Origin: a virus
DNA length: 58,451 bases
Virus record (IMG/VR): IMGVR_UViG_3300047094_002783
Coordinates: 1-58,451 of that record
Strand: one strand, 5' to 3'
The notes beneath the pieces were generated by a model, which worked only from the letters and a program-made list of their open reading frames with translations, did no database searches and was not told the DNA's origin. Below are positions 1 through 58,451 of the stretch, piece after piece. The translations under genes were made by a program, and so were the position numbers. Within the stretch, counting starts at the first letter, position 1. Each line of letters begins with the position of its first letter.

Positions 1-111
1 GTCATCGCCGGAGAACATCTGCTCCTCGGCCTCGTCGATGCGCTGGTCGTGCGAGGTTTCATAGAACCCCGAGAAGGGGACTTGGGCGGAGAAGTGGGTG
101 GGCTTGTTCAT
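1..111 (-). CDS. Partial phage hypothetical protein (N-terminal 37 residues)
   Basis: This minus-strand reading frame starts with ATG and runs off the left edge. The visible N-terminus contains the stretch FSGFYETSHDQRIDEAEEQM. It resembles a short acidic phage protein family with an F-Y-x-S-x-H-D core and an E-Q-M-F segment, but no function can be given. The start overlaps the stop of the upstream gene by one base (TGATG), so it is probably translationally coupled as the last visible gene of the leftward operon. Confidence 0.6.
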   Translation of the reverse strand, partial: MNKPTHFSAQVPFSGFYETSHDQRIDEAEEQMFSGDD

Positions 112-605
112 CACATCAGCAGGTGTGGGTGTTCGTGGCGGTGGCCCGGGGCGTCCACGGAGACGATGAACTCCCTACCGGCTCCGTCGACCAGGCCGGG
201 CAAGCGGCCCTGATTGCGGAGCCCGCGGACGTGGTCCCAGATCTCGAAGAGCGGGAGCATCGCGTCGACTTGGAGTTCACCTTGGTCGTAAAACTTACCG
301 CTGCGCTTGTAGTAGACGAGCTTGACGAGTTGGCCCCCGCCCGCCGGCGTGCTGCTTGAATCTTGGGTTGGCATCACGGAATCACGGAACATCTCGACGC
401 AGCAGCCGAGCTGCCCGATGCTGTTGCGCTCCTGGGTCAGAGTGATGGTGGTTGATTCCTGTCCGTCGGGCGCCTGGTATTCGTAGCCGAAGAAATTTCC
501 GCTGCTGACGTCGCGGTCGCCCCTGCGGTTCACTTGGCGCCAACCGTCGGCCTGGGCTTCCTGGAGGGTGGTGTAGCGGGTGCGTTGGCAGATAGGCTGG
601 GTCAT
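111..605 (-). CDS. Hypothetical phage protein, 164 aa
   Basis: The gene starts at ATG and encodes a soluble protein with no signal peptide or membrane segment. The N-terminal half is polar. The C-terminal half contains YYKRSGKFYDQGEL and an L-P-G-L-V-D-G-A-G-R-E-F-I-V segment, and the protein ends in a His-rich HRHEHPHLLM tail. I recall similar C-termini in uncharacterised phage proteins, but I cannot assign a role. It is coupled to the downstream partial gene by a one-base overlap and lies 11 bases after the 125-aa gene upstream. Confidence 0.7.
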   Translation of the reverse strand: MTQPICQRTRYTTLQEAQADGWRQVNRRGDRDVSSGNFFGYEYQAPDGQESTTITLTQERNSIGQLGCCVEMFRDSVMPTQDSSSTPAGGGQLVKLVYYKRSGKFYDQGELQVDAMLPLFEIWDHVRGLRNQGRLPGLVDGAGREFIVSVDAPGHRHEHPHLLM

Positions 606-616
606 GTCTAGTCGCC

Positions 617-994
617 TCAGAATTGCAGATGGACCGTGGCTTGAGCCTCGAGTTGGATGTAGTTAAAGGTCAGGGCCAGGGTGGCCTGGTGGTACTTCTT
701 GGCGAAAGGCACCAGGAGCTGGCGGATAGCATCCCGCAGCTGATCGAGCGAAATGCGTGCGTCGCCCATGTCGCAACTGCCGCTAGTCTCGTCGAGGCAG
801 GCCTCAATGTCGACGTGCAGTTCGCCCCAGACGCTGGCGCATAGGGTCGGCCGAAGTAGAAGGCCTGCGTTGTGTTGGTGAAACTCCCTGAGCAGGGCGT
901 CGATCTTGACGTGAAGATCCGCGCGATCAGCGATCATCCGAGTGATCGTTGGCTCAGGGAATGGGGGCTGGGGCGGGTAGGGGAGAGTGTTCAT
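617..994 (-). CDS. Hypothetical early protein, 125 aa
   Basis: The ATG at 994 is preferred because the in-frame sequence upstream of it (MTACVRITN...) is Arg/Pro/Ser-rich, unlike coding sequence, and overlaps the neighbouring gene. The N-terminus is proline-rich (NTLPYPPQPPFPEP), followed by a predicted helical region (ADLHVKIDALLREFHQH), a Cys-containing middle and a C-terminal beta-rich segment ending ATVHLQF. No known family is recognised. Position suggests a leftward early operon gene. Confidence 0.6.
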   Translation of the reverse strand: MNTLPYPPQPPFPEPTITRMIADRADLHVKIDALLREFHQHNAGLLLRPTLCASVWGELHVDIEACLDETSGSCDMGDARISLDQLRDAIRQLLVPFAKKYHQATLALTFNYIQLEAQATVHLQF

Positions 995-1043
995 GGGTTG
1001 ATCATGCGAATGGCAGGGTGCCCGGCGGCTCGGGCACTGATGG

Positions 1044-1316
1044 TCACGAAGCCAGCTCTCGAGCGATGGCTTCGATTTCGGCGTCAATCTCGGCTTCGGT
1101 CTCAGCTCTGGCAATGAATGCCGCGCAGTAAATGTGAGAAGTGCCCTGGAACCAGGTGCGGACGACCGCGGACCAAGCCTCGGAGTCGGCGCATTCGTAA
1201 TTCTCACGCAAGCGGTCAAGTAAGTCGTCGCGTTCGCTGGGTCCGTCCAGGAGATAGCTGGCGCACTCTTGGGCTGCGTCGGTAGCTGGTGGGTAGCGGG
1301 AATCGGAGGCGGTCAT
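1044..1316 (-). CDS. Hypothetical small acidic protein, 90 aa
   Basis: This small acidic protein contains the stretch LLDGPSERDDLLDRLREN and an acidic C-terminal helix (ARAETEAEIDAEIEAIAREL) that could form a coiled coil. Its ATG overlaps the upstream stop by four bases (ATGA), typical of translational coupling in this operon. No domain is recognised. Confidence 0.6.
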   Translation of the reverse strand: MTASDSRYPPATDAAQECASYLLDGPSERDDLLDRLRENYECADSEAWSAVVRTWFQGTSHIYCAAFIARAETEAEIDAEIEAIARELAS

Positions 1317-1528
1317 GGTGTCAATTCCGAAGGGGCAGGCTCGTAGCCGTCCCAGTAGGCCTCCTGTTGTTCAGGAGACCACCGGGGGTCATATTGAGGG
1401 CACCAGCCGTAGGCGCGGTGGTCTGCGCCATGGCTTCGGCAAGCCTCCAGGGTCTTCTCTTGCGGCGGCACATGGTAGTAGCGGTGCCAGTGCTGGGAGG
1501 AGCGGTCAAGGCGGACGGGGGTGGTCAT
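1313..1528 (-). CDS. Hypothetical small protein, 71 aa
   Basis: The chosen start is the ATG at 1528. The frame is open further upstream, but that part is Ser/Ala/Pro/Arg-rich and lies antisense or out of frame to the next gene. The protein is rich in His, Trp and Tyr (SSQHWHRYYH, YGWCPQYDPRWSPEQQEAYW) and has two Cys residues. It may be a small structural or DNA-mimic protein, but nothing supports a function. Four-base overlap with the following gene. Confidence 0.55.
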   Translation of the reverse strand: MTTPVRLDRSSQHWHRYYHVPPQEKTLEACRSHGADHRAYGWCPQYDPRWSPEQQEAYWDGYEPAPSELTP

Positions 1529-1538
1529 GGAGATCAGC

Positions 1539-1850
1539 TCAACTCGCCGCCGCCCGGGCTTGCTCGTCGGAGGGAGCAGCCACGACAGGCAGCAAGCAGT
1601 GAGCAATAGCCTGCTGTCGCTGAGACGGTAGGTCGCCAAGGTGGCTGGCGTATGCCTGCTCAAGGGACGCGCAGCTGCACTCGGGGCCAACGAGCCTTGC
1701 GGTGCAGGTGCCGGCGCCGCTCGAATCGAGCATCTGGTTTCGGAACAGCACCAGCGCGGTGGCGCCGGGGATGTCGACAAGGAACCTGAGGCGATCGCGT
1801 AGTTCGGGATCGAAGTGGGCTTCCAGCTCGGCGTAGGAGATTTGATTCAT
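1539..1850 (-). CDS. Hypothetical protein, paralogue of the neighbouring 189-aa gene
   Basis: The 103-residue product starts MNQISYAELEAHFDPELRDR. Its whole length can be aligned with the N-terminal half of the gene immediately upstream (MKQVSYNELESYLYPQIRQQ): both share the [N/K]Q[I/V]SY[A/N]ELE start, an Ala-Thr followed by a hydrophobic strand (ATALVLF versus ATHIVVF), a T-A-x2-x2-VGP segment, a conserved S-L-E-x-A and a late A-[H/Y]-C. It therefore looks like a tandem duplicate that lost, or never had, the C-terminal half. Function unknown. Confidence 0.6.
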   Translation of the reverse strand: MNQISYAELEAHFDPELRDRLRFLVDIPGATALVLFRNQMLDSSGAGTCTARLVGPECSCASLEQAYASHLGDLPSQRQQAIAHCLLPVVAAPSDEQARAAAS

Positions 1851-1882
1851 TTGAGGAAGGGGAGTGGCATCGGGTGAATTGG

Positions 1883-2452
1883 TCAGCGCGAAAGATAAAG
1901 AGACACGCTGACCCCGCTTTCGCGGCAGTCGCATGCCCAGGACCAAAGCAGGCGACGCAGGTTCGCCTGGTGGTCAACCAGCTGCGAGGGCTCATAGCCC
2001 CCGCCCCCGCGCAGGTACTCGCGCACCAGCCAGGGCGGGGCCTTGAAGCGGAGCTTCCTGACCCAGTGGTCGACGGCCTCGCTGGCATCGGCCTCCGGTG
2101 CCGAGCACTCGGCGACGCACTCGGGTGGCAGGCTCCGAATAGCCATGCGGCCGTCGAACCAGTTGGCCCAGGGAACTGGACGACACTTCGCGGGGATCTT
2201 GCAGTAGGCGACAGGGTGCAGCGGGTGAGCCGTGTAGTCGCTGTAGCTGCTGGAGCAGGCGGCCTCGAGGGACGGGAACCTGAGGCCTGGGCCAACGGCT
2301 ATGAGCGCAGTGCTGGTGGTGTCGGGGACCGGGCCGCCCCCTTGGAACACAACAATGTGCGTCGCATTCGGGGGCTCCGAACGCTCCCGAAACTGTTGGC
2401 GAATTTGGGGGTAAAGGTAGGACTCAAGCTCGTTATAGGAGACTTGCTTCAT
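1883..2452 (-). CDS. Hypothetical protein with duplicated N-terminal domain, 189 aa
   Basis: The ATG at 2452 overlaps the stop of the exonuclease gene by four bases (ATGA), which fixes the start. Residues 1-90 form the domain shared with the neighbouring 103-aa protein. Residues 90-189 are a separate region with several Cys and Trp (PECVAECSAPEAD, LLWSWACDCRESG) and a predicted WVRKLRFKAPPWLVREYL helix. No known family is recognised. Coupling to a DnaQ-like exonuclease places it in the replication/early operon. Confidence 0.6.
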   Translation of the reverse strand: MKQVSYNELESYLYPQIRQQFRERSEPPNATHIVVFQGGGPVPDTTSTALIAVGPGLRFPSLEAACSSSYSDYTAHPLHPVAYCKIPAKCRPVPWANWFDGRMAIRSLPPECVAECSAPEADASEAVDHWVRKLRFKAPPWLVREYLRGGGGYEPSQLVDHQANLRRLLWSWACDCRESGVSVSLYLSR

Positions 2453-3165
2453 CTGACGACACGAGCCACCTTGAAAGGCAGGCCGAAGATCTCGTCCTCG
2501 CGCAGCCATCGTGTCCAGGCCTTTGGAACGTCATGGCCTTCCCACAGGAAGCCGGCATCCTTGGCCAGCTGCCGCTGCTCGTAGGGAACTGCGGCTGAGT
2601 ACAAGGCCTTGGGCGCCTGGGCATCCAGCAGCAGCCCGGGCAAGTCTTCCCGGGTGGCGAGCACCTGGGCCAGGTAAGTGCAGTCGGTGAGGGCCCGGTG
2701 GGCGGCCCACACCGGCACGCCGTGGGCCAGGGCCAGGCGGGTCAGCGATGGGTTGGCCTTGAGTCCGGGGCGCGCCCACCGGACGTCCTGCATGGTGCAG
2801 ATCCAGGGCTTGAAGGGCCAGTTACGGGGCTGTCCTTCCTCGTCGGTCTGGAGCAGCGGCTCCAGCCACGGACGGTCGAAAGAGACTTTATGCGCAAGCA
2901 CTGCATCGGCCTTGTCGTAAAAGCTCTGCAGGCAGTAGGTCGCCCATCCGTCCAGCCGATGGACGGCGCTCGATTCCAGCAGGGCATCGGAGATCCCGTT
3001 GACTGCTTCGGCGCCGTTGGGCGCCACGCTCGGCAGCAGGGCCGAGAATTGGTGCGTGACGGCCCGGTGCCTGACGTCAAACAGGACGGCCCCGACCTCG
3101 ATCAGGGCGTCCTTTCTGGGGTCAAGGCCGGTGCTCTCGACGTCGACGATTAAGAGTGTTTTCAT
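2449..3165 (-). CDS. DnaQ-like DEDDh 3'-5' exonuclease with C-terminal DUF5710-like domain
   Basis: This 238-residue protein has the three exonuclease motifs of the RNase T/DnaQ superfamily: ExoI IVDVESTGLD near the N-terminus, ExoII AHKVSFDRPW, and ExoIII HRALTDCTYL, whose His and Asp make it a DEDDh enzyme. It should remove nucleotides from 3' DNA or RNA ends with two metal ions. The last ~50 residues (VPYEQRQLAKDAGFLWEG...KAWTRWL) resemble the small DUF5710 module, known from DNA-processing and plasmid/phage proteins. The ATG at 3165 is preferred because the longer frame is Arg/His-rich antisense-like sequence. Since the phage also carries DnaE, this could act as a proofreading partner; that is inference. 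Confidence 0.88.
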   Translation of the reverse strand: MKTLLIVDVESTGLDPRKDALIEVGAVLFDVRHRAVTHQFSALLPSVAPNGAEAVNGISDALLESSAVHRLDGWATYCLQSFYDKADAVLAHKVSFDRPWLEPLLQTDEEGQPRNWPFKPWICTMQDVRWARPGLKANPSLTRLALAHGVPVWAAHRALTDCTYLAQVLATREDLPGLLLDAQAPKALYSAAVPYEQRQLAKDAGFLWEGHDVPKAWTRWLREDEIFGLPFKVARVVR

Positions 3166-3461
3166 AAGCTGAGTTGCGGAGCAAGATGTCCAGCGATGGC
3201 GTCGGCGGCGGCCTCGAAAATCGCTGCGCTGCAGTTGCTGCAGCTGATGTCGCAGTCGCCCCAGGCGGCGGAAGTGTCGAGGATGCACCAGCCGTCAGAG
3301 CCGGTGGCGGTGCCGATCAACGAGCGCTCCGCCCGGCAGCAGTCGGGGCAGAGCGCCTGCCCGTCGCTGGTCACCCCGTACCGGGGGTAGAGCCCCGGCC
3401 AAGTGACCGGGTTCTTAGCGAGGTCGTCCGTAAAACGGAGACTGCGCGAGGCTCTGGTCAT
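3162..3461 (-). CDS. Small zinc-ribbon-like protein, 99 aa
   Basis: The protein has two Cys pairs spaced like a zinc ribbon (CPDCC and CDISCSNC, about 30 residues apart), separated by a segment containing SDGWCILDTSAAWGD. It starts MTRASRSLRF; this ATG overlaps the stop of the membrane-protein gene by four bases, which supports the start. Metal binding is inferred from the cysteines. It may bind nucleic acid, but it could equally be a structural knuckle in a small phage protein. Confidence 0.65.
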   Translation of the reverse strand: MTRASRSLRFTDDLAKNPVTWPGLYPRYGVTSDGQALCPDCCRAERSLIGTATGSDGWCILDTSAAWGDCDISCSNCSAAIFEAAADAIAGHLAPQLSL

Positions 3462-3838
3462 GTCGCCTCCGCAGCGGCCCGGGACCTGCGTTGGCGGGCG
3501 CGGGGGCGAGAAGAAGCGATCAGCTCCCCAGTGGCCATGGGGTGGAAGGTGCCAGCGGCAGGGGGGTCGTAGCTTGCCGATACGCCGTTGCGGCACATCG
3601 GCGTTCCAAGGTCACAAAGGAGATCAGCTTCGGAATCCGGCTCCGGCTGGTCCGGATATGCCAGCCCCCCGTCCAGGGATAGCGCCAACGCATGCAGCGC
3701 CTTGGCGACGCGGGGGCGGGCCCATTCGTAGCCGATGCGGGCGAAGCGCCCGGCGGCGTAGACCCAAAAAGCGACAGCGATGACGCCGGCCAGGACCTGA
3801 GCCAGGCGCTGGCCGGCGGGCAGTTTGAGTTTGGGCAT
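3458..3838 (-). CDS. Small single-pass membrane protein, 126 aa
   Basis: The N-terminus MPKLKLPAGQRL is basic and is followed by one hydrophobic helix (AQVLAGVIAVAFWVYAAG) and a positively charged flank. The remaining ~90 residues are hydrophilic and end in an Arg/Ala-rich tail. This fits a type of small early membrane protein, with orientation uncertain. Upstream on the coding strand is TTGACC about 16-17 bases before a TACCTA-like hexamer, a possible sigma-70 promoter. It is the first gene after the SSB terminator, so it may start the leftward operon. Confidence 0.6.
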   Translation of the reverse strand: MPKLKLPAGQRLAQVLAGVIAVAFWVYAAGRFARIGYEWARPRVAKALHALALSLDGGLAYPDQPEPDSEADLLCDLGTPMCRNGVSASYDPPAAGTFHPMATGELIASSRPRARQRRSRAAAEAT

Positions 3839-3920
3839 AGCAAGAAGGAAGGCCACTTGTGTCTCGGTAGGTAAAGGGCGTGCAACAGCGGTCAACAATG
3901 CGCACTGTCGCACGAAGAAA

Positions 3921-3945
3921 GGGGCCCCGGCAATGCCAGGGCCCC
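3921..3945 (-). terminator. Rho-independent terminator after the SSB gene
   Basis: On the minus strand, a GGGGCCC/GGGCCCC stem with an inner GGC/GCC extension around an ATT loop is followed by TTTCTTCG. It sits between the SSB stop and the next leftward gene. Confidence 0.75.
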
Positions 3946-3971
3946 GGAGCATGCCCTGTGGGGCGGGGAAA

Positions 3972-4448
3972 TCAGAACGGAATGTCGTCGCCGTGGGCGT
4001 CTCCGTAGTCCTCGGCGGGGCCAGGCTCGCTGGCCGGGGCGGCTTCGGGACGGGCGAAGGGGGTGATGCTCAAGACGACGAAGTCGCTCTTGCGCGCCCC
4101 GTTCGTCCAGGGGCTCTCGAAGGCGGTGATGGTCACCAGCTTCTGGTTGTCGGCGGCCAGCTCGGCGAAGCGATCGGCCATGTCGCCATAGGCGACGAAG
4201 TTCCAGTAGGCGCCGTACACGCGGGTGCCGTCCTGGTTCTTGGCGGACTTCTGTCCGGAGAATTTGACCAGGTTCTTGCCAGAGCGGGTGGTGTCGGTCG
4301 TGATGCGGTCGTTGATCCACACGGTGGTGCGGACCTCGCACTGCTCCATGGTGCTGATCTGGTCCTCCAGTGAGGCCACACGGGCCTGGAAGATTTCCAG
4401 CTCGTTAGAAAGAGCAACCTTGGTTGTAGTTGAAGTTGGACTGGTCAT
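3972..4448 (-). CDS. Single-stranded DNA-binding protein (SSB-like)
   Basis: The 158-residue product has an N-terminal Thr/Ser-rich stretch and helix, then an OB-fold-like beta region (CEVRTTVWINDRI ... GTRVYGAYWNFVAYGD ... KLVTITAFESPW ... KSDFVVLSITPF), and an acidic C-terminal tail ending GDDIPF. This tail closely matches the bacterial SSB tip (DDDIPF) that recruits replication and repair proteins. It should coat single-stranded DNA at replication forks. The N-terminal ~30-residue extension is unusual for SSB. The gene is bracketed by two terminators, so it is probably its own transcription unit. Confidence 0.8.
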   Translation of the reverse strand: MTSPTSTTTKVALSNELEIFQARVASLEDQISTMEQCEVRTTVWINDRITTDTTRSGKNLVKFSGQKSAKNQDGTRVYGAYWNFVAYGDMADRFAELAADNQKLVTITAFESPWTNGARKSDFVVLSITPFARPEAAPASEPGPAEDYGDAHGDDIPF

Positions 4449-4514
4449 GGGAAACGTGAGCCCTGCTTCCACAGGGACGAAAAAGATGCACAGCCGCAGC
4501 TGCGCAATAGAAAA

Positions 4515-4541
4515 CCCCCTCCAGCCAGTGGCCAGAGGGGG
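4515..4541 (-). terminator. Rho-independent terminator upstream of the SSB gene
   Basis: On the minus strand, CCCCCTC...GAGGGGG forms a stem with a GGCCACTGGC loop region, followed by TTTTCTATTG. It has the same GC-rich hairpin design as the terminators between the genes from 5.7 to 6.9 kb. Confidence 0.75.
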
Positions 4542-4559
4542 AGGGGTGTGGGGCCAGGT

Positions 4560-4832
4560 TCACGGCGCCTGGCGGGCTGAAAACTGCACAGATGGGGTAG
4601 CATCGCTAGGTCCGAAAAACCCGCGGCCACTTACCAGCGTAACTTGAATCGCGTCTTCTGAAACAAAAAACACTTGGGAGCTTGAGACTAATTCAATGCG
4701 CGTTCTCCTTGGCGTCCCGTCGCAAGCGTCAAGCTGCTGTATAAGTACGATTTCCGATGAGTCCAGGAAAATCGGTTCCTGTGTCTTGTAGTCGGTAAGT
4801 TTCAAGAATTCGTTGCCCTTGACGTTGGCCAT
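4560..4832 (-). CDS. Hypothetical protein, 90 aa
   Basis: It starts MANVKGNEFLKLTDYKTQEP and alternates beta-like hydrophobic segments (IFLDSSEIVLIQQL, RIELVSSSQVFFVSEDAIQVTLVSG), suggesting a small compact all-beta fold. The longer upstream frame is not used because it overlaps the terminator-like hairpin and lacks coding character. No family is recognised. A terminator directly follows, so it is a short transcription unit of its own or the end of one. Confidence 0.55.
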   Translation of the reverse strand: MANVKGNEFLKLTDYKTQEPIFLDSSEIVLIQQLDACDGTPRRTRIELVSSSQVFFVSEDAIQVTLVSGRGFFGPSDATPSVQFSARQAP

Positions 4833-4899
4833 AGTAGAGGGGGGATGGGTGTGATGAGTTGCCGGGAAGCCCCGGCGGGCTGGGGTTCCGAAAAAAGGG

Positions 4900-4995
4900 T
4901 TACCAGTCGTAGCGATCGGCGAGCATGTCCGACCCGCAGCACCAGACAAAGTTGCCGATGCGGCCGGCCATGCCGCCGTTGGACATGGAGATCAT
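4900..4995 (-). CDS. Possible 31-aa micro-protein
   Basis: A short frame reads MISMSNGGMAGRIGNFVWCC and continues to RYDW before TAA. It fills the space between two genes and is followed by a GC-rich hairpin around 4864-4889. No convincing Shine-Dalgarno is present upstream. It may be a real tiny gene or a chance frame. Confidence 0.3.
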   Translation of the reverse strand: MISMSNGGMAGRIGNFVWCCGSDMLADRYDW

Positions 4996-5015
4996 GACGG
5001 GGAGAGAAAGAGGGG

Positions 5016-5221
5016 TCAGTCGAAAAAGCGAGCGGTGGGACCCGACACCGCCGCCAGCTCCCACCGGTATTCAGCCGTGACAGCCGGCAGCTCACCGCGT
5101 GCCTGATCCACCCCTTGCGGGTGCGGATCGCCTTCGTACGAAGGGGCAGGGGTGAGCTGGCGTGGACGAGCTGAAAGGTGTAGTGGTTGAACTCGGGCCC
5201 GTCGATCAGGAGTTCGCTCAT
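5016..5221 (-). pseudogene. Small gene with an apparent single-base frameshift
   Basis: The frame from the ATG at 5221 reads MSELLIDGPEFNHYTFQLVH and continues sensibly to R-T-R-K-G, after which it becomes Arg/Ser-rich and runs into the next gene. The -1 frame then gives a coherent end (RGELPAVTAEYRWELAAVSG, then PTARFFD and stop). Adding one G to the GGGG run near 5117-5120 would join the two parts into a ~68-residue protein. Explanations are a genuine mutation, an assembly homopolymer error, or recoding. Function unknown. The start overlaps the upstream membrane-protein gene by four bases. Confidence 0.5.
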
Positions 5222-5406
5222 CGCAGCCCCCGGCAGTGAAGCTGGCGCTCGTGCCCCACGGTGGGCAAGCCTTCCTGTGCGCGGCAAGCGGCCGCGTCCT
5301 GGAGCCGCTCGGCAGCGGGGATAGCCCCCAGACCGATATGCACGAGCACAGCGATGTAGCCGAAAGCCACGGCAATTAGCAAGAGACCGCCAATAGAGCG
5401 TGCCAC
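5218..5406 (-). CDS. Small membrane protein, 62 aa, GTG start
   Basis: Starting at GTG, the product has one hydrophobic helix (SIGGLLLIAVAFGYIAVLVH) followed by a soluble ~35-residue tail with two Cys. The frame is open further upstream but that part is overlapped by a terminator hairpin at 5435-5462, so the start must lie downstream of it; GTG at 5406 is the best candidate. Size and topology are compatible with a holin-like or other small early membrane protein; nothing distinguishes these. Confidence 0.45.
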   Translation of the reverse strand: MARSIGGLLLIAVAFGYIAVLVHIGLGAIPAAERLQDAAACRAQEGLPTVGHERQLHCRGLR

Positions 5407-5434
5407 AAGAAGTTGATGCAGAGGACAGTGAAAA

Positions 5435-5462
5435 ACCCCGCCCCGCAGGCTGCAGGACGGGA
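5435..5462 (-). terminator. Rho-independent terminator
   Basis: On the minus strand, CCCGTCC...GGGCGGG (one G-T pair) with inner GCAG/CTGC pairing is followed by TTTTTCACTG. It ends the transcription unit of the frameshifted gene at 5.5-5.7 kb. Confidence 0.75.
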
Positions 5463-5485
5463 GAATCATGCCACAGGCCGCAGGC

Positions 5486-5730
5486 CTAGGCTTCCGCCAA
5501 CACTCGCGCCTTGGCCAGGCTGCCGGTTGGCAGGGTTTCCACCTCCACTCCGGTGGGGTAAACGTGAGGTGAACTGTTGTGCGCGAATTTGACTTCGCGG
5601 CTAAAAGCTCGATGCGGCGCTGGCTCCGCTTGGGGCAGATCAGGCCGTCGAAGCCCATAGCCTTGAACACCCGCGCTTGGCGGCGGGCCAAGGCCAGTCC
5701 TTCTTCGAAAGTAGCGATCGGATGATCCAT
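5486..5730 (-). pseudogene. Small gene with an apparent single-base frameshift
   Basis: From the ATG at 5730 the frame reads MDHPIATFEEGLALARRQAR and continues to T-V-H-L-T-F before turning into Pro/Trp/Arg-rich sequence. The -1 frame then gives a natural end (TGVEVETLPTGSLAKARVLA, then EA and stop). One extra base in the four-base homopolymer at 5555-5558 would restore a single ~80-residue protein. Its N-terminal half has an amphipathic helix and a CPKRSQRR basic patch. Function unknown. It is preceded by the conserved leader hairpin. Confidence 0.5.
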
Positions 5731-5738
5731 CGCGGCAG

Positions 5739-5756
5739 CCCGTGAAAATGCACGGG
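5739..5756 (-). repeat. Conserved leader hairpin, copy 1
   Basis: On the minus strand CCCGTGCATTTTCACGGG folds into a six-pair stem with a six-base loop, eight bases before the start codon. It is one of five near-identical copies placed the same way before successive genes. Confidence 0.75.
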
Positions 5757-5776
5757 GCAAAGAGTGCACGAGAAGT

Positions 5777-5803
5777 CCCCCTCCAGCAAGCAGCCGGAGG
5801 GGG
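5777..5803 (-). terminator. Rho-independent terminator
   Basis: On the minus strand, CCCCCTCC...GGAGGGGG forms an eight-pair stem, followed by ACTTCTCGTG (weak T tract). It follows the DUF4326 gene and precedes leader hairpin copy 1. Confidence 0.65.
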
Positions 5804-5820
5804 CGGGCGAGCCGGGCGGC

Positions 5821-6141
5821 TCAAAAGAGATCGCTCAGCCGCTCGATCGCGTGCTTCACGAAATCCGCGTGGCACCGCTTCGGAGCACAAAAGCACTCCA
5901 GCCGCAGATCCTCGCCAGCGCGGTGGCGTGCCACCAGCCGATCAAGCCCGGTCCGCTGCGGGGAGCCCTGCAGGCGGTACTGCTTGCGCAGCCACGGCTC
6001 GTACTCGTCGCAGACGCGGTTACGCTCAGCGTCACTGCGGTCTTGCATCTCGAACGGGTTGCCCAGTGGGCTGCCTCGGCCGACGTAAACGCGGGGTCCG
6101 AGACTGTCCGGCTTGCGCCGGTTGACAACTGTGATGGTCAC
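5821..6141 (-). CDS. DUF4326 domain protein, 106 aa, GTG start
   Basis: The protein matches the compact DUF4326 pattern: an opening strand with V-N-R-R, then VYVGRGSPLGNPF, an R-x-x-V-C-D-E-Y-E-P-W-L helix, and a closing LECFCAPKRCHADFV segment with Cys and His residues. The family is widespread in phages and bacteria; its biochemical role is not established to my knowledge. GTG at 6141 is chosen because it lies eight bases after the conserved leader hairpin, as in the neighbouring genes; the frame upstream is non-coding hairpin sequence. Confidence 0.8.
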   Translation of the reverse strand: MTITVVNRRKPDSLGPRVYVGRGSPLGNPFEMQDRSDAERNRVCDEYEPWLRKQYRLQGSPQRTGLDRLVARHRAGEDLRLECFCAPKRCHADFVKHAIERLSDLF

Positions 6142-6149
6142 GTCGGTAA

Positions 6150-6167
6150 CCCGTGAAAATGCACGGG
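6150..6167 (-). repeat. Conserved leader hairpin, copy 2
   Basis: Identical CCCGTGCATTTTCACGGG stem-loop on the minus strand, eight bases upstream of the GTG start of the DUF4326 gene, preceded by CTCTTTGC as in copy 1. Confidence 0.75.
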
Positions 6168-6187
6168 GCAAAGAGAACACGAGAAAA

Positions 6188-6214
6188 CCCCTGCCCGGCA
6201 GCGCCAGACAGGGG
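6188..6214 (-). terminator. Rho-independent terminator
   Basis: On the minus strand, CCCCTG...CAGGGG with a GC-rich loop is followed by TTTTCTCGTG. It separates the 88-aa gene from leader copy 2. Confidence 0.7.
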
Positions 6215-6220
6215 AAAGAC

Positions 6221-6487
6221 TTAAACCGATTGGTGCTCCAGCTCCCGCACATGCGGTCGCAAGCGCTCGACTCGGGCTTGCGCCCGTCTCAGCCAGCGCA
6301 GGTCTGAATCCTGCAGCTGGTCGCCGTCGACCACCAGGTCGAGCAACGCGGACGTCTGCTGGAAGGCGCGCTCGAAGTGCTGCCGGATTGCGCCGGCAAC
6401 ATGGTCCCCGGCGGGGGAGACCAGGACGTCACGGCGAGCCAGCAGCCGCAGGCGCTGGGACAATAAATAAAGGGCGCTCTCAGGCAT
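6221..6487 (-). CDS. Hypothetical helical protein, 88 aa
   Basis: The product is strongly Leu/Arg/Gln-rich and probably all-helical (LYLLSQRLRLLARRD, HFERAFQQTSALLDLVV, DLRWLRRAQARVERLRPHVR), suggesting a small oligomeric or nucleic-acid-binding protein. It starts at ATG eight bases after a leader hairpin and ends just before a terminator, so it is one unit of the repeated gene cassette. No family recognised. Confidence 0.6.
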   Translation of the reverse strand: MPESALYLLSQRLRLLARRDVLVSPAGDHVAGAIRQHFERAFQQTSALLDLVVDGDQLQDSDLRWLRRAQARVERLRPHVRELEHQSV

Positions 6488-6495
6488 GTCGGTGA

Positions 6496-6513
6496 CCCCG
6501 AAAATGCACGGGG
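6496..6513 (-). repeat. Conserved leader hairpin, copy 3
   Basis: CCCCGTGCATTTTCGGGG variant on the minus strand. The right arm differs from copies 1 and 2 (CGGGG instead of CACGGG), but the CCCC/GGGG stem is kept, consistent with selection on structure. Confidence 0.7.
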
Positions 6514-6532
6514 AGTGGAGGACACGAAAAAG

Positions 6533-6559
6533 CCCCCTCCAACCGGTGGCCAGAGGGGG
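6533..6559 (-). terminator. Rho-independent terminator
   Basis: On the minus strand, CCCCCTC...GAGGGGG with a GGCCACCGGTT-type loop is followed by CTTTTTCGTG. It lies between the 69-aa gene and leader copy 3. Confidence 0.75.
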
Positions 6560-6565
6560 AGTGGG

Positions 6566-6775
6566 TCAGCCAGCAGGATGCGCCTGCCCCCAGTTGCGCA
6601 CCTCCTGGCGGAGATAGGCATGGGGGCAGGGCCCGGCGAATATGAAGCGTCGCTCGGAGGTGAACGGGATCTCCTCCGGACGCAGCCACTGCAGGACTGG
6701 GCGGCTGAAACGCCACCACCCCGGATTGTGGGGGTCGTCTTCCATGCGCTGGCAGATGTAGGGATGCTTGGCCAT
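6566..6775 (-). CDS. Hypothetical protein, 69 aa
   Basis: A small protein rich in Trp, Pro and Arg (NPGWWRFSRPVLQWLRPEEI, RRFIFAGPCPHAYLRQEV). It has no membrane helix and no recognised family. The start ATG sits eight bases after leader copy 4 and the gene ends before a terminator, so it is a single-gene cassette. Confidence 0.55.
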   Translation of the reverse strand: MAKHPYICQRMEDDPHNPGWWRFSRPVLQWLRPEEIPFTSERRFIFAGPCPHAYLRQEVRNWGQAHPAG

Positions 6776-6783
6776 GCCGATAA

Positions 6784-6800
6784 CCCGTGAGATGCACGGG
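6784..6800 (-). repeat. Conserved leader hairpin, copy 4
   Basis: CCCGTGCATCTCACGGG on the minus strand. The loop is one base shorter than in copies 1 and 2, while the CCCGTG/CACGGG stem is unchanged. Confidence 0.7.
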
Positions 6801-6820
6801 GAATAGAGGACACGAAGAAA

Positions 6821-6848
6821 CCCCCTCCCAGCAATGCCAGGAGGGGGA
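6821..6848 (-). terminator. Rho-independent terminator
   Basis: On the minus strand, CCCCCTCC...GGAGGGGG with a TGGCATTGC loop is followed by TTTCTTCGTGTCC, the strongest hairpin plus T-rich tail in this series. Confidence 0.8.
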
Positions 6849-6853
6849 GTGGG

Positions 6854-7038
6854 TCACCGCCAGCCGGCGCTGAGAAAGGTGTCGAAGAGCTCGTGAGCCT
6901 CCTCGATGGAAAAACCTCGGTCCTGGTGTCACTGGTGACGGTCACCACTTCGGCGCCGGCTGGCCAGTGCCACTCCACTCGGCCATTGCGGCAAGGGGAA
7001 ACCAGGGAAACCTGCTCCTGCCCAATCGTGATAGCCAT
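6854..7038 (-). pseudogene. First gene of the leftward region, apparent single-base frameshift
   Basis: From ATG at 7038 the frame reads MAITIGQEQVSLVSPCRNGR and continues through VEWHWPAGAEVVTVTSDTRTE, cut here only by the shift. The -1 frame then gives SIEEAHELFDTFLSAGWR and a stop just before a terminator. Adding one base to the five-base homopolymer at 6910-6914 joins them into a ~62-residue protein. The start lies nine bases after leader copy 5. Function unknown; the order strand-rich half then helix is compatible with a small regulator or inhibitor, but this is speculative. Confidence 0.5.
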
Positions 7039-7047
7039 AGTCAGTAA

Positions 7048-7065
7048 CCCCGAAAATGCACGGGG
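7048..7065 (-). repeat. Conserved leader hairpin, copy 5
   Basis: CCCCGTGCATTTTCGGGG on the minus strand, preceded by CTCTATT. This copy has no terminator upstream, as expected if leftward transcription begins just beyond it. Confidence 0.7.
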
Positions 7066-7688
7066 AATAGAGTTCGCACCATCACCCCTCCATCTCCGCA
7101 GCAGCAATCACAAGCTCACACCTGTCAGCCACAGCCAACTTAATCAACACGGCGCAGCCGCAACCAAACACAAGGGAGCGCGGCGACCATCCGTTGATGG
7201 CAGGCCGGGTAGGCGCTCATACTCACTGGACAAGCACGACAGCGGTGTAAACGTGGACAAATAACCTGCCATCGCGTGTAGATAACTCATACACTCACTG
7301 GGCACCGCTGATACCCTCCAATCGAAGTGCTAAACCGCTGCCGGGGGGTGGCAGGGGAGGTATAGCAAACAATGGTTAATCAGAGTATGGCTGGCGGTAG
7401 CTGGCGAAAGTGGACACACGCAGTAACACTTGCCAACTACAGCGAAACTTACGCCCTGCTCAAGCGCACGGCCGTAAGCAACGGTGAAACACCTGAAAAG
7501 CAACAAATGAAGAGATATAAAGCCCAAAGCTAAAGGAATCAAGGGCTGACAAAGGCTTACAATAGCTGGCAAATCCAGCTAAAGTTGGCTGTGGCTGGTC
7601 AACGCATACTGCGGGTACCTCTACTGCGGCGACAAGGCCGGCACATGCGGTACATGTGCAAGCAGTTGTTTTTTTTCGTGGGGGTATC

Positions 7689-7705
7689 GCACCCCTATGG
7701 GGTGC
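7689..7705. terminator. Perfect GC hairpin in the control region
   Basis: GCACCCC, loop TAT, GGGGTGC gives a seven-pair perfect stem followed on the plus strand by TTTAGACG. The T tail is short, so it could be a weak terminator or a regulatory hairpin. Confidence 0.4.
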
Positions 7706-7884
7706 TTTAGACGTTAATTTGAAAAAAAAATAGTAAAGAGTATCTGATGCTAATGGGTGGGTGGTGGATGCGTGTTTAAGAGGAGCCATCGGGAAAGCTG
7801 AAGTGTGTCAAGAGGGGTCAGGGGTGGTCGGGGTGGGTCAAGGAATGCGTTTTGGGCGGCGCGTCCCACCCGAAACTGCGGTCT

Positions 7885-7890
7885 TAGACT
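7885..7890 (+). promoter_or_regulatory. TAGACT motif before the rightward block
   Basis: TAGACT lies 33 bases before the ATG of the 862-aa gene. The same or a similar hexamer recurs 21-34 bases before several other plus-strand units; it may be a -10-like promoter element. Confidence 0.3.
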
Positions 7891-7923
7891 CGGACTCACC
7901 AGACTCAGCGGGGCAGCAGGGCG

Positions 7924-10512
7924 ATGACGATGAGTGGCGGGCAAGGAGAGCGTGTAATTCGCCCCGGCAGCCGCCGAAACGGTGGTTTTCAGCCTGCGGA
8001 AACGCGGCGATTTGCCGAGGAGCAGGGGTTGAGGGGGTACGACGGGGGGCAGGCGATGATCAGGCGACTGCGGGAGGGAGGCGAGAGGGAGGGAGGGCGA
8101 GATCGGGGCGGATTCCGGGGGGAAGATGCGCGAATGGGGCTGGCATCAACGCTGTTGAGCCAATTGGAGCCCGGAATGGAGCCGGAACCGGGGACGTGGA
8201 GTTTTGTGCAGGACTTGGAGGGGATGGCGGGGGTGCCGGCGGGGAGCTTGGACGCGGATATAGCGCTGCGGGCGGCGCAATTCATGGATTCGGGGCCTGG
8301 GGGTCCGAATTTGGGGGCGCGGGAGGCCGTAGCGATCGCTGTTGGTGAGCAGTTGTCAATGCCGAGGGAGAACAGGAGCGAGTTCCGGCGGCGGGGGCGT
8401 GATGACCAGGGGGAAGTGCGCCGGGCGTTTTATGAGCTGGGGCTGGGGAGGGCCCTGGAGCGTGCGGGGGATCTGGTGCCGGCGGGGACGGCGGTAGGAG
8501 AGGGACTGCGGGTCGAGGGGGTGGAGTACGGGCCCGACGAGCCGGCGGTCCAGGCGCTGCGGAGCAAGGTGCGGCAGCTGGACCAGGACGAGCAGCGGCT
8601 GCTACGGCAGACGTTTGGGCACGGGAAGAAGGTGGGGACGAGCGGACGCCGGAATGCGCTGGCCAAGGAGTCGTTCGGTGAGCGGGCGGTTGGCGGCGAT
8701 GTGCCGTTGCTGATGGCGCGCCGATCGGAGCAGAAGCGGTGGGACGGGAGCACGGTGACAGAGGTGCCGACGGTGCAGCAGCCACGGGAGCAGAAGTGGG
8801 TGCAGCAGGCGCGAGAGCAGGCGCAGCGGACCGCGGCCTACGGCGCCAGCCCGGCGGAGCGGGCGCGTGCGGGGCAAATGCTGAAGCAGCTGGAAGCGAT
8901 TGCTGACCAAAGCGCCTACGAGCTGAACGAGAAAGGGAAAGCGCGGCGGGTGCTGGCGGTGGACCCGCGGGGCGTGCGGCAGCTGCTGGTGGATCCGAGT
9001 GTGGTGCTGGATCCGATGGATCTGGGGCTGACGGACGACCACCCGCTGGTTGAGCTGGCTAAGCGGTATTCGCGGTCCGAGCCTGCGACGGGGAAATTCG
9101 AGATGGGGTCCTACGAGGCGGTAGGAGCGCCGAATCCGGAAGAGTGGAACGTCGACGAACTTGGTCGGACGCACGGATTCAGCCGACCGAACGACCCTGG
9201 GGTGCCGAGGGTGGCGACATGGCCAACGGTGGGACAGGCCTTCCAGCGAGCGCTGGAGGAGGCCGAAACACCAGTGCGGACGCTGGTGATGGGGCGGCGG
9301 CCGGTGGAGCCGGACTTCGGGGCAGTGCAGCGATATTGGAACGAGGCCGACGTGAAGCCGATGGTGGCTGACCTGGGCGACGGGCGGCTGGCGATTGTGC
9401 AAGAGCAGGACGGACGGCCGGTGCCGGGCCCGGAGGTGTTTGCCGTGGATCAGTGGGTGCCGGAGCAGGGCGAGGGCGATGAGGTGTTCACCAGGCGGTA
9501 TCGGGTGGGGGAGAACGCGAAGTGGCGGCAGGAGAAGCTGGAGGGAGCGCGGTCACTGGTGCAGGCGCTGGCGGAGTATGCGGGGGTCCCGGGGGGTTGG
9601 CGACTGGTGGGGGACACCGGGCTGACGGATCCGATGATCAACGCGGTGCAGAACACGGCGTTGCAGCGGACGCTGGGGGCTGACGCGGTGTCGAGCCGGA
9701 GTGCGGCGGTGCGCGGGGAGTTCCCTGACTGGGTGGAGCGGGTGGGACGAGCGGAGAGGGGGACGGTGTACGACAACCCACTATTCACGGTGCTGGATAC
9801 GCTCTCGAGACTGGGCGGCCGCCCAGCGGAGGACGCCCCGGTGCGCGCGCCGGCGATTGGGCCGACACCTGCGAGCCAGGCGTATGGCGAGACGTGGCAC
9901 GGAGTGGTGAAACCGCTGCTGGAACATGCGCGAGACGTGCAGGGCAGGCGGCTGGACGCAGCGCCGGGGACGTGGCAGTTCGACGACTTCAAGGGTGGCG
10001 AGGTCTATCCGGGGGTGCCAGTGCCGCCGCCAGTGCCAGTGCCAACGGCTGAAAGCGTGATGGGCGGATATGCACTGAACCAGGGCGCGGCGCCGCCTGG
10101 CGGGCTGGCGCCACGGCAGGCGGCGGAAGTGATGCGGACCCCAAGCCGGTTCGATCGGCAGACGGTGGCAGCGATAGAGGGCTGGCTGGGGGAGAACGTC
10201 ATGTCGCCGACGCGGCTGACGCAGGAGGAGTTGGCGCTTCTGGCCCCTGGGCCGGACTACTCGGCGCCCGCGGCGCGGCCGATCGACGTGGGCGCAGAAC
10301 TAGGGCTGAACGCGGTGACGGGCCCCGGGCGGTACGGGGACGAGGCGCGGCCTGCGATTGTGCCCAACTACGGGGCGCTGGTGCAGCAGGCGCAGGTCCA
10401 GGGGGCGCGCCGGCAGACGGAGCCCGACGGGCTACCGGTGGTGGACTACGAGGCGCGAGTGGCGGCGAAGCTGCTGGCTGAGCAGGCCCTGGCACGAGCG
10501 CGAAGGATGTGA
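7924..10512 (+). CDS. Large unrecognised virion-type protein, 862 aa
   Basis: The first gene of the rightward block. The start is ATG at 7924, or ATG at 7930 two codons later. The N-terminus is Gly/Arg-rich and probably disordered; the middle is mixed alpha/beta with segments such as LRSKVRQLDQDEQRLLRQTF and VLAVDPRGVRQLLVDPSVVL; the C-terminal third has a proline-rich stretch (PVPPPVPVPTAES) and ends in an Ala-rich helix. No enzymatic motif is visible. Length, position before terminase and company of Gly/Ala-rich genes suggest an internal virion or ejection protein, by inference only. Codons strongly favour G at third positions. Confidence 0.7.
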   Translation: MTMSGGQGERVIRPGSRRNGGFQPAETRRFAEEQGLRGYDGGQAMIRRLREGGEREGGRDRGGFRGEDARMGLASTLLSQLEPGMEPEPGTWSFVQDLEGMAGVPAGSLDADIALRAAQFMDSGPGGPNLGAREAVAIAVGEQLSMPRENRSEFRRRGRDDQGEVRRAFYELGLGRALERAGDLVPAGTAVGEGLRVEGVEYGPDEPAVQALRSKVRQLDQDEQRLLRQTFGHGKKVGTSGRRNALAKESFGERAVGGDVPLLMARRSEQKRWDGSTVTEVPTVQQPREQKWVQQAREQAQRTAAYGASPAERARAGQMLKQLEAIADQSAYELNEKGKARRVLAVDPRGVRQLLVDPSVVLDPMDLGLTDDHPLVELAKRYSRSEPATGKFEMGSYEAVGAPNPEEWNVDELGRTHGFSRPNDPGVPRVATWPTVGQAFQRALEEAETPVRTLVMGRRPVEPDFGAVQRYWNEADVKPMVADLGDGRLAIVQEQDGRPVPGPEVFAVDQWVPEQGEGDEVFTRRYRVGENAKWRQEKLEGARSLVQALAEYAGVPGGWRLVGDTGLTDPMINAVQNTALQRTLGADAVSSRSAAVRGEFPDWVERVGRAERGTVYDNPLFTVLDTLSRLGGRPAEDAPVRAPAIGPTPASQAYGETWHGVVKPLLEHARDVQGRRLDAAPGTWQFDDFKGGEVYPGVPVPPPVPVPTAESVMGGYALNQGAAPPGGLAPRQAAEVMRTPSRFDRQTVAAIEGWLGENVMSPTRLTQEELALLAPGPDYSAPAARPIDVGAELGLNAVTGPGRYGDEARPAIVPNYGALVQQAQVQGARRQTEPDGLPVVDYEARVAAKLLAEQALARARRM

Positions 10513-10523
10513 GCGAAGCCGCC

Positions 10524-10529
10524 TAGGAT
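10524..10529 (+). promoter_or_regulatory. TAGGAT motif with adjacent inverted repeat
   Basis: TAGGAT is 21 bases before the next ATG and is followed by a perfect GTCTCA-GGT-TGAGAC inverted repeat at 10534-10548, ending two bases before the start codon. This could be a promoter with an operator or translational hairpin. Confidence 0.3.
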
Positions 10530-10550
10530 GGGCGTCTCAGGTTGAGACCT

Positions 10551-10916
10551 ATGGCTGGCGGCCTTTCCCTCTCTCCGTTGACAGGCCCGCCTGATTCGGT
10601 GCGGCGCGCGCTTAGCGCTGCGGTTGTGAATGCGAACAGCCTGAAGGAGTCTCCGGCGTCTAGCCCAACCCGTGCGGGGGTGTCGGTGCGAGGGACGCCG
10701 TCTCCGGCTGGGACGACGCGGTTCGCGGGCGATGAGATCGCTGAGGCGTTCCAGCGGGCGGACCTGGTGGCGGCGGCCGGGCCGGCGCTGAAGGGATTCA
10801 TGGATGCGATGCAGTCCCCCGGATCACCGTTTGCGCTGCCACCGGCAATGGCGCCGGTGCAGCCTTCGCCTGGATCGGCGAGCAGGCCACGGGGCGGGCC
10901 CGGAGGGATCGCATGA
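10551..10916 (+). CDS. Hypothetical Pro/Ala/Ser-rich protein, 121 aa
   Basis: It starts MAGGLSLSPLTGPPDSVRRA. The protein is low-complexity at both ends with one likely helix in the middle (DEIAEAFQRADLVAAAGPAL). The ATG directly follows a perfect inverted repeat. It overlaps the next gene by four bases (ATGA). No family recognised; a virion-associated role is inferred from its operon. Confidence 0.6.
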   Translation: MAGGLSLSPLTGPPDSVRRALSAAVVNANSLKESPASSPTRAGVSVRGTPSPAGTTRFAGDEIAEAFQRADLVAAAGPALKGFMDAMQSPGSPFALPPAMAPVQPSPGSASRPRGGPGGIA

Positions 10917-11533
10917 GCATGAGATTCGCGGGGCTGGGCGGACGGGCGCTGGACTACCTGAAGCGGGTGCTGGTACCTCGCAACGAGGCGGGCGAGATCG
11001 ACAAGCTGCAGATGGGGCTGGAGTACGGGGGCAACGGTCTAGCGGCGCTGTTTTCCGGGGCGGCGTTCGGGGGCGGCAATGCTGGGGATTCGCTGGCGAT
11101 CGGGGCCGAAGATCTGGGGATTGGGTTGCTTGGATCCTTGGGCGGCCGAGTGGCTGGCGACCGAGTGGGCAGGCTGCTGAAGCTGCAGAGTCCGCAGGCG
11201 CTGGACATGGCCAGGCTGGGCGGCTCGATGGTGACCGAAATGGGGGTTGGCTTCGGGTCGCCGCGGCCGCTGATGGAGGGGGTCTTGCAGAAGCAGCAAC
11301 AGCGGGCAGACGCCAAGCAAGCGCCCGCAGCTGCGGCGCCACCGCCGGCACCAGCGCAAGGCGGCTTCGTGCGGCAGCAGTTCGGGCCATCGCCACTGGA
11401 GCTGCCGTCGAATTACGGAGCAGCCAGCCCCGGCCTGGCGACGGGCGACAGCAGCGACGCAATGTTCGCTCGGTTTCTGGCGCAGCAGCCAAAGGAAGTA
11501 CAGGACCTTGTCCTGCAGTCGATGGGGAACTGA
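10913..11533 (+). CDS. Hypothetical Gly/Ala-rich protein, 206 aa
   Basis: The middle contains Gly-rich hydrophobic segments (GGNGLAALFSGAAFGGGNAG, GIGLLGSLGGRVAGDRVG) that look like glycine-zipper helices able to pack in or near membranes. A Gln-rich then Ala/Pro-rich linker follows, and the C-terminus carries a short helix (AMFARFLAQQPKEVQDLVLQ). This layout is common in phage internal/ejection proteins, but no homologue is recognised. Confidence 0.6.
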   Translation: MSMRFAGLGGRALDYLKRVLVPRNEAGEIDKLQMGLEYGGNGLAALFSGAAFGGGNAGDSLAIGAEDLGIGLLGSLGGRVAGDRVGRLLKLQSPQALDMARLGGSMVTEMGVGFGSPRPLMEGVLQKQQQRADAKQAPAAAAPPPAPAQGGFVRQQFGPSPLELPSNYGAASPGLATGDSSDAMFARFLAQQPKEVQDLVLQSMGN

Positions 11534-11536
11534 GCA

Positions 11537-12949
11537 ATGGCGAACGGCTCGCAGGTGATCCAAAACGCGAATCTTCCCTTCGATTGGGATGAGCTGAAGT
11601 GGATTGCTGCGCAGGCGTTCCGCTCGAATCCGCGGGCGTTCCAGGATGCGCAGACCGCGGCGGTGGGGAGTGGCTACGAGGCGTCGCTGTTCGAGGACGT
11701 GACAGCCAACTCGCCCTTGGTGGATTATGTGCGGCAGCACCTGCCGGGGCGGCTCGGGGACACCAGGGCGGGGCAGTCGTTGCCGTGGAACACGCCGGAA
11801 TGGGTGCAGAGGATCCCGCTGGGTGGGTATAGCAAGGAGCGGATGGAGTCGTTTGCGCGTTCGCGGGGATCGAACCCGGAGATGCGGGCGACGACAGTGC
11901 AGCGGGATGTGACGCCGGAATTTGAATCACCGACAGTGGACGTACCGATCGGTGACAGCGGACGGCGAAAGGCCGCGCAGGCGTTCGGGGTGACGATGGC
12001 CGACACGGTTGGAGTGCAGGGGCTGATGAACCTGTGGTGGCTGATGAACGCGGGCGAGGCGGTGACGAGCGTGGCCACGCTGCAGGGACTCCACAACGCG
12101 CAGGCGGGGATCTCGGACGTGCGGGCGCCTTTGCTGCAGAGCCGGTCGATGCGGATGGCGGCCACGGCACCGGCGTGGATTGCGATGAAGTTCGCCAATG
12201 GCAGCCTTGGGCGACTGGATGGCTACGGGGCTGCCTCGCCAGGAGAAGGTGACCGGCGGGAGTCGAGTAGCCCGGTGGCGGAGTTTTTGAGCGAGATGGT
12301 GCTGGGCCGGAGCGGGGAGCTGTTGCCGTACCGGGAGTTCGTGCGGGAGCGGCCCGACGTGAGCAAAGGGGAGTACGAGCAGTACAAGGCGTTTCTGCAC
12401 GGCAACAAGCTCCCGATCAAGTTCACCCCTGACGGGATTCATGGGGCGGAGGTGAACTTCCTGGGTAAGTCGCTGCCGGTGGCGACGGCGATCATCCCGG
12501 CTGTGGCGATGGCGCTGGGGGGTCGGGCGGGGGCAAGGCGTGCGGCACTGCGACTGAAGGAGAGCGGCGTGGATCCGGTGAGCGGGGAGATCGGTGTCAA
12601 CCTGCTGCAACGGCGGGAAAAAGCGAAGGCGAACGTGGCGGAGGTGAAGCGGAAGATGTGGGAGGACGATGGGGACGGCGAAGGAGGGGACGAGTATCTG
12701 CAGGAGGCCGTGAGCAATGAGCGGGCCTACAACCGAGCCGTGGAGAACGAGGTGCTCAAGGACGTGCTGATCCACGGAGGCGGGTCACTGACGACGGCGG
12801 CCCTGATCGGCTCGACCCTGGAAGGCGTTCGGAGGGGGCTGAAGGGCAAGGCGCCGGTCGAGGAAGAAGAAGAGCCTGGGACCGCGCCGGCTGAGTTGCC
12901 CGCGTCTCCCCGGGTGGGCCAGAATGGGGTAACTGGAGGACGGCGATGA
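11537..12949 (+). CDS. Hypothetical virion-type protein, 470 aa
   Basis: Residues 1-190 are mixed, with FDWDELKWIAAQAF near the start. Hydrophobic segments occur around residues 150-190 (VGVQGLMNLWWLMNAG) and 310-330 (SLPVATAIIPAVAMALGG). A charged coiled-coil-like stretch (LLQRREKAKANVAEVKRKMW) and a Glu run (VEEEEEPG) precede a Pro-rich tail. It could be an ejected, membrane-interacting protein; no enzyme motif is visible. Starts three bases after the previous stop and overlaps the next gene by four bases. Confidence 0.65.
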   Translation: MANGSQVIQNANLPFDWDELKWIAAQAFRSNPRAFQDAQTAAVGSGYEASLFEDVTANSPLVDYVRQHLPGRLGDTRAGQSLPWNTPEWVQRIPLGGYSKERMESFARSRGSNPEMRATTVQRDVTPEFESPTVDVPIGDSGRRKAAQAFGVTMADTVGVQGLMNLWWLMNAGEAVTSVATLQGLHNAQAGISDVRAPLLQSRSMRMAATAPAWIAMKFANGSLGRLDGYGAASPGEGDRRESSSPVAEFLSEMVLGRSGELLPYREFVRERPDVSKGEYEQYKAFLHGNKLPIKFTPDGIHGAEVNFLGKSLPVATAIIPAVAMALGGRAGARRAALRLKESGVDPVSGEIGVNLLQRREKAKANVAEVKRKMWEDDGDGEGGDEYLQEAVSNERAYNRAVENEVLKDVLIHGGGSLTTAALIGSTLEGVRRGLKGKAPVEEEEEPGTAPAELPASPRVGQNGVTGGRR

Positions 12950-13281
12950 GACCGAACGTGATGGGCGGGAGCAGTTTCGCTGGTGGCGGCGAAGGGGGCA
13001 GTGCCGTGGACGCCTTTGCTTCGGCCAGGACGGCGGGCGTCCGGGGGATGGGGGAGATGATCGGGCGAGGGTTGAGCAATCAGGCCAGTACGATCGCACA
13101 GAAACAGGTCAATGACGAGCAGATGAGAGCCTTCCGCAGCGTCAACAGGCGAAAGCCGAAGGGCTACCCGGCGGGCTCCATGGGCTCCGCGCAGTCGCAG
13201 GGTACGGGCAGGGATAATTCGCAGGTGCTCGAGGCGATCGGTGGTGTCCTTGGCCGGATTGTTTCCGGCGGCAGGCGATGA
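12946..13281 (+). CDS. Hypothetical small protein, 111 aa
   Basis: A Gly/Ser-rich N-terminus (MGGSSFAGGGEGGSAVDAFA) is followed by a helical part (LSNQASTIAQKQVNDEQMRA), a basic patch (RKPKG) and a C-terminal IGGVLGRIVSGGRR. Four-base overlaps on both sides show tight coupling. No family recognised. Confidence 0.55.
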   Translation: MRPNVMGGSSFAGGGEGGSAVDAFASARTAGVRGMGEMIGRGLSNQASTIAQKQVNDEQMRAFRSVNRRKPKGYPAGSMGSAQSQGTGRDNSQVLEAIGGVLGRIVSGGRR

Positions 13282-13862
13282 GACGCGACTACGAATTTTC
13301 AGGCAGTTACACGCCCGAGCAGGCCTACGCGCCGCCGGGCGCTGTGCAGTTCGCGAAGAGGGACTGGGGCGATGGCCAAGGCGGCTCGCTGGCAAGTAGT
13401 GCGCCAGGGCCTGTGCAGGCACTGCCGCTGGCGACAGCAGGACAGTCGGCGGCCTCGGGCCCGGGGCGGGGCATGGACAGCGTGCGAGCAGCTGCAGAGA
13501 GTGATCCGGTGAGGCCAAATCAGGAGGGATTCAGGGCGAGCAGCGATGCCGGCCGTGCCTTTGCGAGCGGGAGCGAAGCGCTGTCCCAGGCGCAGGGGAG
13601 CGCGGCTGCTATGGCGCTGGATGGCGCAGGGCAAGCACTGATGCAGAGAAGCCAGGGGCTTGCAGATGCCAGGCTGTGGGAAGAACAGCAGCAGCAGGCG
13701 ATGAAGGACTACAGCGCGCAGCAGAAAGCGGCAAAGAGGAAGAGCACCGGCGGCGGCCTCCTTGGAGCGATCGGATCGGTGGTCGGATCAGTCTTTGGTG
13801 GACCCGCTGGAGGAGCGATCGGCGGGGCGGCCGGCAAGGCTCTGGGCGGACTGTTCGGCTAG
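13278..13862 (+). CDS. Hypothetical protein with C-terminal glycine zipper, 194 aa
   Basis: The N-terminal half is Pro/Ala/Gly/Ser-rich. A central Gln/Ala-rich helix (EEQQQQAMKDYSAQQKAAKR) leads to a C-terminal hydrophobic glycine-zipper segment (GAIGSVVGSVFGGPAGGAIG), a pattern seen in channel-forming or membrane-penetrating virion proteins. A possible ejection-channel role is inferred from this tail only. Confidence 0.6.
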   Translation: MRRDYEFSGSYTPEQAYAPPGAVQFAKRDWGDGQGGSLASSAPGPVQALPLATAGQSAASGPGRGMDSVRAAAESDPVRPNQEGFRASSDAGRAFASGSEALSQAQGSAAAMALDGAGQALMQRSQGLADARLWEEQQQQAMKDYSAQQKAAKRKSTGGGLLGAIGSVVGSVFGGPAGGAIGGAAGKALGGLFG

Positions 13863-13876
13863 GGCCTCAGAGCGCT

Positions 13877-13882
13877 TAGAAT
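13877..13882 (+). promoter_or_regulatory. TAGAAT motif
   Basis: TAGAAT lies 27 bases upstream of the next ATG, in one of the few real gaps of this gene block. Confidence 0.3.
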
Positions 13883-13909
13883 CTGGGGAGTTTCGTCGCC
13901 GTCTCGGAG

Positions 13910-14647
13910 ATGCCACCGTACGTCCCAGGCGGTCCGCTGGCGGTCAGACCGCGCTACGCGAGGGTTACTCCTGAGGCGATTGATGCCGAGGTTGCGAGGC
14001 CTCCGTCTTCCGGCGGCGCCGGTGGCGGTATTTCGGGCGGTCCTCGCTGGGCCGGCGACCTGATGTCTTCGCTGAGCAGCCTTGCCGGCGGCATGGGCCG
14101 CAAACGGCTGATCGCTGGCGGGGCTGGTATCGGCGGGTTGCTGGCCGCTGCCGGCGAGATGGGGGACAAGAGTGAAACCCCTCAGCAGAACCTGGTGGAC
14201 GCCACCGGTGCGGGCGTGGGTAGCTTGGCCGCGTTGGCGCCACTGGCGTTCGGAATGAGCGGTCCCATGGGATGGCTCGCGGCTGCCGGGCTGGGGTTGG
14301 CAGGCAGTCAGGTGGGCAAGGCGGGGCTGCGGGGAGCGACGGACCTGGTGGGGCTGACTCGATCTGACACTCCCGAGCAGAAGGCCATTCAAAACGCCCT
14401 CAACGCCAACGAGGCTGGGATCACGATGGATTCTCGCCGCCGGCAGGCGAACCTGCCGATCGCTGAGCAGGAGATGGCGCTGGCCCGGCAGAACGACATC
14501 TTGCGCATGAAGGCAGACCTCGAGGCGCGCCAGCAGGCCGCCTACGCCCAGGCGGTACTGGCGATGGCCCAGGGCGGGTCCAACCAGGCCCTGGGAGCGA
14601 TGTCAGGGGCGGCTCAGCAGATTCTTTCAATGCCCAATCCGTACTGA
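13910..14647 (+). CDS. Hypothetical Gly/Ala-rich protein, 245 aa
   Basis: Hydrophobic Gly/Ala stretches (GRKRLIAGGAGIGGLLAAAG; LAALAPLAFGMSGPMGWLAA) lie between residues 55 and 150. A C-terminal charged helix (IAEQEMALARQNDILRMKAD) continues into a Gln/Ala-rich tail. Two membrane-like segments followed by a long helix resemble phage internal proteins. It opens a new stretch after a ~48-base gap. Confidence 0.6.
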   Translation: MPPYVPGGPLAVRPRYARVTPEAIDAEVARPPSSGGAGGGISGGPRWAGDLMSSLSSLAGGMGRKRLIAGGAGIGGLLAAAGEMGDKSETPQQNLVDATGAGVGSLAALAPLAFGMSGPMGWLAAAGLGLAGSQVGKAGLRGATDLVGLTRSDTPEQKAIQNALNANEAGITMDSRRRQANLPIAEQEMALARQNDILRMKADLEARQQAAYAQAVLAMAQGGSNQALGAMSGAAQQILSMPNPY

Positions 14648-14653
14648 TCGGCT

Positions 14654-15166
14654 ATGAGCGCTCTTGCTGGTGCCTACACTCAGACGTTTCGCCCGGTCGC
14701 CCCGCTCCAAGGGACGGTGTTCGATAACGGCTCGGACATGCTGCTTGGGCAGATGCCGATGCAGACGGCTGCCTTGATAGCGCCACTGGCCCAGACTGGG
14801 CTCAACAACCAGGCGCAACTGGCCAACACGACCCTGGTCAATCGCCAGCGGACCCTGGAGCAGAAGACCGAGATTGCGGCGCTGGAGAAGCAGCGCAAGC
14901 AAACCCGCAAGGCGACGCTGGCGGATCGGCTTCTGCAGTCCGCCTCTGGCCTGCGGGGCTCGGGGGCGAAGGAATGGGCGATGGGGCAGTTGTTTGCCCC
15001 CCAAGGTGATGGACTCACCCGGGCGGGCAACCGCTACGGGACAGGGCTGGCCACCTTTGAGGGGGCGCAGGCCGGGAACGCGCCGCTGCTGCAGACTTAC
15101 CTTGGCGCAGCAACGAACGCTGATAGAGCCCGATCGAGCCTCCCCGCACCAACCATGAGGAATTGA
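14654..15166 (+). CDS. Hypothetical Gln/Ala-rich helical protein, 170 aa
   Basis: The centre is a long predicted helix or coiled coil (NRQRTLEQKTEIAALEKQRK). The flanks are Gly/Ala-rich with few charged residues. No membrane segment or enzyme motif is seen. Together with the next three genes it forms a set of small, closely spaced structural-type proteins before the terminase. Confidence 0.6.
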   Translation: MSALAGAYTQTFRPVAPLQGTVFDNGSDMLLGQMPMQTAALIAPLAQTGLNNQAQLANTTLVNRQRTLEQKTEIAALEKQRKQTRKATLADRLLQSASGLRGSGAKEWAMGQLFAPQGDGLTRAGNRYGTGLATFEGAQAGNAPLLQTYLGAATNADRARSSLPAPTMRN

Positions 15167-15169
15167 GCC

Positions 15170-15715
15170 ATGAATCCACTCGATCTGTTCAAACCGAACC
15201 CCTACACCTACAAGTCGCCGGAAGTGCCGAAGGTGCCTGCCAGCAAGCCGCAAGAGGCTGTGGTCGCGCCGGGATTGTCGTCGCCAACGCAGATGGGGGA
15301 GGGCCTGAGGGAACAGGCGTGGCAGGACGCCTACCGAACCGATTGGTCGCAGAGGCGAGGGATTGATAACGGCGTCTACGGCAGAATGCGCATGGCGCCC
15401 CTGCTGCGAGAGGAAGCCAGGACTGGCAGCCAGATCCGGGTGGACGAGAACAAGGCGATAAGAGATAACTACACCGACAATCAGCTCAGGCTGGGAGGTC
15501 AGACCTTCAATCAGGGATTAACGGTCGCCGACCGCTATGTTGGCTTGGGCAAAGACACCAGCGACAGGGTGTCCACGGCCGTCACTGGCGAGCAGACCAA
15601 TGATGCCGCCCGGCTGCAGCTGATGCGGGACGTACTGATGAAGCCCAAGGGTTTCACCGAGACCCTCTTCGAGCTGACTGGTGCCATTGCACCGATTGTT
15701 TCTCTTTTCGTCTGA
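15170..15715 (+). CDS. Hypothetical structural-type protein, 181 aa
   Basis: The N-terminus is Pro/Lys-rich (NPLDLFKPNPYTYKSPEVPK). The middle is polar (NKAIRDNYTDNQLRLGGQTF), and the C-terminal ~25 residues are hydrophobic (FTETLFELTGAIAPIVSLFV) and could insert in or contact a membrane. Starts three bases after the previous stop. No family recognised. Confidence 0.6.
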   Translation: MNPLDLFKPNPYTYKSPEVPKVPASKPQEAVVAPGLSSPTQMGEGLREQAWQDAYRTDWSQRRGIDNGVYGRMRMAPLLREEARTGSQIRVDENKAIRDNYTDNQLRLGGQTFNQGLTVADRYVGLGKDTSDRVSTAVTGEQTNDAARLQLMRDVLMKPKGFTETLFELTGAIAPIVSLFV

Positions 15716-15718
15716 GCC

Positions 15719-16285
15719 ATGGCATCTCTTGCATCGGGTACTGGCTCTGGCGTGCAACCCTACGGGGGGAGCGTCGCGGCATCGATCTATGACAGGTCTC
15801 AGTCGGGACTGGTGAATCTGGCGAACAAGTATGCCGGCAATGAAGCACTCTCGGGGGTCGCGGTTGGGAAGCTTGCAGATAGCTATGGGACGGGCCTCAA
15901 CACAGCGGCGCAGATCGAGTACGATAACGCCTTCTTGGGGTCGCTGACGCGGTACCAGCAGAGTGTTGAAAACCTGCGCAAGGGGAATACCCTCGAACTC
16001 CTGGCGGCCGAGACCGGCTCGAAAAAAGAATTGATGAGCGTTGAAGGCGAACTGACCAAGGACCAGATCATGACCCAAGGGGACCAGCAGCGGCGAGGCC
16101 TTGTCACCGGTGGCGAGCAGGACCGGCTTGGGGTGGCTGCCCGAGGCGAGCAGGACCGGCTGGGCTACCGGGTGCAGGGCGAGGAGAGCCGGCTGTCGCA
16201 GAACAACGCGACGGACAACACGAACCGGCTGCGGGATAGTGACAGGGACCGGGTCCGTCAGCAAGGCCAGAGGTACTACGGATGA
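15719..16285 (+). CDS. Hypothetical structural-type protein with short repeats, 188 aa
   Basis: The C-terminal third carries tandem copies of a ~10-residue unit: RRGLVTGGEQD, RLGVAARGEQD, RLGYRVQGEES, so a G-E-[Q/E]-D-R-L-G repeat. The centre is helical (SLTRYQQSVENLRKGNTLEL). Such short repeats suggest an extended or solenoid segment. Overlaps the next gene by four bases. Confidence 0.6.
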   Translation: MASLASGTGSGVQPYGGSVAASIYDRSQSGLVNLANKYAGNEALSGVAVGKLADSYGTGLNTAAQIEYDNAFLGSLTRYQQSVENLRKGNTLELLAAETGSKKELMSVEGELTKDQIMTQGDQQRRGLVTGGEQDRLGVAARGEQDRLGYRVQGEESRLSQNNATDNTNRLRDSDRDRVRQQGQRYYG

Positions 16286-16794
16286 TGCCCGCGCAGGCGG
16301 TCAGCCAGGTGGCGCAATTTCTGCGCATGCTGGCTGACACCGATCGAGAGCTGTTCATTGACACGGTGGAGACCGCCACTTCGCCGATCGAGATTTGGAC
16401 TCTGGCGACAGTGCTGGGGTACACCGGCTCAATGGGCGACCTAATCGCCTGGGCCAATGAGCTGTATCCACGGACAGACCGGCGCAAGGTGTTGCTGGCA
16501 GAAGCGGACAAGCTGAAGACCGACATTGCGAACGCCCGAGCCCTGATAGCCAGCGAGGCCCTGGACGCCAAGGAGGGGTACTCGCGGATTGCGTTCCTCT
16601 CGCGGGAGCTACGGGGGCATCTCACCGAAGCGGACAAGATGGCGCGAACCCTCGATAGGCGGGGCTTGATGATGGCCGGGGCAGATCGGGTGATGCGAGA
16701 GCTGCGGACAATCTTTGCGGGAAGCGTCGACATGGAGTCAGCGTTGGCTCAAGCGTTCAAGGCAGTGTGGGCAGTCCTGATAGACGAGCGCTAG
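16282..16794 (+). CDS. Hypothetical helical protein, 170 aa
   Basis: A largely helical, charged protein (VLLAEADKLKTDIANARALI; SRELRGHLTEADKMARTLDR). It ends ~55 bases before the terminase. A small terminase subunit would be expected near here and such proteins are often small and helical, but no DNA-binding motif is visible, so that is only a possibility. Confidence 0.55.
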   Translation: MMPAQAVSQVAQFLRMLADTDRELFIDTVETATSPIEIWTLATVLGYTGSMGDLIAWANELYPRTDRRKVLLAEADKLKTDIANARALIASEALDAKEGYSRIAFLSRELRGHLTEADKMARTLDRRGLMMAGADRVMRELRTIFAGSVDMESALAQAFKAVWAVLIDER

Positions 16795-16848
16795 GCCGGC
16801 CAAGCTGTCTCAATTTGCGTCTCATGCGTCTTGCTTTAGCCTGGCAGG

Positions 16849-18447
16849 ATGCCGGCCACGTCTCGCGTTCTCGCTTACCGCCGGGCTGCCCGTGAAGCTG
16901 CGGTGTCGGCCATGGCTTCTGCCGCGGCGGCCAACCCTGTCGTGCCCTTCGCTCAGGGCGCGCCCGAGGTAAAGGAGGTTGCCGACGAGACGCCAGCGGA
17001 GATCCTGACAGCCCGCGAGAGCTTCGAGGCATTCTGCACCCGCATGGGCAAGCCGCCGCCGCGGCACATGCGCGAGTGGTACGAGGTCTTTCTCACAGGC
17101 CAGAGCAACGAGCACCTGAGCCATATCGCTGGGCCCGATACGGCGCTGCTGAGCCCCAGGGGAAGCGCCAAGTCCACCTTCGTGGCGATGCTGCTGGCCT
17201 GGCTGATCGGCAAGCACGCCCTGGAGCACAAGCTGCTGCGCGTTCTCTACGTGTCCTACAACGTGAAGGTGGCAAAGGCCAAGAGCGCGGCGGTCAAGTC
17301 GATCATCAATTCGGACGACTACCGGCTGATCTTTCCGAATGTGCGCCTCAGCCGGCAGAAGAAGGGGGATGAGCTATGGGAGATCGACTTCACTTTCGCG
17401 GGGATCGACGTGCGAGGGGAGGACGCCTTCACCCTGGCTTGCGCCGGCCTGCGAGGCGCAATCACCTCGAAGCGGGCCAGCCTAATCGTGGTGGACGATC
17501 TGATCAAGAGCCAGTCGGACATCGCGAATCCGGACGTGCGCCGGGAGATGGAGCACAACTGGAGCGCGGTGATTGAGCCCACCCGGTTCGAGGGCGGCCG
17601 CTCGCTGGTACTGGGTACCCGGTTCCACTTTGACGACATGTTCGCGACCGCCTTCGTACCCAAGAACGGCTGGAAGGTGATCAGGCAGGCGGCGATCGAA
17701 TACAGCGACGACGGCGCGCCACGCAGCTACTGGCCGGGGATGTGGAGTCTCAAGTATCTGCTGGGCAAGCAGACCAAGGACCACGTCGCCTTCGCGTATC
17801 AGTACCTCAACCAACCGGTGTCAACCACCGAGTTGGGGATCAACCCGAGCCTGTTCCGCATGGTCGAGCTCCCCGAGGTCTACGACGAGATCGGAGTCGG
17901 GATCGACCTGTCGGCCGGGCTTACCGAACGGCACGACTGGACCGTGTTCACGCTGGCCGGCCGCCTGGGGGATGCCTGTTACATAATCGACTACCGGCGG
18001 CTGCGCACGATCGGCAACCTCGAGAAGATCGATGCGCTCTGCGAGCTGCTGGTCGAGTGGAACCTGCTGCGGGAGGGGGAGCCGCTGAGCGACGGGAAGC
18101 CTCAGTTCTTTGCGACGTCCAGCGAGGTGACGATCTGGCCGGAAGCAGTGGCTTACCAGAAGTCGTTCAGCGGGGATTTCCAGCGAATCTGCCACGAGGA
18201 GCGGCAGCTGTTCAACCTGCGGCCCAGCCCGATCAAGGGGCTGAGGGGGGACAAAATGGCGCGCCTGCGGGGAATAATGGGGCTGCTGCAGACCGGTAAG
18301 GTCCGGTTCAACCGGTACCGGGACTTCAAGGTGATGATCGATGAGGTCGTCAATTTCGGCCACTGCACGAATGACGACTGCGCGGACAGTCTTAACATTG
18401 TGGTTCAGTCACTGATGAGCCGCTCCGCGGTCGAGGTCGAATACTGA
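16849..18447 (+). CDS. terL: Terminase large subunit (DNA-packaging ATPase/nuclease)
   Basis: The 532-residue protein has a Walker A-like LLSPRGSAKSTF near residue 105, a coupling RVLYVSYNVKVAKAKS segment, a Walker B LIVVDDLIK near residue 215, and an SLVLGTRFHFDD motif that follows Walker B in TerL proteins. The C-terminal half should be the RNase H-like nuclease, starting at IGVGIDLSAG with its acidic residue. It cuts and pumps concatemeric DNA into the prohead through the portal. The start ATG is preceded by TTGCGT-16 bp-TAGCCT, a possible promoter giving a very short leader. Confidence 0.93.
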   Translation: MPATSRVLAYRRAAREAAVSAMASAAAANPVVPFAQGAPEVKEVADETPAEILTARESFEAFCTRMGKPPPRHMREWYEVFLTGQSNEHLSHIAGPDTALLSPRGSAKSTFVAMLLAWLIGKHALEHKLLRVLYVSYNVKVAKAKSAAVKSIINSDDYRLIFPNVRLSRQKKGDELWEIDFTFAGIDVRGEDAFTLACAGLRGAITSKRASLIVVDDLIKSQSDIANPDVRREMEHNWSAVIEPTRFEGGRSLVLGTRFHFDDMFATAFVPKNGWKVIRQAAIEYSDDGAPRSYWPGMWSLKYLLGKQTKDHVAFAYQYLNQPVSTTELGINPSLFRMVELPEVYDEIGVGIDLSAGLTERHDWTVFTLAGRLGDACYIIDYRRLRTIGNLEKIDALCELLVEWNLLREGEPLSDGKPQFFATSSEVTIWPEAVAYQKSFSGDFQRICHEERQLFNLRPSPIKGLRGDKMARLRGIMGLLQTGKVRFNRYRDFKVMIDEVVNFGHCTNDDCADSLNIVVQSLMSRSAVEVEY

Positions 18448-18448
18448 A

Positions 18449-20680
18449 ATGCCGGCAGCCAAATCCCAACGTTTTCGTGAGTTACTAGAGGCTCTCAGGT
18501 CCCGCACGGCATCTGGTGAATCGGACACTTTGGTGGTGGGCGGCCACTTGGTCCAGCAGCAACTGTTCATGCTGCGGCAAGGTATCGAGTTTTACCCCAA
18601 GCAGGACACCTTCGGGCATCGCAAGACGTTTCTGCAGAATCTGATCACCGAGAACGAGGTCGATCAGCGTCTGGAGGGCGTGGTTGACGACTTCTTGCTG
18701 GACGGCAAGGGGATCTGGTTCTTCCGCCCGGTCAGGGATAGTTACCGGATCCTGTGGTTCCCTAAGAGCGACTACCGGGCGTATTACGACGCGATGGCTG
18801 AGATCGACGAGCTGATCCTGGTCTACAGCTACGAGGTAAAGCCAGGGGCGGGGATGTCGGCCAATCCCGGGCCCAACGGCCAGATGCAGCAGTGGGTGAA
18901 GCTTGTGGTACGCCGGGACTCGATTCGTGAAACGATCCTGATGTCGCGGCCGAACCTTGACGCGGCCGGGCCGTTCACAGGCGAGATGTTCGGCGGAACC
19001 AGGACGGTGCGCAATTCCCTGGGCTTCATCCCGGCGGTAGAAGCTTTCAATAAAATGAGGTCCACCGGGATGGACGCCACCGGTGACTTCGATTGGCTGG
19101 AGTCACAGATAACCGGCCACGACGAGCTGGTAGGCAACATCAGGGAAAACATCAGGTTTTTTGGCAACCCGACCCTGGTGTCTTCAAGACCCAAGACGGA
19201 CATCACGACCGAGGCTTCGACTGGATCGCCGGCGCAGCGGCCGACAATTGCGTCTCAGGCTGGCTTCTCTGGCGAAGGGGCGCCTTCAACGCGGATGTCG
19301 CCGCCAGCGGGCTCGGGGGGCGGGCGTGAGCGTGGCTTCAAGATTGCTCGAATTATTTCTAACGTGGACCCCACTGACCGGGTGGCGTATATCACGCCAG
19401 ACGCGGTCAGTGGCGATCAAAATCTCTACGCTCGTCAGTACCGCGAAGAACTGCGGGGGGTCCTGGGTGGCGTCGACGAGCTGGGGATAAGTAGCGGGGC
19501 AACTACCTACGAGATCAAGAGCCTGTTTGGCCGGCCTGCCGCCACGGCCGGGCGGAAGTGCCGCGGACTGCTCACCTACGGGCTGTGCAAGCTGCTGGCG
19601 CTGATCATCTACAACGAGGAGCGGGTGTTTCGCGAATCGTTCGCCGCGGCGATCAAAATGAAGCGCCCTGAGGCGCCCCTGCAGGAAGAGGCTACCGATC
19701 CCAAGAAGTTTCGCAAGGAGGCCGAGGCGTTCGATGCGGCGATGGCCGAGTACGACGCCAAGCTCGAAGAGGCAATTCGCAAGGCGGTGCAAGAGCAGGC
19801 CATGCCGCCTGGGGTAACGGGACTGATTCCCGACGGGGACCGCCAGGTGGATTGGCGCTGGCGCGGACCAGTGTTCGAGGACTCGGCGGATGACATCCTG
19901 CAGAAGTCGATTGTGGTGCGCAACCTGCAAGAACTGGGAGTTGCCTCGGTTGAGGCCTTGCGTCATCTGTTCCCCGACAAAACAGATGAAGAACGAAGTG
20001 CAATGTTGAGCGGCTTCCCGTTTAGGATGGCGCAGCAGACCCAGGCCAGTATTGCGACTTTTCTGTCGCTGGTGTCCCAGATGCAGCAAACGCCGCATCC
20101 TCAGGCCCCTAATCTGCCGCTCCTGGCAGACCCTAGACTGGACCTGACGCCCTACATCTACCGGGCCTTCGATTTCCTCAAGCGAGAGCTGACCTATGCA
20201 GGGACCTACCGCGACTCCTCAGGCTCCGGCGATCCCGCAGGGCTCGATGCCTTCCAGCGCTCCCGCCTCGCCAGAGGCCTACCAGCAAGCACCGGCGGCG
20301 AGCCACCCACCTTCGTACCAGACGGCTCCGGCGCCACAGGCCCTGGTAGTGCCCTATTCCCAACCGGCGCCCCAGGCGGTGAACCAATGGGACGTGGCCC
20401 TTCAAGGGCTTTACAACTCTTTGAGCGCGACGCCCAGTTACCAGGCCCCGGGTCAGTTCTGGCCGCAGACCCAGCCAGCACCCGCCCCGGCTCCAGCTCC
20501 GGCTGGGGTGATGGCCCCGCCCCAGGTGTTCCAGCAACCGGTTTACAGCCCCGCGCCTTACTCCCAGCCGCACCCGGCCCAGGCCCAGCTCCAGCAGTGG
20601 GCGGCGACCCCTTCGCAGTTGGCTACCGCCGCACCAACGGGCGACCAGTACCTGGGCGGCCTCAGCGGCGCAAGTCTTGA
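18449..20680 (+). CDS. Probable portal protein
   Basis: The gene begins one base after the terminase stop and encodes 743 residues. The N-terminal ~580 residues look like a mixed alpha/beta portal protein (LEGVVDDFLLDGKGIWFFRP; long C-terminal helices such as KFRKEAEAFDAAMAEYDAKL). The call rests mainly on size and placement right after TerL and before a scaffold-like gene. The last ~160 codons overlap the next gene in a different frame and give a Pro/Gly/Ser-rich tail, which may be disordered or an accident of the overlap. Confidence 0.75.
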   Translation: MPAAKSQRFRELLEALRSRTASGESDTLVVGGHLVQQQLFMLRQGIEFYPKQDTFGHRKTFLQNLITENEVDQRLEGVVDDFLLDGKGIWFFRPVRDSYRILWFPKSDYRAYYDAMAEIDELILVYSYEVKPGAGMSANPGPNGQMQQWVKLVVRRDSIRETILMSRPNLDAAGPFTGEMFGGTRTVRNSLGFIPAVEAFNKMRSTGMDATGDFDWLESQITGHDELVGNIRENIRFFGNPTLVSSRPKTDITTEASTGSPAQRPTIASQAGFSGEGAPSTRMSPPAGSGGGRERGFKIARIISNVDPTDRVAYITPDAVSGDQNLYARQYREELRGVLGGVDELGISSGATTYEIKSLFGRPAATAGRKCRGLLTYGLCKLLALIIYNEERVFRESFAAAIKMKRPEAPLQEEATDPKKFRKEAEAFDAAMAEYDAKLEEAIRKAVQEQAMPPGVTGLIPDGDRQVDWRWRGPVFEDSADDILQKSIVVRNLQELGVASVEALRHLFPDKTDEERSAMLSGFPFRMAQQTQASIATFLSLVSQMQQTPHPQAPNLPLLADPRLDLTPYIYRAFDFLKRELTYAGTYRDSSGSGDPAGLDAFQRSRLARGLPASTGGEPPTFVPDGSGATGPGSALFPTGAPGGEPMGRGPSRALQLFERDAQLPGPGSVLAADPASTRPGSSSGWGDGPAPGVPATGLQPRALLPAAPGPGPAPAVGGDPFAVGYRRTNGRPVPGRPQRRKS

Positions 20681-21362
20681 GGTTCTGCAGCATTTTGGCC
20701 CCGAGACCCCGGCGCTGCTCAATCATTATTCCTGCGTGATTGAGGACGCTCTGTTGCGTCAGGCCCAGCAGACTCTCGAGGTGACTGCCCAGGCCCAGCA
20801 GCTTCACCAAAACCTGCAGAACGCTCACACCTTGATCACCGCAGCCGCCGAGGACAACGCGGCTTATCACACTATCCTCTCAAGCCCTTCCCTGCTGGCC
20901 CAGTACACTACTGAGTTTTTCGGCCCCGGTGGCCCCGGTGAGCTGCCTGCAGCTCCCGTCCAGGAAGGTCCTCGTGACCGCCTGGCCGCCGAAGTGGCCT
21001 ACGGCGAATCCAGCGGACGCATGCTGCCCCCCAGGAGCGGTGCGCGAGCCCCCGAGCTGATGGAAAGCTACGACCAGTACCCCGTTGGGGGCACGCCCCA
21101 GGGCTATCCCCAGTTCCAGGCTCAGGGTCAACCCCAGTTCCAGGCTCAGCCCCCCGAGCCCCAAGGCCAGCCCTTGTATCAGCGCCCGCAACTGGAGATG
21201 CGGCCCCCGGGGCAGGGTGGCAGCGCGAACGGTAATGACATCCTGGCGACCGTTTTCGCTTTGATGGACAGCGACCCCAGGGCCGCTGCTGCGTTCTACA
21301 GCCAGAACATGGCCGCGCTACCCCAGGCCCTGATGTCCCGCCAGCTGATGGGTGAGAACTGA
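20196..21362 (+). CDS. Scaffold-like Pro/Gln/Ala-rich protein overlapping the portal gene
   Basis: The 388-residue product is Pro/Gln/Ala-rich in residues 1-160 (QQAPAASHPPSYQTAPAPQA), helical in 160-230 (LLRQAQQTLEVTAQAQQLHQ), and again Gln/Pro-rich (YPQFQAQGQPQFQAQPPEPQ) before a C-terminal helix with LATVFALMDSDPRAAAAFYS. Helix plus disordered Q/P regions fit phage scaffolding proteins that template capsid assembly. It overlaps the portal frame by 485 bases, far more than its neighbours. An alternative is a later internal start near codon 104. Confidence 0.65.
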   Translation: MQGPTATPQAPAIPQGSMPSSAPASPEAYQQAPAASHPPSYQTAPAPQALVVPYSQPAPQAVNQWDVALQGLYNSLSATPSYQAPGQFWPQTQPAPAPAPAPAGVMAPPQVFQQPVYSPAPYSQPHPAQAQLQQWAATPSQLATAAPTGDQYLGGLSGASLEVLQHFGPETPALLNHYSCVIEDALLRQAQQTLEVTAQAQQLHQNLQNAHTLITAAAEDNAAYHTILSSPSLLAQYTTEFFGPGGPGELPAAPVQEGPRDRLAAEVAYGESSGRMLPPRSGARAPELMESYDQYPVGGTPQGYPQFQAQGQPQFQAQPPEPQGQPLYQRPQLEMRPPGQGGSANGNDILATVFALMDSDPRAAAAFYSQNMAALPQALMSRQLMGEN

Positions 21363-21586
21363 TGAACGCTTCCAACTTCGTGCCCTCGGCCCCCCACCTG
21401 CAGCAGCCAGGCTCAGCCATGGCCCTGGCCTACAAGAACGGGCTCAAGCAGCACGTCTTGTCCCAGGGCGGAGAGCTTCCCGGCCATGCCGGGGTAGCGG
21501 CGATCGCTCAGGCGGCCGGAGTCGACATGAGCGACCAGGCGGCAGTCACCGCTGTTTTGGCTCAGGCCGTTGGGGCCCCTACCTGA
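21362..21586 (+). CDS. Small conserved-looking protein, 74 aa
   Basis: It starts at the TGATG overlap with the scaffold-like gene and reads MNASNFVPSAPHLQQPGSAM, then a helical part (MALAYKNGLKQHVLSQGGEL) and AGVDMSDQAAVTAVLAQAVG. No family recognised. The tight junctions on both sides support that it is a gene; it may be a capsid-assembly accessory protein. Confidence 0.55.
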   Translation: MNASNFVPSAPHLQQPGSAMALAYKNGLKQHVLSQGGELPGHAGVAAIAQAAGVDMSDQAAVTAVLAQAVGAPT

Positions 21587-22748
21587 GCGTGGCACCCGGG
21601 CGCTGAACCAGGCCGCCGATCTGGTCCGCGAAACGACGCCCCTGATCGAAGAGGCACGCCTGAACGAGTCCGGGGTTGCAGAAGTCGGGTATCGGTTGAC
21701 GATGCACGGCTGGACCGGGGTAATCCTGGGGGATCGGGCGACCCAAGCGCAGGCGGATGCTCTGCTGTCACAGGAACTCCTCTCCTGCGACGAGCTGGCC
21801 CGCAAAGCCCTGGCAGGCTGGGACCTGCTGGGGCCGTCGCAGCGAGCGGCGGTGCTGGCCTTTCTGTTGGGCCCGGGCTGCGGCGATGAGCGGGGGGAGC
21901 AGCACGAGCAAGTGCATAGGTGCCGGCAGCTGCGCTCGATCTGGGGGCACCCAAGCGCGATCGAAAGCTTGCTGTTGCAGTTCGAACGCGACAACCTTGG
22001 TAGACTTTCGCCTGAACTCGCCAACCGTCGTCAGCGTGAAGCAGCCCTTTGGAACCTTGAAACTGTCATGACCCAGGTCTTGAAGGCCACGCAGGACACG
22101 TTCCTGAAAAAAGCTCCAATCCCTAGCAGCTACCTTTCTGCCTCTGGGCGAATTAAGGTGGCGCCGAATCAGCCGATCCGCTTTGCCTCAATCGAAGAGA
22201 TTGCGGGCGACGCGCACGACTTGGTGACCGTCGAGGGGGAGCCCGGCCAGTGGTACATTTTCGGGCCCCACTTTGCCCCCGAGGTCGCGCCAGTTCCCGC
22301 GATCGGGCGGATCACCACCGTGGACTGGACCGATCTGAACGCGCCCGTGGGCCGGTACTTCACGGTTCGCGAAGTCCTGCGGGGAGACTTGCGCCGGCGC
22401 CCGGCAGCTGGCTCGCCCGAGGAAAAGAACATCCTGGCGGTGATTCGTGACGCTGATGCGATCCGGGACCACTGGAACGGAGCAGTGCTTCTCACTAGCG
22501 GCTACCGGCCTGAGCCCTACAACCGGGCGGCCGGCGGGGTGGCAAACAGCCGACATGTCGTGGGAGACGCCTTGGACATTTGCCCAGCCGACGGCGATCT
22601 CGATGGTATGTTCTGGTGGCTTAAGCCTCGCTGGAGCGGTGCCCTAGGCGACGGACGCCGCAAAGGGTTCCTGCACATCGACAAGCGCAACGGCGGCGGG
22701 TTCCACCCGAGGGCCGGCGTTTCACCTTTCGTCACTTGGGACTACTGA
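21570..22748 (+). CDS. Chimeric lysin: lysozyme-like N-terminus and M15 D,D-peptidase C-terminus
   Basis: The C-terminal ~140 residues carry the peptidase M15 zinc site: SGYRPEPYNR, then SRHVVGDALDI (S-x-H-x3-G-x-A-x-D) and a late LHID, so both His and the Asp are present. It should cleave D-Ala-containing peptide cross-links. Residues ~20-130 follow the layout of a GH24-type lysozyme (RLTMHGWTGVILGDRATQAQ, ADALL, GPSQRAAVLAFLLGPGCG), but the E-x8-D-x5-T triad is not recognisable, so this half may only bind the wall. A ~70-residue linker (KATQDTFLKKAPIPSSYL) is also found in cyanobacterial peptidases, to my recollection. The TTG start is uncertain. Confidence 0.8.
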   Translation: MGPLPERGTRALNQAADLVRETTPLIEEARLNESGVAEVGYRLTMHGWTGVILGDRATQAQADALLSQELLSCDELARKALAGWDLLGPSQRAAVLAFLLGPGCGDERGEQHEQVHRCRQLRSIWGHPSAIESLLLQFERDNLGRLSPELANRRQREAALWNLETVMTQVLKATQDTFLKKAPIPSSYLSASGRIKVAPNQPIRFASIEEIAGDAHDLVTVEGEPGQWYIFGPHFAPEVAPVPAIGRITTVDWTDLNAPVGRYFTVREVLRGDLRRRPAAGSPEEKNILAVIRDADAIRDHWNGAVLLTSGYRPEPYNRAAGGVANSRHVVGDALDICPADGDLDGMFWWLKPRWSGALGDGRRKGFLHIDKRNGGGFHPRAGVSPFVTWDY

Positions 22749-22750
22749 TC

Positions 22751-23380
22751 ATGGATCTACCGATGCACCCGATTCCTGGCCCCGCAGACGGCATTCGCGG
22801 TTCCGACGGGAAGCACTGGCACTGCTCGATGGATGCGATGGCTTGGGCCAAGGCGTTCGTGGCGATCAACCCGGACACCAGGCTTGCCCAGTTGCACGGT
22901 GACGGCCTGCAGGTCGATACCACCGACGCCATGCTCGGTTGGTTCGCCAACGCCATCATGGCGGGCTACGACGAGTCCCGGAGGCGCCCGGCCGACGAGG
23001 ACACCAGCGACGGGTACCACACCTTCCGCGAGCTCTACGAGCACCGGCACGCGCTGTTCCTGGCGCTGATGGCTGCCACGGCCGAGGACTGCAATCCCTG
23101 GTTTTCGCTCAAGCACGGCGACGGCGGGATGTTCGAGGGGTTCTTTGTGGCCGGCATGGACGTCCGCACGGGTGAGCAGCAGTGGGAGCGTGTCACCTAT
23201 CACTTGCCGGTGAGCGACCTGGGAGCGATCAGAGCCATTTCGCACGTCATAGAGCTGCCGTTGGCCCCCGAGTGGGACGGCCATACGGCAGCTGACGTGC
23301 AGGAGCGGCTGATGCGCTCGGCCACCTGGCAGGGGCGGCAGATGGCCGGTGATCTCGAGCGGGCGGGGCTGCCGTCGTGA
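22751..23380 (+). CDS. Conserved phage protein of the W-D-G-H-T type, 209 aa
   Basis: The ATG at 22751 is chosen because it follows the lysin stop by two bases. Residues ~75-190 contain the pattern YHTFRELYEHRHALFLALMA, W-F-S-x-K-H-x-D-G-x-M-F-x-G-F-F-V-A-G-M, then TYHLPV and APEWDGHTAADVQERLM. This arrangement occurs in many phages as an uncharacterised protein. The N-terminal ~75 residues are a separate region. Cellular role unknown; its conserved His, Asp and Trp residues hint at metal or nucleotide binding. Confidence 0.75.
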   Translation: MDLPMHPIPGPADGIRGSDGKHWHCSMDAMAWAKAFVAINPDTRLAQLHGDGLQVDTTDAMLGWFANAIMAGYDESRRRPADEDTSDGYHTFRELYEHRHALFLALMAATAEDCNPWFSLKHGDGGMFEGFFVAGMDVRTGEQQWERVTYHLPVSDLGAIRAISHVIELPLAPEWDGHTAADVQERLMRSATWQGRQMAGDLERAGLPS

Positions 23381-23408
23381 CGACCTCTACCCCTTGGGAT
23401 TGCTGACC

Positions 23409-23741
23409 ATGACCTTCAAGATCTACGCCCAACGCGCCGCCTGGGGGAGCTCCATCGAGTTCCAGCTGGGAAGCTTGGGCGGTCGAGCAGGAAACGATTT
23501 TTCGATCGCGACGGGCCTGGCGATGGAGCCGCTTCCATCCGATCAATGCTTCCCGCACCGCCCCTTGTTCACCCTGGCCTCCACCGAAGCCCAGGGGTTG
23601 ATGGACCAGCTCTGGCAGTGCGGCCTGCGCCCCAGCGAAGGGAGCGGCTCAGCGGGCTCCCTGGCGGCCACGGAGCGTCACCTGGAGGACATGCGCAAGC
23701 TGGCCATGCACCACTGCCTGCGGGACGGGCCGGAGTCATGA
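23409..23741 (+). CDS. Conserved phage hypothetical protein, 110 aa
   Basis: MTFKIYAQRAAWGSSIEFQL opens a beta-rich part; then EAQGLMDQLWQCGLRPSEGS and a final helix ATERHLEDMRKLAMHHCL. The E-A-Q-x-L-M-D-x-L-W-x-x-G-x-R-P and H-L-x-D-M-R elements recur in uncharacterised proteins of tailed phages. The start is 28 bases after the upstream gene; an earlier in-frame start would overlap it. Ends in a four-base overlap with the next gene. Confidence 0.7.
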   Translation: MTFKIYAQRAAWGSSIEFQLGSLGGRAGNDFSIATGLAMEPLPSDQCFPHRPLFTLASTEAQGLMDQLWQCGLRPSEGSGSAGSLAATERHLEDMRKLAMHHCLRDGPES

Positions 23742-24004
23742 GCAGCGCTCCAATCCAGTTCCGAATGATCGTCGACGAAGGTAATCGCACCTTGCAGTGG
23801 CGGCATCGATTTAACCTGGACAGTCTCCACCCCGGTGATGGCATCGCCAGCAATTCCTGGAGCGACTGGGAGTCGGTCGAAGAGTGGGACTTCCTGGCGG
23901 CCTATCAGGCTGATAAAGACGAGCGCAGGGAGCTGCAGATACGGCAAGCGCGAGCCCTCTTCGGCCTTACGCCCCAGCCGGCAGAGCCAAGCGCTTCTCA
24001 ATAA
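23738..24004 (+). CDS. Hypothetical protein, 88 aa
   Basis: It starts at the ATGA overlap (MSSAPIQFRMIVDEGNRTLQ). A Trp-containing core (LQWRHRFNLD; SWSDWESVEEWDFLAAYQAD) is followed by a charged helix. It is the last rightward gene before the leftward tail block and its 3' end overlaps the convergent gene by 38 bases. No family recognised. Confidence 0.6.
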   Translation: MSSAPIQFRMIVDEGNRTLQWRHRFNLDSLHPGDGIASNSWSDWESVEEWDFLAAYQADKDERRELQIRQARALFGLTPQPAEPSASQ

Positions 24005-24302
24005 TCTCCAGGTCAATTACGTCGGGGTCATCGAGCAGAGGCGTGGCGGCATCCCGGGAGCATGTGCAGACGTCCTCCTGGCGCTCCGTATCGTGGACGC
24101 GGGCGATCTCAAAGCTTCTGCCGCCGCCGCCGAGAATCTCGCCATTGAGATAAGTCACCGGGGCGTCGGCTCCGGCGAGCACCTGGAAGACCATCCAAGC
24201 AACCCAGTGAAGGTCTCGCGCTGTGCGGATGGCGGCATGTTCCAGTCGGACCTCGACGACAAGGCGCTCGGGCCCGACCGCCTTGTCCAGGAAGGGTTCC
24301 AA
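23967..24302 (-). CDS. Hypothetical protein, 111 aa, probable TTG start
   Basis: The frame begins with TTG one base after the stop of the 49-aa gene and reads MEPFLDKAVGPERLVVEVRL. Trp and Val-rich segments (DLHWVAWMVFQVLAGADAPV) and a Gly-rich GEILGGGGRSFEIARVHD follow. No family recognised. No ATG exists in a sensible position, so the start is uncertain. Its end overlaps the convergent rightward gene. Confidence 0.5.
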   Translation of the reverse strand: MEPFLDKAVGPERLVVEVRLEHAAIRTARDLHWVAWMVFQVLAGADAPVTYLNGEILGGGGRSFEIARVHDTERQEDVCTCSRDAATPLLDDPDVIDLEIIEKRLALPAGA

Positions 24303-24303
24303 C

Positions 24304-24453
24304 TTATCGCCCCTGACCGCGACTGAGCTTCCGGCTCCCTTTTGCTCGGCTGCCTCGCCCGTTGCCCTGGGTGGTCTTGTGATGCACGGGGTCCTTCTTG
24401 TCGCCCTGGAGCCAAGTCTTGCCCAGGCCGGTGGTCTTCGTTTGAGTTGCCAT
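24304..24453 (-). CDS. Very small basic protein, 49 aa
   Basis: ATG overlaps the upstream stop by four bases. The product (MATQTKTTGLGKTWLQGDKK then HHKTTQGNGRGSRAKGSRKL) is Lys/Arg/Gly-rich and likely disordered. It may be a small nucleic-acid-binding or virion peptide; no homologue is recognised. Confidence 0.5.
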   Translation of the reverse strand: MATQTKTTGLGKTWLQGDKKDPVHHKTTQGNGRGSRAKGSRKLSRGQGR

Positions 24454-24875
24454 CAGATGACTCGAAGCGAGAAGGTCGAGGGATCGAATTTTACGAGATC
24501 GCCAAACTGGATCTCCGTCACCACCGAAAGTGCGTCATGGAGCAGCAGGTTGCCCCCCGTGTTGGCATCCCAAACGGCAGCATGACTGGCAAACGCCGAG
24601 GCGCCATTGACAGCGCTGTTGGTGATGATCACTGTCTGAGCATTCAGCCTCTCGAAGCCACCACCGCCGACCGAGGTGATAGCAGCCAGGTCTGCTTGGG
24701 GCAGCTGAATGCGGTTGTTATTGCCGGTAACCGTAGAGGTGATGTTGGCCGCCGAGCCGTCATTAGTGGGGCTGGCGCTGTGAATGGTAATGAACAGGCC
24801 GGTCGGGGCCGCTGGCATGGCCGTGCCGCGCATCCAGTTCAGTATCTGGGTGGCCATGTACTGGGAAAACGCCAT
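24453..24875 (-). CDS. Phage tail-associated protein, 140 aa
   Basis: MAFSQYMATQILNWMRGTAM opens the protein, then beta-rich LFITIHSASPTNDGSAANIT, a loop with VGGGGFERLNAQTVIITNSA and a final LLHDALSVVTEIQFGDLVKF. I recall this architecture from small proteins encoded next to tail fibres in many phages (a 'receptor-binding/tail fibre connector' type). It is in the leftward tail operon. Beta-sheet sandwich is expected. Confidence 0.65.
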   Translation of the reverse strand: MAFSQYMATQILNWMRGTAMPAAPTGLFITIHSASPTNDGSAANITSTVTGNNNRIQLPQADLAAITSVGGGGFERLNAQTVIITNSAVNGASAFASHAAVWDANTGGNLLLHDALSVVTEIQFGDLVKFDPSTFSLRVI

Positions 24876-24960
24876 GGATCAGTGGAGGCTTCCCCCTCAT
24901 TCTGGCAGATACGTGACGCGCCGCGGGCCAAGGTCCTGGGCCCGGCCCCAAGAAGAGTCG

Positions 24961-25401
24961 CTACGCATTGACCGCTCCCTTTACGATCGCAGCAACTTGG
25001 TCGGGAGTTGCGCAGGAGCCCTGGCCGCCTGTCATCACTACGGTAGCAGCGGCGGACTGGATCAGGAGGGTTTGGACTCCGGGAGAGTAGGCGATAGGGT
25101 CGTCTCCGGGTCCGCCGACAAGGTTTCCGCCAGCGACCCGGGCGATGTAGTTTCCGGCAGGGAACTTAAGTTGCCACGTCCCCAGTAACTTGACGGTGAT
25201 GCCCTCCTGAACGCCGGGACCGAGGACGGTAAGACCTGATCCTTTGCCGATTCTGTCATAGATGATTCCTTCTTCACTGGCCTGCGCTAGTTTGATTGCA
25301 GTATAAAGTGGAATACAGAGGACGTCGGGCACGCCTTCATCTATGTATATAAGTGACGTCTCAAAATCAAAAGTGAACGGCGCCGTGTAATAAGACATCA
25401 C
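24961..25401 (-). CDS. Phage tail-fibre-associated beta protein, 146 aa
   Basis: The sequence (APFTFDFETSLIYI; LGPGVQEGITVKLLGTWQLK; VAGGNLVGGPGDDPIAY; GVQTLLIQSAAATVV) matches a small beta-rich family seen beside long tail-fibre genes in many phages, recognisable by the GGNLVGG and LLIQSAA segments. It probably forms part of the distal tail or fibre base. It overlaps the upstream gene by four bases. The last 20 residues resemble the assembly-domain tail of such proteins. Confidence 0.7.
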   Translation of the reverse strand: MMSYYTAPFTFDFETSLIYIDEGVPDVLCIPLYTAIKLAQASEEGIIYDRIGKGSGLTVLGPGVQEGITVKLLGTWQLKFPAGNYIARVAGGNLVGGPGDDPIAYSPGVQTLLIQSAAATVVMTGGQGSCATPDQVAAIVKGAVNA

Positions 25402-26840
25402 ACATCACTGTTGCGACTTGCGTTCACAGAACCGCCCGCGCTTGTGATAGTTAAGGTCGTATCATACGGCTCAATGGGCGAACCGCCGACGCCGTAGCGG
25501 ACCAACACCTGTGCATTGAAGTTGCCGGCATGGATAAACGATACCGATTCAGTCCCTGCGGTTGCGATGCGGTCAATAAACGGCACAAAAACGTCATCTG
25601 CTGTGACAATGTTGCTCGATAGAGTCGGGGAAAGGCCGGAGAAGGTCTTGGTGCCTGCATTAAAAGAAGCGTAGGTGTAACGCAATCCCTTAATGCGGAT
25701 CACGCCCGCCGCAGGTGTATCGGTCTTGATGCTTTCCACCACCGTTAAAGCCGTGGCGCCGACAGCCGCTGCAACAGGCGTGTATTCGTCCTTCAAGACT
25801 TCACCTGATCCATCGTCACGAGCCACCACCACTCGGTACCCGACGTCAAGGTTGCCAATCGTAATACTGGCAAGCGTGGGCGGAACTTGTACGGTGCCGT
25901 CGTGCGCGATCAGCTGATATTTCGTGCTTTCAGCCGGAAGGACGCCAGCAATGAACCAGCCCTGCGCCAGGAAGAAGGTGCCGCCAGCAAACGTCCCAAA
26001 CGGGGCCGCCGGGATTTCGGTGTACGCCGTATTGAGCACACGGTAACGCCAGCCGGGAATACCGTTTAGCGTGGCCGCGCTATCTTCTCGCGTAAGGTAT
26101 TGCAAGTATTGATACGCTTCTTGCAATGTGCAGGAATTGGAAAGAGTGATGGTGCCTTTATACAACTTAGCGCCATTGCCATTCACTAAATCCTGAGTGG
26201 TGTCGCCGAACGCCACCGCCACCTTGGTTGAAAGCGCCGCCGCCTGGGCTTCAGTTAATAGGATGTTTCCATCAAGCGCGGTCGAAAGTGCCGCGTTACT
26301 CTCGCCCCCGGCCGATAGGTTTACATCGAAGTGGGAATAGGTTTGGCCCCATTTCCGACTGAAAGCGGTAACGTTTCCGCCGTCAATAAAGGCGTTCGCG
26401 GTCTTGACCTTGATTATGATCTGCACATGGCCATTGGCCCAGAACTTCGTCAGCTTTGAACCGCTTTGCACCACATAGATTGGGCTGGCGGCCACGATGC
26501 CGCCAATGGTCCTGAAGCCGGAGTATTGAACAAATGCACCTTGCTGCTTGACCGATCCAAAGTTGATAAACCTCGCCGCTGTGTCGTCCAGGTTGTACGC
26601 GACCGACCCCTTTGTAAGCAAGTTCAGGCGCGAAGCAACGGCTGTATCGCGTGGGCCGTCCAGTTTTGAAGGGTTTGGCGTGTAAATATCCAAAAAGTCA
26701 TCGCCTGTTGCTGCTTCCTGGTACGCTGAGGCCTGCAACCATGCGTGCAGCGCCAGCACGGAGTAGACCTCCGTGCTGGCGCCCGCTTGGCGGCGAATGT
26801 CGCCGGCTGGGGAGACGGTGAAATCGGTTGCGATAGGCAT
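25398..26840 (-). CDS. Tail fibre / spike-associated protein, 480 aa
   Basis: The ATG at 26840 follows a clear AAGGA ribosome-binding site and lies 12 bases after the previous stop, so the upstream in-frame extension is rejected. The protein is beta-rich (MPIATDFTVSPAGDIRRQAG; FINFGSVKQQGAFVQYSGF; LAQGWFIAGVLPAESTKY). It co-occurs in memory with the 1102-aa type fibre protein in other phages, so both are probably one adhesion module. Base composition is less GC-rich than the flanking phage core. Confidence 0.7.
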   Translation of the reverse strand: MPIATDFTVSPAGDIRRQAGASTEVYSVLALHAWLQASAYQEAATGDDFLDIYTPNPSKLDGPRDTAVASRLNLLTKGSVAYNLDDTAARFINFGSVKQQGAFVQYSGFRTIGGIVAASPIYVVQSGSKLTKFWANGHVQIIIKVKTANAFIDGGNVTAFSRKWGQTYSHFDVNLSAGGESNAALSTALDGNILLTEAQAAALSTKVAVAFGDTTQDLVNGNGAKLYKGTITLSNSCTLQEAYQYLQYLTREDSAATLNGIPGWRYRVLNTAYTEIPAAPFGTFAGGTFFLAQGWFIAGVLPAESTKYQLIAHDGTVQVPPTLASITIGNLDVGYRVVVARDDGSGEVLKDEYTPVAAAVGATALTVVESIKTDTPAAGVIRIKGLRYTYASFNAGTKTFSGLSPTLSSNIVTADDVFVPFIDRIATAGTESVSFIHAGNFNAQVLVRYGVGGSPIEPYDTTLTITSAGGSVNASRNSDV

Positions 26841-26851
26841 GGGGTTTTCCT

Positions 26852-29800
26852 TTAGTCGGGTTCTTGAAGCGCGGCGATGTTTGTCGGCGTCGCAGGTGAA
26901 ATGGTGACTTGTGTCACCCACGGCTCATACGTTGGAGTGCCGCCCGTGTTTCGCGCCTCCACCTCCACCGCGCCTGTGTACTGAAAATCAAAGGCCAGAC
27001 TTGTACTTGCGCCACACGATGCTTGCTGCAAGGTTACGCCGGTGTCCACCCGGCTGACCTTCACCCGCGATTGCGGGACAAGATTGGTGATGTTTACCAA
27101 TGACCCCGGAAGCGGATGCGGGATTTGCTGCGCCGTGGCGTCGGTCTGCAATCCCATTGTGAAGGCCGTCAGCAGCGTTGTAGTAGCCGCTGCGGTTGGG
27201 TAGGTGCGGACTTGCAAAGCATATCCATTGGCTGCGCTGACAGCCACGTTGACCGGCGAGAAGGTCACAAACTCACTGGTCGTAAGGTTGGCCGTGAAGT
27301 TGTTCGAGCAGGTGATGACATCGCCCGAGATGTTCGTAACGGTCGTATTGGCGGGCAGTCGGAAAGAACCTGTTTGCACAAAATCCCCCACTTGGGGCTG
27401 GCGCGTAAGTGCAGTTCGATCCGCCGTTGTGACTGTGACCGTATTCGTCCCGCTTGTCCCGCCACCTGCCCGGCGCACAGTGTTTGCCAAAAAAGCCCAC
27501 GATCCGCCGAAACCCGACCCTGTATCGACCTTGTACTCAAAGATCAGGTTCTGGCAGTCGGTGCCCAGAAGCGCACAGCCGCCTGCGAAGGCATTGTGAC
27601 CGTACATCTTATAGGGGGTTGTCCAAGTCACCACGTCAGTCAGGCGCGAGATAACAACCGAGCCGTTGCCGTTAAACCCTGAGCCTGTGCCGAGCGTGAA
27701 AGAACATTGAGCCGCCGAAGCAACAGATGGTTCGTTGCCGCTAATCGTTATGCGGCCAGTAGTGGTTGAGTTATAGGCGTCGTCCCAATGGGAACCCGTA
27801 CATACCGCGTTTGCCCCGCGCTGGTTTGTCCACCGCCCCCCACGCGAGTTGATGTTTGCCGTCGCCAGGGTTTGCGGCGTTGTTCCATCACCCCAGACAT
27901 CAAACAGATTCAAAACCGGGTTGGCAGCAGCCGTCGAAACCACACCGAGGCGAAGGTTTGTTGTATAGACGCGCCGCACTTCGGCTGTTGTTCCCGCAGC
28001 GCCCTGAGTAAGTACAGCCCCGCAAGGATTTACAGTGCCAACGTTCAGCGGGGATGTCGGACTGCCGATATTCTTCAGCACAAGGTTGGCAATAAATCCG
28101 GTCGTAACCACGTACTCCGTAAAGGGGTGATTGTTTGCCACCCCCGGAAATGGCAGGATATTGTCAACCGTGATGCTTGTCCCCTGCACCCCGATTGCCG
28201 TAGAAGCTACAGCCGTAGTTGTGCCGATCATGTAGTCACAATACGTCAGGTTCTTGACAAGAAAGTTTTGCGCGTTGAATGTCGAACGCCCACCAATAGT
28301 CGTGCAGTCCACAAATTCCCCGCCCGCAGACTGCACCTGAGCGGCGATTCCGTGGAATGGGCTGCGAATTGCTTTACCTTGATTTGGTCCGATCGACTCA
28401 AAACTGGTTCTGTATGCGTTGATATTTGCGCACGCCGTGGCAGTATAAACTTGAGCCCCTTGCCCACGCGACACTACGCGGCTATCATACATATACGCAT
28501 TGGCACTATTTTGGTGGGTGTATGCGCCATTGGCGACCAGCCTTGTGTAAAGCGTGGGGGCAATGCAGACGTTCCTGATTTCCGAGTAGAAATTGAGCAA
28601 CGAGATCACTAGGCTCCAGCCTGAGTTTTGCACTTTCCAAGAGGTCGGAGCGTTGCCGTTAAGTGACCAGTTGCAGGATACCTTGTCAAAATCTACGACA
28701 GCGTTTGTCACACCAAAGGCGTAGCGTGCGACCCCGGCGTTTGACCCGGTTGTGGACGACAAGTGTTGCGACGTGTAGTCACCCGAAGAAGACGTTCCGA
28801 GGATAATGTTTGGAATCCGAATAGCGCAACCGCTCGCAGGTTTCAGGCCAGCGTTGTTTGACCCGCGCTTGGCAAGTTGAATGGTTCCAGCAAAGGGGTC
28901 CGAGTAAAAGAACTTGCCCCGAGCGTCTGTCGAAATGAAAGCGTGTGTGGCCTGTTTGACGGTCGAAAACCCAAGGATGATGCCCTGCCCCGTGTTGCCG
29001 GTGTAGGTGGGCAAGCCGGTTGTATAGGTTGGGGTTGCCGAGTCGGCGATTGCCACGAAACTCCTCAGATCGCCAGTAACATGAGTCAGCGTCACATTGA
29101 CTTGATAATAACCGCTGCCCAATGATGTGATTGAGGAAGAAACACCCGTCGGGCTACCGACACTGGGGTTGGCGATAATCGTGCCAGCCGACAGATCGAC
29201 AAGCGCGCCGTACCGATCAGCGCCGCCGTTGGTGGATATTTGCACCACGCACCACTGCCGTCCGTCAGATTTGACAATGGCCTCGTGCGTGTAAGACCCG
29301 GCGTCCATTTGCGCGGATTGCAGGTTTATCCCGGTGACTAGGTGGTTGCCGTTTGCGGTCGTTTCCCGCAGCCTGTCGCCTGCCGGATAATTTGCCGGTC
29401 CTGCCACTGCGTTTCGCGTGATGGTGGCGTTTGTCAGCGTCCAGTTGTCATTGTTCGGATACCAGCCGTTCCAAGCGTCTGCCGCGTTGGCCCACCATTC
29501 GTAAACACCCGACCCCGGTGATGTCTCGATCTGCACAGCCGGAAATTCATCCCGCACCGGCATTTGGATTGTCTGGCTGTCGGTGCCATCGGTTGCGCCA
29601 AGGGCGTACCAGTCGCCAGTGATCGGCACGCTTGCCAGACGGGGCATAAGCAAGATTCTGTTTGCCTCACCGACAACATGAATCCAACTCCGCTTGCCCG
29701 TATTGGCAGCAACAATCGTGGCCCCGCCCGGCAGTGTAATGGTTTCACCCGCTTGAAAGTTACCAGTCTTGGATCGCAGCTTGATAAAGCCCGCCAGAGG

Positions 29801-30160
29801 CATTACAGCGCCCGCCGCAGCCGGGGTGAACGATCCGCTGGCCCATACACGAGTCAACTCGCCTGTCGCGCCGCTGGTGCCTCCTGTGACCGTGTTGGAC
29901 CCAAGGGCAGCTTGTGTTGGGACTAGCCCCACGGCCACAGAGAAAGGCACTTCCCAAACCTGCGTACCATCAATCGCCACCACGCCGCCGAGCGTAGATG
30001 AAACAGTGATGTTTCCGAAGACCGCCGCCTGCTGGTTCCAGCGCGTGTCCGCGTTGATTGTCAGCGACCCGCCGTTGACCGTGATGAGTTCACCATCAAG
30101 CAAGCCGCTGATCGATGCAGCGTCATAATTGACGGCGGTGGTGACCGTCTGGTTGGCCAA
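26852..30160 (-). CDS. Long tail fibre / receptor-binding protein, 1102 aa, TTG start
   Basis: A large beta-rich protein with MANQTVTTAVNYDAASISGL at its start; the first ~190 residues look like a conserved attachment domain (TRWNQQAAVFGNITVSSTLG, GTQVWEVPF, GKRSWIHVVGEA). A carbohydrate-binding-like part (residues ~225-400) and a long beta-helix-like middle follow; the C-terminus has KVSRVDTG and EVEARNTGG domains. The TTG start lies three bases after the upstream stop. The gene is visibly richer in A/T than neighbours, suggesting recent acquisition with its two downstream partners. Confidence 0.75.
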   Translation of the reverse strand: MANQTVTTAVNYDAASISGLLDGELITVNGGSLTINADTRWNQQAAVFGNITVSSTLGGVVAIDGTQVWEVPFSVAVGLVPTQAALGSNTVTGGTSGATGELTRVWASGSFTPAAAGAVMPLAGFIKLRSKTGNFQAGETITLPGGATIVAANTGKRSWIHVVGEANRILLMPRLASVPITGDWYALGATDGTDSQTIQMPVRDEFPAVQIETSPGSGVYEWWANAADAWNGWYPNNDNWTLTNATITRNAVAGPANYPAGDRLRETTANGNHLVTGINLQSAQMDAGSYTHEAIVKSDGRQWCVVQISTNGGADRYGALVDLSAGTIIANPSVGSPTGVSSSITSLGSGYYQVNVTLTHVTGDLRSFVAIADSATPTYTTGLPTYTGNTGQGIILGFSTVKQATHAFISTDARGKFFYSDPFAGTIQLAKRGSNNAGLKPASGCAIRIPNIILGTSSSGDYTSQHLSSTTGSNAGVARYAFGVTNAVVDFDKVSCNWSLNGNAPTSWKVQNSGWSLVISLLNFYSEIRNVCIAPTLYTRLVANGAYTHQNSANAYMYDSRVVSRGQGAQVYTATACANINAYRTSFESIGPNQGKAIRSPFHGIAAQVQSAGGEFVDCTTIGGRSTFNAQNFLVKNLTYCDYMIGTTTAVASTAIGVQGTSITVDNILPFPGVANNHPFTEYVVTTGFIANLVLKNIGSPTSPLNVGTVNPCGAVLTQGAAGTTAEVRRVYTTNLRLGVVSTAAANPVLNLFDVWGDGTTPQTLATANINSRGGRWTNQRGANAVCTGSHWDDAYNSTTTGRITISGNEPSVASAAQCSFTLGTGSGFNGNGSVVISRLTDVVTWTTPYKMYGHNAFAGGCALLGTDCQNLIFEYKVDTGSGFGGSWAFLANTVRRAGGGTSGTNTVTVTTADRTALTRQPQVGDFVQTGSFRLPANTTVTNISGDVITCSNNFTANLTTSEFVTFSPVNVAVSAANGYALQVRTYPTAAATTTLLTAFTMGLQTDATAQQIPHPLPGSLVNITNLVPQSRVKVSRVDTGVTLQQASCGASTSLAFDFQYTGAVEVEARNTGGTPTYEPWVTQVTISPATPTNIAALQEPD

Positions 30161-30163
30161 GGC

Positions 30164-33100
30164 TCAGGCGTAGGCGAGAGAAGTTCGTGCAGTCCAGGCG
30201 CCGGTGGCAGTCAGCGTCTCGCCCACTTTAATGCCTTGAGCCGTAAAAGTAGTCCGCTCTACCGTCCAGCCCGCCGCTGTCCGGTCCGTGCCGACAGGAG
30301 CTCGCCCGACGTAAATCGTGTTTGGGGTGCCCGTGGTGTCAAATTCAACGACACTGGCCGCCGCGGCAAGGCCAGCGATGTCTCGGATTGCTGCGTCCAC
30401 GGTCCTGATTACGACCGCAGTGCCGTTGCCTGTCCCTGGGCCTGTGGCCTTGAAGATCAGACCAATCGTGTTGGAGGCGGCCCCGATCGGCCTGAAATCG
30501 GTGGACCCAACACCGGCGATCCGGTATGTCTGGCCTGTCACAAACCCCCCGGCCGATACGGTCGCTCCGGCCTGGTCCATCGCAACTCGCTCGAACCCAG
30601 TCAGCGGCAGGCTTGCGTCAGGCAGGCTGGTGATAGATGCTGCGCTTTGCGAGCCATCTACAGCCACGGTAGCCAGCGTTCCGCTCAGTCGCCCGCGGGC
30701 GAACAGGATACTGTGCATGGCCCGCCCCGTGACCAAGCCCCCAATCAGGCGTCCTCGGGCGCTCGGTGTCCAGGCAAGATTGGTGATGCGTATCGTATTG
30801 CCGCGAGCCAGTCCGCGGGTGACCTTCACCTCGTCCATGTAGCCGTTGTAGAAGTAGGGAGCGCCGGTGTCGGCCCCGTCCCGGCCAATCGTGAAGGCGC
30901 GGCTCGATAGGTCGACCGTATTAGCAAAAGTGGTTGAATCGACCACGCCATTGATGTTGTACCGCCAAATGCCGGTAGAGTCGCGGCTTAAGCGCAGTCG
31001 GCTCCATTGACGCAGGCTAACTGACCCTAGTGAAACGCCACGGAATGCTCCATTGATGTAAAGATCTAGCTTCATTGCGCTTGTCAAGACCCACTGAAAA
31101 CCGTTGGCGTAGCTGGCCGAATCACCAATGGCATTGGTATTAAACAGCGAGAAATAGTTGGCCGGGACCGTCAACGGAAAAATGTCCATCTCAACCGTCA
31201 GGGCACCAGCCCCGAAAGAGAAGTACACCGAGCGCCGGCCCGTATCACCGCCGGTCGCGCCCAGGGTCAAGTAGGAGCCGCTGGCAGCACTGAACAGCAT
31301 GCTTTGCCCGCCTTGAGCGCTTTCGATCGCGCTGGCTGAAACATTGACGTTGTCGACCGTCAATCTTCTGGGGCCGCTGTCAGTTGCAAGAGCGTTGGGT
31401 ATATTGCCGCGCAGCAGGAGAACGACGCGATCAAAATCAGCATCAACAATGTCGGTGGGCGGCCCGGGCAGGGGCACGAAACCCAGCCGAGGGCCTAGAA
31501 CTGAATCGCTTAGCGGGATGCTGGCGACATGCCCCAGGGTGGCCCAGTTGGCCCCGTCACTGGAATATTGCAGCGTGAAACCTGAGACGCCCTGGGCAGA
31601 CTGCCCGGCCGTGGCGAGGCGCAAGCCGTCGGCTGTGACAGGTGCGCCGGCATCGATTTGAATCCAGCTGCCGATCTGCTCCATAGGGGCCCGGCCCCAG
31701 TCGCAGTTCAAGGTGGCGCTTAAGTCTTGAGTGCTGACCAGCAGACCGGAGCTGGGCGCCGGCAGGCTGGTCGTGGTGGTTCCAGGCAGCCGGTCGCGGC
31801 CCCGATGCAACGCAATCTCAGAAAGCGAAAAGACGCCGCTTGAGCCTTGGTAGGGGCGCAAATCCACTAGCCGCCAGTAGCGTGCCGTAGCCGATGGAGG
31901 GGATCCGGTCGGAGCGGTCGGAGGAATGAAGGCACCGTCGTAGAGCGCACCGCGCTCAATCCGGACATCGTTTAAGTGGCCCTGGAAGTACCACTGGTCG
32001 GCTCCTGCAGCAAACCGGGCTCGGCCAATCGTCCAGCTGGTGCTGGTGTAGTTGGTGGCATCAGCCCAGGTGTTGCCGGCAGGAACCCCGTTCATGTAGA
32101 GAGAGGTGATCCCGCTCCTGCGAACCACTGCGACGTGGTAGCGAACGTTGATGGCCATGGGCTGGCCCAAGATTCGAATTGCCCCACCGACATAGAGGCA
32201 CAACTGCCGGCCGGTGACGCTGCGGTTGATGCGCAGGCAGAACTGAGATTCAGGCTCGGTAGTCCGGCTGTCCAGCAGGGCCTGGAAGAAGTCGGCTTCT
32301 TGGCCTTCGCCGGTGCGCTTTGCCCACATCGAAATAGTAAAGTCGCCTGTCCCCAGGGCCAGCACGGGGTTGGTAGGCACCTCTACCCAGTCACCAAAAG
32401 AGTCGAAGGCCCCCTGGCTGCCGCCCCATTTGCCGCCAGGAATTTGTGTGACGTTGCCGAAGGGAATCAGGCTGTGGTCGTAGGGGCCGCTGTCGCGAAA
32501 GACGTTGTCATTACCGTTCATCCGGGCAAACAACAGGACCCGGTTGAAGGCCAGGTCGGGGGTAGCCGCGCCTGTCTCGGCAGGCTCAGTTCCTGCTGGC
32601 GAGCTTGCAGGAGGCCCGGCGGGAAGGTATTGAATCGGAGCGGCGCGGGGTTGAAAGTTGCGGTGATAGCGAGCAGCTTCCTTGGTGATTCGAATGTCGG
32701 CCATGAAGCCGGTGAAGGGAAAGTAGTTGGCGCCGGCAGGGATGCCATTGCCAGAAGACCAGTTCCCGTCCGTAGGGATCTGAGTTCCTCTGCCAATCAG
32801 TAAGGCGCCAGCGCTTAGGTCCAGGTCGTAACGCCAGGCCGCTGAGTCAACTTGGCCATTGACGTGAACGCGCCATACCTGATCCTCTCTTGTTAGGGCA
32901 ACGTGAGACCAAGCGCCATAAGGCACGGTGCGCCTCGGGGATCCAGAGAAGGCAAGGGAAAGCCGGCCGCGTCCTGCCGAAAAGATCTCAAGGATCCCAT
33001 TAGCATCGAGGGCCAGGTAAAAGCTATTACTATGGGCCCCTGGATCGCCAACCTGACTGTTGCTAAACAAGACGCAAGGGTTACTATTGAGCCGGAAGAT

Positions 33101-35572
33101 TTTGGCCTCGATTGTGAAATTCTCCTTACCGAAACGAAAAGCCGGCGACGGCGCGCAAGCAATTGCGTCTTCGATGCCGTCAAAGCGAATAGAAGTGCGC
33201 TCAAAAAAGCCGCCAAGGTCGGGGTAAAGGGCTTGTTCAGTTGAGTATTTGACGTTGCCAAGCGGAATCGGCTGATGAACGAATCGAGAGTAGTCGACAA
33301 AGAAGTTCGTATCAGGAATACCAGTACCTGGCAGATGAAAAACGACAAACTGAGCTAAAGGGTCTGGCTCTATTGCAGGGTCGGGCTTAATTGCTAGCTG
33401 AGGAAATTCGCTAGAGGTTCCACGGCGAATAGCGCTGGATGTTAATTCCCAGGCAAGAATTGAACTGGCGTCAGTAAAGACTGGGTTCCAAGCAGGCGTA
33501 CTTGTATTGAGGACGACTATTAAAGAAACGAACGCGATCGGCACGATGCCGCCGTCGTTTTCGTCAAGATCAAGGGCGACCACGGCCGGCGTAACCTGGC
33601 GGGCCTGCGGGACATTCTCAGAAGTGCCGATAGTAATACTGTAATTCAGTTCATTGGCGACAGTTGTAGGCGCCATGTCGATCTCAAAGCCTACCACTAC
33701 CGTCCCCAGTGCTGGCTGATCGGAAGCAGTAGATGTGGCCAGGATGCCCCACTGGCTAGCAATATTAAACCAAGGCCCAGGCTTGGTGGAAGAGACCTCA
33801 TCAATGCGCCCCGGCAACCCAGTAAAGGTTGTATAGCGATAGGTGAGGTCGCCCTCGTAGTCCCGCGAATAGATGCCATTTGCGTCGCCGTAGTGCAAGG
33901 CCCCTAGGGCGTCAGTTGCTATTAGCGCTCCTCGGGTGAGGTTACTGTTCCCAGCAGCGCTGGTGACGCGCCGACGAATTGTCATATCTGGGGCGAGCTG
34001 CAGCAAGGGAAACCCAGCAGTGAACCTGCGACCTCTAGAGATTGCGCTGCCTCCCGCAATCGTGACAGAGCCATCCGTATGCAGCACTGCGCTGCCGTCG
34101 AAAACAAGGCTAGTGCCGTCAGTGTATTTGTAAAACGTGTTGACGCTGGTAAGGTCGCTATCGCATTCCACAGTCCATGTGTAAGCTGGCTGGCCTCTTT
34201 TGCTGCCAGTTAGTATAAATCGGCCGTCCGCCTTGATCAAAGGGGCGTTAAGAGTGACGCCACTGTCGAAAATAGGTATATGGCCAGTCTGCATGGTGCC
34301 ACCCCTTAACGCGCGAGCCGAAACGGCGGCCCCAGTGTCAAGGTCAAGCGTGATATAGCCAGGAGTGACGCTGACTATGACAACGGCGAATGTAACCCGA
34401 TTCAACGAAGGCTGCAGGGCTACGTCACTGATTTGCTCGATCTCGCTGCCGTTGTCGCTACCTCCAATAATCACAGGATTGATACGAGCTCCAAATTGTC
34501 GCTTCCAAGCAATAACTCCGTCTCGTCCGATGCGAATTGCAAGTAGACCGCCGAAGGCCGCCTGGCTTTGACTGAACAAGAGGAAGTCGCCACCGGTCAA
34601 GGCGAGCACTTTCCAGCCCCGCGTATCATTAGTTAAGCAGTAAATATCAGTAAGACGGCTCCATAGCACCTGTCCATTAGGGGCGCGGTAGGTTACCGCA
34701 AGCCGCCGCTGGCTGCTAGGAGATCCAGGCGGGAGATAGTAAAAAGCGTGAAGGCTGTAATCGGCCTCGCTCAAGGCCACACTGGCGTAGCTAGCGCTGT
34801 CTGTCGCCTCTGTTGGGGTAACAAGCCTGGAGGCCCACATCCTGGGGCCCAGGTTGTTTGAAACCACTGTCGAAGCCCCAAGGCCGCCGCGGCCGGCAAG
34901 AAAAGCGCCAGACAGGCTGCGCAGAGGCTCGCGCACTGAAAGCTTGCCCGTTAGCGCGCCCCTGCCGGCGAGGAAGCCGCCGACGAGAGGGCGATCGCGG
35001 CGGCCCGAGAACAGGCCCGAGCCTGGCGCCCGGAGTTGGCCGAGGCCGGTGAGCGCGCCGCTAAGGCGGGCAACAGCCACGCGCAAACGAGTGTACTGCC
35101 CAAGTCCGCCGCGGCCAGCGAGATTGGCGTGCAACCTGGTGGTCGGGTTGACCCGCAGGACCAACTCGAAAGGCGTTGACTGCCACTGGGAGCAGGAAAC
35201 CACCACGGTGTATTTCCCGGGCGGGAAAGGAGCCAGCGCCTCGTCAGCGTCGATGCTGTTGACAATGTCGACACCACGGGCGTTGCCGCGATCGTCTAAG
35301 CCGATACTGCCGGACTCCGAGCGCAGGGAGGCGGAGACAAAGCGAGCGGTCCACTTGCTGCCTGTGACGGTCTGGACCTGGATGGCACCAGGCGCAAGTA
35401 GCTGGAAAGAGAAAAACAGGCTTTGAGAGCCAGCTTCGGCGCCGATGAAGCCGGACAGGTGGGCCTTGATGTCGGTGATCGCCCCGAGGTCCTTGCTGTC
35501 GCGCAGCGAATCGAAGCGAACCAGCTCAGGTCGGTTGAACGATGGGGCGCCATCCTGCGACCAATTCGTCAT
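30164..35572 (-). CDS. Giant multidomain adhesin/tail protein with LamG and discoidin-like domains, 1802 aa
   Basis: Domains in order (approximate residues): N-terminal beta domain 1-135 shared with the downstream-strand neighbour (SIGLDD...LVLRVNP); G-x-G-x-L modules 150-235 (LAGRGGLG, LAGRGALTG); a propeller-like beta region 240-650; LamG-like domains near 780-970 (FTIEAKIF), 1040-1200 (FTISMWAKR) and 1430-1570 (LTVEMDIF); an F5/8 type C-like domain 1225-1360 (ARYWRLVDLRPYQGSSGVFS, DGLRLATAG); G-x-G-x-L again near 1605-1630; and a C-terminal beta domain. The repeated lectin-like folds point to binding of host surface glycans. Confidence 0.8.
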   Translation of the reverse strand: MTNWSQDGAPSFNRPELVRFDSLRDSKDLGAITDIKAHLSGFIGAEAGSQSLFFSFQLLAPGAIQVQTVTGSKWTARFVSASLRSESGSIGLDDRGNARGVDIVNSIDADEALAPFPPGKYTVVVSCSQWQSTPFELVLRVNPTTRLHANLAGRGGLGQYTRLRVAVARLSGALTGLGQLRAPGSGLFSGRRDRPLVGGFLAGRGALTGKLSVREPLRSLSGAFLAGRGGLGASTVVSNNLGPRMWASRLVTPTEATDSASYASVALSEADYSLHAFYYLPPGSPSSQRRLAVTYRAPNGQVLWSRLTDIYCLTNDTRGWKVLALTGGDFLLFSQSQAAFGGLLAIRIGRDGVIAWKRQFGARINPVIIGGSDNGSEIEQISDVALQPSLNRVTFAVVIVSVTPGYITLDLDTGAAVSARALRGGTMQTGHIPIFDSGVTLNAPLIKADGRFILTGSKRGQPAYTWTVECDSDLTSVNTFYKYTDGTSLVFDGSAVLHTDGSVTIAGGSAISRGRRFTAGFPLLQLAPDMTIRRRVTSAAGNSNLTRGALIATDALGALHYGDANGIYSRDYEGDLTYRYTTFTGLPGRIDEVSSTKPGPWFNIASQWGILATSTASDQPALGTVVVGFEIDMAPTTVANELNYSITIGTSENVPQARQVTPAVVALDLDENDGGIVPIAFVSLIVVLNTSTPAWNPVFTDASSILAWELTSSAIRRGTSSEFPQLAIKPDPAIEPDPLAQFVVFHLPGTGIPDTNFFVDYSRFVHQPIPLGNVKYSTEQALYPDLGGFFERTSIRFDGIEDAIACAPSPAFRFGKENFTIEAKIFRLNSNPCVLFSNSQVGDPGAHSNSFYLALDANGILEIFSAGRGRLSLAFSGSPRRTVPYGAWSHVALTREDQVWRVHVNGQVDSAAWRYDLDLSAGALLIGRGTQIPTDGNWSSGNGIPAGANYFPFTGFMADIRITKEAARYHRNFQPRAAPIQYLPAGPPASSPAGTEPAETGAATPDLAFNRVLLFARMNGNDNVFRDSGPYDHSLIPFGNVTQIPGGKWGGSQGAFDSFGDWVEVPTNPVLALGTGDFTISMWAKRTGEGQEADFFQALLDSRTTEPESQFCLRINRSVTGRQLCLYVGGAIRILGQPMAINVRYHVAVVRRSGITSLYMNGVPAGNTWADATNYTSTSWTIGRARFAAGADQWYFQGHLNDVRIERGALYDGAFIPPTAPTGSPPSATARYWRLVDLRPYQGSSGVFSLSEIALHRGRDRLPGTTTTSLPAPSSGLLVSTQDLSATLNCDWGRAPMEQIGSWIQIDAGAPVTADGLRLATAGQSAQGVSGFTLQYSSDGANWATLGHVASIPLSDSVLGPRLGFVPLPGPPTDIVDADFDRVVLLLRGNIPNALATDSGPRRLTVDNVNVSASAIESAQGGQSMLFSAASGSYLTLGATGGDTGRRSVYFSFGAGALTVEMDIFPLTVPANYFSLFNTNAIGDSASYANGFQWVLTSAMKLDLYINGAFRGVSLGSVSLRQWSRLRLSRDSTGIWRYNINGVVDSTTFANTVDLSSRAFTIGRDGADTGAPYFYNGYMDEVKVTRGLARGNTIRITNLAWTPSARGRLIGGLVTGRAMHSILFARGRLSGTLATVAVDGSQSAASITSLPDASLPLTGFERVAMDQAGATVSAGGFVTGQTYRIAGVGSTDFRPIGAASNTIGLIFKATGPGTGNGTAVVIRTVDAAIRDIAGLAAAASVVEFDTTGTPNTIYVGRAPVGTDRTAAGWTVERTTFTAQGIKVGETLTATGAWTARTSLAYA

Positions 35573-35632
35573 GCTCCCCGAAACGCCCTGGTGGTCAGGC
35601 CATTCTGGCAGTGCTGCAACATGCGCCCCGCG

Positions 35633-37879
35633 TCAAGTGGCGCTCAGGGTCGCGATCAACCGCCCTTGGCCGGTGGCTCTGGCCAGCGGAAACTCGTTTG
35701 GCGGCTTGGAACTGAGCCAGGGGCGGCCAAGGGACCCTCGGCCGGTCAGTCGAGTCGGGGGTCGGTTGAGCTGGCTGCGATCAAGGCCGCCCGCGCCAGC
35801 AAGGAAGCCGCGCAGGAGCCGCTGCACGATCGTGAGATCGGGAGCAACAGTGAGAGTTGCCCTCAGCTGGCCCCGAGCTTTGAGTCGGCCGCGAGGGCCC
35901 CAAGCCAAATCGCTCATGAGTTGCCCTCGGCCGTGCTGGACGACGCGCAACCGGCGGGTCTGCTGGGCAATGAGCACCCCCAGCGCCAGCCCGCCCCGTC
36001 CGGCCAGGGGGCGCGGGCGCCCGCCGTTGAGAGTACCGCTTTGCGGTCGCTCAGGCGGGGCGACCGAAAGATCCTCATCACTGAAGCCCAATCCTTGGAG
36101 CTTCAGGCGGCAGTAGGCGCCGTTGCCCCAGTCATAGGACAGCAGCACCGAAGGCGCCTCGGTGCGGAACAACCGGTCAGCACTCAGGGCTAATCCCTGG
36201 GCCGCCAGCGACCAGCGAGGGTCGGCTGCGCTGACTTCCGTGTCAGTTCTCGCAGGCAAGGGGCCGTTCCAGCGTCCGTAGCGCAATAGCTGATCGCCAG
36301 GGGCCTGGTAGGACCCGGTGGCGGTTCCTGTGACGCGATAGCCACCATCCCTCAGCCAGAGGCTGAGAATCGGCAGCCCGTCAGGGCGGTCCGGAATGTT
36401 GGCGATCACGAAGCCAGTGGCCTTGGGGTCATAGTCCGCCTTGGCGGCAATGGCCGAAAAATCCTCCAGGGTCCGGTAGATCGCCATCGAACTCATCAAG
36501 GTGTCAGCGGCCAGTAGACGGGTCATGCCGTAACTGAGAAGCAGTCCCGCGGCGCGTTCGCTGGGGTCAGCCCCGAAGACGACGTCGCCCGGCGCCGGTG
36601 GACGAGCTTCGGCGACAAAGACGGGGAAGAGGATCCGCAAAGGCGGCAGGCGAAACGAGGGCCCAGGCACCCGGACCGCGCGCTCCACCAGCTGCTGATC
36701 CAGGGGCGGCAGGACCGTATCGAGCTGCAGCAGTAGGGCGGACGGAGGGTTCTGCAGCCGCCGCAGCGCCAGTCCGTCGGTGACGAAGGTGTTGACCCGC
36801 CGGCGGTGAAACCAGGAGCGGCGTCGATTGCTCACGATCAGCCGGGGAGAGACAGGCAGTGCGTCGTCAACGTCAAGAATGACGTCGTTGTTCCACGCCA
36901 AAGTTTCCTCGAGGTGCAGCACCAAGCAGCGGCTTGCGTCGAGAGGTAAGGAGACCAAGACCTCGCGGCGATGGCGGCCGTTGGTGAGATCCAAATAAGG
37001 CACCCCTGGGGCGTCTGGGGAGACCTGGGCGCGGAGCGCAGGCGGGGCGACGCCGAGTTCTGGGTAGGCCCCGTAAATGTCGTAGGCGCGGTCCGAAAAG
37101 ATCGTGCGACGCCCGGCATTGAAGCGGAAGTCAGGCAGGGCCAGCTCGGAAGTGATGTACCCCGGCAGGATGTCGCTCAATTCAAGGGTGGTCCAATTCA
37201 CTCCGCTTGCAGCTCCCAGGCGCAGGCGCCCGCTTGGGCCTGTTTGACGGATAAACCAAACGTGGCCCAACCCCGCCGGCGGCGGCTCCTTGTAGCTGGG
37301 GAGCACTTGCAGGCCAGCCCGCAGGCCGGCGGCGCCTGTGCCTCGCCAGAGCAGAGAATCGACAGGCTGCAGGGAAGCCCTCAGTCCACCGCGAGCGCGG
37401 AAAAAGACCTCTGGTCTTGCGGTAGACAGCCTGCCGCGCAGTCGCCCCTGTCCTGCCGCTGCTAGGCGCGGGCTCTCCAGAGCGAAAGAGTCCAGCTGGA
37501 GAGCAAAGGGGGCCTCTTGCCACTGGCTGGTGCTAATGACAACGCGGTAGTCGCCGGCAGGAAGGCGCCTGCGGGCCTCGTCGGCCGGAGTATTGAGCGC
37601 ATTGACGAAAACCGCCCGGCCGTCGTCCGCCAGAGCAATCCCGTGGCCGCTTGCGTCTTGCAACGCTGCGTCGACAAAACGATCAGTGAATGGCGAGAGC
37701 GGCAGAAGCCGCACGAAAACGGTCGCCGGGCGCGGCAGCTGAAAGGCCAGCAGCAAGGTGGCAGCGCCACTGCTCTCGCCGATCGTCCCGCGCTGGACGC
37801 TGGACTGAGTGGTCAGCGGTCCCAGGTCCCGCCAGGGCCTGCCCCCTCCCTGGCCTGCCATTGAGGACTGCGCCGGCAT
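35633..37879 (-). CDS. Tail protein with G-x-G-x-L modules, 748 aa
   Basis: ATG at 37879 overlaps the upstream stop by one base. Residues 1-132 match the N-terminus of the 1802-aa protein (ISTSQWQEAPFALQL versus VSCSQWQSTPFELVL). G-x-G-x-L modules lie at ~140-200 (AAGQGRLRGRL, RARGGLRASL) and in a cluster at ~620-746 (LAGRGGLAL, HGRGQLMS, LTGRGSLGR). The part between (200-600) is beta-rich with repeated hydrophobic strands and no enzyme motif. It is probably a tail hub or spike-anchoring protein. Confidence 0.7.
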   Translation of the reverse strand: MPAQSSMAGQGGGRPWRDLGPLTTQSSVQRGTIGESSGAATLLLAFQLPRPATVFVRLLPLSPFTDRFVDAALQDASGHGIALADDGRAVFVNALNTPADEARRRLPAGDYRVVISTSQWQEAPFALQLDSFALESPRLAAAGQGRLRGRLSTARPEVFFRARGGLRASLQPVDSLLWRGTGAAGLRAGLQVLPSYKEPPPAGLGHVWFIRQTGPSGRLRLGAASGVNWTTLELSDILPGYITSELALPDFRFNAGRRTIFSDRAYDIYGAYPELGVAPPALRAQVSPDAPGVPYLDLTNGRHRREVLVSLPLDASRCLVLHLEETLAWNNDVILDVDDALPVSPRLIVSNRRRSWFHRRRVNTFVTDGLALRRLQNPPSALLLQLDTVLPPLDQQLVERAVRVPGPSFRLPPLRILFPVFVAEARPPAPGDVVFGADPSERAAGLLLSYGMTRLLAADTLMSSMAIYRTLEDFSAIAAKADYDPKATGFVIANIPDRPDGLPILSLWLRDGGYRVTGTATGSYQAPGDQLLRYGRWNGPLPARTDTEVSAADPRWSLAAQGLALSADRLFRTEAPSVLLSYDWGNGAYCRLKLQGLGFSDEDLSVAPPERPQSGTLNGGRPRPLAGRGGLALGVLIAQQTRRLRVVQHGRGQLMSDLAWGPRGRLKARGQLRATLTVAPDLTIVQRLLRGFLAGAGGLDRSQLNRPPTRLTGRGSLGRPWLSSKPPNEFPLARATGQGRLIATLSAT

Positions 37880-39073
37880 CAAAGGCCAGCGTAAAGGGCA
37901 CGAGCGCCCGGGGCTGCGGGCCTCAAGCGATAGGCCATGCTGCGGTGCACAAGAGGACGAATTTGGCGCACGAGAGTGTCAGCCTGCCACTGATCAAAAG
38001 CCAGGGACATTTGCAGGCGCGGCCCTGGCGCGATGCGGCCCGGGGTTCCAAGACTCTCGATCCAGCCGAGGATCTCAACGTCGCTAGGCCCAGGGCCGAA
38101 CAGGCGCAGCTTGGCGCTTTGCGGATTGCGTTCTCCCTCGTCAAGCCAAGCAGCAGCCAGCCCCGGCAGCCCGGCAGCGACCAGGGCCTCGCTGGTGATG
38201 CGACGGCGGTCGCGGGGGTAGAGGAGATCGTAAGCGCCCCAGAGTTCAGGGCAGGTAAACTCGGCAACCAGGTCGTCGTAGACCGAATCGGCACTGAGCC
38301 GATTCCAGTGCACCTTGAAGCTGCCCGGCTGGGGATGAAGGCGCCTGAGCATCCTCACCTGGTGGTCCAGGTAGGTCTGCTCAAGCTCCGAGCGGCGGAG
38401 TTTGAGCCAGGGGCGCGAGCGCTTGCCGCGCAGGTCTAGCTGCCCCTTGGTCCCCAAGCAGTAGCAGATCACACGGGTCGCAAACGGGATCGCGGTCATT
38501 GAGAAGCTGGAGGAAAAGGTGGCGGCGCGAGGCGGGGCTGTAGTCAAGCAACTGCTCAGCAGCCTTGGCGGCATTGGTCGGGTCCAAGAGCAGGGCAAGG
38601 CGCCGGCCGCGCAGACGGGCTCGGCAGTCGACACCCAGAATGGTCTTGATCCACTGAGCCAGCAGGACAGCCTCTTCCGCGTGGCGGGCCACGGAGCCAA
38701 GCTCGAAACCGCGGGGGGTGCGGCGGCCGTGATCGCTGAACAGCCAGGCAATCGCTCGGGCACCGCAGAGCTCCAGGCAAGCCGAGGAGATCCGGCGGCT
38801 GCCGCGGGGTACGAAGAGGTTGTAGAGGGGCCGAAGACGATCGCTGGTGATTTTGAAGCGCAGCCCTGGCGATTGAATAGTCCCTGGAGAGACCTGGGCG
38901 GTTGTCGGGAAAAAATGCTGAATTTCGGCAACCTTTTCGTGGAAGTAGGCGGCCTGGCGCTGGGAGCCAGACCAGACGATCTCGATGTAACTGACCGTGG
39001 GGCGGCGTAACAGGTAGAAGCTGCCGCTGGAGACAAGGACAGAAGACAGGCCGCGAGCCTGGTCTGGCGTCAT
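37879..39073 (-). pseudogene. LAGLIDADG_2-like protein split by a +1 frameshift
   Basis: Two related halves are visible. The first (from ATG at 39073) reads like a LAGLIDADG_2 domain: LSSVLVSSGSFYLLRRP, LRPLYNLFVPRGSRRIS, AIAWLFSDHGRR, LAQWIKTILGVD. The second is in the +1 frame: GQLDLRGKRSRPWLKLRRSE, LLYPRDRRRITSEALVAAGL, AAAWLDEGER and a final IRPLVHRSMAYRLRP, a typical domain end. Removing one base from the CCCC run at 38443-38446 (minus-strand GGGG) fuses them as LLLLGDQGQLDLRG. The first catalytic D-G appears as S-G, so activity is doubtful. It may be a decayed free-standing endonuclease or a domesticated tail-operon protein. Confidence 0.55.
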
Positions 39074-39094
39074 GCAAGTTTTCCCGATTCACCA

Positions 39095-39109
39095 GTCTTA
39101 GATTAAGAC
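39095..39109 (+). promoter_or_regulatory. Palindromic TAGATT element before the major capsid gene
   Basis: GTCTTA-GAT-TAAGAC is a perfect inverted repeat containing TAGATT, 34 bases before the capsid start and between divergent genes. It may be a promoter core or operator. Confidence 0.35.
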
Positions 39110-39138
39110 AGATCACGCGACACGGGAGACGCCACGCC

Positions 39139-40287
39139 ATGTGGATCGACAACGATTTTCCAAAATTGCTTGGGGTTGAACTCCACCGGCCTCACCCGAG
39201 CTATGTGGTGGAAATGGTGTCGGCTCCCCTGGTCGTTTGGGATTGGGGTAAATCTCCCGGTCAGACCGTGCAGTTGGACCGCTACCGGTTCTGGGGGAAC
39301 CCCGGCACCAAGGACAGCCGCAAGCGCACCGCTGACCAGACCCTTGGCACGGCTTCCTCCCGGAATATCGTCAAGGACAAAGTGCTGGTGAGCCTCGAGG
39401 AGTACACCGGCCCCGCCGACCCGAACGACCCCGCCGCGCCTTCGACCTTCAAGGTGGCCCGCGAGACCCTGCTCACCGGTCAGCGACTGCTGCTCGATTA
39501 CGGGAATATCAATATGTTCCACCAGAGCATCGGTTCGATGACCATGCTCGATGATTACCGCCGCTGGAAGGACCGCGTCTTCTCCGACGAACTGTTCAAG
39601 GCTGAGTCCAACGGCCCGGCCAGTTCCACCAGGGGTGGCTACTACTACCCTGGCGCCAAGGTTCGCGCTGCCAGCGCACCATTTCTCACCTACGCCGGCA
39701 CCGGCACCGACACCGGCAAATTCTCGGTCGTCAACGACTTGCTGCCTGTAGTTAAAGACATGGGCGAGCGGAATGTACCCCGCTTCGACGATGGCTATTA
39801 CAGGGCCATCTACGCGCCAACCGCGGGCATGCACCTTCGTCAGGACAAGGATTTCCGGGAAGTCGCTCGCTACCCCGGCAATGGGGTGATCGATCCGATG
39901 AATCCGTCATTGCATCCCAACGCCCACAACTTCCTGGGCATGGGCCCCGCTTACGGGCAAGCCGGTTCGATCAACGGTCAGCAAACCTCGCCCACGGGCT
40001 TCCTTTTTGAAGGCGTCCGCTGGTTCGAGTCGACCAATCTGGCAGCCAAGAGCCTCCAGGCGACGATCACCAGTGCGTCGATCACCAACGCTGTGACCCC
40101 TACGGCTCCGATTTTGTTCTTCGGGCCCCAGTCGGTCGGCGTCGGCATCGGCGGCAAGGATGCCCAAATCCTGCTCAGCAACGATGACGACTTCGGACGT
40201 TTCATCATCATGGTGTGGAGCCTCTTCGGAGCGTTTGAACTTCTGAACAGGGATTTCGTGACGGTTGCCTACTCCTTCGTTTACTGA
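39139..40287 (+). CDS. Major capsid protein, N4 gp56-like family
   Basis: The 382-residue product begins MWIDNDFPKLLGVELHRPHP. A characteristic middle segment (LLPVVKDMGERNVPRFDDGY, then YRAIYAPTAGMHLRQDKDF and REVARYPG) matches the N4 gp56-type HK97-fold capsid family. The C-terminus (FFGPQSVGVGIGGKDAQILL ... VWSLFGAFELLNRDFVTVAY) is the usual end of this family. It assembles into the icosahedral shell on the scaffold. It is placed ~19 kb away from the portal because the leftward tail block lies between them. Confidence 0.85.
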   Translation: MWIDNDFPKLLGVELHRPHPSYVVEMVSAPLVVWDWGKSPGQTVQLDRYRFWGNPGTKDSRKRTADQTLGTASSRNIVKDKVLVSLEEYTGPADPNDPAAPSTFKVARETLLTGQRLLLDYGNINMFHQSIGSMTMLDDYRRWKDRVFSDELFKAESNGPASSTRGGYYYPGAKVRAASAPFLTYAGTGTDTGKFSVVNDLLPVVKDMGERNVPRFDDGYYRAIYAPTAGMHLRQDKDFREVARYPGNGVIDPMNPSLHPNAHNFLGMGPAYGQAGSINGQQTSPTGFLFEGVRWFESTNLAAKSLQATITSASITNAVTPTAPILFFGPQSVGVGIGGKDAQILLSNDDDFGRFIIMVWSLFGAFELLNRDFVTVAYSFVY

Positions 40288-40332
40288 TATCTCCCGCTAA
40301 TCCTTATTCACCACTTGTAGGCGATCCTTCTC

Positions 40333-40971
40333 ATGGCCAAGACCATCTACCCGGGCAACTACGTCAATCGCCTGTCGGGCTACCAAAACCAGGCCGTGCT
40401 TGCCGAGCCTGGCCGGGCCTTCTATCAGGTTCTCGGCTACGCCCTGATTACCGCCACTGGCGCCAACAGCTGGCCCATCACAATCCCCAGCCCCGATCTA
40501 AGGGCCGACGACAAACCTCGTCCCGATCGGGTCGGCTTGGTGATTCCTATTGGCGCCCAGCTGTACTCGATCGGTTTCCGAATCCCGGACATGCGCCGGG
40601 ACCGCTCGGTTGGCGTCGCCACCAGTGGCCTAGTCGGTACCAACACCAATCGACTGAAGCTGGCGGACGCGGTGGCCAACGACAACACGATCACCGCCGC
40701 CAACGTGGCCACCAGCTCAGCTCTAGCTCCGGTGGCCTCGGCTACCATCACCCCCCGGCAGGTGCGTCAAAGCCTGATCACCCCTGTCGCTCTGACAGCT
40801 GCTGAGACCTTGCTGCTGATGACCACCGACAGCACCGGCACCGTGGCTGGCTCTAACCTGACATCCGACCTGATTGGCGGCACCCCGATCATCGTCGAGG
40901 TCAACTACATGCTCGATGACGACGTGGCTGGCCTCGAAGACGTCAAGCTGCCATTCCGGGTTGAGAACTGA
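40333..40971 (+). CDS. Probable capsid-associated protein, 212 aa
   Basis: It directly follows the capsid gene and starts MAKTIYPGNYVNRLSGYQNQ. Beta-rich segments (LITATGANSWPITIPSP; PIGAQLYSIGFRIPDMRRDR) and an Ala/Thr-rich middle are followed by IIVEVNYMLDD near the end. Position and composition suggest a head decoration or completion protein. A strong terminator follows the gene. Confidence 0.65.
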   Translation: MAKTIYPGNYVNRLSGYQNQAVLAEPGRAFYQVLGYALITATGANSWPITIPSPDLRADDKPRPDRVGLVIPIGAQLYSIGFRIPDMRRDRSVGVATSGLVGTNTNRLKLADAVANDNTITAANVATSSALAPVASATITPRQVRQSLITPVALTAAETLLLMTTDSTGTVAGSNLTSDLIGGTPIIVEVNYMLDDDVAGLEDVKLPFRVEN

Positions 40972-40997
40972 GTCTTGCGCCAGGCTCAGTAAGATAA

Positions 40998-41027
40998 GGG
41001 CACTCGATGCGTCGGGTGCCCTTTTTT
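40998..41027 (+). terminator. Strong Rho-independent terminator after the capsid genes
   Basis: GGGCAC...GTGCCC stem with a TCGATGCGTCGG loop followed directly by six T residues, on the plus strand. It ends the capsid transcription unit and overlaps the region just before the next start codon. Confidence 0.85.
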
Positions 41028-41039
41028 ATGCCTGCCGCC

Positions 41040-41468
41040 ATGGCTCTCGTCAAAGACACGACCACCGGCCAGATCGTCGAGTTCATCGGCTATCACGACG
41101 TTGACTTCGCGATGGTCAAGACCAACGACGGCCGCACTTACTACCCGCAATTGACAAACCTGCTCTTCTTCGAACCAGGCGCAGGAACCAGCACCGATGG
41201 CCCCCAGCCTCAAAAAACAGCAGCCCAGCAGGCCGAGGATGAGATTCCGTCGAGCGCTATTCCTCCTGAAACCCGGATCAACCTCAATGCCGCCAGCGCT
41301 GAACAGCTGGTGGCTCTCAGGGGCATTGGCTACGCTACGGCGAAAAAGATCGTTGACTTGCGCAACTCCCTGCCTGGTGAGCGTTTCACCAACCTGGATC
41401 AACTGCGCGGAATCGAACGAGTCGAGTGGAACGAAGTGCTAAAGCAAGACCAGTTCTTCGTTGGCTGA
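41040..41468 (+). CDS. Small protein with C-terminal ComEA-like helix-hairpin-helix
   Basis: ATG at 41040 is preferred (41028 is an alternative); the longer frame begins inside the terminator. Residues 1-50 form a small beta part (IVEFIGYHDVDFAMVKTNDG RTYY, cut at 20). The last ~65 residues contain INLNAASAEQLVALRGIGYA, then T-A-K-K-I-V-D-L-R and NLDQLRGIERV, the double helix-hairpin-helix of ComEA/competence-type DNA-binding proteins. In a head-tail gene cluster it may touch DNA at the portal or stabilise packaged DNA; that is inference. Confidence 0.75.
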   Translation: MALVKDTTTGQIVEFIGYHDVDFAMVKTNDGRTYYPQLTNLLFFEPGAGTSTDGPQPQKTAAQQAEDEIPSSAIPPETRINLNAASAEQLVALRGIGYATAKKIVDLRNSLPGERFTNLDQLRGIERVEWNEVLKQDQFFVG

Positions 41469-41472
41469 GCCC

Positions 41473-41478
41473 TAGACT
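41473..41478 (+). promoter_or_regulatory. TAGACT motif
   Basis: TAGACT lies 24 bases upstream of the next start codon, immediately after the stop of the HhH gene. Confidence 0.3.
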
Positions 41479-41502
41479 GGCCTTGCACCCTCTGTGGGGT
41501 CG

Positions 41503-41988
41503 GTGGAACTTTCTTCTTACGACAAAAGCCGCACTCGGTTTCACCTGGGCATGAACTCCGGCGGTGGAATCCCCGCCGGCGACCTGTCGCGGCTGGAGGA
41601 GGCCATGGCGCGCATTCCGGATTCCTACTGGTACGAGAAGGTCACTGAGCACCTAGATCGCTGCGATCGCGCTTGGACGCTCTCAGAGGTTTTCGGTGGC
41701 GCCGATGGCCCCAGGCCATCGCGCATTGAGCGCTTCACTGGCGACACCGAACGGGCCATCTTCCAGTCCGATCCAATCAAGGCCGATCAGAACGGACGAG
41801 AAATCTACCTCCGAGAGGTGGACCGCTTGGCCGAAAGTCTCTACGTGTCGAATTATCGCCGCGAAGACGCTCGGCGCCACGCCTTCTGGGCTGCCGGCGC
41901 CGAGTTCGTCAACGCCCTGCCTGGCCCTGCCGACACCTCGGTGGTCGACCGGATCACACATCACATCGGAACCTCCAACTGGCGCTGA
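41503..41988 (+). CDS. Head-tail connector-region protein, 161 aa, GTG start
   Basis: GTG at 41503 gives V(M)ELSSYDKSRTRFHLGMNSG and then IPAGDLSRLEEAMARIPDSY, a pattern I recall from conserved proteins of tailed phages in the connector region. The C-terminal half is helical (YLREVDRLAESLYVSNYRRE; DARRHAFWAAGAEFVNALPG). A GTG at 41494 is an alternative. It is probably a head-to-tail adaptor. Starts two bases before the next gene. Confidence 0.7.
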   Translation: MELSSYDKSRTRFHLGMNSGGGIPAGDLSRLEEAMARIPDSYWYEKVTEHLDRCDRAWTLSEVFGGADGPRPSRIERFTGDTERAIFQSDPIKADQNGREIYLREVDRLAESLYVSNYRREDARRHAFWAAGAEFVNALPGPADTSVVDRITHHIGTSNWR

Positions 41989-41990
41989 CC

Positions 41991-42989
41991 ATGAATCCAT
42001 TCGGAATGTTTCAAGGCTTCGGCCAAATGAACCGCAGCGACTTCAAGAGGCCTTACCGAGACAGGCCCGCGCCGCCGAGTCTTGGTCAGATGAACCGCAG
42101 CGACTTCAGGGCGCCAGTTAGATCTCCTCAGCCTCCAGCACGCCGCCCCGTCGGCGGCGCCGGCAATATCAACCCCTACGGCAACAGCCCAGGCCGCAGC
42201 AACGTCGACCCTTACGGGGTAGGTGGCACACGCAGGGTCTCGCCCCGCCCGGTGGCGCCTCAGCCTCCAGCACGCCGCCCCGTCGGCGGCAACGCTGCAG
42301 CAGATTACCGCGTGCCCGCCGGACAGGCTCCGATGCCAATGGCGCCTCAGCGCGCCCCCGCAAACAGTACCGCTAGCCGAAGCAACGCCGTAATGGCCCC
42401 CCTGGGCGCTTCCCGGAACGGGGCTCTGGTTCAAGCGGCCGGCAACGCCGGGATGCGCTTAGTGGATCCGGCCAGTCTCAGCACGCCCGCCAGCAACGGC
42501 GTGCTGCCGGGTGCCCCTGGGAATACCGGCCGCCGGATGCTTTCAGAACTTGGTGGCGGGCGACCCGTCCCAGTTTCAGCGGCCGACTTTGGCGCTGGCG
42601 GCGGGATTGCCCAGGGGGCCGCCTTCCCTGAGAGCGGCGATCGCTTCAGCGGCTTGCGCCCCGACCTGGCTGCCTGGGCGCGGAGCAATCAAGGTGCTGC
42701 CAGGGGTGCCGACGGGCTGAACATTGTCGATCGCTTTATGGCCAAGCAAGGCGCTGCGCCCCTTGTTACACCGGCGGGCTTGCCGCAAACCATGGCAATT
42801 GATGCTGCCCCTGGGCCTCTATTGACTAATGGGGCCGATACCGGCCTCACCGCCGAGCAGCAAACCCAGGCCGGCGCGGCAGCGGACTTCAACCTCAATG
42901 CCGACCTGATAGATCAGGTCCAACTGATGCGGGAGGCGTACCGCAATAACTCGCGCCCCAACCCTGGCGCTGCCAACCTTCCCTATTGA
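41991..42989 (+). CDS. Hypothetical Pro/Arg/Gly-rich structural protein with internal repeats, 332 aa
   Basis: Residues 1-110 contain two copies of GQMNRSDF[K/R] and two of PQPPARRPVGG, with N-P-Y-G motifs between; this part is surely disordered. The remaining ~220 residues are Ala/Gly-rich with a helix near the C-terminus (LIDQVQLMREAYRNN). No family recognised. It lies between connector and tail genes and may be a linker protein. The repeats are also perfect at DNA level. Confidence 0.6.
   Translation: MNPFGMFQGFGQMNRSDFKRPYRDRPAPPSLGQMNRSDFRAPVRSPQPPARRPVGGAGNINPYGNSPGRSNVDPYGVGGTRRVSPRPVAPQPPARRPVGGNAAADYRVPAGQAPMPMAPQRAPANSTASRSNAVMAPLGASRNGALVQAAGNAGMRLVDPASLSTPASNGVLPGAPGNTGRRMLSELGGGRPVPVSAADFGAGGGIAQGAAFPESGDRFSGLRPDLAAWARSNQGAARGADGLNIVDRFMAKQGAAPLVTPAGLPQTMAIDAAPGPLLTNGADTGLTAEQQTQAGAAADFNLNADLIDQVQLMREAYRNNSRPNPGAANLPY
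42126..42158 (+). repeat. 33-base perfect direct repeat, first copy
   Basis: An exact 33-base unit encoding PQPPARRPVGG, repeated 132 bases downstream in the same gene and in frame. Confidence 0.85.
42258..42290 (+). repeat. 33-base perfect direct repeat, second copy
   Basis: Second exact copy of the 33-base unit at 42126-42158. Recombination between the copies would remove 132 bases in frame. Confidence 0.85.
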
Positions 42990-42998
42990 GATCGACCC

Positions 42999-43532
42999 AT
43001 GTCTTCGAGTTCGACCAACAAACAGCCGCTGCTGATTGATCGCCCCCTATTCAAGATCGTCGGTGTCGGCGAGACTGCAGCCCTCTCGACACCAACCAAC
43101 CTGCGAAGCCTCGTGCCAGCTGGTCTGCGCTTGCTTGTCGACAGCGGCAGCGATGGCTGCATGATCGACAGCATCACGGCGGTTGCCCCGGAGACGGGGA
43201 TCACTGCTGCCCGCCTGATTGTGGTGGCCAGCGAGCAGTCCACGGCTGCAGGCCTGAACAGCTCCAACGCCTGGACGGTGGCTAGCGCTGACTTTTTGTC
43301 ACTTTCATTGGGGCAGCGGACCAACTTGCCGCTGTTGCCTTTGCTGGCTCCGGTGCCCAACCTGGCCTCACCAGCTGCGACCGTGGCAGCCTATCCGTCC
43401 GAGCTGGACAAGAAGAACACCGGGCTGATCCTGCCCCGTGGCTGGTATCTGTACGCAGGGGCCAGCGTGATTCTGCAGTCCAGCTTCGGGCCGTCCCAGG
43501 CAATTGTGGCGGCCCAGGGCGGGTTCTACTGA
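42999..43532 (+). CDS. Structural protein of the tail/connector cluster, 177 aa
   Basis: A beta-rich protein with PLLIDRPLFKIVGVGETAAL near the start, PAGLRLLVDSGSDGCMIDSI, and a C-terminal LPRGWYLYAGASVILQSSFG. Even strands and absence of charged helices fit a virion surface or tail component. I recall similar proteins in cyanophages but cannot name the family. Starts nine bases after the repeat-bearing gene and ends just before the SWIM-motif tail gene. Confidence 0.65.
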   Translation: MSSSSTNKQPLLIDRPLFKIVGVGETAALSTPTNLRSLVPAGLRLLVDSGSDGCMIDSITAVAPETGITAARLIVVASEQSTAAGLNSSNAWTVASADFLSLSLGQRTNLPLLPLLAPVPNLASPAATVAAYPSELDKKNTGLILPRGWYLYAGASVILQSSFGPSQAIVAAQGGFY

Positions 43533-43536
43533 TTCG

Positions 43537-45360
43537 GTGGCCCGAGGCAAGGGGTACGGCGCCAGTTTCGCGTTCCCGCGCCCCCGGGGCGGCGATGACT
43601 TCTCGAAGCCGGTAGCCGGCCGGGCGCGAGGGCTGTACTCCGGCTCGGGCCAGTCTGGCGGCATTCGGGTTCCGACCCTGATCGAGAGCTACGAGAAAGG
43701 CAGCGACTACCGGCGCTGGCAAGCCGGGATGCAGATGTTCTTCGGGGACGGCAAAGGCTGGCTTGATCAGCAACTGGCCTTCTACGCCCGCCTGAAGACC
43801 GGCCCCGGGACCGGGCCCATTCCCTTGGTCACCCAGGTGTTTGCCAGCCTGAACTCAGCCGAGTCAGCCTGGCATGTCACCCAGCGCCCCCGAGGCGCCT
43901 TGATTCTGCCTCAATCGATCAAGCCTGGCAGCTTGACTCTGGACCGGGACGACGTCGACCCCTCCAAGCACCGGCTGATCTACGACGTCAAGGGTGTTCT
44001 GGACCGGGACAAGTTGGCGGTGTGGCGCTCGTTCGTCGGCGATCAGTTTGAGGATTCAGCTGCTGGCTCTCTCTACCCGGAGGACCTGGCCGAAGACCCT
44101 GTCGGTGCGGTGGCGCTGACCCTGATCGAAGTGGACGTTTCGAAGTTCCAGTTGATCTTCGATTTGTCTAGACCCTTTATCCGCCAGATGTCTGGCCCCA
44201 GGAGCTACTGGAGGCGTATTGGCTATAGCCCGCAGGCGCCGGTCTTCTGGCGGGCTGATGCAACCCGGCACCTGTGCAGTTCACACCGCTTCGAGTGCAG
44301 CTGCCCGGACTACCAGGGCCGGCAGATTGCCGATTTAATGAGCACCGGCGGATCGGCACGAGACCGCTTCCCGGTCGCATCTGCCGGGCGCGGCGAGCAG
44401 GCCCCTTGGGAGCAGGAGTCGATTGGCTACAGCAAGAAATGGCGGGACTTGGACCGGCGGGTGGACCGGCGCCGGGAGTGCAAGCACATCCACGCCATGC
44501 GTTGGCAAGCAGGCGTGCCGTTCTACGAGCCCAGCGATTACCCCTCGATGGAGGACAGGCAGTGGGTGGACGAGCGTTCCCTGCTGGATCGAGACTACAC
44601 ATTCAAGGAGCTGGGGCGGGCCCTGGGCCAGCAGCTGATCACCTTCGATCGACTGCTGCTGGCGGTGGCCCCGTCGATCGGCCTTGAGCTGGACCCCACT
44701 GGAGAGCTGCGGGGCGGGGCCCCCACCTTCCGGCCCGTCAATCAGCCGATCCTGTGGACTGATCCGGCCGAGCCGCCCTACTCCTGGTGTCGGCAAAACG
44801 ACTGGTGGAGCCCCAGAGGGACCACGGAAGTGTGGTTGTTCGATCCGCCCTCGGGCGGCTTTGTGCAACAGCTCGATGGAGTCGACATCTTGCAGCTGGT
44901 GCCGGTGCTGGGCATCGGGCCCGACGGACCGGTGCTTCCTGGGCGGCGTGTGGCGCGCCTGGAGATTCGGCTGCTGGGGGCAGGGGCATTGGGAGTTGCC
45001 AGGCCCAAGACCAAACGCCGCTCCCGCGGCACCCTGGCAGGCCGCGGTGGCCTGGGTGGCTCCCGCCTGGTGATGACCATGAATTTGCAGTCGGCCCTGG
45101 TTGGTCGGGGCTCACTGGGGCCCCTGGTACTGTTTGCTGCACCGGTAGCCGACCTCAGCGGCGCCTTGCGAGGCCAGGGGGCGCTCGGGCTTGGTACCTT
45201 GAGCGCAGTGGCCACCCACGGCCTGGAGACGGCGCAAAGGGGCGCAGGCGGGCTGCAGGCGACGCTCAAGTCCGGGCCGCCACGCGATTACTTCGCCAGC
45301 TGGGTCGTGCAGCGCTATGGAACCGAAGAGCTGGGCCTCATAGAGTGGTGGGGGAGCTAA
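43537..45360 (+). CDS. Large tail protein with SWIM-like zinc motif and G-x-G-x-L repeats, 607 aa
   Basis: GTG at 43537 is chosen because it lies four bases after the previous stop. Around residues 247-325 the sequence HRFECSCPDYQG and, further on, ECKHIHAM give the C-x-C...C-x-H ligand set of a SWIM zinc finger. Residues ~475-580 contain LAGRGGLGG, LVGRGSLGPL, LRGQGALGLG and QRGAGGLQAT, the same module seen in the two leftward tail proteins. The N-terminal ~240 residues are mixed alpha/beta. It probably links the tail tube or hub to fibres. Confidence 0.7.
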   Translation: MARGKGYGASFAFPRPRGGDDFSKPVAGRARGLYSGSGQSGGIRVPTLIESYEKGSDYRRWQAGMQMFFGDGKGWLDQQLAFYARLKTGPGTGPIPLVTQVFASLNSAESAWHVTQRPRGALILPQSIKPGSLTLDRDDVDPSKHRLIYDVKGVLDRDKLAVWRSFVGDQFEDSAAGSLYPEDLAEDPVGAVALTLIEVDVSKFQLIFDLSRPFIRQMSGPRSYWRRIGYSPQAPVFWRADATRHLCSSHRFECSCPDYQGRQIADLMSTGGSARDRFPVASAGRGEQAPWEQESIGYSKKWRDLDRRVDRRRECKHIHAMRWQAGVPFYEPSDYPSMEDRQWVDERSLLDRDYTFKELGRALGQQLITFDRLLLAVAPSIGLELDPTGELRGGAPTFRPVNQPILWTDPAEPPYSWCRQNDWWSPRGTTEVWLFDPPSGGFVQQLDGVDILQLVPVLGIGPDGPVLPGRRVARLEIRLLGAGALGVARPKTKRRSRGTLAGRGGLGGSRLVMTMNLQSALVGRGSLGPLVLFAAPVADLSGALRGQGALGLGTLSAVATHGLETAQRGAGGLQATLKSGPPRDYFASWVVQRYGTEELGLIEWWGS

Positions 45361-45366
45361 GGGTTT

Positions 45367-45726
45367 ATGGCCGCACCGAATCTCAGGGAGCCAAGCCTCG
45401 TCACCGGCGAGACGATTGGCTACGCGGTGACAACGACCCTGGCGGATGCGCTGACCAACGCGGCGGCCAGTGGCAAGGTGTTCAAGATCAATGCGGTCTA
45501 CTGCGCCAATGTCGACGGCAGCCTGATCGCGAAGATTGACCTGGTGTGGCGGCGTTCAGGGGTGGACACCCACCTGGCCAAATTGATCTCGGTGCCCGCC
45601 GGCGCGACGCAGGTCCTGGTGGCCCGTGAGGCTTACATCTACCTGAAAGAAGGCGACAGCCTCAGGGCCAAGGCGGACGTGGCTGGCGATCTGGAGCTAA
45701 CGATCAGTTACGAGGACATCAGCTAA
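45367..45726 (+). CDS. Conserved phage tail-accessory beta protein, 119 aa
   Basis: The product (TLADALTNAAASGKVFKINA; VYCANVDGSLIAKIDLVW; LISVPAGATQVLVAREAYIY; LKEGDSLRAKADVAGDLELT) fits a small beta-sandwich family common next to fibre genes in cyanophages and other marine-type phages, ending SYEDIS. It is probably a tail adaptor. Its stop overlaps the next ATG by one base (TAATG). Confidence 0.75.
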   Translation: MAAPNLREPSLVTGETIGYAVTTTLADALTNAAASGKVFKINAVYCANVDGSLIAKIDLVWRRSGVDTHLAKLISVPAGATQVLVAREAYIYLKEGDSLRAKADVAGDLELTISYEDIS

Positions 45727-46496
45727 TGCTGGGTTTCAACGGCGGCTTGATCGGGGTACCGAGAGCGCCGACAGCAGGTGCAGCGACGGGACTGTGGCTG
45801 CCAAACGAGCAGTCGATGGCGAGGAGGGCGGGCCAGTGGCCGGTTGCGAACGACCCGTTCTTGGGCGACGTCACGGCGCTGTTCCTGATGAACGGAGACG
45901 ACGAGAGCACCGCGTTCGTTGACAGTGGCCCGGACGGGAAAGCGGTTACCGTCCTTGGCAACGCTCAACTCAGCACGGCTGCCAGTCAGTTCGGCGGATC
46001 CAGCGCCTTGTTCGACGGCAGTGGTGACGCCCTGCGATGGAGCGGAGAAACATTTGCAGGGGACTTCACGGCAGAGCTGTGGTGGAATGCAGTGAACGCA
46101 CTGGAAGACAGGTGCATGCTGGGTGCCACTTTGGGTACTAGCGGGAACCAGCAGATATTCAGGCTTAACGAAGACTCGCCATCTTCTGGCGGCATCACTG
46201 TTTACGCCAACAGCTACGCTTTCAGCCGCGTAGTACCAAGCCCCGCACTGACTTCTGGCGTATTCAATCATATCGCGCTAACTAGAAATGGTCAAGTGTT
46301 ACGGCTTTTCCTTAATGGACTGCTTGTTGGAACCAATAGTAATTACACGTCTACTTTTTTTATCGACACTATCGGCGCAGGGTATGCTGGCAGTAATAAT
46401 TACTGGAGAGGATACCTCGACTGCGTTAGGTTTACTGCAGCTTGCCGATACACGGCTCCGTTTAGCGTGCCTGCGACCGAGCTTCCCGTTCCCTGA
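45726..46496 (+). CDS. Small fibre with LamG-like lectin domain, 256 aa
   Basis: The N-terminus (MLGFNGGLIGVPRAPTAG, WLPNEQSMARRAGQWP) is an attachment segment I recall from cyanophage fibres. Residues ~50-250 form one LamG/concanavalin-like domain: ALFLMNGDDESTAFVDSGPD, FTAELWWNAVNALEDRCMLG, HIALTRNGQVLRLFLNGLLV, YWRGYLDCVRFTAACRYTAP. It likely binds surface polysaccharide. The LamG domain resembles those of the 1802-aa protein, in a smaller set. Confidence 0.8.
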   Translation: MLGFNGGLIGVPRAPTAGAATGLWLPNEQSMARRAGQWPVANDPFLGDVTALFLMNGDDESTAFVDSGPDGKAVTVLGNAQLSTAASQFGGSSALFDGSGDALRWSGETFAGDFTAELWWNAVNALEDRCMLGATLGTSGNQQIFRLNEDSPSSGGITVYANSYAFSRVVPSPALTSGVFNHIALTRNGQVLRLFLNGLLVGTNSNYTSTFFIDTIGAGYAGSNNYWRGYLDCVRFTAACRYTAPFSVPATELPVP

Positions 46497-46511
46497 GACC
46501 CGCGACAGGCA

Positions 46512-46769
46512 TCAGGCAAACCCCTTGGGCTTGGTAGCCAGGGGCGACCGGGCCGGGCCAGGGCGTAGCTGCCCGGAAACGCGCCCTGGGAAGGTGTTTC
46601 CGAGGACCCGCTGCAAACGCCAGTTGAGGCGCTCTTCATGGAAAGCGCAGAGGGCTCTGAGCATTTCAGCGCGCTCGGCTTCTCCAGTCTCGGGGAAACC
46701 GGTCAAGTCTTGGGCAATCTTGAAATCTCCAATCCGTTCGCTGTCGAGCTGCATGTCAGGTTGTTGCAT
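46512..46769 (-). CDS. Hypothetical small protein, 85 aa
   Basis: Starts MQQPDMQLDSERIGDFKIAQ with ATG at 46769, overlapping the upstream stop by 14 bases; ATG at 46754 would avoid the overlap. A helix (RALCAFHEERLNWRLQRVLG) and a basic tail follow. No family recognised. It is coupled to the dATP/dGTP diphosphohydrolase-type gene. Confidence 0.5.
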   Translation of the reverse strand: MQQPDMQLDSERIGDFKIAQDLTGFPETGEAERAEMLRALCAFHEERLNWRLQRVLGNTFPGRVSGQLRPGPARSPLATKPKGFA

Positions 46770-47331
46770 CGGGCCTGATCGTGTCTTCGATCGTGTATGG
46801 TTTCTGCTCGATGTGCTTATACTTCTCGCGAAGCGCGACCATCTGCTTCTCGACAAACTCGTACGTGCCGCGGCAGTCGACGCTTGGCGGGCGGTCGTCG
46901 TTGAGCTTGCCGGCCGCTTGCGCGTCGAGCAAGATCGCGCAGCAGGCCATGATGTTGCCGAGGTGGTGAGAGCCGTCAACGGGGTCAAGCTCTTCGCCTG
47001 AGATGTAAGCGTCAAGGTGGCGTTTGATCGCCGAAACGTAAGTGCTGCTCCGCACGCCAGCAATTCGCCAGTTCCAGGCTTGATACTTGCACATGCCAGA
47101 GAACTGGGCGAGAGCCCAGTGAGCTGCTGCGATCGGGGAGCACAGCGCGAGCGGGACTTTCCTGTCTCCGATCGCTGTTTTGGGGTTGGTGGGCTTGAGG
47201 TCGTCTTCGGCGGGCGAAGCAGGCTGCCCGCTGAGCGCGGCCTCTTCCTCTTGGTGAATCCGCTCGACGTGGTGTAAAGCTTCGGCGGCGGTCAGCCACG
47301 GCTGCGTAATTCGATCGTTCGAGTAGCTCAA
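46756..47331 (-). CDS. DUF5664 family, dATP/dGTP diphosphohydrolase-like protein
   Basis: The 191-residue product has the core KPTNPKTAIGDRKVPLALCS, AAHWALAQFSGMCKYQAWNW, RIAGVRSSTYVSAIKRHLDA, HHLGNIMACCAILLDAQAAG and NDDRPP, the hallmarks of the DUF5664 family annotated as dATP/dGTP diphosphohydrolase-like. It would cleave dNTPs to dNMPs and pyrophosphate, shaping the nucleotide pool. The start is TTG at 47331 (no suitable ATG); a consensus-like promoter lies just upstream. No PurZ-like gene is present in this window, so a base-substitution system cannot be concluded. Confidence 0.8.
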   Translation of the reverse strand: MSYSNDRITQPWLTAAEALHHVERIHQEEEAALSGQPASPAEDDLKPTNPKTAIGDRKVPLALCSPIAAAHWALAQFSGMCKYQAWNWRIAGVRSSTYVSAIKRHLDAYISGEELDPVDGSHHLGNIMACCAILLDAQAAGKLNDDRPPSVDCRGTYEFVEKQMVALREKYKHIEQKPYTIEDTIRPDATT

Positions 47332-47349
47332 GGTGTCGCAAGCCAGTCC

Positions 47350-47385
47350 CAGTATTATGCAAGGTGTGTCAACCTTGTGTCAATG
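47350..47385 (-). promoter_or_regulatory. Sigma-70-type promoter with operator-like repeats
   Basis: On the minus strand TTGACA (47383-47378) is followed after 18 bases by CATAAT (47359-47354). A second TTGACA lies between, and AAGGT-GTGTCA-ACCTT forms an inverted repeat. The -35 hexamer touches the start codon of the divergent gene, so transcription of both sides could interfere. Confidence 0.6.
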
Positions 47386-47616
47386 GACAACGGAAAACGG
47401 CGCCTGGCATCGGCCGCCATGGTGGTGGCATCGAGGGCCTTCCTGCAGCGGCTGACCGATCCGGCCGAGTCGCGCAACCTGTCGATGGAGCTGAGGATCG
47501 CGGCCCGCACAATGTTGCGCCACTACCCAAGCACCGAGAAGCTGCGCGAGATCGTCGAGAAAGGCATGGGCCTGACCTTGGACCCGCGGCCGGGGGCGGA
47601 TAAATCTTCCCGGTAG
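47383..47616 (+). CDS. Small conserved-type protein, 77 aa
   Basis: MDNGKRRLASAAMVVASRAF opens a helical protein that continues with NLSMELRIAARTMLRHYPST and EKLREIVEKGMGLTL. The R-x-x-L-R-H-Y-P motif followed by a short helix recalls the BPSL0761-like family of small phage/bacterial proteins; function unknown. A GTG at 47377 is an alternative start. Confidence 0.6.
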   Translation: MDNGKRRLASAAMVVASRAFLQRLTDPAESRNLSMELRIAARTMLRHYPSTEKLREIVEKGMGLTLDPRPGADKSSR

Positions 47617-47619
47617 ACT
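47614..47619 (+). promoter_or_regulatory. TAGACT motif
   Basis: TAGACT overlaps the stop of the preceding gene and lies 23 bases before the next ATG. Confidence 0.3.
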
Positions 47620-47642
47620 CGTGAGACGACCGTGATCACGCC

Positions 47643-48227
47643 ATGTTCCCCGCCTTAAAGACGGCCGCGATGAGCGGGGCGCTGGGACTCGCCGGGGCCG
47701 GGGTGGCCGACATGACGGTCAACGACGCAATGGATCGCTCGGCTAGTTCATTGCAGGAGTTGCGGGACTACGCGGCGAGCCTTGACCCTCGGGCGATGCA
47801 AGTCGTACTCGCGACCGTCAACCAGGCACCAGACCCTGTTGCTCGCGAGATGATCATGGACGCTCTCAAGGGCACGCCCGCGGAGCAGATCCTGGCGGGT
47901 ATGCCCGCGGCTCCCAAGGAGTTCAAGGCCGCCGTCAAGCTCGCCTCCCAAGTCAGCGCAGGAGCGCCGGACCTGGCAGCCGCCGCGCTTGGTGTCGGCC
48001 AGAGGATGACCGCCTTCGACGCGGAAGCAGCGGAGCGCGGACAGAGCATTGACCAGGTGGCGCCAGCACTGGAGGCCGGCGCCGGCACCAGTCCCCTGCC
48101 AGCGCTCTTGGGCGGAGCCGGGCTGGGCAGCGGCGGGGCGATCCTGCAGCACCTGCTGAACCGGATGGACGCCAAGGCGAATGAGCCGTCTCCGGCGGTG
48201 GATGCGTTCAAGATGCGGCGGAGTTGA
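47643..48227 (+). CDS. Hypothetical Ala-rich helical protein, 194 aa
   Basis: A helix-rich protein with a weakly hydrophobic N-terminus (MFPALKTAAMSGALGLAGAG) and C-terminal Gly-rich segment (PLPALLGGAGLGSGGAILQH). The middle contains MQVVLATVNQAPDPVAREMI. Composition is like the virion genes at 10-16 kb. No family recognised. It converges on dnaE with a 51-base gap. Confidence 0.6.
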   Translation: MFPALKTAAMSGALGLAGAGVADMTVNDAMDRSASSLQELRDYAASLDPRAMQVVLATVNQAPDPVAREMIMDALKGTPAEQILAGMPAAPKEFKAAVKLASQVSAGAPDLAAAALGVGQRMTAFDAEAAERGQSIDQVAPALEAGAGTSPLPALLGGAGLGSGGAILQHLLNRMDAKANEPSPAVDAFKMRRS

Positions 48228-48278
48228 GCCGCCTGGCACCGGAGAGCAACCGACGCGGCCGCAGGGGCAAGCCCGCCG

Positions 48279-51200
48279 CTACCCCTTGCTGACCCCGGGC
48301 GAATCAAGCAGGGGCACCAGAGAGGCCTGAAGCCCAGCAGCGCACAGGGCCCGGGCGGTCGATCCGCCGTCCGCCACGCAGAACTGGGCCCCGAGCTGCA
48401 CGCAGCGACCGCGCTCGCCGTCCAGGACCCGGGCCACCACTGGCACCAGCGCTTCCGCCGTCTCCCGTTTCATTGCGTCAGGCCTGTGACGCTGCAGGCA
48501 ATCCCGCAGCCGGTGCTGGACGGCAGTGTCGCCGGCCTGGTTCACCGGCAGATCCACCACCAGCAGGTGCAGATCATCAATGCTGCAGCAATCGTCCACA
48601 ATCAGCTGCACCCGTTCGTCGCGGTGGTCTACTCCCGCCCACACCAGCAGGCGGGCGTCCAGTATCAAGTGATCCGCCAAGCGGGCAAACGACTTAGGGA
48701 ACACCACCGCCTCGCAACTGCCGGTGAGATCCTCCAGCCGCAGCACTGCCATGCGATCGCCCTTGCGGGTGGTCACCTGGCGCAGCTCGGTCACTATCGC
48801 CACCACGCTTACCTTGGCCTTGTCGGCCAGCTCCTCCAGGCCGCTCAAGTCGGTCGGGCCCAGGAGTTTCGCCTGGGCACCAATCTGGCGCAAGGGGTGG
48901 TCGGAGATATAGAAGCCAAGAAGCTCCTTCTCCAGTTTGAGCTTCTCCTGCGGCGGATAGTCGGCCACCGGGGCCGCCTTCGGGGCGGTGAACAGATCGG
49001 GCGAAGCGCTTCCAAGCACGGAACCCCCGAACAGGTCGAAAAGGTTGCCCTGGCCGCTGGCCCGGTCCCTGGCCCGAGAGGATGACCATTCAAGGGTTGG
49101 ATCAAGGTCCGCCATCAGCTGGGCCCTGTTAGCCCCAGGCTCAAGCGCGTCAAGGGCGCCGCAATGGATCAGCGACTCAATGGCACGGCGGTTGACCTGG
49201 TAGCCGCTGAGGCGGTCGCAGAGGTCCGCCAGGAACTGAAACGGGCCGCCGGCATCACGAACGTCAATCAGCGAGCGAATCGCCCCCTCGCCGAGGTTGC
49301 GCACCGCTGAAAGACCGAACAGGATCCGTCCATCGACAGGGGTGAAGTCGACGCCGGAAGCGTTCACGCTGGGGGGCATGACCTCGACGCCCATCGCGTT
49401 GCAGTTGGAGATATAGCGCTGCACCTTGTCGCTGGCGCCTGCATTCACCGTGAGCAATGCGGCCATGTAGTCCACCGGATAGTGGGCCTTGAGATAGGCC
49501 GTCTGGTAGGTGATAGCCCCGTAGGCGGTGGAATGGCTCTTATTGAAGCAATACTCAGCGAAGAGCACCATCTGCTCAAACAGGTCCTCAGCCACCTGGG
49601 CCTCCACCCCTCGTTTAGTGGCCCCTTCCACGAAACGGCTCTGGTGCTCTTCCATCTCGCTTTTTTTCTTCTTGCCCATCGCTCGCCGCAGCAGGTCAGC
49701 CTCACCTAGCGAATAGCCGGCCAAGTCCTGAGCGATCTTCATGATCTGCTCCTGGTAGACCATGATTCCGTAGGTCTGGCTCAGAATCGGCTCAAGCTTG
49801 GGATGAGGCACATCGATTTGCTCTCGGCCGTGCTTGCGGTTGATGAACTTAGGAATCAGCCCGGCATCGAGCGGACCGGGCCGGTAGAGGGCCAGGATCG
49901 ACGAGATGTCCTCCAAGGACGAAGGCTTGAGGTCGCGCACGATCTGACGCATGCCACTGGATTCCAGCTGGAAGATGCCTTCCAGATCACCGCGAGCCAG
50001 CAAAGCGTAGGTGTCCTCGTCGCCGGCCGGCAGGGCATCGGGGTCTACCCGCACGCCGCTCCTCTGCTCCACCAGGTCGACGGTCTTCTGGATCATCGTG
50101 AGGTTCTTGAGGCCTAGGAAGTCCATCTTCAGCAGCCCCATCGCCTCCACGTCCTCCATGAAGTATTGGGTGATCACCTGGCCGTCGTTATTGAGCTGCA
50201 GCGGCACCAACTCATCGAGAGGATCAGCGGCGATCACCACCCCGGCGGCATGGACCCCGAAGGTTTTGTTGGTCCCCTCGAGGCGTATCGCTAAGTCCAC
50301 CCAGTGCTTCACCTTCTGATCGCTTTGATATTTCTCGCGAAACTCTGGACTGGGAGATTCGGCGCCGATCATCTCTTTGAGCTTGGCGGGCTTGCCCCGG
50401 GCCACGGGAATCAGCTTGGCCAGTCGATCGGCTTCGCCGTAGGGGATGTCGAGGACTCGGGCCACATCCTTGAGTACCGCCTTGGAGGCCATGCGGTTGA
50501 AGGTGATGATCTGGGCGACCTTGTCCTTGCCGTAGCGCTGGGTCACGTAGTCGATCACTTCGCCGCGGCGCTCGATGCAGAAGTCGGTGTCGACGTCAGG
50601 CATCGATTTGCGTTCTGGATTCAAGAAACGCTCGAACAGCAGGCCGTGCTCCACCGGATCGATATTGGTAATCCCCAGGGCCCAGGCCGCCACCGAGCCG
50701 GCCGCCGAACCCCGGCCCGGGCCCACCGGGATATTGCTGTCGCGGGCAAAGCGGATGTAGTCCCACACCACCAGGAAGTAGGCAGAGAACCCCATCCGGT
50801 CCATCACCTGCAGCTCGAACTCCAACCGCTCGCCGTAGGCCGGATCAAAGGGCTCGCCGGCCACCAGGCCCAGGCGCTGCCGCAGCCCGGCTTCGGCCAG
50901 CTCGGCAAGGTAGGTCGCGGTCGTGTGCCCCTCCGGGATCGGGAAGCGGGGCATCTGGGGGCGGCCCAAGATGCCGTAATCCTCTACCTTCTGAGCCACC
51001 CGAGCGGTGTTGGCCACCGCTTCGGCCACCGTCTCCGGTTCCAGGTGGTCAGCAAAAAGAGTAAGCATCTCTGCTTCGCTCTTGATGTACTCGGTGCCGG
51101 TGTAGCGCAGGCGCTTCTCGTCGCTGATCAACTTGCCCGTGAGGATGCAGAGCAAAGCGTCGTGGGCTTCCACATCGCCCGCGCCAAGGTAGTGGGCATC

Positions 51201-51821
51201 ATTGGTGGCGATCAGCTCGATCCCCAGCTCAGCGCCGATGCGGGCCATCTCCACGTTCACGATGCGGTCTTCGGTGCCGCCGTGGTCTTGGATCTCCAGA
51301 TAAAAGTCGCCTGCAAACACCTCCTGGTACCAGGCTGCCACGGAGCGAGCCACGTCGGGGCGCCCCTTGAGGATCGCTTGGGAAATCTCACCGCCAAGGC
51401 AGGCGGTGGCGATGATCAGGCCTTCGCTGTACTGGCGCAGCAGCCTCTTGTCGATGCAGGCGCGAGAGAAGATGCCCCGGCCCCGCATGCCGCGCAGGTG
51501 GCTGATGCTGGTGAGCTTCACCAAGTTGCGGTAGCCGACTGCGTTTTTGGCCAGCACCACCAGGTGGTAGCGGCGCTCTTTCTTGGGCTGCGGATCCTCG
51601 ATCGAGCCGTTGATCACATACATCTCGTTGCCGATAATCGGCTTGATGCCGGCCTTGCCGCAAAGCTTGAGCAGCTCAATGGCGCCGTACATCACGCCGT
51701 GATCGGTGAGGGCCAGAGCTGGCATCCCCAGCTCCACGGCCCGCTCCACCATCTGCGGCAGCTGGCTGGCGCCGTCCAGCATGCTGTAGTCGCTGTGGTT
51801 GTGAAGCGGAACAAAGGCCAA
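48279..51821 (-). CDS. dnaE: DNA polymerase III alpha subunit, uninterrupted
   Basis: The 1180-residue protein has the full bacterial layout: PHP domain ([37 protein letters not shown]), the [17 protein letters not shown] motif, the catalytic PDVDTDF near residue 410 and [10 protein letters not shown] near 565, a helix-hairpin-helix region, and an OB fold near 1000-1080 ([20 protein letters not shown]). The start is TTG, matching the expected N-terminus. At Tyr757-Cys758 ([14 protein letters not shown]) sits the site where cyanobacteria carry the split DnaE intein; here it is empty. It should be the replicative polymerase of the phage, with proofreading possibly from the DEDDh exonuclease. 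Confidence 0.95.
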
Positions 51822-51841
51822 GGGAGCGGGGGCGGGGCAGC

Positions 51842-52135
51842 TCAGGTTAGAGGGAATGCGGTTTCGGTGTCGCCATCCTCAGGCGGCTCAATGCCGTAAA
51901 TTTCCTCGATGCTCCATTGGTTGGCGGCGTCATCAGAAAGAGCCTGGATTCGGGAGCGGGCTGGCATCGGCTTGCCTTGGGCCATGGCCAATTTCTCCTC
52001 GTGGGTGGGCGGCTTGAAGGTTCGATGAAACTGGTCGAGCTCGTTCTGCCGCCGCCAATAGGCCGCCTTGTCCTTCTCGCCGCTGGGCGTGAGATGCAGC
52101 TCCGGTGACTGAGTGGGATCAACCGGCGTGTTCAT
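51842..52135 (-). CDS. Hypothetical protein, 97 aa, upstream of dnaE
   Basis: ATG overlaps the stop of the HTH gene by four bases. The product is polar and charged ([40 protein letters not shown]) with an acidic tail ([17 protein letters not shown]). It may be a small regulator or polymerase partner, but only the operon position supports that. The gene lies 20 bases before dnaE. Confidence 0.55.
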
Positions 52136-52389
52136 TGGCCCTGGCGCCCAAAGATCTCCCGGACCTTTTCGGGGTTCCAAAGCAAGTGGCCGCATTTCAC
52201 CGACGTGGGGTTCTTGCGGATGTAATGAGAGCCTTGCTTCATTCGCTCGTCATCAGTGCGGACCCGGTAAAGAGTGGAGCGGCAGATGTCAAGATCGAGG
52301 CACATCTTCTCGGTTGAGATCCAGTCAATCTCAGAGGTTTTGCCCGGGAGGCCGAGCTGAGAAGAAGGATCGCTAGGCAGTGGCGGCAT
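52132..52389 (-). CDS. Helix-turn-helix DNA-binding protein, 85 aa
   Basis: Residues ~20-80 ([53 protein letters not shown]) have the layout of MerR/excisionase-type winged HTH proteins (AlpA/Xis-like): a first helix, C[11 protein letters not shown] recognition helix and a wing with the HYI and LLWN elements. It heads the operon containing dnaE and lies opposite the lysin gene across an inverted repeat, so it could control one or both. Confidence 0.75.
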
Positions 52390-52424
52390 GGACAGGTAGA
52401 CCCGGCATGCACCATCCTAGGTCA

Positions 52425-52464
52425 CCTTGCGCTATCTCTCGTCTGTCTCGCGTAAGACGCAAGG
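52425..52464. repeat. Inverted repeat between the HTH gene and the lysin gene
   Basis: CCTTGCG...CGCAAGG with an inner CGTCT...AGACG pair sits in the ~115-base divergent gap. It may be an operator for the HTH protein or a hairpin in the lysin leader. Confidence 0.45.
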
Positions 52465-52474
52465 CGAGCCTCCG

Positions 52475-52480
52475 TAGACT
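52475..52480 (+). promoter_or_regulatory. TAGACT motif
   Basis: TAGACT lies 23 bases before the GTG start of the lysin gene. Confidence 0.3.
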
Positions 52481-52503
52481 GAAGCCTCGAAGTTGGAGGC
52501 ACT

Positions 52504-53844
52504 GTGGCCAGGACACTGCAGGACTACCAGGCCGCGGCGCAGAACCCCTTCGGTCGTGCCCTGCTGGACACCATCGCTTCAGCGGAAGGCGCCGACTACA
52601 ACGTCCAGTTCGGCGGCGGTCGCTTTGATACCAGCCGGGGGTGGAAGCACCCCCGCCAGGTGCTGGGCCGGGGCAAAGGTGGCGTAAACAGCCAGTGGGC
52701 TTCTGATGCCTCGGGCCGCTACCAGTTCCTTTCGACTACTTGGGACGAGGTCGCCGGGCAGTTAGGGCTCAAGGACTTCAGTCCGGCCAGCCAAGATGCT
52801 GCGGCCATGCGGCTGATCGAGCGCCGCGGAGTGAACCTTGACGATGTGATGGCCGGCAAGGTAGACGCCGGCACGCTGGCCAAGCTGGCGCCGGAGTGGG
52901 CTTCGCTGCCGACGCTGGCAGGTAAAAGCGCCTATGGTCAGCCAGTCAAAAAGGCTGCCGACCTGCTGGCAAAGTTCACCGCCGCCGCGAAGGGGGCGCC
53001 CCCAAGTTCGGGGGCCAGCTTTCAAAGGCCCGCAGCAGGCGGGGGAGTTCCCCCCGGGGAGCTGTCCCTGGATGTGCCGAATCCTTACGGAGGGCTAAAC
53101 CAATCAACCGCAATGCCAATGCCCGGACGGGGGCAAACACCAGAGACGTTGGCACTTGCCACGATCGGCAGCGCGATCGCCGCCGGCGGAGTGGCCGGGG
53201 CTGGCAATGCCGGGCTGCAATACCTGGCGGCCAGGGGCGCCCAAGGCCGGCAGCGAATGGCTGGGACCCTGGCTCAAATGGTTAGCGGTGAGCCCCCGGC
53301 CAGTGTCCCGCCGCAGGCGATTGCTGCCCCCATGGAGGTGGCTGCCCAGGGCACGCCAAGACAGCCCGGCGGCGGCGGCTCGCCCCCGGCTGCCAGTGGT
53401 GCTGGGCCGGTGCCATTCAAGCGCTCTGTCTCGACCTCGTTCGACCAAGGGCAGCCGGGGATTGATCTCTACTTCGAGGACAAGCAGTTCCGGTCCCTGC
53501 TGCCCGGACGGATCAAGGACATCGGCTACCAGGGCTCGGGCCGGGGGGCGACAGGCAAGGGCTACGGCAATTACGTGGTCAAGGAATCGATCGATCCGGC
53601 CACCGGCCAGAAAGTCGACGTGCTCTACGGCCACCTTGATTCGATCAATGTGACCAAGGGCCAAGAGGTGCCCGAGGGAGCGGTCATCGGCAGGCAGGGC
53701 GGCACCGGCCGGGTCCTCAGTCAGGACGGCACAATTGCTTCGGTCGATTTCCTGGCGCCAGCGCCGGCCGGTAGCGGCAGCATGACGCCCTACCAGAACT
53801 TCGACCCGCTTCGGCGGCGGCTGGCCAAGCGTTGGTCCCAGTGA
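52504..53844 (+). CDS. Chimeric lysin: GH104-type muramidase with degenerate M23-like domain, 446 aa
   Basis: The GTG start follows a strong GGAGG ribosome-binding site at a good distance. Residues 1-165 match the lambda R/GH104 type: ALLDTIASAEGADYNVQFGG, ASDASGRYQFLSTTWDEVAG, GLKDFSPASQDAAAMRLIER, so the catalytic Glu lies in SAEG. A Pro/Ala/Gly-rich linker with Gly-Ala helices follows. Residues ~300-430 keep the M23 skeleton (GQPGIDLYF, DVLYGHLDSINVTKGQEVPE, GRQGGTGRV), but the first His is Gln and the final H-x-H is not seen, so it may only bind the wall. The protein could act in host lysis or as a virion-associated lysin. Confidence 0.8.
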   Translation: MARTLQDYQAAAQNPFGRALLDTIASAEGADYNVQFGGGRFDTSRGWKHPRQVLGRGKGGVNSQWASDASGRYQFLSTTWDEVAGQLGLKDFSPASQDAAAMRLIERRGVNLDDVMAGKVDAGTLAKLAPEWASLPTLAGKSAYGQPVKKAADLLAKFTAAAKGAPPSSGASFQRPAAGGGVPPGELSLDVPNPYGGLNQSTAMPMPGRGQTPETLALATIGSAIAAGGVAGAGNAGLQYLAARGAQGRQRMAGTLAQMVSGEPPASVPPQAIAAPMEVAAQGTPRQPGGGGSPPAASGAGPVPFKRSVSTSFDQGQPGIDLYFEDKQFRSLLPGRIKDIGYQGSGRGATGKGYGNYVVKESIDPATGQKVDVLYGHLDSINVTKGQEVPEGAVIGRQGGTGRVLSQDGTIASVDFLAPAPAGSGSMTPYQNFDPLRRRLAKRWSQ

Positions 53845-53902
53845 GTCAAGAGCGGTAGAGTTCACGCTGCCTGCTGCACCTGGCAGCCTCTGATTCCTCT
53901 TT

Positions 53903-54391
53903 ATGCTCACTTACCTTCTCTCTGGCGCGGTGGCACTTGTCGTCGGCGGGGCTGGCGGCTTCCTCGGCGGCCGGCTTTCGACCTCTCGCTTGCGCCGGGA
54001 CCATATCAGCTCCGTGCGGGACACTGGCCTGGTAATCCAAGACCTGCGTTCCGGAATTGGCCAGCGCCCCACCCGCGACGAACTGACGCCCTTCCTGCAG
54101 GCGCTGCAGCAGCTGAACACTTCTGCGGTCACTCGCACACAACTGCAACCAGTACTGCAAGAGGTAGTCACCCGCCAGGAGCTGGACCTGGCCTTGGGGG
54201 AGACCGTGACGAAATTAAGCGGCAGCGGAATGGTTCGCGGGCCGCTTAATCCAGCACCCGGAACGGCGGGGTCGTTCGGATTAGCGCCGCCGGCCGCCTT
54301 AAGCGGGGTCAATACAGACCAGCTGGTTGCGGCGATCGGCTCCATGCGCCAGCAGATGGATCAAATCAATCAGCAGTTGGGGTTGGGATGA
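53903..54391 (+). CDS. Small membrane-anchored protein, 162 aa (holin/spanin-like position)
   Basis: One N-terminal hydrophobic helix (LLSGAVALVVGGAGGFLGGR) is followed by a soluble part with helices (ITPF-type; LQALQQLNTSAVTRTQLQPV, LDLALGETVTKLSG) and a C-terminal coiled-coil-like stretch (AIGSMRQQMDQINQQLGLG). One membrane segment plus coiled coil next to a lysin suggests a holin or inner-membrane spanin, but no specific motif confirms it. A TAGAGT hexamer lies 41 bases upstream of the start. Confidence 0.6.
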   Translation: MLTYLLSGAVALVVGGAGGFLGGRLSTSRLRRDHISSVRDTGLVIQDLRSGIGQRPTRDELTPFLQALQQLNTSAVTRTQLQPVLQEVVTRQELDLALGETVTKLSGSGMVRGPLNPAPGTAGSFGLAPPAALSGVNTDQLVAAIGSMRQQMDQINQQLGLG

Positions 54392-54732
54392 GTCAGGCGC
54401 ATATCAATTTCCCCAGCGGTGTTGGGATGGCCTTCGAGACGGCCGGGCGAAACGCCGCATTGGCACTCTTCCCGTACCGCCAGGTTCCCAGCGGCAGTGA
54501 AGCCGGCTTGCTGGCCGCGCAGCTGGAAAAACTGGCGTCACGCATCGGCAACCGAGAACTGCTCGGCCCCGACGCAGTCGAAGCAGTGCTGTGGTCTTGC
54601 GCGGGGTTTCTCCGTTCCACTGCTGCAGAGCCGATGGCTATTACGGTGACGGCTTGCGCGGTCGACAAAGAGGGAATCGTCCTCGCCCACCAGGTGAGGG
54701 AGGACGAGGACCTCGACGAGCGGGGGTTCTGA
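54388..54732 (+). CDS. Hypothetical protein, 114 aa
   Basis: Starts at an ATGA overlap (MSQAHINFPSGVGMAFETAG). Helices (LLAAQLEKLASRIGNRELLG; AVEAVLWSCAGFLRSTAAEP) are followed by a strand and an acidic tail (VREDEDLDERGF). No family recognised. Its stop abuts the stop of the convergent reductase gene with no gap between them. Confidence 0.6.
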   Translation: MSQAHINFPSGVGMAFETAGRNAALALFPYRQVPSGSEAGLLAAQLEKLASRIGNRELLGPDAVEAVLWSCAGFLRSTAAEPMAITVTACAVDKEGIVLAHQVREDEDLDERGF

Positions 54733-57700
54733 TCAGGCTCCGGGCCCGGCCTCCGGCATCAGGCACCTGTCGCTATCGCAGCCGGCAGGGCCCTCTACTT
54801 GGGGGGCCCCGCCGACTGCTTTGCTGTCGAAGTGGGCCAGAGCCCCAAAGAAGCAGTCGTTGACGCGGCGCCGCTTAACTTCGGCGCAGAGCACCTCGTA
54901 GCGCTCCTTGCTAATCGGCTCAAACGGCATCCGCGGAAAAGTCTCCTTGTCCTCGAAGCGGGCCAGCAGGGCGGCCGAGATGTAGCCCTGGTCCGTGTCG
55001 ATGGCCGTGTGGATGGCCGTGGCGAGTGGCTCGATCTCGGCCTCGGTGAGCTCCAGGGTGGCACTGGTGTTGTGCCCCGAGTAGTGCTTCTGCACGCTCA
55101 TGTAGAAGTCAAACTGGGCCAAAGCAGGGAACTTGCCGGTGTCAATCTCGGCCGCCCCTTCCAGCTCCGCCCAGGGCGTGGCGGTGGGGATCTCCACCAG
55201 CCACTCGGTGCAACGCGGGTCGCGCGGGTCGCTGAGCAGCCTGCCACTCTCGTCCTTGTCGGACTGAGACGGGACGACAGGATAGCCATAGGCCAGGCAG
55301 GCCAAAGCAATCGGGTCATCCTTGGCGAAGGTGATCCGGCGAATGTAGTAGGGAGCCTTGGGCGGGTGCCAGCCTGGAGAGGCATTGGTCAACAAGGACT
55401 TGCTGTTGTGGCTCTTGATAGCACCTGCCCAGTACCAGGCATCGTCGTCATCAGCGTCCAAGCAGATGTCTGCGGTGACGGTGTCTTCGATCTGCTCGAT
55501 AGCGGCCACCTGCCAGTAATGGTGCCCGAAGCAGTTATGCGTCTTGCGCATATCCCGTCCCTGGCAGTGGAGGCTGTAAGTGGCCAAATAGTCCAGGGCT
55601 GGAGCAGTGCTCCAGAACCGCGAAAGGGTCAGCTTCCAGTAGGGTCTTTTGCCGTTCTGGTGGCGCTGCAGGCGGAAGACCAGGCCCACGGCCTCCCCTA
55701 CCTGCTGGAGGTGGCGGGCAAGGGGCTCGCTTTGGATCTTGATGACAGGCGGCTGATTTCGTATCTTGCTGGCCGTCGCATCAATCAGTCCCGCAAAGAA
55801 CGAACGAATCGCACTGGCGGTGGACTGGCGCAAGGTCAGGGGCAGCCGGTCGGTCTCAGGGGTATCGGCGATCAGGAGGCCGTTAATCTCCAGCCAGCGG
55901 CGCAAGGGGGCCTCGCGGCTGAACAAGTGAAAGGTGCCGCCCGAGAGCCGCCGCTTGAGCGGTGTCTCGAATAGATCCTCGAACAGCTCGTTCAAGCGGT
56001 CTGCGGCCGCTCCCTCCGTGAAAGGGAAGGAGAAGTGCAAGCAGTCAGGAGCCATGTTGCGCAGAGCCGGCCAGGTGACCCGGGCGGGGTTCTTGATCAG
56101 CGAGATCCCGGCCACATAGGCAAGTCCTGGCGTTAGGGAGCTTGGGGCTTTGGCCGGGGACATTTCAGGTTCCTCCAGCTGCTTGGTGGCGACAGGCCGG
56201 CCGGAGTGCTCTCCTGGGGAAGCTTGAAGCTCGTGGCCGATCCGAAGAGCTTGAGCTTGAACCCAGCCCATACTCTCTACCCAGAAGCGGTGGTCCGGGG
56301 TGCAGACGATCTGCCGGCCGCTGACCAGGGTGAGACGTAGGGCGGGCCTGGGCTCGTTGCGCACGGTGTCGACCATAGGTAGTGTGCCGCGAATAAGCAG
56401 GGGGTCATCCTGATGCCAAGCCGAAAGCAGCTTCGCTTCGTTGAACAGCAGTAGCCCCCGGCTGGTGACGCGCACCGCGTCGAGCCCCAGGCAGCCAGCG
56501 GGCTGCACGGTGGTGCAGCGGTTGGGGACCTTCAGGTCGTGGGCCTCGCAGTAGGCCGCCACCTCTTCTTCAACGACGGCGCGGAAGCGGCGCAAGGTCT
56601 TGACCTCGTAGGCGGAGAACACTGCCCCCTGGGCGTGGGGCGGGCGGCCTTCGGCCCACCAGCGCAGCCAGTCGACGCCCAGCGCGCGCACGAAGTAATC
56701 GAACAGCCCGGTAAAGCTCACCCCAACAATCGGGTCCCGTAGCCGGGCTTCCTGCATCCGCTCATCGCGGAAGTGGTGGTGGAGCAGCACGGACACCGTG
56801 AGCGCAGCGGCGCGGAAGGCCTCCTCGACCGCTCCGGAGTCGTTGGGGTCGAGCCGGTTGAGGTGGACTTCAGCGAGATTGCATAAGAAATCGGAGCCCA
56901 GTATCTCCCCGCACGGATTAAGCCCAAACCTGCTCATGCGGTGGCTCAACTCCCGGCGCTGCTCGGGATCGAGATCATCGAGATCGCCCGTGCCGAACAG
57001 GATTGTTGCAAGACCTTTGGCGCCGTCCTCCAGCCCGCCTTCTTCAATCACTGCAAGAAAGCTCTCCTTCAACCACTGGGGCCCGAGGATGTCGGCATTG
57101 GCCCGGGCCAGGGCTTCAGGGGTGAACTGGATAGCCCCCTCGCCGCAAGCGTGCTGGCTGCGCACCGCTTCGAGCACTTCGCCGCGGGTGGGCTTGCGGT
57201 GAAAGAGCCGGGTGTGATTGGCCATCCGCAATGCGTCGCGCTCCGGATCGATCGCCCAGTGGCCCTGCTCGTCCTGGCCCCAGAGATTGCGCTTGGCGCC
57301 GGCGGCCTCAAGGTCGTCTTCGTCGAACTGACGCATGCCGGCGCTGCGGCGGATGTTGCCGGCCACGACGCAGCGGGCGGCCTCGTCGATGATCAGGCAG
57401 CACTCCAGGGGCGTGAGCTGGCGGCCAATGGCGCGGTTCAGGATCCCTGCCACCCGGGCATACATCTCAGGGAGAGCCGAGGGGTTGGCCACCCCACCGA
57501 AGCCCTTGAGCCGCTCGCCAGGTGGGCGCACCCAGCTCAGGTCGATTGCGATCTTGATAGCGCCAGAGGTACTGAAGAACCCGACGCCGCAGGCAAGCTG
57601 GATGAGCTTCTGGTAGGAAGTGACCCAGCCATCGCGAGAATCGCCGACCTTGATCAGGAGATGCTCGCAGTCAACAAGCCTTGCCGCCGTGCGAGGACTG

Positions 57701-58164
57701 CGCTCATCCGGGGCAGCTGAACCCAGGGAGCCGCGGTAGTCGATCTCCAGCCGGTTAACAACCTTCGGCAGCCGGTCGACATTGGCCTGAGTAAGCACCG
57801 CACCGGTGCCGGTCCCCTGCATCGCCAGGTCCATCAGCAGCCCGAAGGCGCTGAGCTGATCGACGTGGACCGAACTGCAGTTGTATGCGCCATAGAAGTT
57901 GCGCTGGTCGGTGGCCCAGGGGGTGCCACCGACCCAAAGCCAGCGCCCCGAAGGCAGGGATGTGAGGTCCAGCTGGTGCCGGCGCAGCAGGGCTTCTTGC
58001 TCAGGGTTCAGTCGACCCAGCTCAACCAGGGCGCTGAGATTGCGCTCGACCACTTGCTCCCAGGATTCACGGCTGCCGTCATCCAGGCGGCGGGAGTAGG
58101 AGCGATAGAACAGAGGGTAAGCAGATCGTGCGTCGGCGGGGAAAGGGTCACTGGAAGGGTGCAT
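54733..58164 (-). CDS. nrdJ: Adenosylcobalamin-dependent (class II) ribonucleotide reductase with intein
   Basis: The extein (~780 residues) shows class II signatures: SGRWLWVGGT and NFYGAYNCSS near the N-terminus, the FGLNPCGEILGSDFLCNLAE active-site loop near residue 415, TTVQPAG at the intein site, and LLTNASPGWHPPKAPYYIRR after it. It reduces ribonucleoside triphosphates with cobalamin, feeding DNA synthesis. ATG at 58164 is preferred over an in-frame GTG 36 bases upstream. Residues 558-920 are an intein. Class II reductases are usual in cyanobacteria and in T7-like cyanophages. Confidence 0.93.
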   Translation of the reverse strand: MHPSSDPFPADARSAYPLFYRSYSRRLDDGSRESWEQVVERNLSALVELGRLNPEQEALLRRHQLDLTSLPSGRWLWVGGTPWATDQRNFYGAYNCSSVHVDQLSAFGLLMDLAMQGTGTGAVLTQANVDRLPKVVNRLEIDYRGSLGSAAPDERSPRTAARLVDCEHLLIKVGDSRDGWVTSYQKLIQLACGVGFFSTSGAIKIAIDLSWVRPPGERLKGFGGVANPSALPEMYARVAGILNRAIGRQLTPLECCLIIDEAARCVVAGNIRRSAGMRQFDEDDLEAAGAKRNLWGQDEQGHWAIDPERDALRMANHTRLFHRKPTRGEVLEAVRSQHACGEGAIQFTPEALARANADILGPQWLKESFLAVIEEGGLEDGAKGLATILFGTGDLDDLDPEQRRELSHRMSRFGLNPCGEILGSDFLCNLAEVHLNRLDPNDSGAVEEAFRAAALTVSVLLHHHFRDERMQEARLRDPIVGVSFTGLFDYFVRALGVDWLRWWAEGRPPHAQGAVFSAYEVKTLRRFRAVVEEEVAAYCEAHDLKVPNRCTTVQPAGCLGLDAVRVTSRGLLLFNEAKLLSAWHQDDPLLIRGTLPMVDTVRNEPRPALRLTLVSGRQIVCTPDHRFWVESMGWVQAQALRIGHELQASPGEHSGRPVATKQLEEPEMSPAKAPSSLTPGLAYVAGISLIKNPARVTWPALRNMAPDCLHFSFPFTEGAAADRLNELFEDLFETPLKRRLSGGTFHLFSREAPLRRWLEINGLLIADTPETDRLPLTLRQSTASAIRSFFAGLIDATASKIRNQPPVIKIQSEPLARHLQQVGEAVGLVFRLQRHQNGKRPYWKLTLSRFWSTAPALDYLATYSLHCQGRDMRKTHNCFGHHYWQVAAIEQIEDTVTADICLDADDDDAWYWAGAIKSHNSKSLLTNASPGWHPPKAPYYIRRITFAKDDPIALACLAYGYPVVPSQSDKDESGRLLSDPRDPRCTEWLVEIPTATPWAELEGAAEIDTGKFPALAQFDFYMSVQKHYSGHNTSATLELTEAEIEPLATAIHTAIDTDQGYISAALLARFEDKETFPRMPFEPISKERYEVLCAEVKRRRVNDCFFGALAHFDSKAVGGAPQVEGPAGCDSDRCLMPEAGPGA
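55405..56493 (-). other. Intein (363 aa) with inactivated LAGLIDADG endonuclease domain
   Basis: It begins CLGLDAVRVTSRGLLLF (block A) with Cys1; block B has CTPDHRFW (T-x2-H); the C-terminus DICLDADDDDAWYWAG...SHN followed by Ser gives blocks F and G. Splicing residues are thus complete. The two endonuclease motifs read AYVAGISLIKN and FFAGLIDATAS: the eighth-position acidic residues are Lys and Thr, so DNA cleavage is unlikely. It interrupts the reductase within the conserved TTVQPAG-(S/T)KSLL site, a known intein position in reductases. Confidence 0.9.
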
Positions 58165-58242
58165 AAAGTGGCGAGTGCAGCTTGGGTAACCTAGAGCCAC
58201 AGCAGGCGTTCCGCGCCCTTGCGAATTGCAAATTTCAATGCC

Positions 58243-58451
58243 ATGGATCGCCGTTACCGTGAGACTCGCGATGCCGTTGATCGAGGCGCTGGCAGCCAGC
58301 GACTGATTGGGGCTTACCTGCAGCGAGCCGCCCGTGACAACCGGCGAGCGGCGGTGATGGGCGGCAGCACGGGCCAGCCCGATCCGGTAGAAGCGGCCCG
58401 AAGGCGGGGCATCACTTCAGCCCTGCGCGGGGCGGAGCGCCGAGAAGGGAA
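58243..58451 (+). CDS. Partial protein, N-terminal 69 residues
   Basis: From ATG it reads MDRRYRETRDAVDRGAGSQR and continues Arg/Ala-rich (AYLQRAARDNRRAAVMGG) to the edge. It is divergent from the reductase gene. The highly basic helix suggests a DNA-binding or virion protein, but too little is visible. The window cuts it. Confidence 0.5.
   Translation, partial: MDRRYRETRDAVDRGAGSQRLIGAYLQRAARDNRRAAVMGGSTGQPDPVEAARRRGITSALRGAERREG

Follow-up and report, generated by a model that had tools for sequence, protein, structure and literature searches.

What is encoded by the ten consecutive unnamed genes that lie between the gene of an 862-residue protein and the large terminase gene of an uncultured virus related to cyanophage S-EIV1? 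The window, that is, the whole stretch of DNA analysed, is a 58,451-base IMG/VR viral record, and sequence matches identify it as kin of Synechococcus phage S-EIV1. Its portal-like protein is 43% identical to that of S-EIV1, the single matching record among 50,697 phage records, and its major capsid protein (MCP) shares 58% identity with an S-EIV1 frame. When the phage collection was searched by tblastn with the portal, g3, g10 and MCP proteins, S-EIV1 was the sole match, and the same kind of search with the g6 protein of one relative (L077) gave no match. S-EIV1 is listed as short-tailed, the single source for its tail type being an excerpt of PMC7156551. In what follows the 862-aa gene is referred to as g0 and the ten genes as g1 to g10. 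A sequence-only reading had suggested that all eleven could form an ejection machine of a new type.

The gene arrangement described in that reading was confirmed, since the ten genes at 10551-16794 are all encoded on the plus strand, in tandem and partly overlapping, between the 862-aa gene and the large terminase gene (Table 1), with 4-nt overlaps at four of the nine junctions among the ten ORFs. They are real genes. In a comparison with the relative L004, each of the ten, and g0 as well, gave a pN/pS value within 0.09-0.36, that is, relatively more synonymous change, and most block genes did likewise, at 0.21-0.67, when set against the more distant L008; in the latter comparison g0 reached 1.23 over 105 aligned residues, and g4 was not found in L008. 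A scan for promoters and terminators revealed nothing above chance. The ten genes and g0 also constitute one conserved module. The order g2, g3, g6, g9, g10, terL, portal is complete in 32 of 85 loci (the window and 31 of the 84 fetched loci; L003/L006 and L004/L007 are each a single contig entered twice) and is never broken in the other 53, in which at least one anchor is absent, often at a contig end. The slot between g3 and g6, occupied in the window by g4 and g5, is variable and differs in gene number among relatives, and the large-gene slot codes for up to 905 aa in relatives and for 693 aa in S-EIV1. The late module of S-EIV1 (KJ410740, 45021-54048) has the layout of the window, with a large gene, small unnamed genes, terminase and portal, but 14 small CDS, all annotated as hypothetical, separate the large gene from the terminase where the window has ten. 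Profile searches detected homologues of g3 and g10 in S-EIV1, whereas most of its small genes show no similarity to window genes in such searches. A 269-aa S-EIV1 protein resembles g6 by eye and aligns with it at 21% identity.

Table 1. Genes of the block and context genes in the window.
Gene or product	Position	Strand	Remarks
g0, 862 aa	7924..10512	+	large module member; no PHROG match
g1, 121 aa	10551..10916 (alternative start 10542)	+	pN/pS 0.23; Cys-free
g2, 206 aa	10913..11533	+	moderately hydrophobic Gly/Ala segment; 33 loci
g3, 470 aa	11537..12949	+	core conserved protein; 38 loci including S-EIV1
g4, 111 aa	12946..13281	+	in the variable g3-g6 slot; Cys-free
g5, 194 aa	13278..13862	+	Gln-rich stretch, then C-terminal glycine zipper; phrog_594
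g6, 245 aa	13910..14647	+	36-aa uncharged Gly/Ala segment, then Gln-rich helix; 49 loci
g7, 170 aa	14654..15166	+	Gln-rich (9.4%); slot with 28 distinct proteins
g8, 181 aa	15170..15715	+	hydrophobic segment at C-terminus; slot with 27 distinct proteins
g9, 188 aa	15719..16285	+	11-aa repeat region, conserved basic C-terminus; 67 loci
g10, 170 aa	16282..16794	+	probable small terminase subunit; 70 loci
Large terminase	16849..18447	+	phrog_38, E 1.4e-64; context anchor, outside the ejection set
Portal-like virion protein	18449..20680	+	phrog_20475, E 5.5e-171; context anchor
Scaffold-like gene	20682-21362		follows the portal gene; present in 84 loci
Lysozyme and M23 peptidase	52504..53844	+	Cys-free in 3 distinct near-full proteins

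Few structural proteins of phages are as poorly conserved as the ejection proteins. Searches of PHROGs and Pfam with the ten genes, and of PHROGs member by member with the g6, g10, g5-slot and g9 alignments, gave no family name for any of the ten, in agreement with the earlier statement that no known phage family is represented; g5 alone convincingly matches a family, the functionally unannotated phrog_594 (E 2.6e-7). A comparison with 34 known ejection and tape-measure proteins revealed no convincing homology; it produced weak zipper matches but no convincing link to ejection proteins of T7, P22, N4, SP6 or phiEco32. The one match by hhalign, of g6 to phiEco32 gp24 (67.6%), spans 34 columns of glycine zipper, to which g5 corresponds equally well. 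PDB sequence-profile searches were run for g3, g10 and g6. Of 32 members of the g6 family, 25 match tail-lysin PHROGs and 22 match tape-measure PHROGs, and there was a match at E 7.4e-6 to the tape-measure chain 9ki1; g6 is nevertheless not called a tape measure because these matches fall in its glycine-zipper part. The g3 model is mostly helical (pLDDT 68), with a hydrophobic segment at about residues 312-329, and its fold search gave no PDB row at Z 8 or more and, in BFVD, one unnamed protein (E 2.6e-6). According to passages of PMC8954989, gp15-like proteins are assigned mostly by size and position.

The ten products had also been said to share Gly/Ala zippers, Gln-rich helices and short repeats, and here the description holds in part. 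Zippers are strong in g5 and g6 and are not common to all ten. The GxxxG motif occurs 12 times in g5 against 5.7 in composition-preserving shuffles (p 0.004), g5 being the sole gene above its shuffles, and eight glycines follow one another at every fourth residue, a pattern reached in 0 of 500 shuffles; an uncharged Gly/Ala stretch of more than 20 aa is present only in g5 (31 aa) and g6 (36 aa). Across the relatives, stretches of at least 25 aa were found in 24 of 26 cases in the g6 slot, 6 of 57 in the mixed g4/g5 slot and 2 of 55 in g9, and in none in the g1, g2, g3, g7, g8 and g10 slots. Their long uncharged segments make g5 and g6 candidates for the gp14-like member of an ejection set, a small protein with predicted membrane segments. 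Glutamine is mildly raised (6.1% in g0-g9 versus 4.1% in the rest), and short repeats are a feature of g9 and of none of the others. The 11-aa units of g9 vary in copy number: a 33-bp unit is repeated 3.7 times in L004, and the window g9 is shorter by 22 aa, the length of two units, with no array detected in it by TRF.

The exclusion of cysteine, a compositional mark measured here and not a published group definition, is a trait of most known ejection proteins, although not a universal one. In a yardstick set of seven phages (T7, P-SSP7, Sf6, P22, phiKMV, N4 and Syn5), with some ejection proteins assigned by synteny, the ejection proteins contain 4 Cys in 16,373 residues and 17 of 21 are Cys-free, versus 136 Cys in 17,593 residues and 3 of 35 Cys-free for other virion and packaging proteins. 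The four exceptions are all gp14-like with a single Cys each, which is residue 2 in three of the proteins. SP6, phiEco32, epsilon15 and lambda were added after this yardstick. All three SP6 ejection proteins, all five of phiEco32 (gp22-26) and the lambda tape measure H are Cys-free, and phiEco32 gp21, which adjoins the gp22-26 set, contains 6 Cys; epsilon15 breaks the rule, as none of its four proteins gp14-17 is Cys-free (1-2 Cys each, 5 in 2,574 aa). The phiEco32 proteins gp22-26 are presumed counterparts of SU10 gp20-24, a mapping of our own based on the transglycosylase and gene order; passages of PMC9509320 report that the SU10 proteins are virion constituents which the genome release intermediate has lost. 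For the N4-type virion RNA polymerase, an excerpt of PMC3915230 notes that Cys is lacking and explains this by tail passage. These N4-type statements were the only ones that a limited literature search retrieved, and no statement on Cys in ejection proteins generally was found.

The block under study excludes cysteine as well. Each of the eleven proteins g0-g10 lacks it in the window, giving 0 Cys in 2,918 aa against 128 in 13,642 aa elsewhere in the window gene list (44 author-chosen ORFs, one more with a doubtful start having been dropped from 45), and a Cys-free run like this one was matched by 23 of 20,000 gene-order shuffles. As in the window, S-EIV1 has a Cys-free run: its longest is this same block (44706-53071; 13 genes, 2,698 aa, the first gene on the opposite strand), stops just before the g10 homologue and is reached by 4 of 20,000 shuffles, in a genome with 239 Cys in 22,592 aa over 128 annotated genes, the origin-spanning gene being left out. 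Among the relatives, the g2, g3, g6, g7, g8 and g9 slots together have 0 Cys in 193 distinct proteins and 45,534 residues (26 distinct proteins for g2, 31 for g3, 28 for g7, 27 for g8 and 55 for g9), and none of the 18 proteins of the large-gene slot, several of which are truncated at contig ends, contains Cys. Cys is present in 6 of 52 g4/g5-slot proteins. This count leaves aside PAPS reductases (among them those of L051 and L077), which were recognised from their motif and by visual inspection together with a single Pfam check, as well as two ORFs out of frame (L008, L025) and all ORFs below 60 aa. Cys is also found in 5 of 22 g1-slot ORFs, in every case upstream of a conserved stretch that probably marks the true start, so that these residues would precede the protein proper.

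The last gene of the run, g10, departs from this pattern in the relatives, where 25 of 53 proteins of its family contain Cys (32 in 8,937 residues). It is small and lies directly upstream of TerL, the position expected of a TerS, with a gap of 54 bp in the window and one to three small ORFs intervening in some relatives. Its model is helical with a long hairpin (pLDDT 88); the fold search gave generic helical hairpins in the PDB (Z up to 9.2) and DUF3486 as best BFVD row (E 0.58), and matches to G-protein beta (E about 0.4-1) were taken as coiled-coil noise. Its position next to TerL, its conservation across loci and the Cys in its family set g10 apart, and we take it as the probable small terminase, not as a part of the machine to which it had been assigned; the fold searches speak neither for nor against this assignment.

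For g0-g9, composition, gene order and conservation make an unusually many-part ejection set the probable reading, held with moderate confidence. The idea of an ejection machine that includes the 862-aa protein is thereby retained for a conserved, Cys-excluding module, and is given up for g10 and for zippers in all ten products. The block also consists of clustered co-directional late genes, a feature of podoviral ejection proteins. According to the mechanism that we propose, the products of g0-g9 would be housed inside the head, exit by way of the portal and tail channel upon infection, and assemble a DNA conduit across the cyanobacterial envelope, as T7 gp14-16 and P22 gp7/20/16 do, the machine being split, however, into about ten mostly small polypeptides. 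The glycine-zipper proteins (g5, g6, perhaps g2 and g3) may insert in membranes, and the helical and repeat proteins (g7-g9, g0) may line or lengthen the channel. The proteins would lack Cys because they pass, unfolded and free of disulfides, through a narrow channel.

It could be asked whether the whole block behaves as one set. In a mixed module, only g0, g3, g5, g6 and g9 would be ejected and the rest would be accessory, as might be expected from the small g1, g4 and g8, for which no relatives were detected beyond close kin, and from the differing gene number of the g4/g5 slot; all these genes are nonetheless Cys-free and overlap or abut their neighbours, and the g7 and g8 slots are kept among the relatives. 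We regard this arrangement as rather unlikely. Somewhat less likely still is that the products stay in the particle as neck, tail or inner-head parts that are incidentally Cys-poor, helical and rich in Ala, Gly and Gln. The block is located among late genes, PHROGs named no tail-tube or neck genes elsewhere in the window, and Cys-free fixed virion proteins do exist, such as lambda V, phiEco32 gp15, the 41991 family and the three in the yardstick. However, other proteins of the same relatives contain Cys: 518 in 35,523 residues of TerL, 156 in 51,764 of the portal and 265 in 15,996 of M15. A second locus set, around the capsid gene, covered further virion families of these phages, with Cys in MCP (80 in 23,234 residues), scaffold (64 in 20,591) and the 40333 (75 in 14,317), 41007 (23 in 8,408), 41494 (57 in 5,959), 42999 (109 in 6,792) and 43504 (202 in 13,174) families. 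Against the Cys of the portal, MCP, scaffold, 41494, 42999 and 43504 families stands its complete absence from six block families, and the glycine zippers fit membrane entry. The MCP, 40333 and 41007 proteins of the window itself are individually Cys-free, and the 41991 family, outside the block, is Cys-free too (13 proteins, 4,656 residues), as are the small sets 47643 (6 proteins), 52504 (3) and 53903 (4). These four families may be further ejected parts, and the lysozyme/M23 product is tentatively a possible wall-cutting partner. A role limited to assembly, with the products acting as scaffold, core or chaperone-like factors that occur in proheads but not in mature virions, is highly improbable: the block adjoins the terminase and portal genes and the T7 scaffold gp9 is Cys-free too, but a separate scaffold-like gene whose family has Cys in 62 of 63 proteins follows the portal, and ten different assembly factors would be unusual.

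If g0-g9 are an ejection set, its number of parts is high, and we know of no larger one outside giant phages. That podoviruses usually have three such proteins, as the sequence-only reading assumed, is not a strict rule because, in passages of the respective papers, SU10 releases five ejection proteins (PMC9509320) and the giant phages SPN3US and phiKZ carry in the head many proteins expected to enter the cell (PMC5694885). The kuraviruses SU10 and phiEco32 resemble the present case in having more than three ejection proteins, clustered and, for phiEco32, all Cys-free, and phiEco32 gp24, like g5, combines Gln/Asn richness with a glycine zipper at the C-terminus; they differ in having five proteins, a transglycosylase within the cluster and a location after the tail genes instead of before the terminase, and show no convincing homology to g0-g9. 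The T7 gp14-gp15-gp16 and P22 gp7-gp20-gp16 sets are likewise clustered and Cys-free, save one residue in T7 gp14, include a small zipper- or membrane-type member and overlap in size (P22 gp20 has 471 aa, g3 470), but consist of three proteins each, again with no convincing homology. The giant phages share the many different head-carried proteins, and differ in being jumbo myoviruses that have inner bodies, process their proheads by proteolysis and package an RNA polymerase.

Sets of more than three ejection proteins are thus already known; the apparent novelty lies in a set of about ten small proteins that extends through a whole lineage and shows no convincing homology to ejection proteins already described, and in the use of Cys exclusion to delimit such a set. 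The wider proposition, that S-EIV1-like cyanophages possess an ejection apparatus of about ten proteins, unrelated by sequence to the T7, P22 and N4 types, and that Cys exclusion is a general constraint on portal-threaded proteins, is put forward tentatively, its parts holding jointly with a little less than an even chance. If true, ejection sets would be readable from sequence where homology fails, and a homology-free composition test would make the ejection machines of uncultured phages, including those of this cyanophage lineage, testable; the division into about ten small parts would, moreover, raise the matter of the number and ordering of proteins in the conduit.

Several relatives carry a PAPS reductase gene inside the module of proposed ejection-protein genes (g0-g9), between the positions of the g5 and g6 counterparts (slots); in those beyond the four tabulated, the gene was assigned by eye. 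In L035, L010, L011, L012, L033 and L047, g9 is preceded by similar ORFs of 620-875 aa, whose product is possibly self-cleaving.

Features of the window and of relatives' loci (L numbers; L085, S-EIV1)
Feature	Location	Strand	Details
PAPS reductase	L038:4481-5188		Pfam PAPS_reduct match
PAPS reductase	L035:136-861		by eye
PAPS reductase	L051:4052-4807		by eye
PAPS reductase	L077:4470-5174		by eye
Large pre-g9 gene	L035:2864-5488		three DUF4214 repeats, Hint domain
g5 slot, CDERxKxDI	L022:4605-5099
g5 slot, CDERxKxDI	L025:4383-4877
g5 slot, CDERxKxDI	L060:2109-2573
g5 slot, CDERxKxDI	L068:2656-3126
Major capsid frame	L085:20860-22011 (S-EIV1 record 60859-62010)	+	383 aa
Cys-free family	window 47643-48227
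Cys-free family	window 53903-54391
Cys-free family	window 41991-42989
3'-end frame	window 54733-58200	-	1155 aa

Some g5-slot proteins end, C-terminal to the glycine zipper, in a CDERxKxDI stretch, which we take to be reminiscent of the start of an S74-type chaperone domain; those of L022, L025 and L060 had no Pfam match. The proteins with this ending are among the module's few with cysteine. In the gp14-like T7 gp14, P-SSP7 033, Syn5 gp43 and epsilon15 gp14, the only cysteine lies at residue 2, preceding a small-residue or hydrophobic stretch.

The major capsid protein of S-EIV1 is encoded by a frame that lacks annotation in its record, where two CDS are placed over it, one on the minus strand (60784-61545) and the other a C-terminal fragment (61540-62010). 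Near the 3' end of the window, the 1155-aa frame, read by eye, may encode a putative ribonucleotide reductase carrying an intein-like insert. The three tabulated cysteine-free families, which lie outside the block, could be additional ejected or internal proteins.
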